Shown here one piece after another: positions 1 through 64,000 of a stretch of DNA of 64,000 nucleotides. Under the pieces are notes generated by a model, which searched no databases, had not been told where the DNA came from, and saw only the letters and a list, made by a program, of their open reading frames with translations. The stretch comes from Streptomyces sp. PCS3-D2 (GTDB taxonomy: Bacteria > Actinomycetota > Actinomycetes > Streptomycetales > Streptomycetaceae): contig NZ_CP097800.1 in the NCBI RefSeq assembly GCF_000612545.2, forward strand, positions 6,564,001 through 6,628,000, read 5' to 3'. The translations under genes and the position numbers were made by a program. How positions within the stretch are numbered: the first letter of the stretch is position 1; every line of letters begins with the position of its first letter.

Positions 1-3000
1 GCTGCTCGCGAGCGTGCGGCCGTCGGGGGAGAAGGCGATGCCCCGCGCCGACCCGGTGTGACCGGCGAGGGTGGCCTCCGGTCGGTGGCTGCCCGCGTCC
101 CAGAGCCGTACGGTCCCGTCGTTGCCGCTGGAGGCGAGGGTGCGCCCGTCGGGACTGAAGGCAACGCCCCGAACCGCCCCGGTATGACCGGTGAGGGTGG
201 CCAGCGGGCGCCGTCCGGCCACGTCCCACAGGCGAACCGTCAGATCGTCGCCGGCGCTCGCCAGAGTGCGCCCGTCGGGACTGAACGCCACGTCGTTGGC
301 GAAGTCGGTGTGCCCGCTGAGCGTCGCGAGAGGGCGGCGCGAGGCGACGTCCCACAGCCGGACCGTGCCGTCGGAGCCGGCCGAGGCCAGCGTCCGCCCG
401 TCCGGTGCGAAGTCCACCGCGAACACGGTCCCGCCCTGGCCGGCCAGGACCGCCGAAGGGGTCCCCGCGGCGACGTCCCACAGCCGGACCGTGCCGTCGG
501 AGCCGGCCGAGGCCAGCGTCCGTCCGTCGGGCGCGAAGTCCACCGCGAAGACCGTCTCACTGTGCCCCTCGAAGGCGGCCGCCACCCGGCGCCCCGCCAC
601 GTCCCACAGCCGGACCGTGTGATCCGCCTCCGCCGTGGCGAGCAGCGTTCCGTCCGGGCTGTACGCGGCGTGCCAGACCTCCGTGAACGGCCGCGAGGCC
701 AGCATCGCGCCCCGCAGGTCCCACAGCACCACCGACTGGTCGAACCCGGCGGTGGCCAGCACCGCCCCCCGGCTGTCGACGGCCACCCCGAGCACGTAGT
801 CGGTGTGCCCGGCGAGCGTGGCCGTCAGCCGGCCGCCGGCCACGTCCCACATCCGGGTGGCGCCGTCGCCGCCCGCGCTCACCACCGTCGTCCCGTCCGG
901 GGTGAAGGCGACACCGTTGACGTCATCGCTGTGGCCGGTCAGCACGGCCCTCGTCCGGCGTCCGGCCACGTCCCACAGCCGCACGGTACGGTCCACGCCC
1001 CCCGTGGCGACCGTATGGCCGTCCGGGGCGAACGCCGCCCCCAGTACCTCGTCGGTGTGCCCGGACAGCACCGCGAGCGGACGTGCCTCGGCCACGTCCC
1101 ACAGCCGCACGCTCCGGTCGGCGCCCGCCGACACGAGCGCCCGGCCGTCCGCGGCGAAGGACAGGGCGTTGACCCGCCCGGCATGCCCGGCCAGGGACGC
1201 GACGGCGCGGTACTCCCCGCTGGTCTCCCACAACCGGACCGTCCCGTCCGGGCAGCCGGTCGCCACGCTCCGCCCGTCCGGTGCGAAGGCCACGGCCCGC
1301 GTGCCGGTCGTGCTCGTCGGGAGCACCGCCGCCGGGCGGCCGTCGGCGGTGTCCCACAGTCGCACGGGCCCGTCCGTGGAGGCCGCCGCGAGGGTCCGGC
1401 CGTCGGGGCTCAGGGCGACCGAGCGCACCCGTCCGGGAAGCCTGAAGGTTGCGGTCGTGTGCCGGTCGGACACCCGCCGCAGGGTCACCGTCCCATCGGA
1501 ACTGCCCGTCGCCAGCATGCCGTCGTCCGGTCCGAAGGCGACCGTGTTGACCGGCCCGCCGTGTCCTCCCAGCCGGGCGACGAACGGCTGCGATTGCGTG
1601 CTCAGCAGCGCACCGCGAGCCTCGCTCGTTCGCGCGGTCCGGTACGCGTCCCCGGCGAGCAGCATCGAAGCCTCCGGCTGGCCGGCGGCCAGCGCCGCCG
1701 ACTGCAGCGCGAGCGCCCGTGAGCGGGCGATCCGCTCCTCGCCGAGTGCCCTCGTACGCTGCTGGTACGCCAGCCCGCCCGCGCCCACGGCCAGGACCAG
1801 GAGCACGACCAGGGTGGCCAGCATCCGCTGGCGCAGCCGCGCCTGGCGGGCTGCCTGCCGCTCCCGGACCTCCTGGGCCTTCTGGCTCTCCCGGAGGAAG
1901 GCCGCCTCCCGGGGGGCGAGGCGGCTCCGGCCGTCGAGCTCGTCCGCCCAGGAGAGGGCGGTGTCCAGCCGGGTACCCCGGTGGAGCGCCGACGGATCGC
2001 GGCCCTCGCGCTCCCACTCGGCCGCGGCGTGTGCCAGTTGCTGGTGGATCAGGAGCCCCGCCCGATCGGCGTCGATCCAGCCGCGCAGCCGCGGCCAGGC
2101 GTGCAGCAGGGCCTCGTGGGTGATCTCCACGGTGTCACTGTCCATGGTGACCAGCCGGGCCCGGACGAAGGTGTCGAGCGCGGCAGCGGCGGGGTCCGCG
2201 TCCGCCGCCTGCGCCATGAGGGCGGTCCGGCTCAGCCGGCGCCGCGTCGCGCCCGTGCCCTCGGCGACGTGCACCAACCGCACCAGGCTGCGCCGGAGCG
2301 TGGTCTGCTCGGCGGGGTGGAGCCGGGCGAACACCTCCTCGGCGGTGCGGGCGACCGCCCCCTGGATGCCGCCGGTGCGCTCGTACCCGGCGACGGTCAA
2401 CGTGGTGCCCTCGCGGTGGCGCCAGGTGGCCATCAGGGCGTGGGAGACCAGGGGCAGTGCACCCGAGGGCGTCGTCCCGCCCGGCATGTCGTCGCGCAGT
2501 CCCACGTCCCGCAGCAGCAGGGGAACCAGTCCCGGTTCGAGGGCGAGGCCCGCGAGCCGGGCCGGGCGGGTGATCGACTCGCGCAGCTCCTCGGGCGACA
2601 TCGGCTGCAGGACGAACAGCCCGCCGGTGAAGATCGGGGCCAGCTCCGGCAGCTCCAGGCAGTTGCCGGAGAAGTCGGCCCGTACTCCGAGCACCACGAC
2701 GGCCGGGGGGTGCGGCGTGCGCGACGGACCCGGGACGGCGAGCGCGCACAGCACCCGTACGAACGCACGCCGCTCGTCCTCGTCGGTGCAGAGGGTGAAC
2801 AGCTCCTCGAACTGGTCGACCAGCAGCACCGGGCGCAGCGGCGGCGGCCGCAGGTCCGGGGAGGCGGCCGGGCGCGACGCCGACAGCCGGTGGACCGCTT
2901 CGAGCAGGGCGTGCGGACGCTCCCGCAACTCCTGTGCGGTGATGTCGAGATCGGTGCCCAGCACCGTGCCGGCGCGGCCGAGCAACTCCTCCAGCGGTGT

Positions 3001-3584
3001 GTGGTGGGGGTGAACCCGACCACCGGCCAGCTGTCGGTGCCCGGCATCGGGAAGCCGCCGCTCCGCAGGGCCGGTACCAGGCCGGCGTTCAGCAGCGAGG
3101 ACTTGCCGGCGCCCGAGGGGGCGACGAGCACCACGGGGCCCGCGCCAATCCGCCCGAAGACCCGTTCGACCAGCTCGGCGGTGGCCCGCTCCCGGCCGAA
3201 GAACCACCGGGCCTCCCGCGCGGTGTAGGCCGGCAGGCCGCGGTAGGGACACTCGTCCTCCGGTCGCGGCCGGGCCACGACGGCGTCGGCGGCATCGCCC
3301 TCCGGGGCCTCCGTCTCCCGTGCCATCCGCAGCAGTTCACCCCCTGCCCCCAGCACGTCGTCGCAGCGCCGTGCGACGTCGACGGTGACGCGCTTCGCGC
3401 CGGTCTCGATCTTGCTGAGGTAGCCCTTGCTGTAGTGCGTCTCGCGCGCGAGGTCCGCCAGGGACAGCCCGCGTTGCACGCGCAGACGTCTCAGCTGGGC
3501 GGGGAAGGGCCGTGCGGAGTCGTCGGACTCCCGCACGCGGTCGGTCTTCCGCCGGCGGTCCGGATCCCCCAAAACATCCCCCAT
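1..3584 (-). pseudogene. HTH / P-loop ATPase / WD40-repeat regulator, frameshifted, runs off left edge
   Basis: From ATG 3584 the protein opens with an XRE-type helix-turn-helix (LRVQRGLSLADLARETHYSKGYL begins about residue 32). A Walker A motif follows (VAPSGAGKSSLL), in the layout of multidomain STAND-type proteins. Near 3007-3012 the frame shifts by one base at a run of five Cs (minus strand). In the next frame the ATPase region continues (LLVDQFEELF), then one hydrophobic helix (about 1760-1850), then at least a dozen WD40 repeats with recurring SPDGRTLASAGxDGTVRLWD. That frame stays open to base 1, so the C-terminus lies outside the window. Proteins of this build are usually sensory or regulatory ATPase platforms; the ligand is unknown. 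The break could be a real mutation or a homopolymer sequencing error. I treat it as one broken gene. Confidence 0.8.
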
Positions 3585-3728
3585 GGCGTGTGCGCCCAGG
3601 CAGCGAGGTGGCGCTGCCCAGGCTACCGCCGGGGGCGGCCGGAGAACTGGATCCTCCGGCCGGTACGACGAGAACAGGAAGGCCCGGAGCCGTCGCGCGC
3701 GGCGGCTCCAGGCCTTCACGCGGGGGTG

Positions 3729-4091
3729 CTACGGGTTCAGGCGGACCGAGTTGATCGGCGTGAGGTCGGCGTACACACCGGTCTTGGCGGCGATGGGGTT
3801 GCCGCAGCCCGCGCCGTTGTAGCCGGTGCAGAGGTTTGCGGTCGCACCGCCGTACTGATTGTTGAGCACCCAGTGGTTCCCGAACTGGTTGCTGAGATTG
3901 TGTGCCCCGTAGCGGTAGAAGACGTGCGTCGGCTTGACGGCCGGGTTCTGGTTCTGAGGGTAGATGCAGACCGCCCCGTCCGGACATCCTGCCCAGGTGT
4001 CGGCCGGCTTGGCCTCCACCGAGGCGCTGAGCGCGACCACGGCGACGACGGAGGTGGCGAGAGCGGCGGCGCCGCGGAACAGCTTGCGCAT
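3729..4091 (-). CDS. small secreted protein, peptidase inhibitor family I36-like
   Basis: A 120-residue protein. ATG 4091 is chosen because AAGGGGAAACC lies directly upstream; the open frame extends further but has no ribosome site there. The N-terminus is a clear Sec signal peptide (MRKLFRGAAALATSVVAVVALSASVEA). The mature part has paired cysteines (CPDGAVCIYPQ and later CTGYNGAGC) and many Asn/Gly/Tyr residues. The CPxGxVCIYP pattern is typical of small streptomycete proteins annotated as I36-type protease inhibitors related to SMI. Inhibitor activity is inferred from family only. It lies between the WD40 gene and a divergent secreted beta-helix gene. Confidence 0.7.
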   Translation of the reverse strand: MRKLFRGAAALATSVVAVVALSASVEAKPADTWAGCPDGAVCIYPQNQNPAVKPTHVFYRYGAHNLSNQFGNHWVLNNQYGGATANLCTGYNGAGCGNPIAAKTGVYADLTPINSVRLNP

Positions 4092-4367
4092 GGTTTCCCC
4101 TTGCGGTTCGTGCCTGGTGCTGACGGCTCCAGACTTGCCCCGCGGGGGCGCCGGGGTCGACGGGTTGCCCGTTGCCCGTCCGGACGGTGACCGGGAAACC
4201 CGTCGTGACCTGCGCCGTCGCCGATGAGAGGGCAACGGCGCGGATGCGGGATCGCTGCCGGTACGACGATCCACCCTCAGGACGTCAAAATGCGGCCGTT
4301 TGCCCGCGGCATCCATCGATACGCTCACCCAGTGTGGCGATATGTCGCAATCGCCCATAACTTCTGC

Positions 4368-5459
4368 ATGGTGACGAACCGACAACTCAAGACCCTCATG
4401 TGTACCGCCGTCGTCATGGCCGCTGGTTTCGGCGTGCTCGCGCCACCCGCATCAGCGGCCGGACACCGCGTGCACCCGGGCGACTCGATCCAGGACGCGG
4501 TGGACTCCGCGCGGCCGGGCGACATCATCACCGTGATGCCCGGCACCTACCACGAGAACGTGCTGATCACGAAGAGGCTGACGCTGCGCGGCTGGGGAGA
4601 GCAGACGGTGATCAAGCCGCCTGTCGCGAAGACCCTGCCCGCCCGGCCCGAGGCGAACGGACGGGCCACCCTCGCCTGCTCCCAGGCCGACACCGGCATC
4701 TGCGTCATGGGGACCGAGGGGCGGCCCGTCACCGGGGTCGAGATCCGCGCGCTCACCGTCTCGGGCTTCAAGCGGAACGGCATCTGGGCCTCCTACACCG
4801 ACCGGCTGAGCGTCGAACGCGTGATCTCCGAGAACAACAGCACCTGGGGGATCGCCCAGGAACGCTCCACCCGGGGCTTCTTCCGCGACAACATCGCCCG
4901 CGACAACGCCGAGTCGGGCATCTTCCTCGCCAACACGGTCGCGCGCGAGGGCGGCGCCACCGACACCCTGGGAGCCGTGGTCAGGGGTAACAGGCTGACC
5001 GGCAACCGGATCGGTGTCACCGTCAGGCGGGTGCGGAACCTCACCGTCAGCGGCAACAGGATCGCCGGCAACTGCGGCGGCGTGTTCGTCGTCGGCGACG
5101 AGGGAGAGCCCGGCGTCGGAGACCTGACCATCCGCGGCAACCGCATCCACGAGAACAACAAGTTCTGCAAGGGCAACAGCCGCCTCCCCGACATCCAGGG
5201 CGTCGGGGTCGTCCTCACAGGGGCCGAAGAGACGATCGTACGTTCGAACTCCATCCGCGGGAACGTCGGATCCTCCCCGCTGTCGGGCGGAATCCTGCTG
5301 TTCAAGAGCTTCGTGGGCGCGACGAACACCGACAACGTCATCGAGGACAACGTGGTGCGGGACAACCGGCCGGCCGACCTGGCCAACCAGGGAGCCGGTT
5401 CGGGCAACCGGTTCCTCAACAACCGGTGCGACACCTCCGTGCCCACCGGCATGTGCTGA
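4368..5459 (+). CDS. secreted right-handed parallel beta-helix (NosD/pectate-lyase-like) protein
   Basis: A 363-residue protein with a signal peptide (hydrophobic stretch VVMAAGFGVLAPPASA). HPGDSIQDAVDSARPGDII and MPGTYHENVLITKRLTLRG follow, the typical opening of a parallel beta-helix. Repeating coil motifs continue to the end (GNRLTGNRIGV, SGNRIAGNCGGV, GNRIHENNKF, RSNSIRGNVG, EDNVVRDNRP). Such folds bind or cleave polysaccharides or act as periplasmic/cell-wall structural proteins; no catalytic residues can be assigned here. ATG 4368 (or GTG 4371) is preferred to the longer frame because the signal peptide begins here. I see no Shine-Dalgarno sequence, so the transcript may be leaderless. 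The intergenic region to the divergent I36-like gene (about 275 bp) holds both promoters. Confidence 0.75.
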   Translation: MVTNRQLKTLMCTAVVMAAGFGVLAPPASAAGHRVHPGDSIQDAVDSARPGDIITVMPGTYHENVLITKRLTLRGWGEQTVIKPPVAKTLPARPEANGRATLACSQADTGICVMGTEGRPVTGVEIRALTVSGFKRNGIWASYTDRLSVERVISENNSTWGIAQERSTRGFFRDNIARDNAESGIFLANTVAREGGATDTLGAVVRGNRLTGNRIGVTVRRVRNLTVSGNRIAGNCGGVFVVGDEGEPGVGDLTIRGNRIHENNKFCKGNSRLPDIQGVGVVLTGAEETIVRSNSIRGNVGSSPLSGGILLFKSFVGATNTDNVIEDNVVRDNRPADLANQGAGSGNRFLNNRCDTSVPTGMC

Positions 5460-5494
5460 CCCGTGTTCCCCCTCATCAGGAGAATGGAGGCCGT

Positions 5495-6583
5495 ATGACC
5501 ACGCTGAGTTCCACCCCCGCCCCCACGCCGGCTCCCGTCCCCGCCCCGAACGCAGGCCCCCCGCACACGCCCCCGCCCGCCATGCGCCTGCGCGAGCTCG
5601 CCTTCGGAGCGGCCGTCGCCGCCGCCGTACGGGCCGCGGCCCGCCTCCGGGTCGCCGACGCCCTCGGGGAGTCGCCCGCCACCCCCGCCGACCTCGCGGC
5701 CGCCGTGCACGCGGAGCCGAAGCCCCTGCAACGGCTGCTCCGCGCCCTGTCCTGCCACGGCATCTTCGCCGAGACCGAGGACGGGAGCTTCGTCCACACC
5801 GAGATGTCGCGGCTGCTGCGCGAGGACGACCCGCACAGCCTCCGGCACATCTCCCTGTGGTGCACGGAGCCGTGGACCTGGCAGGCCTGGCCGCGACTGG
5901 ACGACGCGGTGAGCACCGGTGACGGCGCGAGCATCTTCCACGACCTGTTCGGCAAGGGCTTCTTCGACTACCTGCACGAGGACGCCCACGAGTCGGCGCA
6001 CGTCTTCAACCGCGCCATGACCACCTCCAGCGTGCAGTCCGCGCTGGATGTCGCGGACCTCCTCGACCTGACCGGCGTCTCGGTGGTCGCGGACATCGGC
6101 GGCGGCCAGGGCCACGTGCTGGCCAGCCTGCTCGAGAAGCACCCCACCGTACGGGGGCACCTGCTCGACCTGCCCGGGGTGGTCGCCAAGGCCGATCCCC
6201 GACTCCTGGACGGCGGCCCCCTGGCCGACCGGACGGGCATCGTCCCCGGCGACTGCCGCGAGGCCGTCCCCGTCGAGGCCGACCTCTACATCATCAAGAA
6301 CATCCTCGAATGGGACGACGAGAGCACCCGCAGATGCCTGCGCAACGTCCTCGCCGCGGCCCGCCCCGGAGCCAGGGTCGTCGCCATCGAGAACCTGGTC
6401 GACGACACGCCGTCCATGCGGTTCACCACAGCCATGGACCTGATGCTGCTGCTCAACGTCGGCGGTGCCAAGCACACCAAGGAGAGCCTGCGCACCCGCC
6501 TGGCCGACGCCGGACTGGTGCTCGGGGACATCCGACCCGTCAACGCGTACCTGCACGCCTTCGAGTGCACCGTGCCCGGGTGA
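5495..6583 (+). CDS. SAM-dependent O-methyltransferase (polyketide/acetylserotonin OMT family)
   Basis: A 362-residue protein starting at ATG 5495 with GGAGG five bases upstream. After a Pro/Ala-rich N-terminus it has a winged-helix dimerisation domain (about 35-125: RLRVADALGESPATPADLA, LLRALSCHGIFAE). A Rossmann methyltransferase domain follows, with SAM motif VVADIGGGQGHVLASLL (about 195-211), LYIIKNILEWDDE and a C-terminal GDIRPVNAYLHAFEC. This is the TcmN/TcmO/DnrK class that methylates phenolic hydroxyls of aromatic polyketides. It converges on an ACP gene of a whiE-like locus, so a polyketide substrate is likely, although no ketosynthase is present. Confidence 0.85.
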   Translation: MTTLSSTPAPTPAPVPAPNAGPPHTPPPAMRLRELAFGAAVAAAVRAAARLRVADALGESPATPADLAAAVHAEPKPLQRLLRALSCHGIFAETEDGSFVHTEMSRLLREDDPHSLRHISLWCTEPWTWQAWPRLDDAVSTGDGASIFHDLFGKGFFDYLHEDAHESAHVFNRAMTTSSVQSALDVADLLDLTGVSVVADIGGGQGHVLASLLEKHPTVRGHLLDLPGVVAKADPRLLDGGPLADRTGIVPGDCREAVPVEADLYIIKNILEWDDESTRRCLRNVLAAARPGARVVAIENLVDDTPSMRFTTAMDLMLLLNVGGAKHTKESLRTRLADAGLVLGDIRPVNAYLHAFECTVPG

Positions 6584-6589
6584 TCCTCC

Positions 6590-6663
6590 CGTCCGGTACG
6601 CGTCACGACGCCCCGGGACCGGCGGTGGGCCGGCCCCGGGGCGTCGTCCTGCGTACCGGACGG
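6590..6663. terminator. bidirectional hairpin terminator
   Basis: Two nested inverted repeats lie between convergent genes. The outer arms are CCGTCCGGTACGC and GCGTACCGGACGG, and the inner arms are ACGACGCCCCGGG and CCCGGGGCGTCGT. The position fits termination of both the methyltransferase and the ACP/SchA transcript. Confidence 0.7.
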
Positions 6664-6686
6664 CGGCGCCTGTCCGCCCGTACGCG

Positions 6687-6941
6687 TCAGGTTCCGGCCA
6701 GCGCGCTGTTGACGAGGTCGAGGAACTCGCGCGGCGACTTGCACTGGTCCGCACCGGCGGGCAGCGCCCGGCCGTGCCGGTTCTCCAGCTCGCCGACGAT
6801 GCCGAGCAGCCCGAGGGAGTCGAGCCCCCACTCGTCGAACTGCGCGTCGGGCCGGGTCGCCATTGCGGCGGGGTCGACGGCGATCCCCGCACCCTTCTTC
6901 ATCAGCGCGGCCAGTTCTTCCACGGTCAGTCGGTCGGTCAT
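6687..6941 (-). CDS. acyl carrier protein, type II PKS (whiE-V-like)
   Basis: An 84-residue acyl carrier protein. The phosphopantetheine attachment motif is intact (DEWGLDSLGLLGIVGELE, Ser about residue 43), and the N-terminal helix MTDRLTVEELAALMKKGAGI is typical of aromatic-polyketide ACPs. It would carry the growing poly-beta-keto chain in the cytoplasm. It lies 12 bp downstream of the SchA/CurD gene and is probably co-transcribed. In canonical whiE loci a cupin gene and the KS-alpha and KS-beta genes lie between these two, and aromatase/cyclase genes follow; none is present here. Confidence 0.9.
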   Translation of the reverse strand: MTDRLTVEELAALMKKGAGIAVDPAAMATRPDAQFDEWGLDSLGLLGIVGELENRHGRALPAGADQCKSPREFLDLVNSALAGT

Positions 6942-6953
6942 GACGGCCTCTCC

Positions 6954-8138
6954 TCAGGCTCGGTCCGGCGAACGCCGGTCGGTGATCAGGCGCATCTCAG
7001 AGCGCTCCAGGAAGCGTGAGATCTCCTGGTGGGTGGTGGGGACGCCGTCCTTGGCGCTGTCCAGCAGGCGCGCGAGGACCGCCGCCTTGTGGCCGCCCTC
7101 GACGCCGAGCGTCAGGGCCGGCCGGGCGTCGTGCGGCCCGCGCAGGTCGAGAAGGCGGACGACGACGTCGTCGCGCTGGAATACGGTGCTCGCCTCGATG
7201 GGGCTCGCCGCGTCGTCCACGGCGGCCTCGTCCTGCGCGGCGAGCAGCCGGGCGAGTTCCATGCCGCACCCCTTCTTGGCGGGATGGAACAGCGCGTGCC
7301 GTGCGAGGTCCGGGCTCTCGCCGCCGCCCGCCGCCACGTGGTGCACCGCGGGGAGCGCCGCACGGGTGAAGAAGGTCCGGGCCGAACCGGGGTCGCTGAG
7401 ATCCCGGTCCTGCTCCAGGTAGGGATTGATGGCCTCCTCCAACGCCCTGACCGCGGGCTGCAGGGCCACGTGGCGCAGCGCCGCGAGCAGGTCGCCCTCG
7501 ACCTCGACGGCCCGCACGACGCGGTTGCCGTGCATGAAGAGCGAGGTGCGCCGCAGCCGGGTGTGCTCGTCGACCTGCGCCTGTGGGGACGCGTACCCGC
7601 TGAGCAGCTCCGCCACGACGGCCTCGCTGCCCGGCTTGACCGTGAAGGTCAGGGCGTGGCGCACCACACCGTCGCCGCGCCTCGGGGAGACCCGGAGACG
7701 GTCTCCGGAGCGGTCCGGGCCGTCCACGGAAGCCGGGGCGAAGCCGTGGCCGGCGGACGCGCCGGGGGAGAAGGCCACGCCGGACGGACCGGGGTCCCGG
7801 TCGGTCTCCCGCAGCACGTTGAACCTCAGCGAGCGGGTGTCCCGCACGCAGCCGTGCAACGGCTGGACCGAGGCGACGTGCTCCTCGCTGTTGACCCAGG
7901 CCAAGAACCGCGGTGCGCTCTCCCATTCACTGGTGATCAGCCACTGTGACGGATTCTCGATCGACTGGCACAGCTCGTCCCGGATGTGCCCGGGAACGCA
8001 GGAGACCTGCTTGTGGAGGTTCTCGTAGACCTCCAGGAACTGGTTCTGCGCGCCGTCGTACAGATCGAGCAGCAGCACGACCCGAAGTCGCGAGTCGTCG
8101 AAGGCGGACTGGGATATCCGTTCCGACAAGGCTGTCAT
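6954..8138 (-). CDS. SchA/CurD-like (WhiE ORF I family) protein
   Basis: A 394-residue protein of the SchA/CurD/WhiE-I family found at one end of spore-pigment and related type II PKS loci. The N-terminal third looks like an antibiotic-biosynthesis-monooxygenase-type ferredoxin-like domain (LRVVLLLDLYDGAQNQFLEVYENLHKQV; WLITSEWESAPRFLAWVNSEEH). The rest has two more repeats of this kind (ALTFTVKPGSEAVVAELLSGY; ARHALFHPAKKGCGMELARLL). The biochemical role is not established; such genes are needed for proper spore pigment formation. It is divergent from the FAD hydroxylase, exactly as whiE-I and whiE-VIII are arranged in S. coelicolor. Confidence 0.85.
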   Translation of the reverse strand: MTALSERISQSAFDDSRLRVVLLLDLYDGAQNQFLEVYENLHKQVSCVPGHIRDELCQSIENPSQWLITSEWESAPRFLAWVNSEEHVASVQPLHGCVRDTRSLRFNVLRETDRDPGPSGVAFSPGASAGHGFAPASVDGPDRSGDRLRVSPRRGDGVVRHALTFTVKPGSEAVVAELLSGYASPQAQVDEHTRLRRTSLFMHGNRVVRAVEVEGDLLAALRHVALQPAVRALEEAINPYLEQDRDLSDPGSARTFFTRAALPAVHHVAAGGGESPDLARHALFHPAKKGCGMELARLLAAQDEAAVDDAASPIEASTVFQRDDVVVRLLDLRGPHDARPALTLGVEGGHKAAVLARLLDSAKDGVPTTHQEISRFLERSEMRLITDRRSPDRA

Positions 8139-8274
8139 CGTTCACACTCCTTCGAGACCACACGGTCGCCACGGGACGGCGCCACCCGAACCGATCGTGG
8201 TCCGGTGGCCCCGTCGGCGCGAGAGGAGAGAACCAAGCGGGTGAACGAGCGAGCGAACCCCCTTCGTAGAGGGC
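8139..8274. promoter_or_regulatory. divergent promoter region of the whiE-like locus
   Basis: A 136-bp intergenic space separates the SchA/CurD gene (minus) and the hydroxylase gene (plus). It must hold both promoters. In S. coelicolor the equivalent region carries the sporulation-controlled whiE promoters. I cannot assign -10/-35 boxes with confidence. Confidence 0.5.
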
Positions 8275-9942
8275 ATGGAAGAGCACATGAAGGAAAACGT
8301 CGACCACCGCGTCCCGGTCCTCATCGTGGGCGGCTCGCTGGTGGGCCTGTGCACCTCGCTGTTCCTCGGCCGTCATGGGATCACGCACATGCTGGTCGAG
8401 AAGCATGCGGGAACCTCGCTCCACCCGCGTGGACGCGGTATCAACGTCCGCACGATGGAGCTGTTCCGGGTCGCCGGGGTCGAGGACCGGATCCGCGGGG
8501 CCGCCTCGGTGCTGGCCGACAACCACGGCATCCTGCAGGGCGGCTCGCTCACTGGTGACGACCAGGAGTGGTTGTTCGAGCAGATCGACCCGGGTGGCGC
8601 ACTGGCGCGGTTCAGCCCGTCGACCTGGTGCCTGTGCAGCCAGAACGACATCGAGCCGGTTCTGATGTCGGTGACGCCAAGGCTCGGAGCGGACCTGCGG
8701 TTCTCCACCGAGCTGCTCTCCTTCGAACAGGACGGGAGCGGGGTCACCGCGATCGTCAAGAACCGCGAGACGGGCGAGGAGAGCACGGTGCGCGCCGACT
8801 ACCTCGTCGCCGCCGACGGGCCCCGCAGCCCCGTGCGCGAACAGCTCCGCATCGGCCGGAGCGGCTCCGGCGACCTGTTCCACAACGTCAGCATCACCTT
8901 CCGGTCCCGGATGCTCGCGGACGTGGTCGGCGACCGGCGTTTCATCGTCTGCTATCTGACCAGGCCCGACGCCGACGGGGCGTTGCTGCCCGTCGACAAC
9001 CGCGAGCGGTGGGTCTTCCACGCCCCCTGGCATCCCGACCGGGGCGAGACGCTGGAGGACTTCACCGACGAGCGCTGCGTCGAGCACATCCGGCGTGCCG
9101 TCGGCGCGCCCGACCTGGACGTCGAGATCACCGGGAAGGCGCCCTGGCACGCCGCCGAGCGCGTCGCCCAGCGGTACGCGGCCGGCCGGGTCTTCCTCGC
9201 CGGCGACTCCGCCCACGAGATGTCGCCCACCGGTGCCTTCGGCTCCAACACGGGCATCCAGGACGCGCACAACCTCGCCTGGAAGCTCTCAGCGGTGCTG
9301 GACGGAGCCGCGGGCCCCGGGCTGCTGGAGACGTACGAGGCCGAGCGGCTCCCGGTGGCGCGGGCGACGAGCGAGCGGGCCTCGGCCCGCTCGGCCGAGC
9401 ACAGCCACCCGGGCTACGAACCGGACCCCGAGTCCGTCCCCGAGGCGCCCGCGCGCGGCGGCCGGCAGAACGGGGTCCTGTCCGTGGCCATGGGATACCG
9501 CTACCCCCACGGCGCGGTGGTGGGAGCCGACCCGGACCTGCCGGTCGTGCCGGACCGCATGCGGCTGTGCGGGGACCCGGGCTCGCGCGCCCCGCACCTG
9601 TGGCTGCGCGACCGGGTGGCGGGGACGCGCAGGTCCACCGTCGACCTCTACGAGCGGTCCTTCGTCCTGCTCAGCTCCGAGGGCACCCCGTGGAACGGCG
9701 CGGCCGAATCGGTCGCCAAGCGGATGAGCGTCCGGCTCGACGCCTACGGGATCGGCACCGGCCCGGAGGCCGACCTGGTTGCGGAGGACGGCGCCGACTG
9801 GGCCGAGGCGCACGGCGCCACCCCGGCCGGGGCGGTCCTGGTGCGCCCGGACGGCTTCGTGGCCTGGCGCTCGGTGGAGGCGGTGGCGGACCCGGAATCC
9901 GTCCTCCACAAGGTCCTCACCACCGTGCTGGACCGCCGCTGA
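8275..9942 (+). CDS. FAD-dependent polyketide hydroxylase (WhiE ORF VIII-like)
   Basis: A 555-residue class A flavoprotein monooxygenase. The N-terminal FAD-binding fold is VLIVGGSLVGLCTSLFLGRHG, then RGRGINVRTMELFR, the DG motif YLVAADGPRSPVREQL and the GD motif RVFLAGDSAHEMSPTGAFG with GIQDAHNLAWKL. A thioredoxin-like C-terminal domain completes it (GAVLVRPDGFVAW near 520). These enzymes hydroxylate aromatic polyketides with NAD(P)H and O2. ATG 8275 gives the longest form. ATG 8287 (MKENVDHRVPV) has a better-spaced GGAAGAG upstream and may be the real start. A strong hairpin follows the stop codon. Confidence 0.88.
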   Translation: MEEHMKENVDHRVPVLIVGGSLVGLCTSLFLGRHGITHMLVEKHAGTSLHPRGRGINVRTMELFRVAGVEDRIRGAASVLADNHGILQGGSLTGDDQEWLFEQIDPGGALARFSPSTWCLCSQNDIEPVLMSVTPRLGADLRFSTELLSFEQDGSGVTAIVKNRETGEESTVRADYLVAADGPRSPVREQLRIGRSGSGDLFHNVSITFRSRMLADVVGDRRFIVCYLTRPDADGALLPVDNRERWVFHAPWHPDRGETLEDFTDERCVEHIRRAVGAPDLDVEITGKAPWHAAERVAQRYAAGRVFLAGDSAHEMSPTGAFGSNTGIQDAHNLAWKLSAVLDGAAGPGLLETYEAERLPVARATSERASARSAEHSHPGYEPDPESVPEAPARGGRQNGVLSVAMGYRYPHGAVVGADPDLPVVPDRMRLCGDPGSRAPHLWLRDRVAGTRRSTVDLYERSFVLLSSEGTPWNGAAESVAKRMSVRLDAYGIGTGPEADLVAEDGADWAEAHGATPAGAVLVRPDGFVAWRSVEAVADPESVLHKVLTTVLDRR

Positions 9943-9968
9943 CCTCCGGCCCGCCCGCGGACGCAGCA

Positions 9969-10004
9969 GGGCGCCGCCCCACGGAAGTCCGCGGGGCGGC
10001 GCCC
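9969..10004 (+). terminator. hairpin terminator after polyketide hydroxylase
   Basis: The perfect 12-bp arms GGGCGCCGCCCC and GGGGCGGCGCCC lie about 27 bp after the hydroxylase stop and upstream of the cobalamin riboswitch. Confidence 0.7.
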
Positions 10005-10100
10005 GTCGAGTACGGCGACGGCCCACACGGCGTCTCATCCGGGCATCCGAATACCGGACAACTCTGCCCGCCGCCCGGCAACGGCATCTAGTCTGGCCGG

Positions 10101-10300
10101 GCAGCTGGTTCGCCCCGTCCGCCAGACGGGATGCGTCGTAAGAGGGAACCCGGTGGGAATCCGGGACTGCCCCGCAGCGGTGAGCGGGAACGACCGCCGT
10201 CATACGCACTGGGACCGCGACAGGTCCTGGGAAGCGACGGCCAGTAGGTGTCCGCCGGGAGACCGGCAGGCGCGCCCGCGAGTCCGAAGACCTGCCCGTT
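10101..10300 (+). promoter_or_regulatory. cobalamin (AdoCbl) riboswitch controlling metE
   Basis: Conserved riboswitch blocks appear in order: AGAGGGAACCCGGTGGGAATC, then CCGGGACTGCCCCGCAGCGG, the B12-box-like GACGGCCAGTAGG near 10237, and the closing AGTCCGAAGACCTGCC. It lies about 190 nt ahead of the metE start. The region after it, up to the RBS, has further G+C hairpins that may be the expression platform. Family knowledge: in Streptomyces such elements switch off the B12-independent methionine synthase when B12 is present, so that MetH is used. Confidence 0.93.
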
Positions 10301-10490
10301 GCCCGCGCGCGACCCGTCGTGCGCGGAGATCCCGGTGACCTCGTGGGCGGGTCGGCGAAACATCAGGCGGGCGACCGCGGGCGCGTACGTACGCGCACCG
10401 CAAACCGGTCGAGGTCCCTCCTGTCCGTCATCCCTTCGCGCTCCCGACCCGCACCGGGTCCACAGGAGACAGCTCGCGAAGGAGAGTTCC

Positions 10491-12824
10491 GTGACCAGCA
10501 AGACCCCCGCCCCCGCCGTCCGGACCGGTGCCGCCACCGTGTACGGCTACCCGCGCCAGGGCCGGAACCGGGAACTGAAGAAGGCAGTCGAGGGCTACTG
10601 GAGCGGCCGGGTCGGTGCCGAAGCCCTCCGGGGCGCGGCCCGAGAACTGCGCCGGACCAACTGGCAGCAGCTGACCGACGCCGGTATCACCGAGGTGCCC
10701 ACCGGCGACTTCTCGTACTACGACCACGTGCTGGACGCCAGTCTCATGGTCGGCGCCGTTCCCGCACGCCACCGCGCCGCCGTCGAAGCGGACGCCCTGG
10801 ACGGCTACTTCGCCATGGCGCGCGGCACCCAGGACGTGGCGCCGCTGGAGATGACCAAGTGGTTCGACACCAACTACCACTACCTGGTGCCGGAACTGGG
10901 CCCGGACACCGTCTTCACCGCCGACTCCTCCCGACAGGTGGCCGAGTTCGAGGAGGCACGCGCACTCGGCCACACCGCCCGCCCGGTGCTGGTCGGGCCC
11001 GTGACCTACCTGCTGCTGGCCAAGCCCGCCCCCGGTGTGGCGGCCGGTTTCGACCCCCTCGCCCTGCTCGACCGTCTGCTCCCCGTGTACGCACGCGTCC
11101 TCGCGGACCTGCGTGCGGCCGGTGCCGAGTGGGTCCAGTTGGACGAGCCCGCCCTCGTGCAGGACCGCACCCCCGCCGAACTGAGCGCCGCCGCCCGCGC
11201 CTACCGCGTGCTCGGCGCCGCGTCCGACCGGCCCAGGCTGCTCGTGGCCTCGTACTTCGACCGGCTCGGCGCGGCCCTGGAAGTGCTGGCCAAGGCCCCG
11301 GTGGACGGGCTCGCGCTGGACTTCACCGGCGCGGCCGCCGCCAACCTCGACGACCTCGCCGCCGTCGGCGGCCTGCCCGGCAAGCGCCTGGTCGCGGGTG
11401 TCGTCAACGGCCGCAACGTCTGGATCAACGACTTCGAGAAGTCCCTCGGCACGCTCGGCACCCTCCTCGGCCTCGCCGGCAGCGTCGACGTGGCCGCCTC
11501 CTGCTCGCTGCTCCACGTCCCGCTGGATGCCTCCGCCGAACGGGACATCGACCCGCAGGTCAGGCGCTGGCTCGCCTTCGCCCGGCAGAAGACCGCCGAG
11601 ATCGCCACGCTCGCCCGCGGACTCGCCCGCGGCACGGACGCCATCGCGGCCGAACTCGCCGCGAACCGGGCCGACCTGGCCTCCCGGACTCACTCGTCCG
11701 TCACCCGGGACCCCGCCGTCCGCGCCCGCACCGCGGACGTCACCGAAGCCGACGGCCGCCGCTCCCAGCCCTACGAGGAGCGGGCCGCCGCCCAGCGCGC
11801 CCGCCTCGGGCTGCCGCTGCTGCCCACGACCACCATCGGATCGTTCCCCCAGACCGCCGAACTGCGCAACGCCCGCGCCGATCTGCGGGCCGGCCGCATC
11901 GACACCGCCGGCTACGAGGAGCGCATCAGGGCGGAGATCCGGGAGGTCCTGGACTTCCAGGAGAAGGCGGGCATCGACGTGCTGGTGCACGGAGAGCCCG
12001 AACGGGGCGACATGGTCCAGTATTTCGCCGAGCAGCTGACCGGCTACCTCGCCCCGCGACACGGCTGGGTCCAGTCCTACGGCACCCGCTACGTCCGCCC
12101 GCCCGTCCTGGCCGGGGACGTCTCCCGCCCCGACCCGATGACCGTCCGCTGGACGGCGTACGCGCAGTCGCAGACGGCGAAGCCGGTCAAGGGCATGCTC
12201 ACCGGGCCCGTCACCATGCTCGCCTGGTCCTTCGTCCGTGACGACCAGCCGCTCGCGGACACCGCCCGGCAGGTTGCGCTGGCCCTGCGCGACGAGGTCA
12301 ACGACCTGGAGGCCGCCGGGACCTCCGTGATCCAGGTGGACGAGCCCGCGCTGCGGGAGACGCTGCCGCTGCGCGGCGCCGACCGCGCGGCCTACCTCGC
12401 CTGGGCCACCGAGTCCTTCCGGCTCACCACGGCGGGCGTCCGGCCGGACACCCAGATCCACACGCACATGTGCTACGCCGAGTTCGGCGACATCCTCGGG
12501 GCCATCGGGGACCTCGACGCCGACGTCATCAGCCTGGAGGCCGCCCGGTCCCACATGCAGGTCGCCGGTGAGCTGTCCGGCGCCGGCTACCCGCGCGAGG
12601 TCGGTCCGGGCGTCTGGGACATCCACTCGCCGCGGATCCCGTCCACCGACGAGGCCTCGGCGCTGCTGCGCGAGGGTCTCGGTGCCATCCCGGCCGAACG
12701 GCTGTGGGTCAATCCCGACTGCGGTCTCAAGACCCGGGCCTGGGCCGAGACCCGGGCCTCCCTGGAGAACCTGGTCGAGGCGGCCCGCAGGGTCCGCGGC
12801 GAGGTGATCGCAGCCGGTTCCTGA
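10491..12824 (+). CDS. metE: 5-methyltetrahydropteroyltriglutamate-homocysteine methyltransferase (cobalamin-independent methionine synthase)
   Basis: A 777-residue cytosolic enzyme transferring a methyl group from methyl-tetrahydrofolate polyglutamate to homocysteine. The N-terminal half carries GYPRQGRNRELKKAVEGYW and the substrate-binding region ending at KWFDTNYHYLVPE. The C-terminal barrel has LPTTTIGSFPQT, DVLVHGEPERGDMVQYF, QVDEPALRE and the zinc-site stretches IHTHMCYAEFGD and NPDCGLKTR, all intact. GTG 10491 is chosen because GAAGGAGAG precedes it. The longer open frame runs back through the riboswitch and is not coding. Expression is expected to be repressed by B12. A hairpin overlapping the stop separates it from the convergent TetR gene. 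Confidence 0.96.
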   Translation: MTSKTPAPAVRTGAATVYGYPRQGRNRELKKAVEGYWSGRVGAEALRGAARELRRTNWQQLTDAGITEVPTGDFSYYDHVLDASLMVGAVPARHRAAVEADALDGYFAMARGTQDVAPLEMTKWFDTNYHYLVPELGPDTVFTADSSRQVAEFEEARALGHTARPVLVGPVTYLLLAKPAPGVAAGFDPLALLDRLLPVYARVLADLRAAGAEWVQLDEPALVQDRTPAELSAAARAYRVLGAASDRPRLLVASYFDRLGAALEVLAKAPVDGLALDFTGAAAANLDDLAAVGGLPGKRLVAGVVNGRNVWINDFEKSLGTLGTLLGLAGSVDVAASCSLLHVPLDASAERDIDPQVRRWLAFARQKTAEIATLARGLARGTDAIAAELAANRADLASRTHSSVTRDPAVRARTADVTEADGRRSQPYEERAAAQRARLGLPLLPTTTIGSFPQTAELRNARADLRAGRIDTAGYEERIRAEIREVLDFQEKAGIDVLVHGEPERGDMVQYFAEQLTGYLAPRHGWVQSYGTRYVRPPVLAGDVSRPDPMTVRWTAYAQSQTAKPVKGMLTGPVTMLAWSFVRDDQPLADTARQVALALRDEVNDLEAAGTSVIQVDEPALRETLPLRGADRAAYLAWATESFRLTTAGVRPDTQIHTHMCYAEFGDILGAIGDLDADVISLEAARSHMQVAGELSGAGYPREVGPGVWDIHSPRIPSTDEASALLREGLGAIPAERLWVNPDCGLKTRAWAETRASLENLVEAARRVRGEVIAAGS

Positions 12825-12854
12825 CGGGTCGGGCGGGTCGCCCGGCCCGTCAGG
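12820..12854. terminator. bidirectional hairpin between metE and TetR gene
   Basis: The arms CCTGACGGG and CCCGTCAGG are extended by GTCGGGC/GCCCGG and span both stop codons of the convergent genes. Confidence 0.6.
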
Positions 12855-13536
12855 CGGAGAGAGGGGGAACGGCGTACTCCGCGTGCGGCCGGTCCCCGCC
12901 TCCGTCCCGGTCCCCGCCTCCGTCCCGGTCTGCCCGCCCGGCGGCGGTCCCGGTGAGCCCCGCGACATGGTCGGTGATCATGTCGAGGATGGCCGCCGAG
13001 ACCGCGGCGTCGCCGAGGACGAGGTGGTTGAGGGTCAGACCGTCCGTCATGGCGGCCAGGTACCGGGCCAGCACGTGCACCGGCACGCGGAGCTCGAAGG
13101 GCATCAGGAGGCGGAGCTGCTCGATGAGCTCGGTGTAGGTGTCGGAGTACAGCTCGTACTGGCGCCGTGCCAGGTGCTCGAACCCGGGTCGGCGCAGGGC
13201 GTACTGCGTGAGCTCGTAGGTGAGCATGTGCTCGCCCGGGTTGGCGGCCACGTGGTCCCAGTACGCCTGGAAGCCGGCCCGGATGGTCTCGCGCAGGGTG
13301 GCCCGCGGCCGGATGGCCTCCCGCGCCACCGTGATGCCGTGCTCGGTGATCGCGACGATGACCGATTCCAGCAGGGCCTGCTTGGAGTCGAAGCAGTAGT
13401 GGAAGACGCTCAGGGACACACCGGCCTCGGCGCAGATCGACCGCGTCGTCGCCCTGGCGACGCCGTCGCGGGCCATCACGCGGATCGCCGCCTCGGTCAG
13501 CTGGCGGCGTCGCTCGGCCGACGGCATCCGTGCCAT
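12850..13536 (-). CDS. TetR-family transcriptional regulator
   Basis: A 228-residue regulator starting at ATG 13536 (MARMPSAERRRQLTEAA). The N-terminal helix-turn-helix is typical: VMARDGVARATTRSICAEAGVSLSVFHYCFDSKQALLESV. The ligand-binding domain includes a hydrophobic dimer region (VLARYLAAMTDGLTLNHLV). The C-terminus carries a short tandem repeat (DRDGGGDRDGGGDR) from a 17-bp DNA repeat. The ligand and targets are unknown. It is the only gene between metE and the secreted dipeptidase-like gene, with which it shares orientation but not an obvious transcript, because a strong hairpin lies between them. Confidence 0.85.
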   Translation of the reverse strand: MARMPSAERRRQLTEAAIRVMARDGVARATTRSICAEAGVSLSVFHYCFDSKQALLESVIVAITEHGITVAREAIRPRATLRETIRAGFQAYWDHVAANPGEHMLTYELTQYALRRPGFEHLARRQYELYSDTYTELIEQLRLLMPFELRVPVHVLARYLAAMTDGLTLNHLVLGDAAVSAAILDMITDHVAGLTGTAAGRADRDGGGDRDGGGDRPHAEYAVPPLSA

Positions 13537-13600
13537 GGGCGTCGTTCCCTTCGTTCCGTGCGGTGCGGTGCGGTGTGCGGTGCCGTGCGGTCGGGCAAAG

Positions 13601-13646
13601 GCGTCCGGGGCCGGCCGGATCGGCGGATCCGGCCGGCCCCGGACGC
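13601..13646 (-). terminator. hairpin terminator after secreted hydrolase gene
   Basis: The long arms GCGTCCGGGGCCGGCCGG and CCGGCCGGCCCCGGACGC lie just downstream of the stop of the minus-strand secreted protein gene. Confidence 0.7.
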
Positions 13647-13662
13647 GGGGCGTGAGCACGAG

Positions 13663-15726
13663 TCAGCTGCTGTAGACCCCGACCTCGTAGAGCGAGTACC
13701 CCCACTGCGTGCCGCGCTGCACCCCGTGGACGCGAACGTAGCGGGCCGTGGTGCCGGTGAACAGGGCCGTGTCCAGACCGCCGTCACCGGTGGTGGTGGA
13801 CCACGCCGACTGCCAGGTGGTGCCGTCGTTCGACAGCTCGATGCGGTAGGCCCGCCCGTGCGCCCGCTCCCAGTCGAGGGTGACGCGCTTGACCAGGTGG
13901 GCCGATCCGAGATCGATCTTGATCCACTGGTCGTCGCTCCAGTTGCTCGCCCAGCGGGTGCTCGTGTTCCCGTCGACGGCCCGCGAGGGGGCGTAGCTCG
14001 TGAACGGGTTCCACTCCGACGAGCTGGCCGTGGCGGACGCGCCCGCGGCGAGGTTCACTCCGGCCTTGTGCTTCTCGGACGAACCCCACGTGGTGAGGTA
14101 GGACTCGGCGCCGCGGAAGAGGTCGTCGACCACGTCCTGGCCGCCGACGATCCGGAGGTCCTCGATCCAGTCCGGCACCAGGCCGTAGTGCGAGGCACCG
14201 TCGGTGTTGAGGTCCCAGGTGCGCTGCCCGGTGGTCTGCCGGTCGATGACGGAGCCGCCGTCGACGCTGCGGAACGGGTAGCGGACCGGGTTCGGGGTGT
14301 CGGCCCCGCGCGGCCCGGGCCAGCCGCCGACGCCGTTCATGTCGGTGCCGTAGCCGTAGCCGACGCCGTACTTGTCGCGCAGGGCGTTCTTGGCCTTGGC
14401 CTCGGCACTGAAGCCCTCGGCCCCGCCCATGTACTGGGCGACGAAGCCGCCGAGCTTGTAGAGCCGCTCGGTCCAGTTGTCGTCCATCCAGCTGTGCGAG
14501 GAGATGACGCCCGGGTAGGACTCCGACTCCAGGATGTCGAAGGCCCGGCCGGCGGCCTTGACGCTCATGTGGTCGATTTCGAGCATCATCTTGCGTTTCA
14601 TCATCCCGCGCACCGCGTACTCGCCGAGCTCGGTCAGACCGCGCGTGTTGCACTGCGCGTCCGCCGCGTACGAGGGCACGGAGACGCCCGCGGGGAGCTC
14701 CTGCTGCGCCGCGGGAGCGGCCGCGAGCCCGATGGGGTTGTCGTGCTGCGGGCCGGTGCACTTCTCCGTCTTCCAGAAGGTGCCCGTCGACAGGAACTGG
14801 CCGACGTTGATCGCGGTGCCGAGGGCGCCCTGGTCGAACCGGACCCCGCACAGGGCGTTGTCGAACTTGTGGCAGAGGAACATGCTCCGCACGCCCAGCC
14901 GGTGCAGCTCGTCGAGGCCCCGGTCGATGTCCTCCTTGCTGCACTGCGCGAAGTCCAGGATCTGCTTGCAGCCGAACGGCTCGGAGGTCTCGACGCCGAG
15001 GACGACGGCCAGCTTGCCCTGCTTGACGACCTCACGGGCCTGGGCGGAGTCGGTGACGATCCGGAACCAGCCCTTCCCGGGGCCGCCGTACATCGTGTCG
15101 ATGTAGGACTGCATGTCGTACGTCTTCTGCGCTTCGAGCCGGATGGCGGTCATCTCGTCGCAGCCGCGGTCCTTGAAGAAGTAGACCGAGCAGATCACGC
15201 CGTTGGTGACGAGGTCGTTGACGAGCACGCGCTGGCCGCCGCGCCAGGCGCGTTCGACCCACGCGTAGTAGTTCTGCTGGTGGGTGAGCGAGTCGTGGGC
15301 GGGCCAGTCCTTGAAGGTCGGCCAGCCGTTCGGGTCGTGCTTGCCGTCGCCACCCTTGGTGATGAAGTCGAAGATCGCCAGGGTGCCGTCGGGGTAGTGC
15401 TCGGGGCAGTCCTTGAGCGCGTCGGCCACGCCCCTCTCGGAGAAGGGCTTTCCGCAGATGAGGCGTCCGCCGAAGCCCTCGTTGGACATCAGGTGGTCGT
15501 GGGCGTCGACGAATCCGCGGACCCGTCCCTGGGAATCGGTGCCCTTGAAGGGTTCACCGGTGACGTTGATCTCGGAGTCGGGTGCGGGCCGTGCCACCGG
15601 ATTCCACCAGCCGGGGTCTGCGGCGGAGCTGGGCACGGGGCCGAGCACCATCGCCACCACGGCGAGGAGCAATGACAGGACCGCGATCGGGCTGCGCCTG
15701 GGGTGCTTGTCTCGGGAAATGGTCAT
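13663..15726 (-). CDS. secreted peptidase M19 (membrane dipeptidase)-like hydrolase with C-terminal F5/8C (discoidin/CBM32) domain
   Basis: A 687-residue protein with a signal peptide ending near residue 35 (VLSLLLAVVAMVLGPVPSSAA). Metal-site candidates match the M19 pattern in order: DAHDH (His76, His78), GVE (Glu246), IDHMS (His386), ISSHSW (His411) and GTDMNG (Asp462). The sequence after SSHS, DNWTERLYKLGGFVAQ, also resembles M19 enzymes. Several cysteines suggest disulfides. Residues about 556-687 form an F5/8 type C carbohydrate-binding module (SSSEWNPFTSYAPSRAVDGN; RWASNWSDDQWIKIDLG). Likely a secreted, glycan-anchored metallohydrolase; the substrate is unknown. ATG 15726 is used; GTG 15729 is equally possible. 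Confidence 0.78.
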   Translation of the reverse strand: MTISRDKHPRRSPIAVLSLLLAVVAMVLGPVPSSAADPGWWNPVARPAPDSEINVTGEPFKGTDSQGRVRGFVDAHDHLMSNEGFGGRLICGKPFSERGVADALKDCPEHYPDGTLAIFDFITKGGDGKHDPNGWPTFKDWPAHDSLTHQQNYYAWVERAWRGGQRVLVNDLVTNGVICSVYFFKDRGCDEMTAIRLEAQKTYDMQSYIDTMYGGPGKGWFRIVTDSAQAREVVKQGKLAVVLGVETSEPFGCKQILDFAQCSKEDIDRGLDELHRLGVRSMFLCHKFDNALCGVRFDQGALGTAINVGQFLSTGTFWKTEKCTGPQHDNPIGLAAAPAAQQELPAGVSVPSYAADAQCNTRGLTELGEYAVRGMMKRKMMLEIDHMSVKAAGRAFDILESESYPGVISSHSWMDDNWTERLYKLGGFVAQYMGGAEGFSAEAKAKNALRDKYGVGYGYGTDMNGVGGWPGPRGADTPNPVRYPFRSVDGGSVIDRQTTGQRTWDLNTDGASHYGLVPDWIEDLRIVGGQDVVDDLFRGAESYLTTWGSSEKHKAGVNLAAGASATASSSEWNPFTSYAPSRAVDGNTSTRWASNWSDDQWIKIDLGSAHLVKRVTLDWERAHGRAYRIELSNDGTTWQSAWSTTTGDGGLDTALFTGTTARYVRVHGVQRGTQWGYSLYEVGVYSS

Positions 15727-15985
15727 CACTCACGTCTTCGGTCAGCGGATGGCGCGGTGGAGGAGATGCCGGACCCGTTCGGGGACGCGACGGCCGCGGA
15801 AGGCCTTGAAATTGTCATGAACCCGCAAACGGTGGGTCGAGAATCGCCACTGTCGTCGACGGAGTCAAGAGTCCGGGACAGATGACCTGATGATTCGTCA
15901 GGCGCACGCTCGCGTGACCGGGCGGGGACGGGCCCGTCCGGCGTGGCCGGACGACGTGAGCCACGGGACCGCCTACCGTCGGGGT

Positions 15986-16270
15986 ATGAGTGGGATGGCC
16001 GTGGTGTACGAGGTGGAGGATCCGGCGGCGGCGCACGCCGGAGGGGCCGGCGGCGCGGGCGGAGAGGCGGCGGTCGTGCGCGTCCACGCGGCGCCCGCCG
16101 CGCCCGGGATGCCCGGTGTCCCCGGACCGCGGACCTACTGCGGCAGGGACACCTTCGCGATGCGGGCCGCTCCGCGGACGCCCGCGGAGCGGCCCGGCCC
16201 GACCTGGTACGAGGACGGGTACGCGGACCGGGTCTGCCCCGCCTGCGACGAGGCGGTGGGCACCGGCTGA
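15986..16270 (+). CDS. small cysteine-containing protein, possible zinc ribbon
   Basis: A 94-residue protein. The first half is Ala/Gly-rich; the second half looks conserved, with YCGRDTFAMRAAPRTP, then WYEDGYADRVCPACDEAVG. The C...CxxC spacing suggests metal binding, but only three cysteines are present. I do not recognise the family. ATG 15986 is chosen from the run of in-frame starts as the one closest to the conserved part; no strong RBS is visible. It converges on the serine hydrolase gene with about 30 bp between stops. Confidence 0.5.
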   Translation: MSGMAVVYEVEDPAAAHAGGAGGAGGEAAVVRVHAAPAAPGMPGVPGPRTYCGRDTFAMRAAPRTPAERPGPTWYEDGYADRVCPACDEAVGTG

Positions 16271-16302
16271 GCCGCCGGGGCGGTGCCGGGCCGGGCGGAG
16301 CG

Positions 16303-17598
<1,296 letters not shown>

Positions 17599-17642
17599 TC
17601 ATCGATGAGGGGCAGCCGGGGCGTGAGCCGCAACGCGCCGTT

Positions 17643-19271
17643 CTAGGAGGGAAGTTCCAGCAGGCGGAGCGCCTCCTGGCGCATTTCCACCTTGCGGACC
17701 TTCCCGGTGACGGTCATGGGGAACTCCTCCACGACGTGCACGTAGCGCGGGATCTTGAAGTGGGCCAGCCTGCCCGCGCAGTACGCGCGGACTGCGTCCG
17801 CGGTCAGCGGCTCGGCGCCCTCGCGCATCCGCACCCACGCCATCAGCTCCTCCCCGTACTTGGGGTCGGGCACCCCGATCACCTGGACGTCGACGACGTC
17901 CGGGTGCGTGTGGAGGAACTCCTCGATCTCGCGCGGGTAGAGGTTCTCCCCACCGCGGATCACCATGTCCTTGATCCGGCCGGTGATGCTGAGGTAGCCG
18001 TCGTCGTCCATCACGGCCAGGTCGCCCGTGTGCATCCAGCGGGCGGCGTCGACGGCCTCCGCGGTGCGCTCGGGCTCCTCCCAGTAGCCGAGCATCACCG
18101 AGTAGCCGCGCGTGCACAGTTCACCCGGTTCACCGCGGGGGACCGTCCGCCCGGTCCGCGGATCGACCACCTTCACCTCCAGGTGCGGCCCGACGCGGCC
18201 CACGGTGGACACCCGGCGCTCGACGGAGTCGTCTGCGCGGGTCTGCGTCGACACCGGCGAGGTCTCGGTCATCCCGTAGCAGATGGACACCTCGGCCATG
18301 CCCATGCGCCCGATGACCTCCCGCATGACCTCGACCGGGCACGGCGAGCCCGCCATGATCCCGGTGCGCAGGCTGGACAGGTCGTAGGAGTCGAGGCCGG
18401 GCTGCGCCAGTTCGGCGATGAACATCGTGGGGACCCCGTAGAGCGAGGTGCACCTCTCCGACTCCACCGCGGCCAGGGTGGCCGCCGGGTCGAAGGACGG
18501 CGCGGGGATCACCATGGCGGCACCGTGACTGGTGCAGGCGAGGTTGCCCATGACCATGCCGAAGCAGTGGTAGAACGGCACCGGGATGCAGACCCGGTCC
18601 TGCTCGGTGTAATGGCACAGCTCGCCCACGAAGAAGCCGTTGTTCAGGATGTTGTGGTGCGAGAGGGTCGCGCCCTTGGGGAATCCGGTGGTCCCCGACG
18701 TGTACTGGATGTTGATGGCGTCGTCCGGGCTGAGCGAGGCCTGCGCACGGGCCAGGTCTGCCGGGTCGCCCCGGCGGCCGCGCTCCAGTAGGGAGTCCCA
18801 CAGGGGACCGCCGAGCACGGCCACGAACTCCAGGGTGGGGCACCGAGGGCGCACCTCCTCGATCATGGCGGTGTAGTCGGAGGTCTTGAAGCGGTCGGCG
18901 GCGGCCAGCAGCCGGATGCCGGACTGCCGCAGCACGTACTCCAGTTCGTGGGAGCGGTAGGCGGGGTTCACCGTGACGAGGACCGCGCCGATCCGGGCGG
19001 TGGCGTACTGCACCAGTGTCCACTCCGCGCGGTTGGGGGCCCAGATTCCGACGCGGTCGCCCTTGGCGATGCCCAGGTCGAGCAGACCGAGCGCGAGGGC
19101 GTCGACGTCGGCGGCCAGCTCTGCGTACGTCCACCGGCGGCCGGCAGCCACGTCGACGAGGGCATCGCGGTCGGGGAACCTGCGTACCGTCCGGTCCAGG
19201 TTCTCGCCGATGGTGTCACCGAGCAGCGGCACTTCGCAGACCCCGGACGCGTAACTCGATGCGGCAGACAC
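17643..19271 (-). CDS. long/medium-chain acyl-CoA synthetase (AMP-forming)
   Basis: A 542-residue ANL-superfamily adenylating enzyme. GTG 19271 is chosen because AGGAGG precedes it. Motifs: [18 protein letters not shown] (P-loop), [41 protein letters not shown] and the catalytic lysine region [13 protein letters not shown]. It activates a carboxylic acid to acyl-AMP, then acyl-CoA. The chain-length preference cannot be read from sequence. It is close to FadD-like enzymes such as those in SCO-type fatty acid catabolism. It lies next to the AfsA gene but is separated from it by a terminator and about 345 bp. Confidence 0.92.
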
Positions 19272-19553
19272 ATGGACCTCCTGGAGACGGACTGGCGGGC
19301 GTGCGGACAGGCGGGCGGCCTGGGGCGGTCGCGCCGGGAACATACTGACGGGGTGACGGGGAGCCCCCTGCCAGCCTGCCCCGGGTGCGCGGGTGCCTAC
19401 GCCTACGCCTACGCCTGCGCGACGGGCCGGGGCCCGAGGTCCCGGGCGGTCCGCGGCGTACGAAGGCGGCCCCGCGGTGCGTGACGCCCGCTCACGTCCG
19501 GTGCGCTCGGCCGGGTCCGGGGGGTCGGAGGCGGGGCGGCCGAGGACGAACGG
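19272..19553. other. gene-poor interval with a short hexanucleotide repeat
   Basis: This stretch lies between the acyl-CoA ligase start and the AfsA-gene terminator. I see no credible gene. At 19396-19420 there is a tandem run of GCCTAC units (about four copies), probably a simple slipped-strand repeat. Confidence 0.5.
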
Positions 19554-19589
19554 AAGGCGCCCGCCGGGCAGAACCCGGGCGGGCGCCTT
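19554..19589 (-). terminator. hairpin terminator after afsA-like gene
   Basis: The 12-bp arms AAGGCGCCCGCC and GGCGGGCGCCTT lie 28 bp downstream of the AfsA-homologue stop on the minus strand. Confidence 0.7.
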
Positions 19590-19616
19590 CTGTCGTACAC
19601 GTGGGGCGGGGAAGGG

Positions 19617-20597
19617 TCAGGGCGTGGAGAAGGTGCGCCGGGGCGCGGGCGCCATGGCGGTGATCGTCGCCGTGGCCGTGAAGACCTCCTCGCCGTTCTG
19701 TCGGGCCACGACCCGCACGGGAAGCCGGCGGCCGTCCGGCGCAGCCGTCCGGTCGGGGAGCGCGGTCGTTTCGATCCAGCAGGGCGAGTTCAGCTCCGCG
19801 TAGCGGAAGAACCGCATCTCCATGTCGGTCAGGACGCCCCGGCGGGGGAAGGCGGAGGCGTACGCGGCCTGGCGGACGGCCTCCAGCAGCAGCATGCCGG
19901 GAGCGTGGTCGACGGGGTGGTCGAAGAGAATCGGGTGGTTGATGTCGGCCCGCAGCTGCGCCCGGTGGGTCGAGCTGGTCGGGGAGAGGACCACGTCGTG
20001 GAAGCGGTCGCGGCACACCCGCCGGGGCGTCATCGGCGGCGGGAGCGGGATGACGCGGGCGGCCACCTGCGCGAGGTCGCCGTTTCCGCCGCGCAGGCGC
20101 TGGTAGACGGCTTCGGGCTGGTTGGTGAACGCCGCTTCGGCGGTACCCAGGAACTCCCCGTCCCGGGTGGCCGTGACGTGCATGGTCAGGCCCGCCAGCC
20201 GGCGTCCCCGGCGGGCTATGCCGGAGCAGCGGATGTGGAGCACGATGTCGGCCGGTCTTGAACCGACCACGAGGGCAGCGGGGTTGGCCGAGTAGCTGAA
20301 GGTGTCCCAGATCTGGCGGTGGCCGAAGGGCACGTCGTACGCCACATGGCTGAGCAGCGGGATGGCCTGGCGGACGGATTCGGCCAGGAGGAGCGGGTCG
20401 TGGTGGCCCGCGTCGGGCGAGTAGAAGCTGTGGGCGCGGGGCCACTGGGCGGTGATGACGTACTCGTCGGGAGCGACGGAACGCCATCCGGTGAGCAGGA
20501 CTTCGGAGTGTGCGCTCTTGTGCACGTATTCCCGTGGTAACGCGCTGCTGAGCGAGGCGGTCGCGGGCGAGGTGGAGTGAGCAGCTGACACAGTCAT
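19617..20597 (-). CDS. A-factor/gamma-butyrolactone biosynthesis protein, AfsA/ScbA family
   Basis: A 326-residue protein with two AfsA hot-dog domains. The hallmark EYVHKSAHSEVLLT (about residues 23-36) and HDPLLLAESVRQA mark the first; NHPILFDHPVDHAPGMLLLEAVRQAAYA marks the second. Family role: condenses a beta-ketoacyl thioester with dihydroxyacetone phosphate, the key step of gamma-butyrolactone signal synthesis. Leu20 is encoded by TTA (20540-20538, minus), so translation should depend on the bldA tRNA. It is divergent from the ScbR-type receptor gene, the standard signal/receptor pair layout, and shares the ARE-containing 103-bp intergenic region. Confidence 0.92.
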   Translation of the reverse strand: MTVSAAHSTSPATASLSSALPREYVHKSAHSEVLLTGWRSVAPDEYVITAQWPRAHSFYSPDAGHHDPLLLAESVRQAIPLLSHVAYDVPFGHRQIWDTFSYSANPAALVVGSRPADIVLHIRCSGIARRGRRLAGLTMHVTATRDGEFLGTAEAAFTNQPEAVYQRLRGGNGDLAQVAARVIPLPPPMTPRRVCRDRFHDVVLSPTSSTHRAQLRADINHPILFDHPVDHAPGMLLLEAVRQAAYASAFPRRGVLTDMEMRFFRYAELNSPCWIETTALPDRTAAPDGRRLPVRVVARQNGEEVFTATATITAMAPAPRRTFSTP

Positions 20598-20655
20598 TGG
20601 TTGAGCCCCCCTGGAACGTCGGACATGAGCTGGTGCTTGTTCGGCGCTGGGTCCT

Positions 20656-20681
20656 AAAATAAAGGATGTTCGTTTTTTTTG
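20656..20681. promoter_or_regulatory. ARE-like operator (gamma-butyrolactone receptor binding site)
   Basis: An imperfect palindrome, AAAATAAAGGATG followed by TTCGTTTTTTTTG, lies in the afsA-scbR intergenic region 20-45 bp upstream of the receptor start. The A/T-rich ends and GTTCGTTTT half-site resemble autoregulatory elements bound by ScbR/ArpA-type receptors. The position fits autorepression of the receptor and control of the afsA-like gene. Confidence 0.6.
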
Positions 20682-20700
20682 TCGAGAAGGTTAGGTGCAC

Positions 20701-21348
20701 ATGTCAGAACGAAAGCAGCAACGAGCCCCTCAACTGAGGGCAGTTCAGACGAAGGCGGCCATCCTCCGCGCCGCGGCGGAGGTCTTCGACGAGTTCGGCT
20801 TCAGCGGAGCCAGCATCAGCAAGATCATGAAGCGGGCGGACGTCACGCAGGGCGGGATGTACTTCCACTTCAGCTCGAAGGAGGAACTCGCCTACGCCGT
20901 GATGGTCGGGCAGGGCGAGGGCCTGGAGTTCCCCGCGGGCGAGGACGGCCTCCAGCGCCTGGTGGACATCACGCTCTACCTCGCGGAGCAGCTCCGGCAC
21001 AATCCGGTGCTCCGTGCCGGCGTACGACTGGCGGTGGAGCAGGGCGAGTTCGGCCTCCGCGACGACGTCGCCTACCAGGCCTGGGTGCTCGAATTCCGCC
21101 AGCAGCTGCGCTTCGCCCGGGCCAAGGGCGAGCTCCAGCCGGACGTCGACGACCACGAACTGGCGTGGGTGCTGGTCAGCTCCTTCACCGGCGCCCAGCT
21201 CTTCTCGCAGGTCTCCACCGGCCGGGCCGACCTGCCCCAGCGCATCGCCTCGCTCTGGCGCTACCTGTTGCCCGCCGTCGCCACCGAGGACACCCGCAAG
21301 GGCCTGCGCCTGACCCTGGAGACGGCCGGGGCGGAGCAGCAGGGGTGA
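20701..21348 (+). CDS. gamma-butyrolactone receptor, ScbR/ArpA-type TetR regulator
   Basis: A 215-residue TetR-family protein from ATG 20701. The N-terminus matches butyrolactone receptors: AVQTKAAILRAAAEVFDEFGFSGASISKIMKRADVTQGGMYFHFSSKEELAYAVM. The ligand-binding domain has the conserved tryptophan stretch YQAWVLEFRQQLRFARAKGEL. Expected role: represses target promoters at ARE sites until the butyrolactone accumulates. It is divergent from the AfsA homologue. Its stop codon overlaps the GTG of the next gene (GTGA), so that NAD-dependent enzyme is likely translationally coupled. Confidence 0.9.
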   Translation: MSERKQQRAPQLRAVQTKAAILRAAAEVFDEFGFSGASISKIMKRADVTQGGMYFHFSSKEELAYAVMVGQGEGLEFPAGEDGLQRLVDITLYLAEQLRHNPVLRAGVRLAVEQGEFGLRDDVAYQAWVLEFRQQLRFARAKGELQPDVDDHELAWVLVSSFTGAQLFSQVSTGRADLPQRIASLWRYLLPAVATEDTRKGLRLTLETAGAEQQG

Positions 21349-22301
21349 GCGGCCGCCAGGTCGTCGTGACCGGGGCGACGGGTTTCGTCGGCTCCGCGGT
21401 GCTGCGCCGCCTGCTGGAGCGGGAACCGGGGATCGTGCTGCGCGTGGTGTCCCGTACGGCGGCACCGGCCGCGCCGGGCTCCGTGCACCGGGTCGGTGCG
21501 GACCTGGCCGAGCCCGCCTCCCTGCGGGGCGTGTGCGACGGCGCCGACGCGCTGTTGTCGCTCGCCTCCTACATCGGACCCGACGCCGGCCGCTGCGAGG
21601 CGGTCAACACCGCTGGTACCGCGGCCCTGATGGCGGAGGCGCGGCGCGCGGGTGTGCGGCGCGTCGTCCACCTGTCGACGTGCGCGGTCTACGGTCCGGG
21701 ACCGCACCGGGGCGCGGACGCGGCCGAGCTGGCCCCCGCCCCGGTGTCGCCGGCCAGCGCCAGCCGGCTGGCGGGGGAGGCGTCCGTGCTCGCCGCCGGG
21801 GGCCTGGTCCTGCGCGCCGGACTGGTCCTGGGCAGCGGGGACCGGTGGGTCGTGCCGGCTCTCGCCGATGCCTTCCGGCGGGTACCGGCACAGTGGGACG
21901 GGGGAGCGGGACTGGCCTCCTTCGTCGACGCCGACGACCTGGCGCGGCTCTTCACGGCCTTCGCCCTCGGGGGAGGTACCGCGGCCCGGGCGGAGGGCGT
22001 CCTGCACGCCCACCACCCCGAGCCGGTGCGCAACCGCGACCTCATGCACGCGCTGGCCGCGCAGGGAGTGTTGCCGGAGCGGCCCGCCGCCGACTGGCCC
22101 TGGAGCAGATGTGTCGAGGCGCTGGCCGCGACCCCGGGCTGGGTGAGCGAGCGGCAGTTCACGCTGCTGGCGCGGGACCACTGGTACCGCGCGGACGCGG
22201 CATGGGGGCTCGCCGGGATCGACCCGGGTCCGGGCCCGCTCGCCCGGCTCGGCCGGGCGGCCGCCTGGTACCGGGAGAGAGGCGCCGTCACACCGGGGTG
22301 A
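21345..22301 (+). CDS. NAD-dependent epimerase/dehydratase (SDR-extended), likely butyrolactone or cluster tailoring
   Basis: A 318-residue extended SDR. GTG 21345 overlaps the receptor stop. It has the Rossmann motif VVVTGATGFVGSAVLRRLLE, DALLSLASYIGPDAG, and LSTCAVYGPG in place of the usual YxxxK region; the catalytic Tyr is in VYG and the Lys is replaced (SASRLAGE). Epimerase-like genes are common next to butyrolactone receptor genes, where some reduce the butenolide/keto intermediate. Coupling to the receptor supports a role in signal biosynthesis, but a sugar role for the cluster cannot be excluded. Confidence 0.78.
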   Translation: MSGRQVVVTGATGFVGSAVLRRLLEREPGIVLRVVSRTAAPAAPGSVHRVGADLAEPASLRGVCDGADALLSLASYIGPDAGRCEAVNTAGTAALMAEARRAGVRRVVHLSTCAVYGPGPHRGADAAELAPAPVSPASASRLAGEASVLAAGGLVLRAGLVLGSGDRWVVPALADAFRRVPAQWDGGAGLASFVDADDLARLFTAFALGGGTAARAEGVLHAHHPEPVRNRDLMHALAAQGVLPERPAADWPWSRCVEALAATPGWVSERQFTLLARDHWYRADAAWGLAGIDPGPGPLARLGRAAAWYRERGAVTPG

Positions 22302-22421
22302 CGGCGATCTGCCAAAGCCTCAGCGGGATGGGGGCGGACGGGCCGTGGCGGGGATGCGGGCGGGTAGCGTCCCGGAGACAGTCGGTCCTGGTCATCCCGT
22401 GAACCTTGTGGAGGAGTGGAA

Positions 22422-23789
22422 ATGCCCGACCTTTCGAACATCGTCAAGGCGTATGACGTGCGTGGCGTTGTGCCGGACGAGTGGGACGAGTCGCTGGCGG
22501 AGCTGTTCGGTGGTGCTTTCGTCGAGGTCGTGGGTGGGTCGGCGATCGTGGTGGGGCATGACATGCGTCCGTCGTCGCCGGGGTTGTCGGCGGCGTTTGC
22601 GCGGGGTGCTGCGGCGCGTGGTGTGGATGTGACGTTGATCGGTTTGTGTTCGACGGATCAGTTGTATTACGCGTCGGGTGCGATGGGGCTGCCGGGTGCG
22701 ATGTTCACGGCGTCGCATAATCCGGCGCGGTACAACGGGATCAAGATGTGTCGTGCGGGTGCGGCGCCGGTGGGTCGGGACACGGGGTTGTCGCAGATCC
22801 GGGTGTTGGTGGAGGGGTGGCTGGACGGGGGTGTTCCGGAGGTTCCGGCGGGGACGGTGCCGGGGACGGTGACGGAGCGGGACTCCCTGAAGGGGTATGC
22901 GGAGCATCTGCGGTCTTTGGTGGATCTGGCGTCGATCCGTCCGTTGAAGGTGGTTGTGGACGCGGGCAACGGCATGGGCGGTCACACCGTCCCGACGGTG
23001 TTCGAGGGTCTGCCGTTGGAGGTGACGGAGATGTACTTCGAGCTGGACGGGACGTTCCCGAACCATGAGGCGAATCCGTTGGATCCGAAGAACATCGTGG
23101 ATCTGCAGGCGCGGGTGGTGGCGGAGGGTGCGGATCTGGGGATCGCCTTCGACGGGGACGCGGACCGTTGTTTCATCGTGGACGAGCGTGGTGTGGGGGT
23201 GTCGCCGTCGGCGATCACGGCTCTGGTGGCGTCGCGTGAGCTGGCGCGTCACGGTGGGTCGGGCACGGTGATCCACAATCTGATCACGTCGTGGTCGGTG
23301 CCGGAGGTGGTGCGGGAGTGCGGTGGGACGCCGGTGCGTACCCGGGTGGGTCATTCCTTCATCAAGGAGGAGATGGCGAGGACGGGTGCGATCTTCGGTG
23401 GTGAGCATTCGGCGCACTACTACTTCAAGGACTTCTGGAACGCGGATACGGGGATGCTGGCGGCGTTGCACGTGTTGGCGGCTCTGGGGGGGCAGGACGG
23501 TCCGTTGTCGGAGTTGGTGGCGTCGTATGACCGGTATGAGGGGTCGGGGGAGATCAATTCGACGGTGGCGGACCAGGCGGGCCGGTTGGTTGCGGTGCGG
23601 GAGGCGTTCGCGGGTCGTGAGGGTGTGGAGCTGGATGAGTTGGACGGTTTGACGGTGACGGGTGCGGGGTGGTGGTTCAACGTGCGTGCTTCGAACACGG
23701 AGCCGTTGCTGCGGTTGAACGTTGAGGCTCGTGACGTGGACACGCTGTCCCGGGTCCGGGACGAGGCCCTGGCCCTGATCCGGGCCTGA
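22422..23789 (+). CDS. manB: phosphomannomutase/phosphoglucomutase
   Basis: A 455-residue alpha-D-phosphohexomutase. ATG 22422 has GGAGGAG upstream. Motifs: KAYDVRGVVP at the N-terminus, active-site serine loop TASHNPARYNGIK, metal loop FDGDADRCFIVDE, sugar loop GGEHSAHYYF and phosphate loop RASNTEPLLRLN, all intact. It interconverts hexose 6- and 1-phosphates, supplying Glc-1-P or Man-1-P. Third codon positions in the central 1.3 kb are rich in G and T (GTG, TTG, GGT, CGT), unlike the C-rich neighbours but like the two DHA2 MFS genes. With galU nearby it likely feeds UDP-glucose to the cluster. Confidence 0.93.
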   Translation: MPDLSNIVKAYDVRGVVPDEWDESLAELFGGAFVEVVGGSAIVVGHDMRPSSPGLSAAFARGAAARGVDVTLIGLCSTDQLYYASGAMGLPGAMFTASHNPARYNGIKMCRAGAAPVGRDTGLSQIRVLVEGWLDGGVPEVPAGTVPGTVTERDSLKGYAEHLRSLVDLASIRPLKVVVDAGNGMGGHTVPTVFEGLPLEVTEMYFELDGTFPNHEANPLDPKNIVDLQARVVAEGADLGIAFDGDADRCFIVDERGVGVSPSAITALVASRELARHGGSGTVIHNLITSWSVPEVVRECGGTPVRTRVGHSFIKEEMARTGAIFGGEHSAHYYFKDFWNADTGMLAALHVLAALGGQDGPLSELVASYDRYEGSGEINSTVADQAGRLVAVREAFAGREGVELDELDGLTVTGAGWWFNVRASNTEPLLRLNVEARDVDTLSRVRDEALALIRA

Positions 23790-23882
23790 CCCCCGGCCCG
23801 GGGGCCCTGCCGGGGGCCGGGGCCCTTTCCGACCCCCAGGCCCCCGCGCCCTCCGACCCGGGCCGGACCCCCGGCCCCGCCG

Positions 23883-25088
23883 CTACGCCGACGACGCATA
23901 CCGCTCCCGCAGGGCCGGCAGACCCCGGTAGGCGTACGCAGCGGACATCAACGTCATGTGGTGGTGCCAGCCGGGGAACGAACGCCCCTCGAAGTCGAGG
24001 AGCCCGAAGTCGTCGGCCAGGGCGCCCAGCGAGGCGGCGGCCCGCCCCGTCTGCCTGACCAGCCGCAGCAGGTCGTCCATCCGGGCCCGGCTCATGTTGG
24101 TCAGCCAGATCGCACCGCCCGCCCGGACCCCGGCGGCGGGCCGCCGTTCACCGAAGAGACGGTATGTCTGCTGCCCGCCGGGGGCCGCCGAACCGGCGCC
24201 CGGCACCCGGACCAGGGCCGACCGGATCTGCTGCGGGTGCGGGTGCGCGCCTGCGGCGGGGCCGGTGAGCTGCGCCGCGTACGGATGGCTGGTGCTGCCC
24301 CGACGGGCGAGCTCGCCCGCAGTGGTGGTGTGCCCGGCCGCCCGGCCCGCCTCGGCCCCCTGCCGCGGCCCGGTCGCGCAGACGGCGAGGGTCGGCGGGA
24401 CGGACACCAGGAAGTCGTGGCCGCGCCGGCCCAGCATGCCGATCAGGGCGGCGGCGGCACCGAGGCGGCTCAGATCGGCGACGACGGGCGCGTGCACGGC
24501 CGAGGTACGGGCGGCGACCGCGTCCACGAGCTCCAGGACCAGATGCTCCGGGGCCTGGTGTGCCACGTCGGGGGAGATCCGCGCCCGGCGGCGCAGGACC
24601 GGATCCGCCGACCAGCCTTCGGGAAGCAGCAGCCGCCAGTCGACGGGCAGGCTCGTGCCGTCCAGCGAGAGGAAGAGGGCGTAGGCGAACTGGCAGTTGA
24701 CGATGCGTCCGGCGACGGGGTCGAAGCGGCGGTGCACGCCGACCGAATGGTCACCCCGTTTGGGGAAGCAGACCTGCCCGATCGTCCAGGCACGCACCGG
24801 ATGGCGTTCCTCCACCCAGCGGACCAGTTCGGCGCGGGCCGGATCCCATGCCCAGGGGCTCGCGTTGATGAACTGCTGCAAGGACTGGGACGCGGTCGGT
24901 GACGCGGTCACGGACGCGGCGAGTCTGCGGACGGACTTCTTGCCCGGGGTGGTGAGCAGGCCCTGCAGGTAGACCCGGGCCCATCTTCGCTGGTCGGCCC
25001 TCGGTAAGTGGCCGAAGAGGCGTTCGGTGTACTCGTCCAGGGCGGTGCCGCCGGCAGCCAGGGCTCCGGTCCTCATGTGCGCCGTCAT
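23883..25088 (-). CDS. IS701-type transposase-like protein, probably domesticated regulator/accessory protein
   Basis: A 401-residue protein related to IS701/DDE transposases. ATG 25088 is preceded by GGAGGGG. Comparison with the family pattern DETGFxKKG....SVGVQRQY shows GQVCFPKRGDHSVGVHRRF here. The first catalytic Asp is thus replaced by Gly104 and the following Glu by Gln. The second Asp (VVADLS, Asp205) and the C-terminal Glu (DFEGRSFPGWHHH, about 367) remain. No terminal repeats are evident around it. An ARE-like site overlaps the likely promoter, and Leu28 is a TTA codon (25007-25005), so both butyrolactone and bldA control are suggested. The function is unknown; transposition activity is unlikely. 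Confidence 0.75.
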   Translation of the reverse strand: MTAHMRTGALAAGGTALDEYTERLFGHLPRADQRRWARVYLQGLLTTPGKKSVRRLAASVTASPTASQSLQQFINASPWAWDPARAELVRWVEERHPVRAWTIGQVCFPKRGDHSVGVHRRFDPVAGRIVNCQFAYALFLSLDGTSLPVDWRLLLPEGWSADPVLRRRARISPDVAHQAPEHLVLELVDAVAARTSAVHAPVVADLSRLGAAAALIGMLGRRGHDFLVSVPPTLAVCATGPRQGAEAGRAAGHTTTAGELARRGSTSHPYAAQLTGPAAGAHPHPQQIRSALVRVPGAGSAAPGGQQTYRLFGERRPAAGVRAGGAIWLTNMSRARMDDLLRLVRQTGRAAASLGALADDFGLLDFEGRSFPGWHHHMTLMSAAYAYRGLPALRERYASSA

Positions 25089-25139
25089 CTGCTGTCTCCC
25101 CTCCAGTGCGGACATCGGTCTGCGCCATGGCAGCGGTAA

Positions 25140-25164
25140 GAATACAGAACGTTCGTTTTGTTTT
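25140..25164. promoter_or_regulatory. ARE-like operator upstream of transposase-like gene
   Basis: GAATACAGAACGTTCGTTTTGTTTT has a perfect GAACGTTC core and A/T-rich arms, a good match to ARE sequences bound by ScbR-family regulators. It lies about 52 bp upstream of the minus-strand start, covering the probable -35 to -10 region (TATTCT on the minus strand). Confidence 0.7.
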
Positions 25165-25378
25165 CTAGCTAAAGTGTGGCGCCTCCGCGGCGACTTGGGC
25201 ACGTTGGAGCACGACGCCACCCGACTCCGCCGCGGGCGGCACGGGACGGCGGGGCATGGTCGCTTCTTCGTCAAGTGATCGTTGTGCGCGGTCGGCGCCG
25301 GGGTGACGCTGGAAGCCGCTCCCGTGCCGGGCGCGGGGGTGAGTGAGGAACGAACAGGATGGCATTGGTAGTGCAGTG

Positions 25379-25981
25379 GTGAAGCAAGAGCGCGGCGTGC
25401 GCACCCGTAATCATCTGATCTCGGTGGCCGCCGCCGAATTCGACCGCAATGGATACGACGGGACGTCGCTGTCCCGGCTGAGCAGATCGGCCGGGATTTC
25501 GATCGGGGCTGTCACTTTTCATTTTGCGGCGAAGGGGGAACTGGCCTCGGCCGTCGAGGAATCCGGTCGGGCCGCCACCCGGAGAGTGGTCGAGTCCGTG
25601 ACGGCCCGCGGAGAGCCGGCCCTCGACACCGTCTCCTCCCTCGTCCTGGCCCTCGGCTGGCTGATCGAGGCGGACCCGGCCGTGCGCGCCGCGGCCCGGC
25701 TCACCCGGGAACGTGCCGGCGCCGGGCCCGAGTGGTGCGGCTGCTGGCTCCCGGACGTCGAGCACCTGCTGGAACGGGCGGCGGCGGAGGGGCAGCTCCA
25801 TCCCGAGGTCGACCCGCGCTCGCTCGCCGCGCTGACAGGTCACCTGGTCGGCGGTGTCGTGGCGCGGGTGCGCCGCGACCGGGGCGACCGGCCCGGCGCG
25901 ATCGCCGGCGAGCTCGCCGATCTGTGGAGCCTCATCCAGCGGCGCGTCGCGGCCCCGCCGGGGGCGGAAGTGCCCAAGTAG
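25379..25981 (+). CDS. ScbR-like/pseudo gamma-butyrolactone receptor (TetR family)
   Basis: A 200-residue TetR protein. The N-terminus is of the butyrolactone receptor type: VKQERGVRTRNHLISVAAAEFDRNGYDGTSLSRLSRSAGISIGAVTFHFAAKGELASAV. The C-terminal half is divergent from the first receptor (GPEWCGCWLPDVEHLLERAAAEGQLHPEVDPR). Second receptors beside AfsA loci are often pseudo-receptors that bind antibiotics or nothing and act late. GTG 25379 (or 25376) gives the family-typical start; GTG 25343 is possible. No strong RBS is seen. It is divergent from the transposase-like gene, so the intervening ARE may serve both. Confidence 0.82.
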   Translation: MKQERGVRTRNHLISVAAAEFDRNGYDGTSLSRLSRSAGISIGAVTFHFAAKGELASAVEESGRAATRRVVESVTARGEPALDTVSSLVLALGWLIEADPAVRAAARLTRERAGAGPEWCGCWLPDVEHLLERAAAEGQLHPEVDPRSLAALTGHLVGGVVARVRRDRGDRPGAIAGELADLWSLIQRRVAAPPGAEVPK

Positions 25982-26038
25982 GCGAGAAAGCGGCAGAATT
26001 CTGGCCACTGGCGCGAGCAGCCGTCTAGCGTCAGCGGT

Positions 26039-26947
26039 ATGAATTCCGTGACTCCGCAGATAACCAAGGCAGTGATCCCCGCCGCGGGACTCGGTACCCG
26101 ATTCCTCCCGCTGACGAAGGCCACCCCGAAGGAAATGCTTCCGGTGGTCGACAAGCCCGCCATCCAGTACGTGGTGGAAGAGGCGGTCGCGGCGGGGATG
26201 TCGGACATCCTCATGGTCACCGGACGCAACAAGCGGCCGCTCGAAGACCACTTCGACCGCAACTACGAGCTGGAGGAGGCCCTCCAGCGCCGTGGTGATC
26301 AGGACAAACTCAACAGCGTCTGCGCCTCCACCGAACTCGCCGACATCCACTACGTGCGCCAGCGGGACCCCAAGGGCCTCGGGCACGCCGTCCTGTGCGC
26401 CGCGCCGCACGTCGGCAGGGAGCCCTTCGCCGTCCTCCTGGCCGACGACCTGATCGACCCCAGGGACCCCCTGCTCGCCCGGATGGCCGCAGTGCGCGCC
26501 CGTCTCGGTGGCAGCGTGGTGGCCCTCATGGAGGTCGACCCGGACGCCATCCACCTGTACGGATGCGCCGCGGTCGAGCGGGCGACGGCCGCCGGCGACG
26601 GCGTGCGCATCACCGAGCTGGTGGAAAAGCCGGAGCCCGGCACCGCCCCCAGCAACCTCGCGGTCATCGGTCGCTACCTGCTCGACCCCGAGATCTTCGA
26701 GGTGCTGCGCGGCACCGGTCCCGGGCGCGGCGGCGAGATCCAGCTCACGGACGCACTGCGCACCCTGGTCCGCGCCGGCCGTCCCGTGCACGGGGTGGTC
26801 TTCTCCGGCCGCCGCTATGACACGGGGGACCGCGCCGAGTACCTGCGCGCGACGGTCCGGCTGGCTTGCGAGCGCGAGGACCTCGGCCCCGAATTCCTCT
26901 CCTGGCTGCGGGAGTTCGTCCGTTCCGAGGAGCTCGCGCCGGTCTGA
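26039..26947 (+). CDS. galU: UTP-glucose-1-phosphate uridylyltransferase
   Basis: A 302-residue nucleotidyltransferase. Motifs: KAVIPAAGLGTRFLPLTKATPKEMLPVVDKPAIQY (nucleotide loop and Lys), EDHFDRNYELE, QRDPKGLGHAVLCA, LLADDLID (metal-binding Asp), VEKPEPGTAPSNLAVIGRYLL and GEIQLTDAL. It is full length for GalU and makes UDP-glucose from UTP and glucose-1-phosphate in the cytosol. ATG 26039 has no obvious SD, so a leaderless message is possible. Housekeeping galU usually lies elsewhere, so a copy inside this cluster next to manB and strR-like genes suggests dedicated UDP-glucose supply. Confidence 0.94.
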   Translation: MNSVTPQITKAVIPAAGLGTRFLPLTKATPKEMLPVVDKPAIQYVVEEAVAAGMSDILMVTGRNKRPLEDHFDRNYELEEALQRRGDQDKLNSVCASTELADIHYVRQRDPKGLGHAVLCAAPHVGREPFAVLLADDLIDPRDPLLARMAAVRARLGGSVVALMEVDPDAIHLYGCAAVERATAAGDGVRITELVEKPEPGTAPSNLAVIGRYLLDPEIFEVLRGTGPGRGGEIQLTDALRTLVRAGRPVHGVVFSGRRYDTGDRAEYLRATVRLACEREDLGPEFLSWLREFVRSEELAPV

Positions 26948-27052
26948 ACCGCCGCCCGGTGGGCGACTGGGGAAGTTCCGCGGTCGCCCACCGGGCCGAG
27001 CCCGACTCTGCCAACTTGCCCAAATCGCAGCGGGGTTCGGCTGCCAGATTGG

Positions 27053-27076
27053 TTACCGAACGGTAATTACGTAATT
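27053..27076. promoter_or_regulatory. overlapping palindromes upstream of strR-like gene
   Basis: TTACCGAACGGTAA (27053-27066) is a near-perfect inverted repeat. It overlaps AATTACGTAATT (27065-27076), a perfect 12-bp palindrome. The A/T-rich patch stands out in very G+C-rich surroundings and lies about 65 bp ahead of the activator gene. A regulator-binding site and/or promoter is likely; the binding protein is unknown. Confidence 0.5.
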
Positions 27077-27138
27077 TCTTCTCCGGCCCGGCGAACGACG
27101 CGGGCTCCGGGCCCCGAGCACACGAAGGGAGGTGGATC

Positions 27139-28116
27139 ATGGACGACCCGAACGCAGGACACCCGGCGCCTCGGACCCCCCGAGCCGCCCACGAGATACC
27201 GGTCGGCGCACTGCTCGCCGCTGACTCCCCCCGAGCCGTCCTCGTGGACGAGGGCCACGCACAGGCCCTCGCGGACTCCGGCCGGCCCCTGCCGCCGCTG
27301 CTCGTGCACCGCCCCACGATGCGGGTCATCGACGGCACGCACCGCTTGCGGGCGGCCGTGCTGAGGGGGCGTGACACCGTCGCGGTGGTGTACTTCGACG
27401 GCAGCGCCGAGGACGCGTTCGTCCTGTCGGTCGAAGCCAACATCAGCCACGGACTCCCGCTGACACTGGCGGAGCGGACCGCGGCGGCCCTACGGATCCT
27501 GCAAACCCACCCTGACTGGTCCGACCGCGGGATCGCGCAGCGGACCGGGCTCGCGGCGAAGACCGTCGCGGCACTGCGTCGCCGGGAGGCGCCGCAGCAC
27601 GCACCGCAGGGCCGCGTCGGACGGGACGGACGCGTCCGTCCCGCCGATCCGGTCCGCGGACGTGAGGCCGCGGCCCGGCTGCTCGCGGGACGGCCCACCG
27701 CCTCCCTGCGGCAGATCGCGCGGGAGGCGGGCATCGCGCCCTCGACCGTACGAGATGTGCGCCGCCGGATCGGCGAGGGCGAGGACCCCGTACCGGCGGG
27801 CCAGCGGCGCTCCGGCGGCCCGCAGCCCCCGCCGGCCCGGCCGGCCGACCGGGGACGGGCCCGCGGACAACCACTACCCGCGCTGGTCACCGGCCTGTGC
27901 AAGGACCCCCTGCTCAGACTCAGCGAGGCCGGCAGGCTGCTCCTGCGCATGCTCGACCTCCAGGTGAGCGGCCTGCGCCAGCGCGAGCGGATCGTCGCCG
28001 CGGTACCCCCGTACCGCGCCGAGACCGCCGCCGCCGCTGCCGCGCAGTGCGCCCGCGACTGGCAGGAACTCTCGGAGGAACTGGGCCGCCGTGCCTCGGC
28101 GGAGGCGCGAGCCTGA
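27139..28116 (+). CDS. StrR-family pathway-specific transcriptional activator (ParB-like domain)
   Basis: A 325-residue protein. ATG 27139 has AGGGAGGTGG upstream. Residues about 18-105 form the ParB/sulfiredoxin-like domain: IPVGALLAADSPRAVLVDEGH, LLVHRPTMRVIDGTHRLRAAVLRG, FVLSVEANISHGLPLTLAER. The HTH region follows (PDWSDRGIAQRTGLAAKTVAALRR), then a second HTH-like stretch (ASLRQIAREAGIAPSTVRDVRRR). This is the layout of StrR, NovG and relatives, which activate aminoglycoside, aminocoumarin and glycopeptide clusters. It is probably the cluster activator and a likely target of the butyrolactone regulators. No TTA codon was found in it. Confidence 0.85.
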   Translation: MDDPNAGHPAPRTPRAAHEIPVGALLAADSPRAVLVDEGHAQALADSGRPLPPLLVHRPTMRVIDGTHRLRAAVLRGRDTVAVVYFDGSAEDAFVLSVEANISHGLPLTLAERTAAALRILQTHPDWSDRGIAQRTGLAAKTVAALRRREAPQHAPQGRVGRDGRVRPADPVRGREAAARLLAGRPTASLRQIAREAGIAPSTVRDVRRRIGEGEDPVPAGQRRSGGPQPPPARPADRGRARGQPLPALVTGLCKDPLLRLSEAGRLLLRMLDLQVSGLRQRERIVAAVPPYRAETAAAAAAQCARDWQELSEELGRRASAEARA

Positions 28117-28181
28117 GCGGCCATCCCCCCATACCGGCCTTCCCTGCTGGAAGGCCCCGTTCATGTGTGTGTCGGAAAGGA

Positions 28182-29581
28182 AGTCTGGCGATGTCGGTTG
28201 TCGAGGGTGCGCGGGTTGATGCGGGTGGGGGGGAGGGGCCTGTTCGTTTGGATGGGCGCCTGAGGTTGGTGCTTGTGGTGTTGCTGGTGGCGCAGTTCAT
28301 GCTGGCGGTGGATTTTTCGATCCTGAATGTGGCGTTGCCGGTGATCGGTGACGGGCTTGGGTTCTCGTTGTCGAATCTGCAGTGGATCGCGACGTCGTTT
28401 GCGTTGTGTGCTGCGGGTTTCACGTTGTTGTTCGGTCGGGTGGCGGATCTGTTCGGGCGGCGTCGGCTGTTCCTGGTGGGTCTGGCGGTTTTGGGTGTGT
28501 CGTCGTTGGTGGGTGGTTTGGCGACGTCGCCTGAGATGTTGATTGTGGCGCGGGTGTTTCAGGGTCTTGCGACGGCGGCGGTGACGCCTGCTGGTCTGTC
28601 GTTGTTGACGACGTCGTTTCCTGAGGGTCCGTTGCGGGAGAAGGCGTTGGGGCTGAATGGTGCGTTGATGTCGGCGGGGTTCACCACGGGTGCGATTTTG
28701 GGTGGTGTGTTGACGGATCTGCTGTCGTGGCGGTGGGCGTTCTTCATCAATGTGCCGGTTGCTCTGGTGGTGTTGGTGATTGCGCCGACGGTGATTCGTG
28801 AGTCGCGTCCGGATGTGCGTCCGAGGTTGGATGTTCCGGGTGCGACGGCGGTGACGTTGGGTCTGCTGGCGTTGGTTTATGGGTTGACGCAGGCGGGTGA
28901 GCGTGGTTGGGGTGCTCCGTCGGCGTGGGGTTGGCTGGCGGCTGGTGTGGTGTTGTTGGTGGTGTTCTATGCGGTGGAGTCGAGGTCGTCGGCTCCGTTG
29001 GTGCCGGTGAGTGTGTTGAAGAAGCGGACGGTGGCGTGGGGGAATGTTGCTGGTCTGGTTGCGTTTTTGACGGAGACCAGTTTGGTGTTCCTGATGACGC
29101 TGTATCTGCAGGAGGTTTTGGATTTCTCGCCGTTGACGGCGGGGTTGTCGTTCGGTGTGCTGGGTGTGGGCACGGTGATCGGTGGTTCGGTTGCTCCGCG
29201 GGTGATTGGGGCGGTGGGTACGCGGTCGACGTTGATCGTGGGTGGTGTGTTGCAGGCGGTGGCGACGCTGAGTTTGGTGGCGTTGGGTGAGACGTCTGCG
29301 TCGATGTGGTTGTTGCTGGTCGCGACGTTCGCGGGTGGTGTGGGCAACATGTTGGTGATCGTCGGGTTCATGGTGACGGCGACGACGGGGTTGCCGGATC
29401 GTGAGCAGGGTATGGCGACGGGTTTGGCGACGATGACGCAGCAGATCGGTATCACGATGGGTACGCCGATCATGTCGGCGGTGGTTGCGGCGAATACCGA
29501 CATTCATGCGGGGATCACGACCGCGGTCGTGGTCAACACCGCGATCGTCGTCCTCGGCATCCTCACCACCGTCCTCTTCCT
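28182..29581 (+). repeat. 1.4-kb direct repeat, copy A (DHA2 MFS gene)
   Basis: From AGTCTGGCGATG just before the start codon to GTCCTCTTCCT near the 3' end, this segment appears base-for-base identical to 39678-41077 (offset 11,496). All reading frames of the two segments give identical translations. Sequence outside the segment is unrelated. This indicates recent duplication or gene conversion. Confidence 0.92.
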
Positions 29582-29618
29582 CAGGAGCAAGGCCGCGCAG
29601 ACCCCCGCCGCCGGCTGA
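28191..29618 (+). CDS. MFS multidrug exporter, DHA2 (EmrB/QacA) family, copy A
   Basis: A 475-residue, 14-helix drug:H+ antiporter of the cytoplasmic membrane. Motifs: [17 protein letters not shown] (TM1), [18 protein letters not shown] (motif A), [21 protein letters not shown], motif C-like [32 protein letters not shown]. The C-terminus [12 protein letters not shown] differs from copy B. Third codon positions are rich in G and T, changing to C-rich only in the last about 100 bp, so the gene differs from its surroundings. It lies 75 bp after the StrR-like activator gene. Likely exports and confers self-resistance to the cluster product. Confidence 0.93.
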   Translation: [475 protein letters not shown]

Positions 29619-29646
29619 CCGACCTCCTGACCGATCCCCCCCCATG

Positions 29647-29690
29647 GAAGCGGCCCGGCCCGGCCGCCCCCGACCGTGCCGGGCCGCTTC
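29647..29690 (+). terminator. hairpin terminator after DHA2 MFS copy A
   Basis: The 13-bp arms GAAGCGGCCCGGC and GCCGGGCCGCTTC lie 28 bp after the stop codon. Confidence 0.75.
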
Positions 29691-29767
29691 CCCCTTCCCG
29701 TATCGCCTCCCCAGGTCCCCCTCCCCAGGTCCCCCTCCCCAAGAACTCCTCTTTCCCAAGGAACGTG

Positions 29768-30553
29768 ATGGACCTCCATATCGAAGACCGCGTATACCTC
29801 GTCACCGGCGCGTCGTCCGGCATCGGCGAGGCCACCGTCCGCCTCCTGGCCGCCGAGGGCGCCGCCGTCGTCGGTGTCGCCCGCAAGCCGTGGAGCACCG
29901 AAGGGCTCGGCGAGCGGGTCAGCACCCTGGCCGCCGACCTCACCGATCCGGCTGCGGCCCAGCAGGTCGCCGACGCCGTGGCAGCTCGCCACGGCCGCCT
30001 CGACGGCCTCGTGAACAACGTCGGCGCGCTGGAGTCCCGTACCGGCTTCCTCGACGTGAGCGACGAGCAGTGGAAGACCACCTTCGAGGTCAACTTCCAC
30101 TCCGCCGTCCGCATGACCCGTGCGGCCCTGCCCGCGCTGCTGGAGGCGGGCGCGGGGTCCGTCGTCCACGTGGCGAGCGAGGCCGCCCGCTATCCCGACC
30201 CCGGCATCACCGACTACGCCGCCTCGAAGACGGCACTGCTGTCCCTCTCCAAATCCCTGGCCGCGGAGTTCGGCGCACGGGCGGTGCGCTCGAACGTGGT
30301 CTCCCCGGGGCCCACCCGGACCGCGCTCTTCGACGCCCCCGGAGGCTTCGCCGACCAACTCGGCGAACGGTTCGGGCTGCCCGCCGACGAGGCCGTCGAC
30401 CACTTCATCCGTGAGGTGCGCCGACTGCCCAGCGGCCGCATCGGCACCCCCGAAGACGTCGCCGGCGTGATCGCGTATCTGCTCTCGCCCCTGGCGGGCC
30501 AGGTCACCGGCGCCGAATGGAGCGTCGACGGCGGCGCCCTGCGGCAGATCTGA
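29768..30553 (+). CDS. SDR-family NAD(P)-dependent oxidoreductase
   Basis: A 261-residue classical short-chain dehydrogenase/reductase. ATG 29768 is preceded by AAGGAAC. It has VYLVTGASSGIGEATVRLLA (TGxxxGxG), DGLVNNVGALE (NNxG), the catalytic Ser in VVHVASEAARYPDPGITDYAASKTALLSL (YxxxK intact) and C-terminal VTGAEWSVDGGALRQI. It should reduce a ketone or oxidise an alcohol in the cytosol. It is the first gene of a tight operon with the DHA1 MFS (8-bp gap) and the secreted FAD oxidase (overlap), so it likely acts on the same product. Confidence 0.92.
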   Translation: MDLHIEDRVYLVTGASSGIGEATVRLLAAEGAAVVGVARKPWSTEGLGERVSTLAADLTDPAAAQQVADAVAARHGRLDGLVNNVGALESRTGFLDVSDEQWKTTFEVNFHSAVRMTRAALPALLEAGAGSVVHVASEAARYPDPGITDYAASKTALLSLSKSLAAEFGARAVRSNVVSPGPTRTALFDAPGGFADQLGERFGLPADEAVDHFIREVRRLPSGRIGTPEDVAGVIAYLLSPLAGQVTGAEWSVDGGALRQI

Positions 30554-30561
30554 CCGGGCCG

Positions 30562-31824
30562 ATGCGTGCTTCCCTCCTCGCCCTCGCGGTCGGCGCCTTC
30601 GGCATCGGGACGACCGAGTTCGTCATCGTCGGCCTGCTCCCCGAAGTGGCCGACGACCTGTCCGTGTCCATCCCCTCCGCCGGCATGCTGGTCACCGGCT
30701 ACGCCCTGGGCGTGGTGGTCGGCGCACCGCTGATGACAGCGGCCGGCGCCCGGCTTCCCCGCAAGACCATGCTCGTCCTGCTCATGGCGATCTTCATCGC
30801 AGGCAACCTGCTCTGCGCCCTCGCCGGGGACTACACGGCTCTCATGGGCGGGCGGCTGATCGCGGCTCTCACCCACGGAGCGTTCTTCGGGATCGGCTCC
30901 GTCGTGGCCGCCGACCTCGTGGCCCCCGACCGGCGGGCGAGCGCCATCGCCCTGATGTTCACCGGCCTGACCCTGGCCAATGTGCTCGGCGTGCCCCTGG
31001 GAACCTTCCTGGGGCAGGAGTTCGGCTGGCGTTCGACCTTCTGGGCCGTCACCGGGATCGGGATCGTGGGGCTCCTCGCCCTGATCACCCTGGTCCCGGC
31101 ACAGCCCGCACCGCAGAGCGGGGCCCTGCGCGGCGAGCTCGCCGTCTTCCGCCGGCCCCAGGTGTGGCTGGCCCTGACCACCACCGTCCTCGGCTTCGGC
31201 GGCGTCTTCGCCTCCTTCACCTACCTCGCCCCCATGATGACGGAACGGGCCGGCTTCTCCGACGGCGCGGTCGCCTGGCTCCTCGTCCTCTTCGGGACCG
31301 GCCTGTGCGTGGGCAACGTACTCGGCGGCCGGGCCGCCGACCGGGCCCTCATGCCCAGCCTGTACCTCATCCTCGGAGGCCTGTGCCTGGTGCTGGTGGT
31401 GTTCACCTTCACCTCACGGGCCGCCCTGCCCGCCGCGGTCACCCTGGCCGCCTTCGGAGCGATCGGCTTCGCCACGGTGCCGCCGCTCCAGGCCCGCGTC
31501 ATGCAGCAGGCGGCCGGGGCTCCGGCCCTCGCCTCCGCCGCCAACATCGCGGCCTTCAACCTGGGCAACGCCCTCGGCGCCTGGCTCGGCGGCCTCGCCG
31601 TCGCCCACGGCCTGGGATGGACCTCGCCGACCTGGATCGGCGCCGGACTCGCCGCCGCCGGACTCGGGACCGCGGCCCTCTCCGGTCACCTCGATCGCAG
31701 GAGCCGCCCGAAGCCTCCGGCCGCCGAGGCGTTCCCTTCCGCACCACTCCCGCACGACCCCACCCAGCCGGTGCCGGGCACGGCACCCGTCCCCTCGTCG
31801 AAGAGAAGTGAGGTAGCCCCATGA
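30562..31824 (+). CDS. MFS transporter, DHA1 family (Cmx/AraJ-like)
   Basis: A 420-residue, 12-helix transporter. ATG 30562 follows the SDR stop by 8 bp. Signature: LLALAVGAFGIGTTEFVIVGLLPEVADDL in TM1, then VGAPLMTAAGARLPRKTMLVLLM and the TM4-5 stretch ANVLGVPLGTFLGQEFGWRSTFWAV. The C-terminal tail (about 40 residues) is Pro/Ser-rich and cytoplasmic. Such carriers export chloramphenicol-like drugs, sugars or small metabolites. The stop codon overlaps the ATG of the oxidase gene (ATGA). Confidence 0.9.
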   Translation: MRASLLALAVGAFGIGTTEFVIVGLLPEVADDLSVSIPSAGMLVTGYALGVVVGAPLMTAAGARLPRKTMLVLLMAIFIAGNLLCALAGDYTALMGGRLIAALTHGAFFGIGSVVAADLVAPDRRASAIALMFTGLTLANVLGVPLGTFLGQEFGWRSTFWAVTGIGIVGLLALITLVPAQPAPQSGALRGELAVFRRPQVWLALTTTVLGFGGVFASFTYLAPMMTERAGFSDGAVAWLLVLFGTGLCVGNVLGGRAADRALMPSLYLILGGLCLVLVVFTFTSRAALPAAVTLAAFGAIGFATVPPLQARVMQQAAGAPALASAANIAAFNLGNALGAWLGGLAVAHGLGWTSPTWIGAGLAAAGLGTAALSGHLDRRSRPKPPAAEAFPSAPLPHDPTQPVPGTAPVPSSKRSEVAP

Positions 31825-33506
31825 ACGGTGTCGACCGCCGGACCATGCTCACCCGCAGCGCGGCCGTCGTCGGAGGCGCGGCGGTGGCCGGCGCGCTCGC
31901 CGGCCCCGCGGCAGCGGCCACGAACCCCGCCGAGTCCGCGGCTTCCGGCGCGGCCGCCGGTAGCGGAGCCGTTGTGCGCCCGGGCGACCCGCGCTACGAG
32001 ATGCTCACCACCGGCAACAACCAGCGTTTCGTCGCACGCCCCGACTACATCAAGATGGTCCGCTCGACCGCGGACGCCGAACGGGCCCTCAGAGACGCCG
32101 TCCGGGCCGGCAAGCGGGTCTCCGTGCGCAGCGGCGGCCACTGCTTCGCCGACTTCGCCGCCCACCCCGAGACCGAGGTCATCATCGACTTCTCGGAGAT
32201 GACCCACGTCGGCTACGACCCCGCGCGGCGCGCCTTCGTCGTGGAGGCCGGAGCCCGCCTGATCAACGTGTACGAAGCCCTCTACAAGGGCTGGGGCGTC
32301 ACCATCCCCGGCGGCATCTGCTACAGCGTCGGAGCCGGCGGCCACATCGTCGGCGGCGGCTACGGGCTCCTCTCCCGGGCCCACGGCCTGGTCGTCGATC
32401 ACCTCTACGCCGTGGAGGTCGTCGTCACCAACGGCAAGGGAGGCGTCCGCACCGTTGTCGCCACCCGCGAGAAGCACGACCCCCACCGCGACCTGTGGTG
32501 GGCGCACACCGGCGGGGGAGGCGGCAACTTCGGCCTGGTGACCCGCTACTGGTTCCGCTCACCGGGCGCGAAGGGATCCGAACCCTCCGAGCAGCTGATA
32601 GCGCCGCCGTCCAAGGTGTTGGTGAGCGCCCTGGACTTCCCCTGGGAGCAGCTGAACGAGGCCAAGTTCACCCGTCTCCTGAAGAACTTCGGCGCCTGGC
32701 ACGCCGCGAACAGCGCCCCCGACAGCCCCTACCGCAACCTCTCCAGCCTCTTCAACGTCAGCTCCAAGGCGCACGGCAGCCTGGGCATGTTCACCCAGGT
32801 CGACGCGACCGTGCCGAACGCCCGCAAACTGCTCGACGACTACGTGGCGGCCATCACCGCCGGTACCGGGGTCACGCCCCGGGCGCTGACCCGCGCCACC
32901 GGCGAACTGCCCGCCATGCCGCAGTTCGCCGAGCCCCGCACCCTGCCCTGGCTCCAGGCGACCCGGCTCGTCGGCACCAACAACCCCACCATCACCAACC
33001 CGACCTCACGCGGTGCACACAAGTCCGCCTACATGCGCAAGAACTTCACCGACCACCAGATCTCCGCGCTCTACCGGTACATGAGCCGACCGGACTTCAA
33101 GAACCCCGACACCATGCTGGTGCTGTTCTCCTTCGGCGGCCAGGTCAACGCCGTCGCACCGGACGCGACGGCCAACGCGCAGCGGACGTCCATCTTCAAG
33201 ATGTGCTTCCAGACCTTCTGGCAGGAGGAGAGCGAAGACGCCTTCTACCTGGGCTGGCTGCGCGACCTCTACGAGGACTTCTTCTCGGCGACCGGAGGCG
33301 TGCCCCTGATCGACGACAGCACCGACGGCTGCTACATCAACTACCCCGACCGCGACATCACCGACCCCCGCCGCAACCGCTCCGGCGTGCCCTGGCAGAC
33401 CCTGTACTACAAGGACAACTACCCGCGCCTCCAGCAGGTCAAGAGGCGCTACGACCCGTCCGACTTCTTCCGCCACTCCATGTCGATCAAGCCTGCGCGA
33501 GGCTGA
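31821..33506 (+). CDS. Tat-exported berberine-bridge-enzyme-like FAD oxidoreductase
   Basis: A 561-residue BBE/PCMH-type flavoprotein. The N-terminus has a twin-arginine signal (VDRRTMLTRSAAVVGGAAVAGALAGPAAA), so it is probably exported folded. RVSVRSGGHCFADF gives the FAD-linking His, and GGICYSVGAGGHIVGGGYGLLSR gives the Cys of a bicovalent flavin. LWWAHTGGGGGNFGLVTRYWF and the C-terminal BBE segment RYDPSDFFRHSMSI are intact. Relatives include the secreted sugar oxidase AknOx and hexose/oligosaccharide oxidases. Inferred role: O2-dependent oxidation of a sugar-derived alcohol outside the cell, late in the pathway. It ends at a strong terminator. Confidence 0.9.
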   Translation: MNGVDRRTMLTRSAAVVGGAAVAGALAGPAAAATNPAESAASGAAAGSGAVVRPGDPRYEMLTTGNNQRFVARPDYIKMVRSTADAERALRDAVRAGKRVSVRSGGHCFADFAAHPETEVIIDFSEMTHVGYDPARRAFVVEAGARLINVYEALYKGWGVTIPGGICYSVGAGGHIVGGGYGLLSRAHGLVVDHLYAVEVVVTNGKGGVRTVVATREKHDPHRDLWWAHTGGGGGNFGLVTRYWFRSPGAKGSEPSEQLIAPPSKVLVSALDFPWEQLNEAKFTRLLKNFGAWHAANSAPDSPYRNLSSLFNVSSKAHGSLGMFTQVDATVPNARKLLDDYVAAITAGTGVTPRALTRATGELPAMPQFAEPRTLPWLQATRLVGTNNPTITNPTSRGAHKSAYMRKNFTDHQISALYRYMSRPDFKNPDTMLVLFSFGGQVNAVAPDATANAQRTSIFKMCFQTFWQEESEDAFYLGWLRDLYEDFFSATGGVPLIDDSTDGCYINYPDRDITDPRRNRSGVPWQTLYYKDNYPRLQQVKRRYDPSDFFRHSMSIKPARG

Positions 33507-33598
33507 TCCCGGACGGACGACGGCCGGCGGGCCACCGCCGGCGGTCCGGCGTCCCCCACGCGACCCTGCCCGCGGTCTCCCGACCGTCGTCCCTGCTC

Positions 33599-33637
33599 AG
33601 AAGCCCCGCACTCCCTTCCCCGGAGTGCGGGGCTTCT
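33599..33637 (+). terminator. strong hairpin terminator after FAD oxidase operon
   Basis: A perfect 16-bp stem, AGAAGCCCCGCACTCC with GGAGTGCGGGGCTTCT, and a 7-base loop. It separates the SDR-MFS-oxidase transcript from the epimerase-cupin-propeller operon. The remaining 240 bp up to the next start hold no gene and presumably the promoter of that operon. Confidence 0.85.
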
Positions 33638-33876
33638 GGCGTTCCCGAGCGTCTGTTCGAGTGGCCGGGGGAGTTCGTTGACTGTCCGGGCGGCTCCGGG
33701 AAAGCTGATGGCAGGCCGGAAGAGGGCAGCCGAAAAAGGCCCCTCGCAGAGTGATCCGATCCCCTGGCCACACCCGTAGCCACACCCGCAGGTCCGCCCG
33801 CGGCACCGCCGTGCCGCGTCCTTCCCCCGCCATGCCACGGCCCGATTCCCAACGCGCCACGAAGAAAGAGGAAGCC

Positions 33877-35073
33877 ATGCGTTCCGTCGCCGTAGTCCTC
33901 GGCACCCGGCCGGAAGCCATCAAGTTCGCGCCGGTCATCCGCGCCCTCCAGGACGACCCGCGCTTCGAGCCCGTCGTGATCTCCACCGGACAGCACCGCC
34001 AGATGTTGGACGAGACCCTCGACGCCTTCGGCCTCAGCGCCGACGTCGACCTGAACGTGATGGCTCCCAAGCAGACCCTCTCCCAGGTCACCTACCGCTC
34101 GCTGCGCGGCCTGGAGGACTACTTCGCCGCCTCGCCCGCCGACGCCGTCCTGGTCCATGGGGACACCGCCACCACCCTCACCGGAGCCCTGGCCGGATTC
34201 CACCTGCGCATCCCCGTCGTCCACGTCGAGGCCGGACTGCGCAGCGGCCGGCTCGGCTCGCCCTTCCCCGAGGAGGGCAACAGACGGCTCGTGGCGCAGG
34301 TCGCCGCCCTCCACCTGGCCCCCACCCCCGGCAACCTCGCGAACCTGCTCCGCGAGGGCATCGCCGCCGACACCGTCACCGTCACCGGCAACACCGTCAT
34401 CGACGCCCTGCGCTGGGCCAGCGGCCGAGCGGAGAGCTACGGCGACCCGGCCCTGGCCGACCTCGACAGCGACCCGCGGCGGGTCGTCCTGGCCTCCGCG
34501 CACCGCCGCGAGGCCTGGCCGCACCTGCCGCAGATCGGCCGGGCCCTCGCCCGCATCGCCGACGAGCCCGGCGTCCGCGTCGTCGTACCGCTCCACCGCA
34601 ACCCCGTCGTCCGCGAGGCGCTCCTGCCGCACATCGGCAGCCACCCGGGCATCACCGTCACCGACCCGCTCCCCTACCTGAGCTTCTGCAAGCTCATGGG
34701 CCGCGCCGACATCATCGTCTCGGACAGCAGCGGCAGCCAGGAGGAGGGGCCCGCCCTCGGCAAGCCGACGCTCGTCCTCGGCGACGTCACCGAGCGCTCC
34801 GAGGCCATCGTGGCCGGCACCGCCTGCCTCGTCGGAACGGCCACCGACGGCATCGTCTCCCACACCCAGGAGCTGCTGCGCGACCGTGCCGCCTACGACC
34901 GGATGGCCAACGCCGCCAACCCGTACGGCGACGGACGGGCCACCGAGCGCACCGTCGCGGCCCTCGCCCACTTCTTCGGCCTCGGCCCCGCCCCCGAACC
35001 CTTCGTCCCCGAAAACGCCGTCGACGAGCTCAGCGTCGAGCTCGCCCGCACGGCCGACTTCGCCCGCACCTGA
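33877..35073 (+). CDS. non-hydrolysing UDP-GlcNAc 2-epimerase homologue (WecB/MnaA family), possibly altered substrate
   Basis: A 398-residue protein. ATG 33877 follows AAAGAGGAAGCC. Family motifs: LGTRPEAIKFAPVI, VHGDTATT (Asp96), HVEAGLRSG (Glu118), PEEGNRR (Glu132/133), ASAHRREAW (His209), QEEGPALGKPTLVL. The catalytic acids and His are kept. Two stretches deviate from my memory of the family: HRREN/SFG is HRREAWP, and RDTTERPE is GDVTERSE (Gly302 for Arg). Family mechanism: anti-elimination of UDP to a glucal intermediate, then re-addition. Here it heads the operon with the AUDH-like genes, and an anhydro-sugar-forming role is an inference. Confidence 0.85.
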   Translation: MRSVAVVLGTRPEAIKFAPVIRALQDDPRFEPVVISTGQHRQMLDETLDAFGLSADVDLNVMAPKQTLSQVTYRSLRGLEDYFAASPADAVLVHGDTATTLTGALAGFHLRIPVVHVEAGLRSGRLGSPFPEEGNRRLVAQVAALHLAPTPGNLANLLREGIAADTVTVTGNTVIDALRWASGRAESYGDPALADLDSDPRRVVLASAHRREAWPHLPQIGRALARIADEPGVRVVVPLHRNPVVREALLPHIGSHPGITVTDPLPYLSFCKLMGRADIIVSDSSGSQEEGPALGKPTLVLGDVTERSEAIVAGTACLVGTATDGIVSHTQELLRDRAAYDRMANAANPYGDGRATERTVAALAHFFGLGPAPEPFVPENAVDELSVELARTADFART

Positions 35074-35131
35074 GCCCCCACCCGGGCCCCTACCCGGGCC
35101 CGCGTCCGGGTCCCGATCGAGAGGAGCACGC

Positions 35132-35914
35132 ATGAGAGCCACCCCGTCCGCCGTCGAACGCCCGCTCAACTTCAGCACTCCGTACCTGAGGGCCGACCTC
35201 GTGCGCGACGCCGTGGACTACACCGTCGAGGGCCGCAGCATCGTCGTGAACCCCGGTGTGACGCCCGTGACCATCGCGGAGGAACCCCGCAAGACCATCC
35301 CCCCGCTCTCCTCCACCGTCCTCTCCGACACCCGCATCGAGAAGGCCGACGCGCTCCTCCTCCTGCGCTCCGCCCCCGACGGCACCGACATCACCGGCAT
35401 CACCGCGGAACCCGGCTGGTCCCACCTCGCCGACCTCCTCGCCCCCGGCGAGTTCCCCCGCGAGACCCCCCTGCACCGCAGCCCCCAGGACGACATCAAC
35501 ACCGTCCTGTTCGACCCGGCCCATGTGCTCGGCGAGCGCGAGACCCCCACGGACCTGCGCGAGTTCAACGTCCGCGCCAACCTCTGGTTCTCGCCCGCAG
35601 GCACCGACTGCGCCGTGCACAACCAGCACGACTTCATCGAGGTCCACACCCAGGTCCACGGCCTCGGGCGGATGCAGCGCTTCCGGGACCGCGACCACGC
35701 CACGCTCTACCAGGACGTCCTGATGAGCCCCGGCTACACCACCCCGGACCCGTTCTGCGCCACCGGTCCCCAGTGCACCTACCACTACCCCTGGCACCAG
35801 TACCGGGCCGACACCGACTGCGTGTGGCTCGCCATCGAGTACCACCCCGTACCCCGCGCCCTGCGCACCCTCTTCCCCGTGACCACCCCGAACCCTCTGG
35901 AGAACCCGTCGTGA
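35132..35914 (+). CDS. cupin-type protein resembling the cupin half of aldos-2-ulose dehydratase (AUDH)
   Basis: A 260-residue soluble protein. ATG 35132 follows GAGAGGAGCACGC. The second half has a metal-type cupin motif, HNQHDFIEVHTQVHG (His163, His166, Glu170, His172), then YHYPWHQYRA (His222) and CVWLAIEYHP. From memory, the fungal AUDH cupin has HNH...EIH, YPWH and DVWVAFEF in the same order. The first half (about 25-100) may be a degenerate first cupin. No signal peptide. Its stop overlaps the GTG of the propeller gene, so the two proteins are probably made in equal amounts and may form one enzyme. Homology should be confirmed by profile search. Confidence 0.68.
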   Translation: MRATPSAVERPLNFSTPYLRADLVRDAVDYTVEGRSIVVNPGVTPVTIAEEPRKTIPPLSSTVLSDTRIEKADALLLLRSAPDGTDITGITAEPGWSHLADLLAPGEFPRETPLHRSPQDDINTVLFDPAHVLGERETPTDLREFNVRANLWFSPAGTDCAVHNQHDFIEVHTQVHGLGRMQRFRDRDHATLYQDVLMSPGYTTPDPFCATGPQCTYHYPWHQYRADTDCVWLAIEYHPVPRALRTLFPVTTPNPLENPS

Positions 35915-37158
35915 CCACCACCGGCAACACGGGCGGAACCGCCCTGCGCGCACCGAAGTTCACCGCCGAGGTCGTAGCCGACCAGCTGCGCGACGGCTAC
36001 TGGCTGGAAGCCCCGGACATCGACGGCGACGGCAAGCCGGACCTCTTCGGCTACGGGCTGCGCCTCGGCGAGATCTACTGGTACGCCAACGACGGCGACT
36101 GGACCCGCCGCCTGATAGCCGACCGGATCAAGATGCCCGTCGGCGCCGACTTCGCCGACGTCACCGGCAACGGCCACCCCGACGTCATCGTCTGCTACGA
36201 CCTGTACGGCCCGATCGGGACCATCCACGACGCCAACACCGAAGGCGGCAAGATCGACTGGCTGGAGAACCCGGGCACCCCCGACAAGGACGAATCCCGT
36301 TGGAAGCGCCACTACGTCGGCCGGGCCACCGGGATGCACCGGCTGCGCGCCGGCCACTTCACCCGCACCGACCGGCTCCAGATCATCGGCCTGCCGATCG
36401 TCGCCAAGGAGGACGTCCACGCCGTACTGCCCGTCGTGCTGTTCACCCAGCCCGACGACGTGCACACGGCACAGGAGTGGGAGATGACCGTCATCGACGA
36501 CAGCCACTTCCGGATGATCCACGGAGCCGAGAAGAAGCAGGGCCTGATACCCGGCTCCGACCTGGAGTCCCTGCTGCTGGCCTCCGACGAGGGTGTCACC
36601 TGGCTCCACTACGACGAGGCGCGCCAGGAGTGGATCCGGGAGCTGATCGGCACGGGCGAGCTCACCCAGTTCGAGCAGACCGGATTCCGCGGCAGCGGCG
36701 ACCTCAACGCCGGCCGCCTCGGCGACGACCCGATGGCCTACGTCGCCGCCATCGAGCCCTTCCACGGCAACACGGTGGCCGTGTACACCAAGGCCGGCGA
36801 CGGGCACAGCTGGAACCGCGTCCTGCTCGACGTCTACGGCGACCCCAACGAGAACGGCGAGGGCCCCGGCCACCAGATCGTCTGCGCCGACTTCGACGGC
36901 GACGGCGACGACGAGTTCCTCGTGGCGCTGCGCGGCCCGTGGCCGTGGCAGGGCGTCATGTACTACAAGGCGATCGACGCCGCCAACGGCATCTGGGCCA
37001 AGTGGCGGGTCTCGGACGAGTCCGTCGCCCGCATCGCCACCGCCGACTTCAACGGCGACGGCCGCCTGGACTTCGCCACCATCGCGTACTCCGTGCAGAA
37101 CTACTACGTGGCCAAGGACGCCAAGCTCATGGTCCACCGCAACCAGATCGAGCAGTAG
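35911..37158 (+). CDS. FG-GAP/VCBS beta-propeller resembling the propeller half of aldos-2-ulose dehydratase
   Basis: A 415-residue protein with no signal peptide, unusual for FG-GAP proteins. Calcium-type loops occur at DIDGDGKPD (36-44), DVTGNGHPD (83-91), DFDGDGDDE (327-335) and DFNGDGRLD (379-387), consistent with a seven-bladed propeller. The stretches DGYWLEA, IDWLENPG, GMHRLRAGHFTRTDR (141-155), FHGNTVAVYTK (284-294) and YSVQNYY closely match what I recall of the N-terminal propeller of Phanerochaete AUDH. In AUDH the active site lies between propeller and cupin. The 4-bp overlap with the cupin gene supports a two-subunit version that would dehydrate 1,5-anhydrofructose or glucosone. 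Confidence 0.72.
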   Translation: MTTTGNTGGTALRAPKFTAEVVADQLRDGYWLEAPDIDGDGKPDLFGYGLRLGEIYWYANDGDWTRRLIADRIKMPVGADFADVTGNGHPDVIVCYDLYGPIGTIHDANTEGGKIDWLENPGTPDKDESRWKRHYVGRATGMHRLRAGHFTRTDRLQIIGLPIVAKEDVHAVLPVVLFTQPDDVHTAQEWEMTVIDDSHFRMIHGAEKKQGLIPGSDLESLLLASDEGVTWLHYDEARQEWIRELIGTGELTQFEQTGFRGSGDLNAGRLGDDPMAYVAAIEPFHGNTVAVYTKAGDGHSWNRVLLDVYGDPNENGEGPGHQIVCADFDGDGDDEFLVALRGPWPWQGVMYYKAIDAANGIWAKWRVSDESVARIATADFNGDGRLDFATIAYSVQNYYVAKDAKLMVHRNQIEQ

Positions 37159-37168
37159 GGGAACCCGT

Positions 37169-37202
37169 GGCGGCGCCCGGTCCCCGGGACCGGCCGCCGC
37201 CC
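37169..37202 (+). terminator. hairpin after propeller gene
   Basis: The arms GGCGGCGCCCGGTCC and GGACCGGCCGCCGCC lie 10 bp after the stop. It may terminate or attenuate before the acyltransferase gene, 205 bp away. Confidence 0.55.
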
Positions 37203-37363
37203 CTCCCTCCCCGCACCCACGAGCCCCGACGGGCAGTCCCGCCTTCCGCGACGCCCCTGCGCGCGCCGCCCGGGACCGTGCCCCCGCCGCACGGCGGACC
37301 ACGGCCCCGGTGGCCGTCCCTCACGAAACCTCTTCCGCACCTCTTCCGAAAGAGCGATTCCCT

Positions 37364-38581
37364 GTGGCCTCCACGACGTCCTCCGACGCCGCGAAGCGGG
37401 CGAAGCTGCCCTCACTGACCGGCCTGCGGTTCTTCGCCGCCCTCTCCGTCTTCTTCTTCCACGCGTCGCTGACCGACTCCCCGATCCCGCCCAACGCCCC
37501 GATCAACCCCTTTGCCGACGCCGGCATCGCGGACTGGCTCTCCACCGCCTTCGGCAAGGCCGGGTACCTGGGCGTCTCCTTCTTCTTCGTCCTCTCCGGC
37601 TTCGTCCTCGCCTGGGCCGCCAAGCCCGGCGAGCGCGTCACCGCGTTCCTGCGCCGCCGACTGCTGAAGATCTTCCCCAACCACATCGTCGTCTTCGCCG
37701 CCGCGATGATCCTCTTCGCCGGATCGGCCGTCACCGGAGTCGCCGACTGGCTCCCCAACCTCCTGCTGATCCACACCTGGTGGCCGCAGCCCACCGTCAA
37801 CCTCAGCGTCAACCCGCCCAGCTGGTCCCTCGGCAGCGAGCTGCTCTTCTACGTGCTCTTCCCCGCGCTCGTCGTCCCGATCCGGCGGCTCCGCGGCCGG
37901 ACCGCCCTGTGGGGCTGGAGCGCCGCGATGATCGCCGGGATGGTCGCCGTCCAGCTGATAGCCACCTACTTCGTCCCCGACACCCCGAAGTCCACCATCA
38001 CACCCATCTCCGGGATGCAGTTCTGGTTCGGCTACCTGCTGCCCGCCGGCCGCCTCTTCGAGTTCGTGCTCGGCATCCTGCTCGCCCGCATCGTCCTCGC
38101 GGGACTGTGGCCGCGCCGCGTCGGCTTCGCCGTATCCCTGGTCCTGACCGTCCTCGGCTACGCCGCCGCGCTCGTCGCTCCGTTCCAGTACGGATTCGTC
38201 GTCGCCACGATCGTCCCCGTCGCCGCGCTGATCGGGGCCACCGCCAACGCCGACGTCCAGGGCCGCCAGACCTTCCTGCGCAGCCGGCCCATGGTCTGGC
38301 TCGGCGAGGTCTCCTTCGGCTTCTACCTCGTCCAGGGCGTCACGATCTTCTACCTGCGCTCGCTCCTGGGTGAGCACACCTACAGCGTTCCGGTGGCCCT
38401 GCTGGTGATCGCCGGCTTCTTCACCGCCTCGCTGCTCGGCGGCTGGCTCCTGTTCCGCTTCGTCGAGATGCCGGCCATGCGCCGCTTCGGCCGCGCCAGG
38501 CCCCGTACGCCGGCCGCACCGGCCCCGGCCCACGAACCGCCCGGCGACCGCACCCCGGTCAGCGCGTCCGTCCGGGACTGA
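37364..38581 (+). CDS. membrane O-acyltransferase, acyltransferase-3 family (OafA-like)
   Basis: A 405-residue integral membrane protein with about ten hydrophobic helices. Motifs: LPSLTGLRFFAALSVFFFHASL (catalytic His in FFHA), GVSFFFVLSGFVLAW, RRRLLKIFPNHIVVF, NPPSWSLGSELLFYVLFP and LGEVSFGFYLVQGV. The family transfers acyl groups to sugar hydroxyls of antibiotics and polysaccharides (mycarose 4-acyltransferases, Nod acetylase). GTG 37364 is chosen; GTG 37310 lacks an RBS. Downstream of the AUDH-like pair, it may acylate the sugar-derived product during export. Confidence 0.88.
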   Translation: MASTTSSDAAKRAKLPSLTGLRFFAALSVFFFHASLTDSPIPPNAPINPFADAGIADWLSTAFGKAGYLGVSFFFVLSGFVLAWAAKPGERVTAFLRRRLLKIFPNHIVVFAAAMILFAGSAVTGVADWLPNLLLIHTWWPQPTVNLSVNPPSWSLGSELLFYVLFPALVVPIRRLRGRTALWGWSAAMIAGMVAVQLIATYFVPDTPKSTITPISGMQFWFGYLLPAGRLFEFVLGILLARIVLAGLWPRRVGFAVSLVLTVLGYAAALVAPFQYGFVVATIVPVAALIGATANADVQGRQTFLRSRPMVWLGEVSFGFYLVQGVTIFYLRSLLGEHTYSVPVALLVIAGFFTASLLGGWLLFRFVEMPAMRRFGRARPRTPAAPAPAHEPPGDRTPVSASVRD

Positions 38582-38594
38582 CCCGCCCGCCGCC

Positions 38595-39515
38595 CTACCG
38601 CTCACCGCCCGCGTCGGCATCAGCCGGCGCGGGCTCCGGCGTACCCCGGCCCGCACCGGCCGCCGCGCCGGCGGTCAGGCTCGCCAGCATGCGCAGTGCC
38701 GCGTCCGAGGGGGAGGACTCGGGGGCGCTGTAGAGCAGCATCCGGTGGTTGGTGCCGTCGGTGAGGTGCAGGTTCTCGAAGTCGAGGGTCAGCGGGCCCA
38801 CCACAGGATGGTGCAGGGTCTTCGTCCCGACCGTGCAGTCCCGCACCGGATGCTTCGACCACAGCGAGGCGAAGTCCGGGCTCTGCAGCATGAGCGATCC
38901 GATCAGCTCGGCCAGCGCACGGTCCTCGGGATTGCGTCCCGCGACCAGGCGCAGTGCCGCAAGCGCGACCCGGGCCTCGCCCTTCCAGTCCGTGTACAGC
39001 TCCCGGGTGTGCGGGTCGAGGAACAGCATCCGCGTGAGGTTCGGGCGTACGGCGGGATCGTCGGGGCTCACGAAGTCCAGGTGCCCGGCGAGCAGGGCGT
39101 GCCCCAGCCGATTCCAGGCGAGCACGTTGTTGCGGCCGTCCAGGACGACGGCGGGCACCTGGGGCATCGCGCCGATCAGCCGGCGCGTGGTGTCGCGGGC
39201 GTACTCGGGGCGGGGCGAGGGGGCCCGCTTGGCGCGCGGCGGCCGGGCCAGGTTGTGCAGGTGCGCGTGCTCGTCCGGGGTCAGGCGCAGCGCCCGGGCC
39301 AGTGCGTCGAGGACGCTGTCGGAGGCGTTCGTGCTCTGACCCTGCTCCAGGTGCGTGTAGTACGTGATGCTCACGCCGGCCAGCAGGGCGAGCTCCTCGC
39401 GTCGCAGCCCGGGCACGCGCCGACGGGTGCCGTGGGACGGTAGCCCGACGTCCTCGGGCTGGAGCTGGGCGCGACGGGTGCGGAGGAACTCTCCCAGAGC
39501 GGTCGGTGTGTCCAT
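38595..39515 (-). CDS. XRE-family regulator with MmyB-like ligand domain
   Basis: A 306-residue regulator. The N-terminal HTH (about 10-75) reads VPGLRREELALLAGVSITYYTHLEQGQ and SVLDALARALRLTPDE. An MmyB-like PAS domain follows: PAVVLDGRNNVLAWNRLGHALL, RMLFLDPHTRELYTDW, and ending VRDCTVGTKTLHHPVVGPLTLDFENL. These proteins bind fatty-acid-like or other small ligands and usually control a divergent oxidoreductase or transporter gene. Here the divergent gene is DHA2 MFS copy B, 171 bp away, a probable target. Confidence 0.9.
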   Translation of the reverse strand: MDTPTALGEFLRTRRAQLQPEDVGLPSHGTRRRVPGLRREELALLAGVSITYYTHLEQGQSTNASDSVLDALARALRLTPDEHAHLHNLARPPRAKRAPSPRPEYARDTTRRLIGAMPQVPAVVLDGRNNVLAWNRLGHALLAGHLDFVSPDDPAVRPNLTRMLFLDPHTRELYTDWKGEARVALAALRLVAGRNPEDRALAELIGSLMLQSPDFASLWSKHPVRDCTVGTKTLHHPVVGPLTLDFENLHLTDGTNHRMLLYSAPESSPSDAALRMLASLTAGAAAGAGRGTPEPAPADADAGGER

Positions 39516-39677
39516 GCCTTCCAGTGTGCCGGGGGAAGGCGCCGGACGTCGCCCCGGAAGGTGGCCCTGGGAGTGCTAGCTTGCGCGGCGCCAGCACAGC
39601 CAGGGGGCTGGGTAACCCTTCCCGACCGGTCCAGAGTCGATGGCGCGACGCAACACGCCGTCGCGTGATCGAAAGGG

Positions 39678-41077
39678 AGTCTGGCGATGTCGGTTGTCGA
39701 GGGTGCGCGGGTTGATGCGGGTGGGGGGGAGGGGCCTGTTCGTTTGGATGGGCGCCTGAGGTTGGTGCTTGTGGTGTTGCTGGTGGCGCAGTTCATGCTG
39801 GCGGTGGATTTTTCGATCCTGAATGTGGCGTTGCCGGTGATCGGTGACGGGCTTGGGTTCTCGTTGTCGAATCTGCAGTGGATCGCGACGTCGTTTGCGT
39901 TGTGTGCTGCGGGTTTCACGTTGTTGTTCGGTCGGGTGGCGGATCTGTTCGGGCGGCGTCGGCTGTTCCTGGTGGGTCTGGCGGTTTTGGGTGTGTCGTC
40001 GTTGGTGGGTGGTTTGGCGACGTCGCCTGAGATGTTGATTGTGGCGCGGGTGTTTCAGGGTCTTGCGACGGCGGCGGTGACGCCTGCTGGTCTGTCGTTG
40101 TTGACGACGTCGTTTCCTGAGGGTCCGTTGCGGGAGAAGGCGTTGGGGCTGAATGGTGCGTTGATGTCGGCGGGGTTCACCACGGGTGCGATTTTGGGTG
40201 GTGTGTTGACGGATCTGCTGTCGTGGCGGTGGGCGTTCTTCATCAATGTGCCGGTTGCTCTGGTGGTGTTGGTGATTGCGCCGACGGTGATTCGTGAGTC
40301 GCGTCCGGATGTGCGTCCGAGGTTGGATGTTCCGGGTGCGACGGCGGTGACGTTGGGTCTGCTGGCGTTGGTTTATGGGTTGACGCAGGCGGGTGAGCGT
40401 GGTTGGGGTGCTCCGTCGGCGTGGGGTTGGCTGGCGGCTGGTGTGGTGTTGTTGGTGGTGTTCTATGCGGTGGAGTCGAGGTCGTCGGCTCCGTTGGTGC
40501 CGGTGAGTGTGTTGAAGAAGCGGACGGTGGCGTGGGGGAATGTTGCTGGTCTGGTTGCGTTTTTGACGGAGACCAGTTTGGTGTTCCTGATGACGCTGTA
40601 TCTGCAGGAGGTTTTGGATTTCTCGCCGTTGACGGCGGGGTTGTCGTTCGGTGTGCTGGGTGTGGGCACGGTGATCGGTGGTTCGGTTGCTCCGCGGGTG
40701 ATTGGGGCGGTGGGTACGCGGTCGACGTTGATCGTGGGTGGTGTGTTGCAGGCGGTGGCGACGCTGAGTTTGGTGGCGTTGGGTGAGACGTCTGCGTCGA
40801 TGTGGTTGTTGCTGGTCGCGACGTTCGCGGGTGGTGTGGGCAACATGTTGGTGATCGTCGGGTTCATGGTGACGGCGACGACGGGGTTGCCGGATCGTGA
40901 GCAGGGTATGGCGACGGGTTTGGCGACGATGACGCAGCAGATCGGTATCACGATGGGTACGCCGATCATGTCGGCGGTGGTTGCGGCGAATACCGACATT
41001 CATGCGGGGATCACGACCGCGGTCGTGGTCAACACCGCGATCGTCGTCCTCGGCATCCTCACCACCGTCCTCTTCCT
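39678..41077 (+). repeat. 1.4-kb direct repeat, copy B (DHA2 MFS gene)
   Basis: Appears identical to 28182-29581 from about nine bases before the start codon to about eight codons before the stop. The two copies bracket about 10 kb that includes the SDR, oxidase, epimerase, AUDH-like and acyltransferase genes. Homologous recombination between them could delete that segment. Confidence 0.92.
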
Positions 41078-41102
41078 GCGGGCCAAGCAGACCGGCAACT
41101 AA
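39687..41102 (+). CDS. MFS multidrug exporter, DHA2 family, copy B
   Basis: A 471-residue protein identical to copy A through LTTVLFLR and differing only in the last residues (AKQTGN). It has the same 14-helix DHA2 layout and G/T-rich third codon positions. Upstream sequence is unrelated to that of copy A except for the RBS-proximal bases (GAAAGG.AGTCTGGCG), so the two copies are under different control: copy A behind the StrR-like gene, copy B divergent from the XRE/MmyB regulator. Likely export or resistance. Confidence 0.93.
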   Translation: MSVVEGARVDAGGGEGPVRLDGRLRLVLVVLLVAQFMLAVDFSILNVALPVIGDGLGFSLSNLQWIATSFALCAAGFTLLFGRVADLFGRRRLFLVGLAVLGVSSLVGGLATSPEMLIVARVFQGLATAAVTPAGLSLLTTSFPEGPLREKALGLNGALMSAGFTTGAILGGVLTDLLSWRWAFFINVPVALVVLVIAPTVIRESRPDVRPRLDVPGATAVTLGLLALVYGLTQAGERGWGAPSAWGWLAAGVVLLVVFYAVESRSSAPLVPVSVLKKRTVAWGNVAGLVAFLTETSLVFLMTLYLQEVLDFSPLTAGLSFGVLGVGTVIGGSVAPRVIGAVGTRSTLIVGGVLQAVATLSLVALGETSASMWLLLVATFAGGVGNMLVIVGFMVTATTGLPDREQGMATGLATMTQQIGITMGTPIMSAVVAANTDIHAGITTAVVVNTAIVVLGILTTVLFLRAKQTGN

Positions 41103-41174
41103 GGCAACTCCGCCTTGTGACAGACCTGCCGAGGCGGCGAACGTTGGCCCCAGGCACGGAGGGAAGGAACCCCG

Positions 41175-42068
41175 ATGGCAACACCCACCCACTCGGCCCC
41201 CGGACAGAGCCGTGCCCAGGTCCGCTGGGAACACACGAGTATTCCCTCCCCGTCCGGCCCCGTCCCCGCCCGGGTGTACCGGCCTGCGGCGTCCGCACCA
41301 CAGGGCTGGCTGGTCTGGGCCCACGGCGGCAGCTGGCGCGCCGGCTCCGCCCAGGACTGGCACGGCCCCACCGCCGACCTCGCCCGGACCTCGGGCTTCG
41401 CCGTCGCCAGCATCGACTACCGGCTGGTCCCCGAAGTACGCCACCCGGCCATGGTCGAGGACGTACTGGCGGCGCTCGCCTGGGCCCGGAGGCAGGCGCG
41501 GGAACAGGCGGGTGAACAGGCCGGGGAACAGGCCGGGGAGCTCGTGCCCGTCGCGGTCGGCGGAGACAGCGCGGGAGCGACGCTCGCCGCCTGTGCCGCC
41601 CTCGCCTGCCGTGACCGGACCCTCCCGCTCGCCGCCCAACTGCTCGCCTATCCGCCGCTGGACCCCGGCTGCACGGCGGCCTCGTACCACCGCTTCCCCG
41701 ACATGTTCCCCACCGCCTCCTACCTGAAGGCGGCCTGGCGGGACTACCGGGACCCGGGCCGGCCCGACGCCGCCGACGGCACCCGCCTCTACAGCACCCC
41801 CTTCGAGGCGGCCGACCTGCGCGGCGTGGCACGAGCCGTCCTGGCCACCGGCGACCTCGACCCCGTCAGTGACGACGTGCACCGCTACGCCCGCCTGCTG
41901 CACACGGCCGGAGTGGAGGTCACCCTGCGGGAGTTCGGACAGACCGGCCACGGGGCGTTCCTCCAGCCCGGCCGCGCCACGGGCGCCGCATCCGAGACGG
42001 CGTCCCTGCGTGGCTGGCTGGGCAGCGCCCTGCGCCTGCTCACCACACCGGCCGTTCCCCGTGCCTGA
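41175..42068 (+). CDS. alpha/beta hydrolase (HSL/carboxylesterase type)
   Basis: A 297-residue soluble alpha/beta hydrolase. HGGSWRAG gives the oxyanion-hole HGG motif, SIDYRLVPEVRHPAMVEDVLAAL is typical of the family, GGDSAGA contains the nucleophile Ser, GDLDPVSDD the Asp, and TGHGAF the His. It would cleave an ester or lactone. A 12-bp DNA repeat (41502-41540) encodes EQAGEQAGEQAGE, a lengthened helix before the active-site strand. It starts 73 bp after the MFS stop and is followed by two genes in the same direction, probably one transcript. Confidence 0.88.
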   Translation: MATPTHSAPGQSRAQVRWEHTSIPSPSGPVPARVYRPAASAPQGWLVWAHGGSWRAGSAQDWHGPTADLARTSGFAVASIDYRLVPEVRHPAMVEDVLAALAWARRQAREQAGEQAGEQAGELVPVAVGGDSAGATLAACAALACRDRTLPLAAQLLAYPPLDPGCTAASYHRFPDMFPTASYLKAAWRDYRDPGRPDAADGTRLYSTPFEAADLRGVARAVLATGDLDPVSDDVHRYARLLHTAGVEVTLREFGQTGHGAFLQPGRATGAASETASLRGWLGSALRLLTTPAVPRA

Positions 42069-42119
42069 GGGGCTCACGCGCCTCCCGTCCCTACGCCAAC
42101 CCCCCTACCTGGAGCCGAC

Positions 42120-42638
42120 ATGAACGCCGACAGCCCCAACCTCGATGCCCTGCTCAGGCATTTCGCCGACCTCCGGGACGGCCACCACGGCGGCGCCGTC
42201 ACCCGCCCGGACAAGGAGGAGCACTTCCGCACGGCCGCCCGGCTCCTCGACCCGTACGCCCGCCGGGCACTCACCGAACTCAACGACGAACTCCTCCTCG
42301 GCCAGGGCGTGGTCGATGCCAGCGGTGTCCAGCGGGCGGAGGACGGAACCCTCTTCCACGCCTGGACCCTGTGGTGGGACGAGCAGTCGACCGCGGACAT
42401 CCCGCCGGTCACCCTCTACGCCCACTACGGCGCGGGCTTCCACCACCCGCACCTGCGCGGCGCCACGGTCTCCGAGTGGCCGCTGAACGTCTTCGACGAG
42501 GAGCAGGCCGCCGCCGAACTCCCCACGATGCGCGCCATCGCCGCCGCGGACCTCCACAACCTCGTCTTCGAACGGGACTTCAGGATCGTCCCCGCGACCG
42601 TGGCGGGCGCCACCGGCCTTCCCGCACACCAGCACTGA
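42120..42638 (+). CDS. uncharacterised protein with His-rich segment
   Basis: A 172-residue soluble protein I do not recognise. It has an acidic/helical N-terminal half (LDALLRHFADLRDGHHGG; RTAARLLDPYARRALTELNDELLLGQG). In the middle are WTLWWDEQSTADIPPVTLYAHYGAGFHHPHLRG and SEWPLNVFDEEQAA. The cluster of histidines (HYGAGFHHPH) could bind metal. It sits 51 bp after the hydrolase and 18 bp before the LLM flavoprotein gene, so it is probably in the same operon; a partner or small enzyme of the pathway is possible. Confidence 0.6.
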   Translation: MNADSPNLDALLRHFADLRDGHHGGAVTRPDKEEHFRTAARLLDPYARRALTELNDELLLGQGVVDASGVQRAEDGTLFHAWTLWWDEQSTADIPPVTLYAHYGAGFHHPHLRGATVSEWPLNVFDEEQAAAELPTMRAIAAADLHNLVFERDFRIVPATVAGATGLPAHQH

Positions 42639-42656
42639 ACCGAAAGGGCGTCCGCC

Positions 42657-43622
42657 ATGACGAAGCCGCGACTGTCCGTACTGGACCAGACCCCCGTCGG
42701 CGAGGACCACACCCCGGACCAGGCGCTGCGCGCCTCCGTGGACCTGGCCCGCGCCGCCGAGGACCTCGGGTACACGCGCTACTGGGCCGCCGAGCACCAC
42801 GGCTCCCCGGGCTTCGCGAGCAGCGCCCCCGAGATCCTCGCGGGAGCCCTGCTCGCCCGCACCTCGCGCATGCGCATCGGCACCGGAGGGGTGCTGCTGC
42901 CCCGCTACGACCCGGCCAAGGTCGCCGAGGTCTTCGGTGTGCTCGCCTCCCTCCACCCGGGACGCGTCGACCTCGGCATCGGCCGGGCCGGCGGTCCCGC
43001 ACGGGACTTCCCGCAGCGGCTCGCCGAACTGAGCAGACTGCTCGGCGCGGGCGGTGTCGTACCGCACCCGCCGGTACCGCCGCAGATGTGGCTGCTGGGC
43101 GCGGGACGCGAGTCGGCGCGGCTGGCCGGCCTGTTGGGCACCGAGTTCGCCTTCGGGCACTTCTTCTCCCCGACGGGCGGCGAGGAGGCGTTCGGCGACT
43201 ACCGCTCCCAGTACCGCAGGGCCACGGGCCGGCCCGGCGGCGGCGCCCTCGCGGTGCGCGTGGTCACGGCCGACAGCGCAGGCCGTGCCGAGGAGCTGGC
43301 CCAGAGCCTGCTGTTGTGGCGTGCCCGCAAGGACCTCGGGCAGGACGCCCCGCTGCCGTCGTACGAGACCGTGCGGCGCCACCGCTGGACGGGAGCGGAG
43401 CTGGAACGGGCCAAGGTGCACCGCACGGCCCTCGTCTCCGGAGCGCCCGAGCAGGTGCACGCCGTGCTGACGGGTCTCGCCGCTGCCCACGGAGTGGACG
43501 AGCTGATCGTGAACACCCTGACGGCGGATCCAGCAGACCGGCGCCGCTCCTACGAGCTGCTGGCCCAGGCCTTTGACCTCCCGGCGGAACGGCGTGAGGC
43601 AGCGGTGCCGGCCGCCCGCTAG
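42657..43622 (+). CDS. LLM-class flavin-dependent oxidoreductase (MsnO8-type)
   Basis: A 321-residue luciferase-like monooxygenase. ATG 42657 follows GAAAGGGCG. Typical motifs: LSVLDQTPVGEDHTPDQAL, ARAAEDLGYTRYWAAEHHG, LLARTSRMRIGTGGVLLPRYDPAKVAEVFG, LHPGRVDLGIGRAGG, WLLGAGRESARLAGLLG. It needs reduced FMN (supplied in trans) and inserts oxygen or oxidises a substrate. The nearest recognisable subgroup is the MsnO8-like family found in many secondary-metabolite clusters. It is the last gene of the putative cluster before degraded sequence. Confidence 0.9.
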   Translation: MTKPRLSVLDQTPVGEDHTPDQALRASVDLARAAEDLGYTRYWAAEHHGSPGFASSAPEILAGALLARTSRMRIGTGGVLLPRYDPAKVAEVFGVLASLHPGRVDLGIGRAGGPARDFPQRLAELSRLLGAGGVVPHPPVPPQMWLLGAGRESARLAGLLGTEFAFGHFFSPTGGEEAFGDYRSQYRRATGRPGGGALAVRVVTADSAGRAEELAQSLLLWRARKDLGQDAPLPSYETVRRHRWTGAELERAKVHRTALVSGAPEQVHAVLTGLAAAHGVDELIVNTLTADPADRRRSYELLAQAFDLPAERREAAVPAAR

Positions 43623-43676
43623 TGTCGTGGCCGGGCGTCGCGAGGTGGTGAACCCTTCCGGTCATGGTGGCCGGAT

Positions 43677-44033
43677 GTGTGTCCCGCCGATCCGGCCGTG
43701 CCCGCGACGCCCGCCACACCGGCGCCGCGGGCACCACTCGCCGCGTTCGCCCTCATGCTCCTCGGTGTCCCCGAGCGGCAGATCCTCGACGATTTCGCGC
43801 TCACTGAGCTGGCCACCGAACGCCTCACTGCGGACGGGCGGGCCGCCAATCCCGACCGGGTCATGAAGTGGCCGAGTTACGGCGGTGCCCCGCTGGTGGT
43901 CATGGAGCTGGTGCCGGCGGACCTTCGGGCCCGGCACGGCTCGGTGCGCGGTTACCTGACGCACCGTGTGGGCCTCCCGGACCGTACCGCGCAGCAGCTG
44001 CGCGCCCGGCTGCTGACGACCGCCGACGCCTGA
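43677..44033 (+). pseudogene. C-terminal remnant of a protein-tyrosine phosphatase
   Basis: A 118-residue reading frame. The part from LAAFALMLLGVPERQILDDFALTELATERL to GSVRGYLTHRVGLPDRTAQQLRARLL matches, from memory, the C-terminus of streptomycete tyrosine/serine phosphatases of the Y_phosphatase3 type. The expected N-terminal part with the catalytic HCxxGKDRTG loop is missing, replaced by a Pro/Ala-rich stretch. I therefore call a truncated, non-functional fragment. Confidence 0.6.
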
Positions 44034-44094
44034 CGCGTGCGGGGCTTCGGCCATCAGCCGGGGCGACCGGCCGGTTCGACCCCGGATCGTGCGC

Positions 44095-44190
44095 GGGTAC
44101 GGTCGCGGGATCAGCGGCGCTGCCTTCGGCCCGGACGGCCGCCTCCTGGCGCGCGGCACCGAGACGGGCCGGGCCCGCGAGCACCAGCGC
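44095..44190 (+). pseudogene. possible WD40-repeat fragment
   Basis: The short stretch GISGAAFGPDGRLLARGTETGRA resembles one WD40 blade (compare AFSPDGRLLATG). The frame is quickly lost into non-repeat sequence. It may be the tail of a decayed WD40 gene. The rest of the roughly 310-bp interval 44034-44342 shows no gene. Confidence 0.3.
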
Positions 44191-44342
44191 GACGCTGCCG
44201 GCGACGTCAGGCCGTGGGGAGAATCAAGGTGCACACCGGGGGCTCGGGACCCACGGGCAGCGGACCGGCGGTCGGACCGTTGGAATACGGCTACGCCCGC
44301 CCATCCGGTCGGCGGCCTCCCGCTCCGGCCGGAGGTGAACCC

Positions 44343-44747
44343 CTACGCCTGTTCCACGTTGCGCGTCATCCGCTCCAGGACGCTGACGGCGGCCCGGTAC
44401 TCCTCCGGGGATATGCCGGCGATCGACCGCTCGCGGAAATCACCCACGCGCAGACCGACGTCGGTGAGCCGGGCGTGGCCTTCGTCGGTGAGAGCGAGCC
44501 GGCCCGGCTCCGTGCGCATCATCCAGCCGCCCGAGAGCAGGGCTTCGATGGTGGTGGTGAGGGCTTCGGTGCCGGCGTTGGCCGCAAGCACGGTCCGCAC
44601 GGCCTCGTCAGTGGACCGGGGGGCGTCTTCGACGACGTTGAGCACCTGCCAGGCGAGCCGGGTCAGGCCGCAGTCGGCCAGCAGCGCGTTCATGGCGGCC
44701 GTGAGGGCCTGGTCGGTCCGGTTGAGCCAGTAGCCGATGGGCTCCAT
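44343..44747 (-). CDS. MarR-family winged-helix regulator
   Basis: A 134-residue protein. It begins MEPIGYWLNRTDQALTAAMNALLADCGLTRLAWQVLNVVED, typical of MarR helix 1-2. The winged helix follows (TTIEALLSGGWMMRTEPGRLALTDEGHARL) and a C-terminal dimer helix. The recognition helix region is weak. It is encoded 141 bp downstream of, and on the same strand as, an NAD(P)-binding protein gene. The ligand and target are unknown; it probably controls its own neighbourhood. Confidence 0.8.
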   Translation of the reverse strand: MEPIGYWLNRTDQALTAAMNALLADCGLTRLAWQVLNVVEDAPRSTDEAVRTVLAANAGTEALTTTIEALLSGGWMMRTEPGRLALTDEGHARLTDVGLRVGDFRERSIAGISPEEYRAAVSVLERMTRNVEQA

Positions 44748-44888
44748 GCCCTTCCTCCTCGGAGTCGGCGGGATCAGTGGTGAAGGTCGTGGGCCGGACG
44801 GTGCAGCAGGCGTATGAGGGTGCGGCAGACGAGGACTGCCAGGGCGACCGCAGTCGGAGGCCGGGGCCCTCGGGGCGACCGGGCCGCA

Positions 44889-45731
44889 TCAGGACCCGGT
44901 GAATGCGCGGGTGTTCTCAGAGGCCCACTGCGCATAGGTACGGGCGGGGCGGCCGAGGAGGGTCTCGGTGGTATCGGCGACGGCGGCCGAGCCGTGGCGC
45001 GCGGCGGACCACAGGTCGAGCAGCGAGCTGACCACCGGTGCGGGCAGGAAAGCCGCCATCTGCCGCTCGGCGGCCTCGCGGGATATGCGCTCGACCGGGA
45101 TCGCTCGGCCGATGGCCTCGGAGAGGACGGCGAGCTGCGTGCGGAAGGTGAGCGACTCGGGTCCGGTGAGGGTGACCGAGCGGCCGGCGAGGGAATCGCC
45201 GGTGAGGGCCTCGAAGGCGATGTCGGCGATGTCCTCGGGGTGGATGGGCGCGATGTGCGCGTCCGGGTAGGCGAGTTGGACCGGCAGGGAACGGCTGATG
45301 GGGCGTGCCCACCCCAAGGAGTTGCTCGCGAAGGCGTCAGGGCGCAGGAAGGTGCAGGTCAGGGAGGAGCCGGCGAGAGCGTGCTCGACCTCGTGGCTGT
45401 GGCTCGCGAGGGGGTCGGTTTCTGCGTCGGGGCCGAGCACCGACGACGAGGACAGCAGCACGACGTGTTCGACGCCGGCGGCCTCTGCGGCCTTGACCAG
45501 CTCGTGGACACCGGCGGGCTCCGGGTAGAGGAAGATCCGGCGGATGCCCTCCAGGGCGGTCGAGAACCTCTCCGGCCGGTCGAGGGGGAGTGCACAGGTC
45601 TCGACGCCGGCCGGGACGGCCGCTTCGGCGGGACGGGCGCTGGCGGCGCGGACGGTGTGGCCGGCGTCGTGCAGGCGGGTGATGACGCCCCGGCCGATCC
45701 TGCCGCGGGCACCGGTGATGAGGAGGGTCAT
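44889..45731 (-). CDS. NmrA-like NAD(P)H-binding oxidoreductase
   Basis: A 280-residue atypical SDR. LLITGARGRIGRGVITRLHDAGHTV is the dinucleotide fold (GxxGxxG), then LDRPERFSTALEGIRRIFLYPEP, VLLSSSSVLGPDAETDP, CTFLRPDAFASNSLGWARP and HPEDIADIAFEAL, the usual order in NmrA/NAD(P)H:quinone-reductase-like proteins. The catalytic Tyr/Lys of classical SDRs is absent. It is divergent from a MarR-type gene. The 100-bp gap between them contains the short inverted repeat TGACACGCACACGTTTTCATGTCA, a probable operator. Confidence 0.88.
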   Translation of the reverse strand: MTLLITGARGRIGRGVITRLHDAGHTVRAASARPAEAAVPAGVETCALPLDRPERFSTALEGIRRIFLYPEPAGVHELVKAAEAAGVEHVVLLSSSSVLGPDAETDPLASHSHEVEHALAGSSLTCTFLRPDAFASNSLGWARPISRSLPVQLAYPDAHIAPIHPEDIADIAFEALTGDSLAGRSVTLTGPESLTFRTQLAVLSEAIGRAIPVERISREAAERQMAAFLPAPVVSSLLDLWSAARHGSAAVADTTETLLGRPARTYAQWASENTRAFTGS

Positions 45732-45831
45732 GGGAGGCTCCGCTCACAATGTCGTTGAAGTCACGCATATGCATGCTGACACGCACACGTTTTCATGTCA
45801 ACACATACCTGTCGGGGGTCACGTAGATACG
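45732..45831. promoter_or_regulatory. divergent promoter/operator between NmrA-like and MarR-like genes
   Basis: Contains CATATGCATG and the inverted repeat TGACA...TGTCA around 45777-45800. TAGATAC immediately before the MarR ATG could be a -10 box of a leaderless transcript. MarR regulators usually bind such divergent regions. Confidence 0.45.
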
Positions 45832-46329
45832 ATGGCGGCCATGAAGAATCACGAGGCGGAGACGGCCGTGGAGGCCGCCGTGGCCGAAGAACTGCTCAAC
45901 GCCGTGGGTCCCGCCTTCGGCAAGCTGCGCCGCTCCTCGCTCCTGGAGGTCGAGGACCCGATCTCCGCGAAGGACCTCAGTCGGACCCTCGTCCTCAATG
46001 TCGTCCTGGAGATCGCGCGGGGCGGCACCCGCGAAGTCACCGTCGGCGCCGTCGGCTCCCACCTGGGCGTCGACCCCTCGGTGGCCAGCCGTATGGTCTC
46101 CGACTGCATCTCCGCCGGCTACTTGGTCCGCGCCGCCTCCCAGCGCGACGGCCGCCGCACGGTCCTGCACCTCAGCCCCGGGGGTGAGGAGCTGATGGCC
46201 CGTTTCCGCCGCCACCAGCGTTCGGCGTACGAGTACGTCACCGCCGACTGGAGCGAGCGTGACCGCCTCGAATTCGCCCGACTGATGGTGAAGTACGTGG
46301 CCTCCCAGGAGGCCCTGCGCCGCCCGTAG
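45832..46329 (+). CDS. MarR-family transcriptional regulator
   Basis: A 165-residue protein from ATG 45832. N-terminal helices read AVAEELLNAVGPAFGKLRRSSLLEVEDPIS. The winged helix has LEIARGGTREVTVGAVGSHLGVDPSVASRMVSDCISAGYLVRAASQRDGRRTVLHLSPGGEEL, and a dimerisation helix ends the protein (YVTADWSERDRLEFARLMVKYV). No SD is seen. It likely represses the divergent NmrA-like oxidoreductase gene in response to a small molecule, a common arrangement for stress-type oxidoreductases. Confidence 0.88.
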   Translation: MAAMKNHEAETAVEAAVAEELLNAVGPAFGKLRRSSLLEVEDPISAKDLSRTLVLNVVLEIARGGTREVTVGAVGSHLGVDPSVASRMVSDCISAGYLVRAASQRDGRRTVLHLSPGGEELMARFRRHQRSAYEYVTADWSERDRLEFARLMVKYVASQEALRRP

Positions 46330-46675
46330 CCGCAGCCCCTGCCCGACGGTGGCCCCGCATGCGCAGCCAGGAGGGCGAACCCGGCGAGGTCGGCCGTCTC
46401 GCCAGCCGTCAGGAGGCGGGCCGGTCCGGTGGCGCGGGGCGGTTGACGCAGGCCCCTGGGGACGTTCATCCGGGCCGTGCCGGGGCCTTCCCCTCGCACG
46501 CTGACGCCTTCCGGCGAAGGGGGCGTGTCGAGCGTCCCGGCAGCGGCCACCTTGCGAGTGCGAGTTCGATCCGCCGACCCGGTGCGTCGTCGAGAAGGGC
46601 CCCGTCCTTGGTGGGACGAGGCCGGTGGACGGATTGCGCTGTGTGATCCTGACCGGGTTCCCGGGCCACAGGTCA
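46330..46675. other. gene-poor interval
   Basis: About 345 bp between the MarR stop and the truncated membrane-protein 3' end. Long frames exist on both strands but have Arg/Pro-rich, non-protein-like translations. I see no gene or RNA here. Confidence 0.4.
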
Positions 46676-46812
46676 GCCGATCAGGTAGCGGAGTCCGTCG
46701 ACGACAAGGGTGCCGATCACGCCGCCGATGACCGTTGCGCAGATCGAACCGAGCAGGCGTCGGCGGCAAGGAGAACCACGAAGGAAACGCCCGCTGCCAG
46801 TGCTACCCCGTT
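46676..46812 (-). pseudogene. 3' part of membrane-protein gene split by IS110 element
   Basis: On the minus strand the frame reads ...RRRLLGSICATVIGGVIGTLVVDGLRYLIG then stop: one transmembrane helix with no start codon of its own. It lies directly outside the IS110-family element on the side opposite the 5' part at 48357-48866. Together they look like one small membrane-protein gene interrupted by the insertion. Exact junction bases cannot be fixed without an uninterrupted relative. Confidence 0.5.
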
Positions 46813-46829
46813 ATGTTTTCTGCGGTTCC

Positions 46830-47071
46830 GCAATGGGGCCGCTGGCCTCCGGGCCCGGCATGACTGTTGCCCCCTGTCGAAGGCATGACCTGGGGGGTGG
46901 TGTCACCGGGTCCGGGGGTGTTCGTCGGAGACGCTGATCAGAGGTCCGGCCACCGTCCGGTCCGGCGCAATGCTGGACAGTTCGCGGGCGGCAGGTCTGC
47001 ATAACGTGGATGCGCGAGCACGACACCCGAGCCGAGGCCGGCACCGTCAACACCCCCTGGGAAGGGGCACG
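46830..47071 (+). ncRNA. candidate bridge RNA region in the left end of the IS110 element
   Basis: IS110-group elements encode a structured bridge RNA in the non-coding end upstream of the recombinase gene. Here the leader has several G+C-rich inverted repeats (for example GGTCCGGCCACCGTCCGGTCCGGC around 46943-46966). This is a positional prediction only; target- and donor-binding loops were not identified. Confidence 0.3.
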
Positions 47072-48289
47072 ATGTTCGAGATCGAAGACGTGGGCGTGTT
47101 CCTGGGCCTGGACGTCGGCAAGAGCAGCCATCACGGTCATGGGCTCACCCCGGGCGGGAAGAAGGTCTTCGACAAGCAGCTGCCCAACAGCGAGCCCAAG
47201 CTGCGGGCCGTCTTCGACAAGCTGACCGCGAAGTTCGGCACCGTGCTGGTGATCGTGGACCAGCCCGCCTCCATCGGCGCCCTGCCACTGACCGTCGCCC
47301 GCGACGCGGGCTGCCAGGTCGCCTACCTGCCCGGACTGGCGATGCGCCGGATCGCCGACCTCTACCCGGGCGAGGCCAAGACCGACGCCAAGGACGCCGC
47401 CGTCATCGCGGACGCCGCCCGGACGATGCCGCACACCCTGCGCTCGCTGGAGCTGACCGACCAGATCACCGCCGAGCTGACCGTGCTCGTCGGCTTCGAC
47501 CAGGACCTGGCCGCCGAGGCCACCCGCACCTCCAACCGGATACGGGGCCTGCTCACCCAGTTCCACCCCAGCCTGGAACGCGTCCTGGGCCCGCGCCTGG
47601 ACCACCAGGCCGTGACCTGGCTGCTGGAGCGCTACGGATCCCCAGCCGCCCTGCGCAAGGCCGGACGCCGCAGACTCGTCGAGCTGATCCGCCCGAAGGC
47701 CCCGCGCATGGCCACCAGGCTGATCGACGACGTCTTCAACGCGCTCGACGAGCAGACCGTCGTCGTTCCCGGGACCGGCACCCTCGACATCGTCATCCCC
47801 TCCCTGGCCGCCTCGCTGGCCGCTGTCCACACCCAGCGCCGGGCGATGGAAGCCCAGATCAACGCCCTGCTGGAGGCTCACCCTCTTTCCCCGGTCCTGA
47901 CGTCGATGCCCGGCGTCGGCGTCAGGACCGCCGCCGTCCTGCTGGTCACCGTCGGCGACGGCACCAGCTTCCCCACCGCCGCCCACCTCGCCTCCTACGC
48001 CGGCCTCGCCCCCACCACGAAGCAGTCCGGGACCTCGATCCATGGCGAACACGCACCCCGAGGCGGAAACCGGCAGCTCAAACGGGCGATGTTTCTCTCC
48101 GCCTTCGCCTGCATGAACGCCGACCCGGCCTCCCGCGCCTACTACGACAAGCAACGAGCACGCGGCAAAACCCACACCCAGGCCCTCCTCCGCCTCGCCC
48201 GCCAACGCATCAGCGTCCTGTTCGCCATGCTCCGCGACGGCACCTTCTACGAATCCCGGACACCGACGGACGTCGAGCTCGCCGCTTAG
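47072..48289 (+). CDS. IS110-family transposase (DEDD recombinase)
   Basis: A 405-residue protein. ATG 47072 follows GGGAAGGGGCACG. The N-terminal RuvC-like DEDD domain has VFLGLDVGKSSHHGHGL (first Asp), VLVIVDQPASIGALPL and GEAKTDAKDAAVIADAAR (the final Asp pair). The C-terminal transposase_20 domain reads LTSMPGVGVRTAAVLLVTVGDG, LASYAGLAPTTKQSGTSIHGEHAPRGGNRQLKRAMFLSAFACM, which contains the conserved catalytic Ser region. It appears complete and possibly active. It cuts and joins DNA at ends chosen by the bridge RNA in characterised relatives. Confidence 0.95.
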   Translation: MFEIEDVGVFLGLDVGKSSHHGHGLTPGGKKVFDKQLPNSEPKLRAVFDKLTAKFGTVLVIVDQPASIGALPLTVARDAGCQVAYLPGLAMRRIADLYPGEAKTDAKDAAVIADAARTMPHTLRSLELTDQITAELTVLVGFDQDLAAEATRTSNRIRGLLTQFHPSLERVLGPRLDHQAVTWLLERYGSPAALRKAGRRRLVELIRPKAPRMATRLIDDVFNALDEQTVVVPGTGTLDIVIPSLAASLAAVHTQRRAMEAQINALLEAHPLSPVLTSMPGVGVRTAAVLLVTVGDGTSFPTAAHLASYAGLAPTTKQSGTSIHGEHAPRGGNRQLKRAMFLSAFACMNADPASRAYYDKQRARGKTHTQALLRLARQRISVLFAMLRDGTFYESRTPTDVELAA

Positions 48290-48356
48290 CCTCAGCGAGC
48301 CCGAACCACCCGAAACCCGACACAGGTGCCTTGACGAAAGACATAGAGGCACCCCC

Positions 48357-48866
48357 AGGAGATTCCGGCAGCGCGACGACGGTCCGGGGCGTCTGGGGCA
48401 TGGGCCGTCCGCATCAGGCCCCAGGCCCAGAGAGCCGCGACCACGCCGGACATCGCGATCAGAAAAGCCGCGTGATACCAGCCGGCCGCGTTGAAGTGAT
48501 GCGGTCGGGGAAGTGTCCAGTTCAGCACCGGCGCGTCGTCGCGCAGCCACTGCACTTGGGTCCAAGAACCGAGCAGGCTGCCGAGCACCCCTGCCCCAAG
48601 GACCAAGAACCGTTCCCGCGGAGCCCTCGGCCGCAGCCGAATCGCGAGGACCAGCGCTCCCGTCATGATCGGCAGAGCGAGCCCGTCCCCCCCCATGTCG
48701 AGCTCAGGTAGTCGAACAGCCCAGACCGCCCCGGGACGGCCGGAGTGGCCACCCAGAAGCCGAACAGTGCGCCGAATCCGGCCAGAAACACCGCAGCGGC
48801 GGCAGCAACTGCGCTGCGGAGATGCAGCCGGACAGGAGAGGACACGCCGACGAGCGTAGTCTGCAC
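48357..48866 (-). pseudogene. 5' part of small membrane-protein gene, split by IS110 and frameshifted
   Basis: From GTG 48866 the frame gives VQTTLVGVSSPVRLHLRSAV, a hydrophobic helix (AAAAAVFLAGFGALFGFWV) and FDYLSSTWG. At a run of seven Gs (48687-48693) the frame shifts; one G fewer would continue as WGDGLALPIMTGALVLAIRLRP, then FLVLGAGVLGSLLGSW and YHAAFLIAMSGVVAALWAWGLM. At about 48357 the gene runs into the IS110 right end. A four-helix membrane protein of unknown function, broken twice. The seven-G run may be a sequencing error, but the IS interruption is not. Confidence 0.6.
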
Positions 48867-49312
48867 CGCGGCGCGGTGTCAGTCGGCTACTCCGGCTTCC
48901 CACTCGCGCCGGTGCGGCACGTACTTGCTGAGGACACCTCACGGAGTCAAGCCGCCGATCCGTGGGGTGATGGGCCTTCCCTCTCAGCTCGTGTGCCGAG
49001 GCCCCCTGGGCCTTCGCCGGCGCCCAGAGGTTTCCCACCAGAGCCGACGCCGCAGGCCGGCGGATGCCGGCGGCGGCACCTGCCGTGTTCGGCCCGGCCG
49101 GCCCGGCCGGCCCGGACGGGGCCCGCACGGGCCCGCGTGCGGCGGGGCCGGCGTCGGGAACGACGCGGTCCGCAAGCGGCTGGCCGGCCCGGCCGGGCGG
49201 CGTCCCGCACGCAGCGGGGAGGGCCATCCGGCGGACACCTGCATCCATCCCGCCCGCGATCGCGGAAGACATGGGTGAACCACCCCGGTCGACGGCGGAA
49301 CGGAGCACCTCC
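48867..49312. other. gene-poor interval
   Basis: About 445 bp without a convincing gene. A tandem GGCCCGGCC-type repeat lies near 49090-49115. The promoter of the downstream three-gene light-response region presumably lies near the right end. Confidence 0.4.
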
Positions 49313-50893
49313 ATGACCGACACACAAGGGCACCCGGCCCGGAACACCGGCTCGCTGTGCCTGGTCACCGGCGCCACCGGCTATATCGGCGGTCGGCTCG
49401 TCCCCGAGCTGATCAAGGCCGGACACCGTGTCAGGTGCCTCGCCCGCACTCCCGCGAAGCTGCGCGACCACCCCTGGGCCGGACAGGCGGAGACCGTCCG
49501 CGGCGACGTCACCGACGCCGCGTCGCTCGCGCCCGCCCTGGAGGGCGTCGACGTCGCCTACTACCTCGTGCACGCCCTGGGCACCGGGCGCGACTTCGAG
49601 GAGACCGACCGCCTGGCCGCGCGTACCTTCGCCGAACAGGCCTGCGCCGCCGGCGTGCGCCGCATCGTCTACCTGGGCGGACTCACCCCGCGCAGCGTCC
49701 CCGAACGCGACCTCTCGCCCCACCTGCGCTCCCGTGCCGAGGTCGGCCGGATCCTCCTCGGCTCCGGAGTCCCCACCACCGTCCTGCGCGCCGCCGTCAT
49801 CATCGGCTCGGGCTCGGCGTCCTTCGAGATGCTCCGCTACCTCACCGAGCGGCTCCCCGTGATGGTCACCCCGAGCTGGGTGCGCACCCGTATCCAGCCC
49901 ATCGCCGTCCGCGACGTGCTGCGCTACCTGGTCGGCAGCGCCGGGATGCCCGACCATGTCAGCCGTGCCTTCGACATCGGCGGCCCCGAGGTCCTCACCT
50001 ACCTCGACATGATGCGCCGCTACGCCGCCGTCGACGGGCTGCCCAAGCGGCTGATCTTCCCCGTCCCGGTCCTCACCCCGCGCCTGTCCAGCCACTGGGT
50101 CGGCCTGGTCACCCCCGTGCCCCGGTCCATCGCCCGCCCCCTCGCGGAGTCCCTCAAGTACGAGGTCGTCTGCCACGAGCACGACATCGCGGACTGGGTG
50201 CCCGATCCCCCCGGCGCCCCCATCCCCTTCGACGCGGCGCTCTCGCTGGCCCTCCAGAGAGTCCGCGATGCCCAGGTCGTCACCCGCTGGTCCTCCGCCG
50301 CCGTGCCCGGCGCGCCGAGCGATCCGCTGCCCACCGACCCCCACTGGGCCGGCGGCAGCCTCTACACCGACGTCCGCGAGCGGACCGTCGACGCCCCGCC
50401 CCAGGCGCTGTGGCGGGTCGTGGAGGGGATCGGCGGCGAGAACGGCTGGTACTCCTTCCCGCTCGCCTGGGCGGTCCGCGGCTGGCTCGACCGCCTCGTC
50501 GGCGGAGTCGGACTGCGCCGGGGCCGGCGTGACGCCGCGCTGCTGCGGATCGGCGACTCCCTCGACTTCTGGCGGGTGGAGGAGATCGAGCGCGGGCGGC
50601 TGCTCAGACTCCGTGCCGAGATGCGGCTCCCCGGCCTCGCCTGGCTGGAGATGTATGCCGAGCACGACGGCGAGGGCCGCACACGGTACCGGCAGCGGGC
50701 GCTGTTCCACCCGCGCGGCCTGGCCGGCCACGCCTACTGGTGGAGCGTCTCGCCCTTCCACGCCCTCGTCTTCGGCGGCATGGCCCGCAACATCGCGCGC
50801 ACGGCGGAGACGGCGGCCGGACCGAGCCCGTCGGCGCAGCCGGCCGGAGCCGCCGCGGCGGTCGGCGGCCCCACCCGGGGAGCGCAGGCATGA
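49313..50893 (+). CDS. NAD(P)-binding SDR protein with C-terminal DUF2867
   Basis: A 526-residue protein. ATG 49313 is preceded by GGAG; ATG 49271 is an in-frame alternative. The N-terminal atypical SDR domain has CLVTGATGYIGGRLVPELIKAGHRVRCLAR, VDVAYYLVHALGTGRDFEETDRLAA and RIVYLGGLTP. Residues about 330-500 match DUF2867 (RTVDAPPQALWRVVEGIGGENGWYSFPLAWAVRGWLDRLVGGVGLRRGRRD; LLRLRAEMRLPGLAWLEM). The substrate is unknown. Its stop overlaps the photolyase ATG (ATGA), so it belongs to the light-response group. Confidence 0.85.
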   Translation: MTDTQGHPARNTGSLCLVTGATGYIGGRLVPELIKAGHRVRCLARTPAKLRDHPWAGQAETVRGDVTDAASLAPALEGVDVAYYLVHALGTGRDFEETDRLAARTFAEQACAAGVRRIVYLGGLTPRSVPERDLSPHLRSRAEVGRILLGSGVPTTVLRAAVIIGSGSASFEMLRYLTERLPVMVTPSWVRTRIQPIAVRDVLRYLVGSAGMPDHVSRAFDIGGPEVLTYLDMMRRYAAVDGLPKRLIFPVPVLTPRLSSHWVGLVTPVPRSIARPLAESLKYEVVCHEHDIADWVPDPPGAPIPFDAALSLALQRVRDAQVVTRWSSAAVPGAPSDPLPTDPHWAGGSLYTDVRERTVDAPPQALWRVVEGIGGENGWYSFPLAWAVRGWLDRLVGGVGLRRGRRDAALLRIGDSLDFWRVEEIERGRLLRLRAEMRLPGLAWLEMYAEHDGEGRTRYRQRALFHPRGLAGHAYWWSVSPFHALVFGGMARNIARTAETAAGPSPSAQPAGAAAAVGGPTRGAQA

Positions 50894-52266
50894 ACGCCTC
50901 GGTCGTCCTCTTCACCTCGGATCTGCGGGTCCACGACCACCCGCCGCTGCGCGCCGCGCTGGGGCCGCGCAACGAGACCGTCCCGCTCTTCGTCCGGGAC
51001 CCCGCGGTGGATCGCGCCGGTTTCGCCGCGCCGAACCGTCTCGCCTTCCTCGCGGACTGCCTCGCCGACCTCGACCAGGGACTGCGTCGGCGGGGCGGCC
51101 GGCTCGTCGTCCGCTCGGGCGACCCCGTCGACGCGGTGTGCGCCGTCGTCCGGGAGGTCGAAGCCGACGAGGTGCACATGGCCGCCGGATGCAGCGCCTT
51201 CGCCCTGCGGCGCGAACAGCGGCTGCGCCGGGCCCTTGAGGCCGACGGACGGCGCCTGTACGTCCACGACGGGGTCGTCACCGCCCTGCCGGCCGGCGCC
51301 GTGACGCCGAGCGGTTCCGATCATTTCGCCGTCTTCACCCCGTACTTCAGACGTTGGTCCGGGGAGCGGCTGCGGCCGCCCCTCGCGGCCCCGCGCGTGA
51401 TCCGGGTCCCGCCGGGCATCCGGTCCGAGGAGCTTCCCGCGCGCCCGGCCGCCGGAGCCGTCTCCGCGGGCCTGGCAGCCGGTGGCGAGGAGGAGGCCCG
51501 CAAGCGGCTGGCGTACTGGCTCGACCAGTACGCCGACGCCTACGAGGAAGGACATGACGACCTCGCCGCCGACGCCACGTCCCGACTCTCCCCGTACCTC
51601 CACTTCGGCGCGCTGTCGGCGGCCGAGGCCGTCCACCGCGCCCGGGCCCGGGGCGGATCGGGCGCCGAGGCCTTCGTACGGCAGCTGTGCTGGCGCGACT
51701 TCCACCACCAACTGCTCGCCGCCCGTCCCGCGGTCGCCGACGCCGACTACCGCAGCCGGTCGGACCGTTGGCGCCGCGGCCCGGAGGCCGAGGCCGACCT
51801 GCGGGCGTGGCGCGAGGGCCGCACCGGCTATCCCGTCGTCGACGCGGCCATGCGGCAACTGGCGCACGAGGGCTGGATGCCCGGCCGCGGCCGGCTGCTC
51901 ACCGCCTCGTTCCTGACCAAGACGCTCTACATCGACTGGCGCGCCGGCGCCCGCCACTTCCTGGACCTGCTGGTCGACGGGGACGTCGCCAACAACCAGC
52001 TCAACTGGCAGTGGATGGCCGGTACCGGCACCGACAGCCGCCCCAACCGGGTCCTCAACCCGGTGATCCAGGGCAAGCGCTACGACCCCGAGGGCGCCTA
52101 CGTGCGCCGGTGGGTGCCCGAACTCGCCGCACTGACGGGCCCCGAGATCCACGAGCCGTGGAAGGCGGCCGGGTCCGACCGGGCCCGGTTCGACGGCTAC
52201 CCCGATCCGCTGATCGCGCTCCCCGAGGGGCTGGCCCGCTTCCGCAGGGCCCGGGGTCAGGACTGA
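50890..52266 (+). CDS. phr: deoxyribodipyrimidine photolyase (cryptochrome/photolyase family)
   Basis: A 458-residue enzyme. The N-terminal alpha/beta antenna domain begins SVVLFTSDLRVHDHPPLRAAL. The FAD domain shows SRLSPYLHFGALSAAEAV, FVRQLCWRDFHHQLL, GRTGYPVVDAAMRQLAHEGWMPGRGRLLTASFLTK and DGDVANNQLNWQWMAGTGTDSRPNRVLNPVIQGKRYDPEGAYVRRWVPEL, a complete class I signature. It repairs UV-induced pyrimidine dimers using light. It is translationally coupled to the SDR/DUF2867 gene. Its 3' end overlaps the convergent LitR gene by 10 bp. Light-induced expression through LitS is expected by analogy. Confidence 0.95.
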   Translation: MNASVVLFTSDLRVHDHPPLRAALGPRNETVPLFVRDPAVDRAGFAAPNRLAFLADCLADLDQGLRRRGGRLVVRSGDPVDAVCAVVREVEADEVHMAAGCSAFALRREQRLRRALEADGRRLYVHDGVVTALPAGAVTPSGSDHFAVFTPYFRRWSGERLRPPLAAPRVIRVPPGIRSEELPARPAAGAVSAGLAAGGEEEARKRLAYWLDQYADAYEEGHDDLAADATSRLSPYLHFGALSAAEAVHRARARGGSGAEAFVRQLCWRDFHHQLLAARPAVADADYRSRSDRWRRGPEAEADLRAWREGRTGYPVVDAAMRQLAHEGWMPGRGRLLTASFLTKTLYIDWRAGARHFLDLLVDGDVANNQLNWQWMAGTGTDSRPNRVLNPVIQGKRYDPEGAYVRRWVPELAALTGPEIHEPWKAAGSDRARFDGYPDPLIALPEGLARFRRARGQD

Positions 52267-53294
52267 CCCGCGGCGGCGGGCCGTCCCGTGTCCGCGCCCG
52301 CCGCCGTGTCGCAGAGCCCGCGCAGCACGGCCAGGGCCTCCCGCAACCCCCGGGGACGCAGCGTGCCCGCGGCGAGGGGCTGACCGGCCCAGCCCGGGCC
52401 CACGGGCAGCACGGCCGGCCGGGCGCGGGCGCCCTTGACGCCCCACGCGACCTCGGCGAGGTGCCGGGCCAGCGGATGGTCGGCGGTGGACCGGGCCTGG
52501 GACCACAGCACGACCGCGGCGGGGCCCGTCCGGCGCACGGCCTGGTCGAGCGCCCCGGGCGGCACGGCGGCCCCGAACATCAGGGCGGGCAGGCCGAGCC
52601 CGGCCAGGCCCGCGGCCAGCGCCTCCAGCGCGAGGGTGTGCTGCTCGCCCGGCACGCACGCGAGCAGCACCGGAGGTCGGTCCGTCGCCGCCGGGCCACC
52701 CAAGGGCGGGGTCCCGGCGGCGCGGCGCAGCGCGCTCGACACGTGCCAGGACAGCAGGTGCTCGACCTCGACGTACCGGTCTCCCGAGGTCTCCCATTTG
52801 CGGCCCACGGCGTGCAGGGTCGGCGCCATCACTTCTTCCCAGGCGGTGACCAGGCCGTATTGGGCGATCACCGTTTCCAGCACGTCGTCCACGGTCCGGG
52901 CGTCGAGGCGTACCGCGGCGCGGCCCAGCCCGCGGCACTCCTGCCGTACGGCGCCCAGCGGCAGGCCGTTGCCCGAACCGGGCCGGCGGGCCGGTCGGGG
53001 GAGGTGCTCGGGGCCGGGGGGCGGGGCGGTCGCGGCGGGCAGGTCGGCCGCCGTGCGGGCCGGGCCGGCGAGCGCGGCCCGCGCGGCTTCCGCGGGCGGG
53101 ATGCCCGACGAGGTCAGCCGGCACATCTCGTGCAGGACGGCGACGTCCTCGGGGGTCCACCGCCGGTGCCTGCCGTCCTCCCGGGCCGCCGGGCCGATGC
53201 CGTAGCGCCGGTCCCAGGTGCGCAGGGTCGTGGGGGCGACCCCCAGCCGGCGGGCCACCGCCCCCGTGGTCATGCCGTGTGCGGAATCCGTCAT
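52257..53294 (-). CDS. litR: LitR-type MerR regulator with cobalamin-binding photosensory domain
   Basis: A 345-residue protein. The MerR-type HTH is at the N-terminus (MTTGAVARRLGVAPTTLRTWDRRYGIGP; HRRWTPEDVAVLHEMCRL). A B12-binding region follows: VIAQYGLVTAWEEVMAPTLHAVG, KWETSGDRYVEVEHLLSWHV (the W...EH motif that caps adenosylcobalamin in CarH/LitR), then LLACVPGEQHTLALEALAAGLAGLG, whose GEQH supplies the probable cobalt-ligand His. In relatives AdoCbl-bound protein represses in the dark and light destroys the complex. It is divergent from the ECF sigma gene, as in S. coelicolor. Confidence 0.9.
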   Translation of the reverse strand: MTDSAHGMTTGAVARRLGVAPTTLRTWDRRYGIGPAAREDGRHRRWTPEDVAVLHEMCRLTSSGIPPAEAARAALAGPARTAADLPAATAPPPGPEHLPRPARRPGSGNGLPLGAVRQECRGLGRAAVRLDARTVDDVLETVIAQYGLVTAWEEVMAPTLHAVGRKWETSGDRYVEVEHLLSWHVSSALRRAAGTPPLGGPAATDRPPVLLACVPGEQHTLALEALAAGLAGLGLPALMFGAAVPPGALDQAVRRTGPAAVVLWSQARSTADHPLARHLAEVAWGVKGARARPAVLPVGPGWAGQPLAAGTLRPRGLREALAVLRGLCDTAAGADTGRPAAAGQS

Positions 53295-53443
53295 GGGTCC
53301 ATGATGCGACGCACAAACGATGCGAGTGGTGCGGAAGCGTGCACGGGCCGGAATCTGGAGGGGCCCCCGCCCCGGCGCACCACGGGGCGGGGCACCCGCC
53401 CGCCGACCGGCCCGTTCCGGTCCCGGCTCGAGGAGCAGCCGCC
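53295..53443. promoter_or_regulatory. litR-litS divergent promoter region
   Basis: A 149-bp intergenic region with the repeated ATGCGACGCAC.AACGATGCGAG element near 53300-53325 close to the litR start. It should hold the light-induced litS promoter and the LitR operator; exact boxes are not resolved. Confidence 0.45.
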
Positions 53444-54064
53444 ATGACCGTCCTGAGCGCCACCGCCCAGCCGTCCCCCGCGACCGGGGAGCGCCTCCTC
53501 GACCACGAGGTCGCCGAGGGCTTCGTGCGCGGCGACGAGAAGTGCCTGGCCGCCGCGTACCGCCGTTGGGGCGGCCTCGTCCAGACCCTCGCGGCCCGCA
53601 CGCTCGGGGATCCCCGCGAGGCCGAGGACGTCAGCCAGCAGGTCTTCCTGGCCGCGTGGCGCGGTCGGGCCGGCTACCGGCCCGAGCGCGGCGCCTTCCC
53701 CGGCTGGCTCGTCGGCATTACCCGGCGCAAGATCGCCGACGCGCTCACGGAGCGCACCCGGCGCCTCGACCTGGTCAGCGCGGCCGGTGCCGCCCTGCCG
53801 CCGGCGGACGAGCCGGCGGAGGGCCCCGAAGCGGTCCTGGACCGGCTGATCGTCACCGGCGAACTCGCGAGACTGCCCCGCCCGCAGCGGGAGGTACTGG
53901 CCATGGCCTTCTACGGGGACCTCACCCAGACCCAGATCGCCGAGCGCACCGGCATGCCGCTCGGCACGGTCAAGAGCCACACCCGGCGCGGTCTGCACCG
54001 GATGCGCCACCGCTTCGCCGCCGGAGCGCCCGCCGCGGATCCGGGCGCCGCGAAGTACGCGTGA
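53444..54064 (+). CDS. litS: ECF RNA polymerase sigma factor, LitS-like
   Basis: A 206-residue ECF sigma factor. ATG 53444 follows CGAGGAGCAGCCGCC. Region 2: VRGDEKCLAAAYRRWGGLVQTLAARTLGDPREAEDVSQQVFLAAWRGRAGYRPERGAFPGWLVGITRRKIADAL. Region 4: LPRPQREVLAMAFYGDLTQTQIAERTGMPLGTVKSHTRRGLHRMR. No anti-sigma gene is adjacent; divergence from LitR indicates control by that light-sensing repressor. Expected targets are the photolyase operon and carotenoid genes, although no crt genes lie in this window. Confidence 0.88.
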   Translation: MTVLSATAQPSPATGERLLDHEVAEGFVRGDEKCLAAAYRRWGGLVQTLAARTLGDPREAEDVSQQVFLAAWRGRAGYRPERGAFPGWLVGITRRKIADALTERTRRLDLVSAAGAALPPADEPAEGPEAVLDRLIVTGELARLPRPQREVLAMAFYGDLTQTQIAERTGMPLGTVKSHTRRGLHRMRHRFAAGAPAADPGAAKYA

Positions 54065-54117
54065 GCCGTGCCGGGGGTGCGAAAATACCGTCGAGGCGTA
54101 CGGCGGAGGGAGCTGCG

Positions 54118-54753
54118 GTGGCGCAGGAGGACGATCAGGTACCCGGCCCGGTGCCGGTCCGGGTGGACGGGCGGACCGAGCGCGGACGCCGCACCCGGGA
54201 CAAGATCGTGGACGCCCTGCTCGCGCTGCTCGACGAGGGAGCGGTGGAGTTCCCGGCCGAGCGCGTCGCCGAGCGCGCGGGCGTCTCCCGACGGCTGGTC
54301 TTCCACCACTTCGCCGACATGTCCGAACTGGTCGACCTCGCCATCACCCGTCGGCTTGAGCAACTGGCCGAGCAGATCAGGCCGCTGCCGGATACCGGGC
54401 CCCGCCGGGCCCGGGTGGCGGCGCTCGCCGAACAGCGGGCGCGGATCCTGGAGTGGATCACCCCGGCACGGCTGACCCTGATGCGGATCGACCATCCCTC
54501 GCCGCGCATCCAGCAGGTCACCGACGAGGCGTTCGCGGAGGCCCGGCGCCGTGTCGCCGAGATCTTCGCGGAGGAACTCGGCCGCCTGGACGAGAGCCGG
54601 GCGGCCGAACTCCTCGACGGCCTGGACGCCGTTACCACCTGGGGGGTCTGGAACCACTGGCGCTCCGGTGGCAAGAGTCCGCAGGAAGCGCGCGCGGCGA
54701 TGGAGGCCACCGTGCTGAACCTGCTGGCGGCGGCGGACGGCCCGCGGGGCTGA
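54118..54753 (+). CDS. TetR-family transcriptional regulator
   Basis: A 211-residue protein. GTG 54118 is preceded by GGAGGGAG; GTG 54061, overlapping the LitS stop, is also in frame. The HTH reads RGRRTRDKIVDALLALLDEGAVEFPAERVAERAGVSRRLVFHHFADMSELVDLAI. The C-terminal domain is helical with WITPARLTLMRIDHPSPRI and WGVWNHWRSGGKSPQEAR. The ligand is unknown. It is convergent with the MMPL/DUF2993 operon, which it may regulate as TetR genes often do beside MMPL exporters. Confidence 0.87.
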   Translation: MAQEDDQVPGPVPVRVDGRTERGRRTRDKIVDALLALLDEGAVEFPAERVAERAGVSRRLVFHHFADMSELVDLAITRRLEQLAEQIRPLPDTGPRRARVAALAEQRARILEWITPARLTLMRIDHPSPRIQQVTDEAFAEARRRVAEIFAEELGRLDESRAAELLDGLDAVTTWGVWNHWRSGGKSPQEARAAMEATVLNLLAAADGPRG

Positions 54754-54771
54754 GCGCCGCAGGCGGACGGC

Positions 54772-55515
54772 TCAGACGGCGCTGACCTTCTCGGCCCGCG
54801 CGGTGACGGTCACGCCGTCCGCGCCCACCGACACCCCCGAGGGGCGCAAGCCGAGGGGCAGTTCGGGCAGGGTCCGGGTCTGCCGGGCGAGCGCCTGGGC
54901 GATGAGTGGGCTGGCCGGATCCAGGGCCCGGCCCGCCACCGAGGCGGCCGTCGGACGCAGGGAGAGGACGCCGTCGTGGAGTTCGAGCCCCGCCGTGAGC
55001 ACCACGGGCGCCCCCAGCACGCTGCGGCTGATGAGCAGTTGGCCGTTGCCGGCGTCGGAGATCCGGGTGCCGTCCGCTCCGTCGGCCAGCGAGGAGTACG
55101 GGGCGGTGAAGCGGGCCGAGGCCGAGTCCGCCCGGTAGCCGTCGCCCTCGCGGGAGACGTTGTCGAAGGTGATGTCGGCCGTGACCGGGGTGCCCCGGTC
55201 GGTCGTCGCGTCGGCCCGCACCCGCACCTCGGGATAGCGCTCGCGGGCGGCCTGCAGGAGGAAGGGAACCCCCTCGATGGAGACGTCGGGGCGTCCCGCG
55301 AGGTTCGCCTGCCGCGCACTGATCCGGTCCGCGAGCCGCTTCTCCGCCAGGTCGCGGGCGACCGAGTCGGTGACGGGCAGCGCGAGCAGGAGTACGGCGG
55401 CCAGTCCTGCCGCCGTCAGGGCGCGGCGGTGGCGCGGTCGGGTCGGGCGGGCGGCGGGCCCGTCCGACCTGCGGTCCGTCGTGTCGCCGGGGCGGGTGGT
55501 GGTGCGGGGGAGCAT
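54772..55515 (-). CDS. DUF2993 (LmeA-like) phospholipid-binding family protein
   Basis: A 247-residue protein starting at ATG 55515. After an Arg/Pro-rich cytoplasmic stretch there is one hydrophobic helix (ALTAAGLAAVLLLALPVTDSVA). The DUF2993 domain follows: AEKRLADRISARQANLAGRPDVSIEGVPFLLQAARERYPEVRVRA, ITFDNVSREGDGYRADSASARFTAPYSSLA, and LPELPLGLRPSGVSVGADGVTV at the end. The mycobacterial relative LmeA binds phosphatidylinositides in the cell envelope. It lies 8 bp after the MMPL gene, so both form an operon and probably act together on envelope lipids. Confidence 0.88.
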   Translation of the reverse strand: MLPRTTTRPGDTTDRRSDGPAARPTRPRHRRALTAAGLAAVLLLALPVTDSVARDLAEKRLADRISARQANLAGRPDVSIEGVPFLLQAARERYPEVRVRADATTDRGTPVTADITFDNVSREGDGYRADSASARFTAPYSSLADGADGTRISDAGNGQLLISRSVLGAPVVLTAGLELHDGVLSLRPTAASVAGRALDPASPLIAQALARQTRTLPELPLGLRPSGVSVGADGVTVTARAEKVSAV

Positions 55516-55523
55516 GCGGAACC

Positions 55524-57773
55524 TCACCGTGTGGGAAGGGGGCCGGCGGCGTCGGCCGTGCCGGCTTCGGGCGCGGGGAGGCTCTGGAGTCCTCCGGCCG
55601 GCAGGGTGTGGGAGTGGCCCTCGATGTCGAGTTCGGGCAGGAACCGGTCGAGGCGGCGGGGCAGCCACCAGCCGCGGTCCCCGAGCAGCGCCATGGTGGT
55701 GGGGACCAGCAGGCCGCGCACGACGGTGACGTCGAGGGCCACGGCCGCGGCCAGTCCGGTGCCGAACATCTTCACCACGGGGTCGTCCGAGAGCAGGTAC
55801 GCGAGGAACACACTCACCATGATCAGGGCGGCGGAGGTGATGATCCGACCGGTCGAGGCGAGGCCCCCGACGACCGCCTGCCGGCTGTCGCCGCCCACCA
55901 GCCACTTCTCGCGCACCGAGGTCAGCAGGAACACCTCGTAGTCCATGGAGAGTCCGAACAGGACGGCGAACATCACCAGCGGTACGTAACCGGGTACGGG
56001 CACCGGCCCTTCCAGGCCGATGAGCCGCGCGCCCCAGCCCCACTGGAACACCGCGGTGAGCACCCCGTACGCGGCGGCCACCGACAGCAGGTTCAGCACG
56101 GCGGCCTTCAGCGCGAGGAGCGGTGAGCGGAAGGCGGCCAGCAGCAGCAGTCCCGCCACGAGCACCACGGTACCGATCACGGCGGGCAGCCGGTCCGCGA
56201 GGCGGTCGTTGAGATCGGTCACCACCGCGGCGACGCCGCCGACGTGCGCGCTCCCCGCGCCGTCGGCGGTGGCTGCGGGCAGGGTGTCCGTGCGCAGGGT
56301 GGCGACCAGGCGGGCGGTCGCCGGGTCGCCCGGGGCGGTGGCGGGCGTGACCTGCCAGCGGACGGTGCGGCCGTCCGAGGTGAGCTGTGCCGGGCTGACC
56401 GAGGCCACGCCGGGGGTGGCGGCCAGGGCGGCGGAGACCTCGGCGATACGGGCGTCCTGCGGCCCCGCGGCGGGCGCCGTCAGGGTGTCGACGATCTGGA
56501 GGGGGCCGTTGACGCCGGGGCCGAACGCGTCCGAGAGCTGCTCGTAGGCAGTGCGGCTGGCCGAGCCGATGGGCTTGTCCCCGGCATCGAGCTGACCGAA
56601 GGACAACTGGCTGGCGGGGGCGGCGAGCAGCAGGAGCAGGGTGAGGCCGGCGAGCAGGTGACGCCAGGGGCGAGCCGTGACGCGCTCGGCGATGCGCTGC
56701 CAGCCGCGGCCCGTGGCTGCCGGCGGGTCCGTCCCGTCGTGCGCGATGGCTCCCTCCTCCCGGGCGGCGCCGAGGAACCGGGCCAGCAGGCTCAGCAGGG
56801 CGGGCAGCAGGGTGAGGGTGGCGGCCACGGCGGCCAGCACCGCGATCGCCGGGGCCAGCGCCAGGGCACGCAGCAGCGGCAGCCCGCCCAGCGCGAGTCC
56901 GGCCAGCGCCGCGATCACGGCGCATCCGGCGAAGGCGGAGGCCTTCCCGGCGGTGGCGGTCGCCAGGGCGGCGGCCTCGGCGGCCGGTACGTCCCGGCCG
57001 CGCAACTCCCGGAACCGGGTGAGGCAGAACAGCGTGTAGTCGATCCCGACGCCCAGGCCGATCATCGCGGCGATGGTGGTGGCGGACGACGGCATGTCCA
57101 TGAGGTGTCCGGCCAGGCCGATGGCGGTCAGCGAGGCGATCAGCCCGGTGACGCCGATGACCAGGGGAAGCCCGGCCGCCGCCGCCTTCCGGAAGCCGGC
57201 GAAAAGGATCACGGCGGCGGCCGCGAGTCCGATGAGCTCGCTGTGCCCGGTGTCCGGCCGGTCGACGGCGGCCGCGAGGTCGCCGCCCGGGGTGACCTCG
57301 ATGCCGGCCGCTGCGGCCGGCCCGGCGGCGCCGGTGATCCGCTCGGAGAGTTCGGCGGTGATGTCGCGACCGGTCACGTCGAGCCCGACGGAGAGGTAGG
57401 CCGTGTGCCCGTCCGCGCTCATCGCGGCGGCACCGGCCCGCTCGTACGGCGAGATCACGCTCACGACGTGCGGCACCTCGGCGATGGCCCGGGCGCTGCG
57501 CTCGACGGCGTTCCGGGCGCTCTCGCCGGTGAGGGCGGGGCCGTCGGGTCCGGCGCGCAGGACGAGCGGCTGGTTGCCGGAGGCGGGGCCTGGGAAGGCA
57601 GTCGCCGCCGTGTCGAGGGCGGCCTGGCTGTCGCTGCCCGGGATGGTCACCGCCTCGCTGGTCACGCGGCCGTAGGCGGTGAGGCCGCCGCCGAGCACGA
57701 GGAGCAGCAGCAGCCAGGCCCCGATCACCCGTTTCGGCCGACGGGCGCACCAGCGCCCCATCGTCAGGAACAT
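55524..57773 (-). CDS. MMPL-family RND lipid/drug exporter
   Basis: A 749-residue membrane protein. ATG 57773 (MFLTMGRWCARRPKRVIGAWLLLLLVLGGGL) has GGAGGG upstream. Two MMPL repeats are present, each with one leading helix, an extracellular domain and a five-helix bundle. Diagnostic stretches are GLGVGIDYTLFCLTRFRELRGRD (first) and FGLSMDYEVFLLTSVREKWLVGGD (second), carrying the proton-relay Asp-Tyr pairs. It likely exports lipids or lipid-like compounds. It is cotranscribed with the DUF2993 gene. Confidence 0.93.
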   Translation of the reverse strand: MFLTMGRWCARRPKRVIGAWLLLLLVLGGGLTAYGRVTSEAVTIPGSDSQAALDTAATAFPGPASGNQPLVLRAGPDGPALTGESARNAVERSARAIAEVPHVVSVISPYERAGAAAMSADGHTAYLSVGLDVTGRDITAELSERITGAAGPAAAAGIEVTPGGDLAAAVDRPDTGHSELIGLAAAAVILFAGFRKAAAAGLPLVIGVTGLIASLTAIGLAGHLMDMPSSATTIAAMIGLGVGIDYTLFCLTRFRELRGRDVPAAEAAALATATAGKASAFAGCAVIAALAGLALGGLPLLRALALAPAIAVLAAVAATLTLLPALLSLLARFLGAAREEGAIAHDGTDPPAATGRGWQRIAERVTARPWRHLLAGLTLLLLLAAPASQLSFGQLDAGDKPIGSASRTAYEQLSDAFGPGVNGPLQIVDTLTAPAAGPQDARIAEVSAALAATPGVASVSPAQLTSDGRTVRWQVTPATAPGDPATARLVATLRTDTLPAATADGAGSAHVGGVAAVVTDLNDRLADRLPAVIGTVVLVAGLLLLAAFRSPLLALKAAVLNLLSVAAAYGVLTAVFQWGWGARLIGLEGPVPVPGYVPLVMFAVLFGLSMDYEVFLLTSVREKWLVGGDSRQAVVGGLASTGRIITSAALIMVSVFLAYLLSDDPVVKMFGTGLAAAVALDVTVVRGLLVPTTMALLGDRGWWLPRRLDRFLPELDIEGHSHTLPAGGLQSLPAPEAGTADAAGPLPTR

Positions 57774-58137
57774 CCGGGCCCTCCGTGACTCGATGGCAAC
57801 ATATTGCACTCGCTGTGCAGCTTTACGCTTGCACTTGAGGTGCGGGAAAGTCAATCGGGGGAGGGGAGGGGCAGGACGGTCTCTTCGACGGTCCCGTCCG
57901 GCGGCTTCCCGCCCGGCCCGGCGCTGCCCGGCGCTGCCCGGCGCTGCCCGGCCGTCCGCGGCGGGCGGTGGCGTTCGAATCGGCCTCGGTCGGCCGCCGG
58001 CCGTCCGGGACCCGCCTTCCTGGTGTGCACCCGCTCGGGCAAAATGCCTGGTGTCACTGGCAATTACGGGCTTCGCGGCACATCCGTCCCCCACGGCACA
58101 CCCCCGGGACACCGCGCCGCCCACGGCTTGGGGAGGA
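57774..58137. other. divergent intergenic region with promoter elements and a 10-bp repeat
   Basis: The MMPL promoter side has an A/T-rich patch with GCAACATATTGCACTCGCTGTGCAGCTTTACGC; the inverted pair TGCAC/GTGCA may be a TetR operator. Three exact GCGCTGCCCG copies follow at 57921-57950. No gene is seen. Confidence 0.45.
57921..57950. repeat. (GCGCTGCCCG) x3 tandem repeat
   Basis: Three exact contiguous 10-bp units in a non-coding region, extended on both sides by partial copies. Confidence 0.8.
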
Positions 58138-59328
58138 GTGGTCCTGGCGTTGCGGTCCTTACAGATACGCCGCATACGAGCACTGCGCGCAACGACCTCC
58201 GTGAGGTCGGGGACGGACCGGGCCCAGTCCTTCCTGATCGTGGCCACCCTGCTCTACCGGGCCAGCCACCTCACCGTCGCGGTCATGGCCGTTGCCCACC
58301 GCCCGTGGCACCTCCCCCTCCAACACCTCGGCCTCGCCGCGGCGTTGGGCCTGAGCGCACTCGCCTACGGCACCGCTCTGCGCCGCGGCCGGTTCGACCG
58401 GCGGCACATCTGGGCCGACGTCATCGTGACCGGATGCGTCCTGCCCCTGGCCCTGTGCGCCTGGGGAGGTGTGCGCGAACCCCCCACCATCGCCTGGGCG
58501 ATGCTGCTCGGCGGATCGGCGAGCGCCACCGCGGCCATCGCCCTGGACCGCCTCCACGCCGTCGTCGTGGTGGGGCTCCTCGTAGTGACCCACTTCATCG
58601 GCTACCAGGCCGTGGGCGCGACTCCCGCCGTCGTCGTCGGCCACCTCAACTCGCTGGTGTCCTCTGCCGTGATGACGTACGCCTTCCGCTGGTACCTGCT
58701 CCGCCAGGGCCGCCTCGTGGACGAGGCCAACGCCCGCGCGCTGACCGCGGAAGCACACCGGGCCCGCTACGCCGAACGCCTCGAACACCACCGGGCCCTG
58801 CACGACACGGTCCTCGCCACCCTGACCACCCTGGCGGCCGGTACCGTCGACGCCAACGCCCCAGAGGTGCGGCAGCGGTGCGCCCGCGAGGCCGCCTACC
58901 TGCGCCGCCTGATCCAGCAGACCGCCGACGAGACGCCGCACCGGGAGATCGGCGCCGCCCTGGAGGAGGCGGTCGGATCCGTGGAGAGCCTCGGACTGCG
59001 GGTCACCGCCCAGTACCACGCCCTGCCGCAGGTACCGCCCGAGGTCGCCGCCGCACTGGGCCACGCCGTACGGGAAGCCCTCAACAACGTGCGCAGGCAC
59101 GCCGGAACCGGCCACGCGTACCTCACCGCCACCGGCGACCCGGACGGAAAGGGCGGAGCGGTCGTCACCGTCGTCGACCGGGGACCCGGATTCGACCCGG
59201 CCCGGTGCGAGCCGGGCCTCGGCCTGCGCGGCTCCGTCCACGGCCGGATGACCGAGGCGGGCGGCCGTGCCACCGTGGACACCGCCCCCGGCGAGGGAGT
59301 GCGCGTGGAGCTCAGATGGCCGGGGTGA
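58138..59328 (+). CDS. sensor histidine kinase of a two-component system
   Basis: A 396-residue protein if GTG 58138 is the start (SD-like GGGGAGG is very close, so a later start is possible). It has six hydrophobic helices (from FLIVATLLYRASHLTVAVMAV to VSSAVMTYAFRWYLL), then a dimerisation/phosphoacceptor region with HHRALHDTVLATLTTL. The HATPase_c domain shows LGHAVREALNNVRRHAG (N box), VVDRGPGFD (G1) and GLGLRGSVHGRM (G2). With GTG 58138, codon 8 is TTA and is followed by two rare ATA codons. It overlaps the response-regulator gene by 13 bp. Confidence 0.85.
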   Translation: MVLALRSLQIRRIRALRATTSVRSGTDRAQSFLIVATLLYRASHLTVAVMAVAHRPWHLPLQHLGLAAALGLSALAYGTALRRGRFDRRHIWADVIVTGCVLPLALCAWGGVREPPTIAWAMLLGGSASATAAIALDRLHAVVVVGLLVVTHFIGYQAVGATPAVVVGHLNSLVSSAVMTYAFRWYLLRQGRLVDEANARALTAEAHRARYAERLEHHRALHDTVLATLTTLAAGTVDANAPEVRQRCAREAAYLRRLIQQTADETPHREIGAALEEAVGSVESLGLRVTAQYHALPQVPPEVAAALGHAVREALNNVRRHAGTGHAYLTATGDPDGKGGAVVTVVDRGPGFDPARCEPGLGLRGSVHGRMTEAGGRATVDTAPGEGVRVELRWPG

Positions 59329-60017
59329 TCACGGTCGCGGTCGTCGACGACGACCGGATGCTCCGCGACGGACTGCGGGCCTGGCTCGGCGACGTGCCGG
59401 ACCTGCGACTCGTCGCGACCGCCGGCACCGTCGGCGAACTCCTCGCGGACCGGAATCCGTACCACCCCGACGGCCCGGACGGCACGGGCGGCCCCCACGC
59501 CCCCGACGGCGCGGCCGGACCCCCGGCCGACGTCGTCCTCCTCGACCTCGTCCTGCGGGACGGCTCGGACCCCGCCGACAACATCCGCAGGGTGCTGCGC
59601 ACCGGCAGCCGCGTCCTCATGATCAGCACGGTGCCGGACCGCTCCCGGATCATCGAGGCGATCCGGGCCGGCGCCGACGGGTACCTGACCAAGGACCACG
59701 ACCTGCCGACCCTGGTGGCCGCCGTGAGGGACCTCGCGGAGGGCAGGGGCACCCCTTCCATGGAACTCGCCTTCGCCTGTGCGTACGACGACAGCCCCGC
59801 CCGCCCGCGGCTCTCGCCCCGGGAGCGGCAGATCCTGCTCGACTACGCGTCCGGCATGACCCTGAAGTCCGCCGCCCGCCGCGCGGGCATCACCGTCCAC
59901 ACGGCCAAGGACTACCTGGACCGCGTCAAGGCCAAGTACCAGCAGGCCGGCCGCCCCACCTACACCAAGCTCGACCTCGCCCTGCGGGTACGGGAGGACA
60001 GCCTGGAGGGGGGCTGA
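59316..60017 (+). CDS. NarL/LuxR-family response regulator
   Basis: A 233-residue protein. The receiver domain has VAVVDDDRMLRDGLRAWLGD, phosphoacceptor Asp in VVLLDLVLRDGSD, ISTVPD and YLTKDHDLPTLVAAVRDL (Lys). A Pro/Gly/His-rich insert (about 45-68: NPYHPDGPDGTGGPHAPDG) enlarges it compared with typical NarL proteins. The C-terminal HTH reads RLSPRERQILLDYASGMTLKSAARRAGITVHTAKDYLDRVKAKY. It is cotranscribed with the kinase. Targets are unknown; the adjacent LAL regulator or lanthipeptide genes are candidates. Confidence 0.9.
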   Translation: MAGVITVAVVDDDRMLRDGLRAWLGDVPDLRLVATAGTVGELLADRNPYHPDGPDGTGGPHAPDGAAGPPADVVLLDLVLRDGSDPADNIRRVLRTGSRVLMISTVPDRSRIIEAIRAGADGYLTKDHDLPTLVAAVRDLAEGRGTPSMELAFACAYDDSPARPRLSPRERQILLDYASGMTLKSAARRAGITVHTAKDYLDRVKAKYQQAGRPTYTKLDLALRVREDSLEGG

Positions 60018-60122
60018 CCCCGGCGCAAGCCCCCCAAACGGACGGCTACAGGGGGCAAGCGGCACCCCCGTACCGTCGAACCGGCGGTGCCCCGGACGGC
60101 CCGCCGGGAAGGGGACGAGCCG

Positions 60123-63110
60123 GTGACCGCACTCTGGCCGGCACGGCCTGCAGGGCCTGCCGAAGACCGTACCGCCACGGGCCCTGTCGGCGGCCCGCAC
60201 CGGGGGCGGGGGCGACTGATCGGGCGCACGGCCGAGACCGCGCGGATCGCGGACGCGCTGGCCGCCGCCCGCTCCGGGCGGGGCGGAGCCCTCTTCATCA
60301 CCGGCGAACCCGGAGTCGGCAAGACCCGACTGGCCACCGAAGCCCTCGCCGCGGCCGCCGCGACCGACATGATCACCCTGCGCGGGCGGGCCAGTACCGT
60401 CGGCCCGCCCGTCCCCTACCGGCCGCTCGTCGAGGCGCTGCTCCTGCTCGCACGCGCCGGCCTGCTGCCCGATCCCGGGGAACCGGGCGCCCACTGCCCC
60501 GTCCTGGCCCGCCTGCTGAGCGACACTCCGGAGACCGGGACCGGCGGGCACGCGGCCGTCTCGCATATCGCGGTCGCCGAAACGGTGCTGCGGCTGCTCG
60601 CCGCCGTCGGCCGGGAGCGGGGCTGCCTGCTCGTCCTCGACGACCTGCACGACGCCGACGCCGGGACCCTGGCCGTTGTCGAATACCTCCTCGACAACAT
60701 CGGCCAGCAGCCGGCCGTGCTCCTGCTCGTCGCGGGCGGCACCCCCCGCGCCGCCGCCGAGCTGGCCGTGCGGGCACGCCAGCGGGAAGCGGCGGAGATC
60801 CTCGACCTGAAGCCGCTGACCCGCCCCGAAGTCCGCCTCCTCGTCGCGGCCGAACTGGGCGTCGCACCGGTGGAGGTCTGTCCCGGCCTCCTCCACCGTG
60901 CGGTGACCGACAGCGCCGGAATCCCCTTCGTCGTCAAGGAGCTCGTGCACGACCACGCCGCCCGCCCCGCCGACCGCGGTGAGCGGGCCCCGTCCGTACC
61001 CGCCGCCGTCGCCGACGACGTCAGGCGCCGTACCGAAGCGCTCGGGCCGCTCGGCACGCGGTTCCTGGGCACGGCAGCCCTGTTCGGCCCTCGCTTCCCC
61101 CTGCCGGTACTGGAGCACGCGCTGGGCGTCGACCACACCGCCCTGTCCGAGGTCCTGCGCGCCGCCCTCGCCGCGTGCCTGATCACGCCGGACGGGCCGG
61201 GCACCCGGTGGTACGCCTTCCGCTCCCCGCTGGCGGCCGAGGCCCTCCTCGACGGTCTCGGGCCGGGCGAACGCGCCCGGCACGCGCGCCGCGCCGCCCG
61301 CGCCCTCGCCCACCTGCACCCGGGACTTCCCGGAGCCTGGCGGGCTCACGCCGCCCGGCTGCACGAGCACGCCGGCGATGACCTCGAAGCCGCCCGCCTG
61401 TACGGCGAAGCGGCGCAGCGGGCGATGGACGAGGTCGCCCTGGAGCGGACCGCGGAGCAGCGGCCACTGGAGCGGGCCCTGGAACTGCTCACCAGGGCCC
61501 ACGCCCTCCTCGAACCGGCCGCCGCCCCCGCGCTGCACGCCACGGTGCTGGAGCTGCTGCTGGACGCGGCCGCCCACTCGGCCCACCTCGACCGGTTACC
61601 CCGCCCGCCCGCCGTCGAGCAGGGCGTCCCCGCCGCGCGGCGGGCCGGGATCCACGCCCGGCTCGGCACCATCGCCACCCTCACCGGCCGCCCCGCCGAG
61701 GCCCTCCGCCACCTCGACACGGCCCGCTCGCTCCTCACCGGCCATCCCGCGGACGGCCACACCGCCTTCGTCGACCTCGCCGCCGCCCACGCCGAGCTGG
61801 GCAGGCTCGACCCCGACCGGCTGCACACCGCGGCCCGGCTCGCCCGCCGGGCGGTGGACGCCGCCCGCGGCGCAGACCGGCCCGACGTGGTGTGCGGAGC
61901 CCTGCTGCTGCTCGGACAGCTGGCCCGGCACGAGGACGAGACCGCGGCGACGGCCCACTTCGAGCGGGCCCGCGCGATCGCCCTCGCGCACCGGCTCCCC
62001 GTACCGCGCAGCGAGGCCGAGGTGCAGCTGGCGATCACGGCGGCGGGCCACGACCACCGGCCGACCCGCCTGGAGCAGGCCGGCCGGGAAGCCCACCGCC
62101 GGGGCCTGCTGCCGCTGGCCCTTGAGGCCGGCTCGGCGCTCGCCCTGGAGCGGATCCGGCGGTGCGCCTTCGACGAGGCTCGCGACGGGATCATCGAAGC
62201 GGCGGCCGAGGCGTCCGGGCCCGGACTGGGCCGGTCCCTGGCGATGCTCCGGCTCGCCGACGCCGTACGGTACGCCCACCAGGGACGCCGCGCCGAGATG
62301 CACGGGGCGCTGGAACGCCTGGAGCCGCTCCTCGACGCCGCGCCCGGCCTGCGCGCCCTGTCGTACGGAACGGCCCGGGCCTTCTGCTCACTGCTGGAGG
62401 AGCGGCACGACGCCGCGGAGGCGGAGCTCGCACAGGCGCTCGCCCACGACGCCGAGAACCCGGCCGCCGGAGACTTCGGCCGGCACGGCCTCATCGTGCT
62501 GCTCGGCGTCCTGGCTGGACGGATCGGCCGCCGGCACTGCCCCGGGATCGCGGAGGCCGCCACCGGCGGCAGCCGCTGGAACCGCCAGTTCGCGGGCCTC
62601 GCCCACGCCGTGCTGCTCGGCCGCGAAGGCCACCGCGAGCGGGCCACGGCCGTCGCGGCCGAGGCACTGGCGGCGGCCGCCCCGTACCCCATGGCCCGCT
62701 GCCTGGGCATGCGGCTGGTGGCCCGGTCGGCGTACGAGGACGGCTGGGGCGCGCCGGTCCAGTGGCTGCGCGAGGCCGAGGAGTACTTCCACGGCGCCGG
62801 CCTCCATCCGGTGGCCGGCGCCGCCCGGGCCCTGCTGCGCGGGATGGGCGCGTCGGTCCGGCAACGGCGCACGGGCACCGAGCAGGTGCCACCGGACCTG
62901 CGCAGGTCCGGCATCACCGTCCGCGAGTTCGAGGTGGCCCGGCTGGTCGCCGAACGGATCAGCAACAAGGACATCGCCGGCCGGCTGCACATCTCCCTGC
63001 GGACGGTCGAGAAGCACGTGGCGAACGTCCTCCACAAGACCGGCCACCCGAACCGGCGGGCCTTCGCCAGCGCCGCCCGCGACCCCGGCGGGGTCCTGTC
63101 GGCAACGTAG
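60123..63110 (+). CDS. large ATP-binding LuxR-family (LAL) transcriptional regulator
   Basis: A 995-residue LAL protein from GTG 60123 (GTG 60087 also in frame). The N-terminal ATPase has LIGRTAETARIADALAAARSG, Walker A GALFITGEPGVGKTRLATEAL and Walker B CLLVLDDLHDADAGTL. The long middle part is TPR-like helical sequence. The C-terminus is a LuxR HTH: GITVREFEVARLVAERISNKDIAGRLHISLRTVEKHVANVLHKTG. Codon 492 (61596-61598, within HLDRLPRPP) is TTA, so translation should require bldA. It lies between a two-component pair and a convergent lanthipeptide synthetase gene; regulation of that cluster is plausible. Confidence 0.92.
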   Translation: MTALWPARPAGPAEDRTATGPVGGPHRGRGRLIGRTAETARIADALAAARSGRGGALFITGEPGVGKTRLATEALAAAAATDMITLRGRASTVGPPVPYRPLVEALLLLARAGLLPDPGEPGAHCPVLARLLSDTPETGTGGHAAVSHIAVAETVLRLLAAVGRERGCLLVLDDLHDADAGTLAVVEYLLDNIGQQPAVLLLVAGGTPRAAAELAVRARQREAAEILDLKPLTRPEVRLLVAAELGVAPVEVCPGLLHRAVTDSAGIPFVVKELVHDHAARPADRGERAPSVPAAVADDVRRRTEALGPLGTRFLGTAALFGPRFPLPVLEHALGVDHTALSEVLRAALAACLITPDGPGTRWYAFRSPLAAEALLDGLGPGERARHARRAARALAHLHPGLPGAWRAHAARLHEHAGDDLEAARLYGEAAQRAMDEVALERTAEQRPLERALELLTRAHALLEPAAAPALHATVLELLLDAAAHSAHLDRLPRPPAVEQGVPAARRAGIHARLGTIATLTGRPAEALRHLDTARSLLTGHPADGHTAFVDLAAAHAELGRLDPDRLHTAARLARRAVDAARGADRPDVVCGALLLLGQLARHEDETAATAHFERARAIALAHRLPVPRSEAEVQLAITAAGHDHRPTRLEQAGREAHRRGLLPLALEAGSALALERIRRCAFDEARDGIIEAAAEASGPGLGRSLAMLRLADAVRYAHQGRRAEMHGALERLEPLLDAAPGLRALSYGTARAFCSLLEERHDAAEAELAQALAHDAENPAAGDFGRHGLIVLLGVLAGRIGRRHCPGIAEAATGGSRWNRQFAGLAHAVLLGREGHRERATAVAAEALAAAAPYPMARCLGMRLVARSAYEDGWGAPVQWLREAEEYFHGAGLHPVAGAARALLRGMGASVRQRRTGTEQVPPDLRRSGITVREFEVARLVAERISNKDIAGRLHISLRTVEKHVANVLHKTGHPNRRAFASAARDPGGVLSAT

Positions 63111-63116
63111 TGCGCG

Positions 63117-64000
63117 TCACGGCGGGCCGACCTCGTCCAGCAGGAAGTCCGCCGGGCCACCGGAGCCGGCGCGGTGGAGCACCCGCAGCACACCGGCCGA
63201 GCCGGTCAGGTAGTCGGTGGAGCAGCGCTGCAGGCCCTCACCGGGCACCCCCAGCAGCGGACGCCCGTCCGCGTCGCGCAGACCGAAGCGCGCGGCGGGC
63301 TCGAAGAGGAAGACCCGCCGGACGAAGTCGAGCTGCCGCAGCGCGGTGTCGCGGTACGCGGGGTCGCCGGTGAACTCCGCCGCGTCCAGCAGCGTGTCGG
63401 CGATCCCGCACATCCCGGTCGCGTACCCCGGCCGCGCCCAGCACCGCAGGTCCAGGCTCCGCAGGACGTCACGGGCCGCGGCCAGGTCCCCGTAGCGCAG
63501 CAGCACCTTCGCCAGGCCCGCCGAACCCGCCTCGACGGACGGTCCCGTGCCCCCGTCCCCGCCGCCCGCCGCGGTGCGGGCCATCTCCCAGGCGAGCGCC
63601 TCCCGACCCAGTTCCAGGTGGTGCTCCTCGCCCGAGATCTGGTGCATCCGCAGGAGGAACATGGCGACGCCCGCCTGCCCGGACCCGAGCCCCGCCAGCG
63701 GCCCCCGGGCGCAGGCCCCGGTCAGCCAGTAGGCCTGGTCCTCGTCACGCCGCGCGGTGTCGTGCAGCGCACGGGCGCAGCGCTGGGCCGCGGCGAGGTC
63801 GTGCGGGTCGCGGCCGCGCAGGAAGAAGTGCAGGTTCGTCATGCCCACTCCGGCGAGGCCGTGGTGGAACGTGTGGTCGCGCTTCGCCACCGCGCGCCGG
63901 TTGGCCCGGTCGAGCAGCTCCCGGGCCGGTGCCGCGAGCCCGAGGGCGTCGGCCGCCCAGGCGATGCCGGCCAGGCCGTTCATGAGGCCGTCCGGGTATC
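63117..64000 (-). CDS. class III lanthipeptide synthetase (LanKC) C-terminal cyclase region, partial
   Basis: An open frame from the right edge to the stop at 63117, about 294 residues of a longer protein. LanC-like barrel repeats are visible: YPDGLMNGLAGIAWAADALG, HHGLAGVGMTNLHFF, GLGSGQAGVAMFLLRMHQ, VEAGSAGLAKVLLRYGD, YATGMCGIADTLLDAAEFTGD, STDYLTGSAGVLRVLHR. The zinc ligands of true LanC proteins (C and the CHG motif) are not in place, which fits class III LanKC cyclase domains. The kinase and lyase domains and the precursor peptide should lie beyond 64000. It converges on the LAL regulator with 6 bp between the stops. Confidence 0.85.
   Translation of the reverse strand, partial: YPDGLMNGLAGIAWAADALGLAAPARELLDRANRRAVAKRDHTFHHGLAGVGMTNLHFFLRGRDPHDLAAAQRCARALHDTARRDEDQAYWLTGACARGPLAGLGSGQAGVAMFLLRMHQISGEEHHLELGREALAWEMARTAAGGGDGGTGPSVEAGSAGLAKVLLRYGDLAAARDVLRSLDLRCWARPGYATGMCGIADTLLDAAEFTGDPAYRDTALRQLDFVRRVFLFEPAARFGLRDADGRPLLGVPGEGLQRCSTDYLTGSAGVLRVLHRAGSGGPADFLLDEVGPP

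Follow-up and report, generated by a model that had tools for sequence, protein, structure and literature searches.

Gene organization of the cluster

The window, which is the whole 64,000-nucleotide stretch of Streptomyces sp. PCS3-D2 DNA analyzed here, contains a gene for a 260-residue cupin (ATG start) and a gene for a 415-residue FG-GAP propeller (GTG start). They overlap by 4 bp with the sequence GTGA. The ORF coordinates bear out the sizes and the overlap given in an earlier sequence-only reading of this DNA, and the motifs listed there are all found in the translations (GMHRLRAGHFTRTDR, FHGNTVAVYTK, and DGYWLEA in the propeller; HNQHDFIEVH and YPWH in the cupin). Inspection by eye revealed no apparent signal peptide at either N-terminus. 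The longest ORFs in both frames exhibit a strong third-position GC bias. Because of this bias and the presence of syntenic homologues in many genomes, the two genes are not chance ORFs. The 4-bp overlap also occurs in 16 of the 57 related loci in which cupin and propeller genes lie on one strand, with start codons picked by a script.

A WecB-type gene is located directly upstream of the pair, and further genes of the cluster are listed in Table 1. The cluster GalU has a second copy elsewhere in the genome, which scores higher. The best PDB matches of the FAD oxidase are TamL (542 bits), the putative hexose oxidase 2wdw (512 bits), and AknOx (508 bits). Homologues of the side block occur together in L022, L024–L028, and L030, with partly different order or orientation. 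The AfsA, ScbR-like, and StrR-like genes confirm the description of the setting as a Streptomyces cluster with signal-type genes. It had also been called a new setting for this chemistry, but the cupin-propeller pair is not restricted to a single setting and is found in many genera.

Table 1. Genes of the cluster in the window. For the cupin and propeller genes, the coordinates run from the first base of the start codon to the last base of the stop codon.
Feature	Coordinates	Strand	Basis
AfsA-type butyrolactone signal synthase	19617..20597	-	PF03756, 1.7e-46
Phosphomannomutase/phosphoglucomutase	22416..23789	+	NF007088, 755.7 bits (cut-off 618)
ScbR-like TetR regulator	25343..25981	+	NF041196, 136.9 bits (below cut-off 150)
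GalU (UTP-glucose-1-phosphate uridylyltransferase), cluster copy	26039..26947	+	TIGR01099, 334.8 bits (cut-off 326.8)
StrR-like transcription regulator	27139..28116	+	L020 homologue annotated as streptomycin biosynthesis regulator; weak HTH matches
Short-chain dehydrogenase/reductase (SDR), putative tailoring step	29765..30553	+	PF13561, 3.5e-53
MFS exporter, Cmx/CmrA-like but below the cut-off of that model; start uncertain	30547..31824	+	
Berberine-bridge-type FAD oxidase, Tat-like N-terminus by eye	31821..33506	+	PF01565, PF08031
WecB-type epimerase homologue, putative UDP-glucose lyase forming 1,5-anhydrofructose	33877..35073 (homology-chosen start)	+	TIGR00236, clade, residue changes
Stand-alone AUDH-type cupin, putative ascopyrone isomerase/tautomerase	35132..35914	+	PF18637, invariant residues
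Stand-alone AUDH-type FG-GAP propeller, putative 1,5-anhydrofructose dehydratase	35911..37158	+	PF22301, 4a7k
Acyltransferase family 3; start uncertain	37310..38581	+	PF01757, 6.4e-28
Side block: MmyB-like regulator (-), second MFS, alpha/beta hydrolase, unknown 172-aa protein, luciferase-like monooxygenase	38595..43622	.	

Propeller and cupin

The propeller is a clear homologue of the fungal aldos-2-ulose dehydratase (AUDH), as had been proposed from its motifs. Searches matched it to the Pfam family AUDH_beta_propeller (PF22301) at 2e-56 (191 bits, cut-off 27) and to AUDH of Phanerochaete chrysosporium (PDB 4a7k) at 1.6e-74, with residues 14–405 aligned on 19–426, indicating homology over nearly the whole length. 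A manual count along the 4a7k alignment places His143 on AUDH residue 155, which we take to be the catalytic histidine of the AUDH propeller. His143, His204, His285, and His321 are invariant in 13 homologues. No relative was found when viral contigs were searched with the propeller.

A relationship of the cupin to the AUDH cupin is probable, as suggested by the recurrent matches of its family. AUDH_Cupin (PF18637) is matched by 32 of 39 cupin homologues (best 6.9e-6); no other Pfam family recurs, each being matched by at most two of the 39 members. When ten cupins were scored singly, nine matched this model, with a top score of at most 20.5 bits, and the window cupin scored 10.6 bits, below the cut-off of 25. 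A PDB search with a profile of the 39 cupins found no chain, and a search with the window cupin alone gave one match with an E value of 0.91. The family matches support the earlier assignment as an AUDH cupin, which the score of the window protein itself and the PDB searches do not fully bear out. Five residues, His163, His166, Glu170, His172, and His222, are invariant in the homologue alignment.

The cupin-propeller pair is probably a two-enzyme bacterial form of fungal AUDH, and it is probably cytosolic. AUDH is a single chain of approximately 900 residues, whereas the window encodes two proteins in a bacterial operon with a WecB-type gene, with the cupin gene upstream of the propeller gene. 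Both proteins are too short to hold the C-terminal lectin domain that AUDH presumably has. The 2012 structure paper of Claesson on 4a7k is said to place two zinc sites of AUDH about 60 Å apart, with dehydration occurring in the propeller. Two zinc sites so far apart fit two separate genes. A single active site common to the propeller and the cupin, as the sequence-only reading assumed, contradicts this arrangement and is unlikely.

The WecB-type protein

The WecB-type protein scores 391 bits against TIGR00236 (cut-off 210), and wecB, not NeuC, is its best family model. It resembles the non-hydrolyzing UDP-GlcNAc 2-epimerases (WecB/MnaA, KasQ) in this family score, in its homology to solved WecBs, and in its catalytic residues; the catalytic Asp, Glu, Glu, and His are kept in all 60 WecBs that are linked to AUDH-type genes. 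The allosteric UDP-GlcNAc site residues are also kept in nearly all of them. In contrast to ordinary members of the family, the linked WecBs lie beside AUDH genes and form a separate clade with support of 100/99 in a tree that included 28 of the 60.

The linked WecBs also differ at several active-site positions. The Gly contacting the beta-phosphate is replaced by Ser (DSSG instead of DSGG) in 60/60, and Thr97 (E. coli numbering), two residues after the catalytic Asp, is replaced by Ala in 59/60 and by Gly in one. This Ser is absent from 75 distinct unlinked family members, which have Gly in 42/42, 6/6 (another subtype), and 28/28 members of the three sets, one gene being present in two sets. 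The six members of the other subtype were counted apart from the 60 linked and 42 unlinked proteins, and a 64-aa WecB fragment was left aside. At Ala297 and Val304 (E. coli numbering), the linked clade has Gly and Thr, respectively; the clade-wide Gly291 and Thr298 (window numbering) are not exclusive, being found in 5/42 and 1/42 unlinked members, respectively. According to PMC4793188, the hydrolyzing, UDP-releasing epimerases (GNE, NeuC) carry Ser at the beta-phosphate position, a likeness matched here by motif and not by alignment. The Arg of these enzymes (Arg113 equivalent) is, however, absent from the linked WecBs, which keep Thr in 60/60.

Of the 296 genomes examined in the genus, 12 encode a WecB with at least 67% identity, and it is these same 12 that have it beside this propeller type; the next WecB has 56% identity. 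The WecB-linked propellers also form one group, with modest support (90/73) in a tree that covered a minority of the propellers. The comparison with other genomes suggests that an altered WecB-type epimerase beside the pair supplies 1,5-anhydro-D-fructose (AF). We give slightly better than even chances to the more specific view that this dedicated clade, which has members in both actinomycetes and proteobacteria, represents a UDP-glucose lyase (1,5-anhydrofructose synthase).

Related loci

We compared 92 loci, consisting of 80 genome loci found by propeller similarity (the best 80 of 102) and 12 further loci, some of which come from genomes that are also in the scan (L029/L064 and L030/L057, as judged by contig). 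Hits within each stretch examined were tblastn matches above 60 bits. A WecB gene is located near the propeller in 59 of the 92 loci and is accompanied by the cupin in all 59; in the genome scan alone, the cupin is present in 54 of 54 WecB loci. The stretches of 40 WecB-type loci are at least 19.9 kb long and those of 19 are shorter, whereas the L059 stretch starts at the propeller, so that its partner side falls outside. The named WecB-linked loci represent 19 genera in two phyla, including Streptomyces, Saccharothrix, Cryobacterium, Xenorhabdus, and Serratia. The comparison of gene distances used 56 of the 59 loci and did not include the cupins of L045, L048, and L076. Homologues of the MFS exporter and the acyltransferase occur in 48 and 47 of the 59 loci, respectively. 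GalU, expected for a route from UDP-glucose, is a minority feature (22/59 WecB loci vs 0/33 other loci).

In eight of the 92 loci, the partner is a GH31 protein with glucan-lyase residues; the cupin is present in all eight and WecB in none. The motifs WQDMTTP and TNIT were found in 8/8. One of these proteins (L098), when aligned with the lyase 2x2h, has Asp553 (in WQDMT-P) and Asn459, the roles of which are described in PMC12441222. When two of the GH31 proteins were compared with the PDB, maltase-glucoamylase scored above the lyase. The best GH31 match in the window genome carries a hydrolase motif. Neither cupin nor WecB was found in the stretches examined of 24 loci with other partners (13 pyranose-oxidase, 5 GMC, and 6 ThuA; one pyranose-oxidase-like protein was compared with the PDB). 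Because the cupin is present with WecB and with GH31 and absent with the other partners, it appears to accompany an expected supply of AF.

Proposed pathway and alternatives

The observations comprise sequence homology, linked genes, a distinct clade, and replaced residues; from these, we infer a route from UDP-glucose via AF and ascopyrone to a pyranone, including all of its substrates and products and the sequence of its steps. We regard this route as fairly probable. Phosphoglucomutase and GalU would provide UDP-glucose. The WecB-type enzyme, acting as a UDP-glucose lyase rather than an epimerase, would remove UDP by anti-elimination to give 2-hydroxyglucal. This step would be irreversible because 2-hydroxyglucal is the enol of AF and tautomerizes. 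The propeller would then dehydrate AF to an ascopyrone-type enone, with His143 as the likely proton-transfer residue, and the cupin, as a separate metal enzyme, would isomerize this intermediate to a microthecin-like pyranone. The microthecin-like nature of the product is a guess by analogy with AUDH chemistry. The SDR, FAD oxidase, acyltransferase, and MFS pumps may perform tailoring and export, and the cluster may be controlled by butyrolactone/StrR-type regulation.

The fungal anhydrofructose pathway comprises an alpha-1,4-glucan lyase, an anhydrofructose dehydratase, and an ascopyrone tautomerase (Yu 2004, as cited in PMC12441222). Its separate dehydratase and tautomerase would match the propeller and the cupin, respectively. 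In the fungal pathway, a GH31 lyase releases AF from starch or glycogen, whereas here the WecB-type enzyme would form it from UDP-glucose.

One alternative concerns the nucleotide sugar. Continued use of UDP-GlcNAc fits the WecB-type enzyme because nearly all allosteric UDP-GlcNAc residues, and the four catalytic ones, are kept. It would yield 2-acetamidoglucal (or ManNAc), with an acetamido analogue being dehydrated by the propeller and isomerized by the cupin to a nitrogen-bearing pyranone. PMC8869731 reports that KasQ, a canonical relative, gives off 2-acetamidoglucal on long incubation, and that it binds UDP-glucose without turning it over, with no 2-hydroxyglucal or UDP-mannose observed. 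Most WecB-type loci also lack GalU, and its presence in only 15 of the 40 long ones slightly lowers our confidence in the UDP-glucose route. On the other hand, GalU and phosphoglucomutase both lie within the window cluster, the active-site changes are fixed in 59–60 of the 60 linked WecBs, and the same cupin family accompanies GH31 proteins with glucan-lyase residues, the expected makers of AF. We consider a UDP-GlcNAc substrate unlikely, although less so than the alternatives below.

Fungal AUDH presumably also acts on glucosone, and the pair might use glucosone or another oxidase-made keto-sugar, with the WecB-type gene belonging to another branch. Related propellers are indeed located beside pyranose-oxidase-like genes in 13 loci, but none of these has the cupin. 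The oxidase of the cluster is a FAD enzyme with a Tat-like leader (by eye), and its homologue occurs in 47 of the 59 WecB-type loci and was not seen in 12 (8 of the 40 long ones); the cupin, by contrast, accompanies WecB in all 59. The best pyranose-oxidase match in the genome reaches only 28.5 bits. An oxidase-made substrate is thus quite improbable.

A role of the WecB-type protein as an ordinary epimerase, producing UDP-ManNAc (or UDP-mannose) for glycosylation and only incidentally linked to the pair, is very doubtful. The score far above the wecB cut-off agrees with this role, but the linkage recurs in the 59 loci across genera and phyla, and the clade is distinct with fixed residue changes. 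Moreover, glycosyltransferase models were matched by the WecB protein alone among the 20 window proteins scanned, and inspection of the smallest related clusters by eye showed no glycosyltransferase gene. Finally, FG-GAP propellers often serve as binding modules, but a non-enzymatic binding or scaffold role is hardly credible for a propeller that retains the domain specific to AUDH as well as the four invariant histidines.

Implications

We found no published description of a UDP-sugar route to AF or of this cluster in the open-licence literature, which is weak evidence of novelty. According to PMC12441222, E. coli produces AF through a pathway that is undefined, and fungal pyranone counterparts are reported to be antibacterial. 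If the proposed route from UDP-glucose is correct, the WecB-type lyase would form AF without belonging to GH31 and would provide bacteria with a second way to AF that starts from a central metabolite. A cytosolic nucleotide-sugar pathway would then lead through AF to pyranone natural products by means of split AUDH enzymes, and small pyranone products would be predicted across the five genera named above and others. Cyanobacterial loci in which these two genes stand next to a lyase-like GH31 gene would be a natural control for the UDP-glucose lyase idea. A Streptomyces plasmid carries genes annotated as UDP-N-acetylglucosamine 2-epimerase, hypothetical protein, and VCBS repeat-containing protein, which would become readable as a pathway.

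A probable split aldos-2-ulose dehydratase

The sequence-only reading had proposed that a cupin gene and a propeller gene in the window together encode a two-chain version of the fungal aldos-2-ulose dehydratase (AUDH). ORF translation bears out the two-gene pair with its 4-bp overlap, the motifs quoted in that reading are present in the cupin and propeller translations, and the third-position composition is coding-like in the longest ORFs of both frames.

Coordinates of the gene pair and of other genes in the window
Feature	Position	Strand	Product
WecB-type gene	33877-35073		
Cupin gene	35132-35914		260 aa
Propeller gene	35911-37158		415 aa, GTG start
DDE_5 transposase gene	23883-25274	-	
Gene without any Pfam match	42120-42638		172 aa

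The propeller matches Pfam AUDH_beta_propeller (PF22301) over residues 112-294 (2e-56), as had been expected, and the single PDB sequence that it matched in phmmer was AUDH (4a7k; 1.6e-74, residues 14-405). Counted along this alignment, His143 falls at AUDH residue 155, which we take to be the proposed catalytic histidine. H143, H204, H285, and H321 are invariant in 13 homologues.

The expected family was also matched by the cupin (AUDH_Cupin), but at 10.6 bits against a cut-off of 25. No convincing PDB chain was found for the cupin sequence alone, and no chain was matched in a PDB search with a 39-sequence cupin profile. AUDH_Cupin was matched by 32 of the 39 cupin homologues (best 6.9e-6), and any other family by at most two. 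When ten cupins were scanned singly, nine matched AUDH_Cupin with a top score of no more than 20.5 bits, mostly at profile positions 167-243 or 275-307, which belong to the second half of the model. The cupin residues H163, H166, E170, H172, and H222 are invariant. From these sequence comparisons, we read the cupin as putatively related to the AUDH cupin region, in shortened form. The pair is probably a split bacterial AUDH, with the cupin assignment probable, short of certain. Two of the loci compared with the window, L045 and L063, have a cupin frame that is apparently short or shifted, through sequencing error or decay.

Gene partners of AUDH-type propellers

Nineteen of the 296 genomes searched in the genus encode a propeller of this family: 12 are of the window type, five lie beside genes for a pyranose-oxidase-like protein and a TIM-barrel protein, one lies by ThuA, and one is partial. 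In the class, PF22301 occurs in 2 of 394 genomes, one being the window's own.

We compared 92 loci, comprising the best 80 of 102 propeller relatives from a species-genome scan and 12 other loci (one of the 92 is cut at the propeller). In this set, WecB lies near the propeller in 59 loci; all 59 have the cupin, and WecB is their only constant extra gene. A GH31-like gene of ~1000 residues stands beside the pair in eight loci (L097-L104; six cyanobacteria, Paenibacillus, and a Bacteroidota MAG), with the cupin in 8/8 and WecB in 0/8. Thirteen propellers lie by a pyranose-oxidase-like gene (L032-L035, L037, L077, L090-L093, L105, L113, and L116) with AP_endonuc_2-type TIM-barrel genes and no cupin seen, perhaps representing a glucosone or 3-keto-sugar route. 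Five lie by a GMC oxidoreductase and a ferritin-like protein (L021, L107, L108, L114, and L115), together with TIM-barrel and glycogen-debranching or glucosidase-like genes. The remaining type, six loci with a ThuA-like gene (L036, L109-L112, and L117; the Pfam check covers L036), suggests a role with 3-keto sugars because of that neighbor. Neither cupin nor WecB was found in the examined stretches of these 24 pyranose-oxidase, GMC, and ThuA loci. Among the WecB loci, 22 of 59 have GalU; the 33 others have none. Our reading is that the cupin goes with an expected input of 1,5-anhydrofructose and is unseen where an oxidase-made keto sugar is expected. In L076, from Streptomyces sp. WAC08241, WecB, propeller, GalU, and BBE have several matches apiece, a pattern resembling a cluster duplication.

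Glucan-lyase loci

All eight GH31-like proteins contain WQDMTTP and TNIT, which in L098 align with D553 and N459 of alpha-1,4-glucan lyase 2x2h (offset counted manually); PMC12441222 gives these two as lyase residues. The two proteins compared with the PDB (L098 and L099) both score higher with maltase-glucoamylase than with the lyase, and the lyase assignment therefore rests on the motif residues and the neighbors. L097-L104 are predicted to hold a complete bacterial anhydrofructose pathway. The lyase motif is absent from every WecB-type stretch examined for it. The top GH31 match in the genome that contains the window carries WHDMNEP, a motif of the hydrolase type; another, weaker match (47 bits) has neither motif, and the best pyranose-oxidase match in this genome reaches 28.5 bits.

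Proposed supply of anhydrofructose by the WecB-type enzyme

The novelty likely lies in the feeder enzyme, a proposed WecB-derived UDP-glucose lyase. 2-Hydroxyglucal is the enol of 1,5-anhydrofructose. WecB-family enzymes remove UDP from UDP-GlcNAc to form 2-acetamidoglucal, as described in PMC8869731, PMC11464976, and PMC4793188. Equivalent removal of UDP from UDP-glucose would give 2-hydroxyglucal.

In a 70-row tree that included 28 of the 60 linked WecBs (those encoded near an AUDH-type propeller), all 28 fall in one clade (100/99), and the members of the linked clade come from actinomycetes and from alpha-, beta-, and gammaproteobacteria. A WecB search of the same 296 genomes gave 12 at 67% identity or more, in the same genomes and places as the window-type propeller, with the next at 56%; in the class (394 genomes), no WecB other than that of the window passes 55% identity. 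The four catalytic residues are kept in 60/60 linked WecBs. Thr97 (E. coli numbering throughout) is replaced by Ala in 59 and Gly in one, and Gly291 to Ser, Ala297 to Gly, and Val304 to Thr are found in all 60. The Gly-to-Ser change occurs in 0/42 unlinked members, 0/6 of another subtype, and 0/28 further ones (the sets of 42 and 28 share one gene, L144/L200); among the 42, five have Gly at 297 and one has Thr at 304. According to PMC4793188, the beta-phosphate is bound in human GNE by a Ser at the Gly291-equivalent position; hydrolyzing enzymes conserve this Ser, and in non-hydrolyzing enzymes UDP reunites with the sugar.

Several observations count against the lyase reading. Linked WecBs retain most of the allosteric UDP-GlcNAc residues and lack the Arg of hydrolyzing enzymes. 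KasQ, a canonical relative, was crystallized with bound UDP-glucose, and its authors sought 2-hydroxyglucal and UDP-mannose and saw neither, as reported in PMC8869731. An ordinary WecB therefore lacks the UDP-glucose lyase step, and the lyase idea can hold only if the clade changes have an effect. Of the 40 long WecB-type loci in the 92-locus set, only 15 have GalU, and loci lacking it would depend on housekeeping UDP-glucose. WecB-linked propellers form one group with support of only 90/73. Distances among WecB, cupin, and propeller correlate at 0.74-0.91 (56 loci), which shared ancestry alone could explain.

Cluster neighborhood

The pair is surrounded by genes for phosphoglucomutase, GalU, a StrR-like regulator, an SDR, an MFS pump, a BBE-type FAD oxidase (its nearest PDB matches are TamL, a putative hexose oxidase, and AknOx), the WecB-type enzyme, and an acyltransferase, with AfsA and TetR-type regulators farther upstream. 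Given the oxidase, the acyltransferase, and the exporters, the product may be a pyranone that is modified and secreted. Elsewhere in the genome, a second GalU scores better than the cluster copy, and a second WecB-family member is ~33% identical to the cluster copy. A Streptomyces plasmid has a similar gene order, annotated as UDP-N-acetylglucosamine 2-epimerase, hypothetical protein, and VCBS repeat-containing protein. The DDE_5 transposase gene lies between phosphoglucomutase and a ScbR-like regulator, so the cluster may have undergone rearrangement on its left side. The 172-aa protein has a homologue in 27 of the 59 WecB-type loci among the 92 compared, and its gene frequently adjoins luciferase-like monooxygenase and alpha/beta hydrolase genes.
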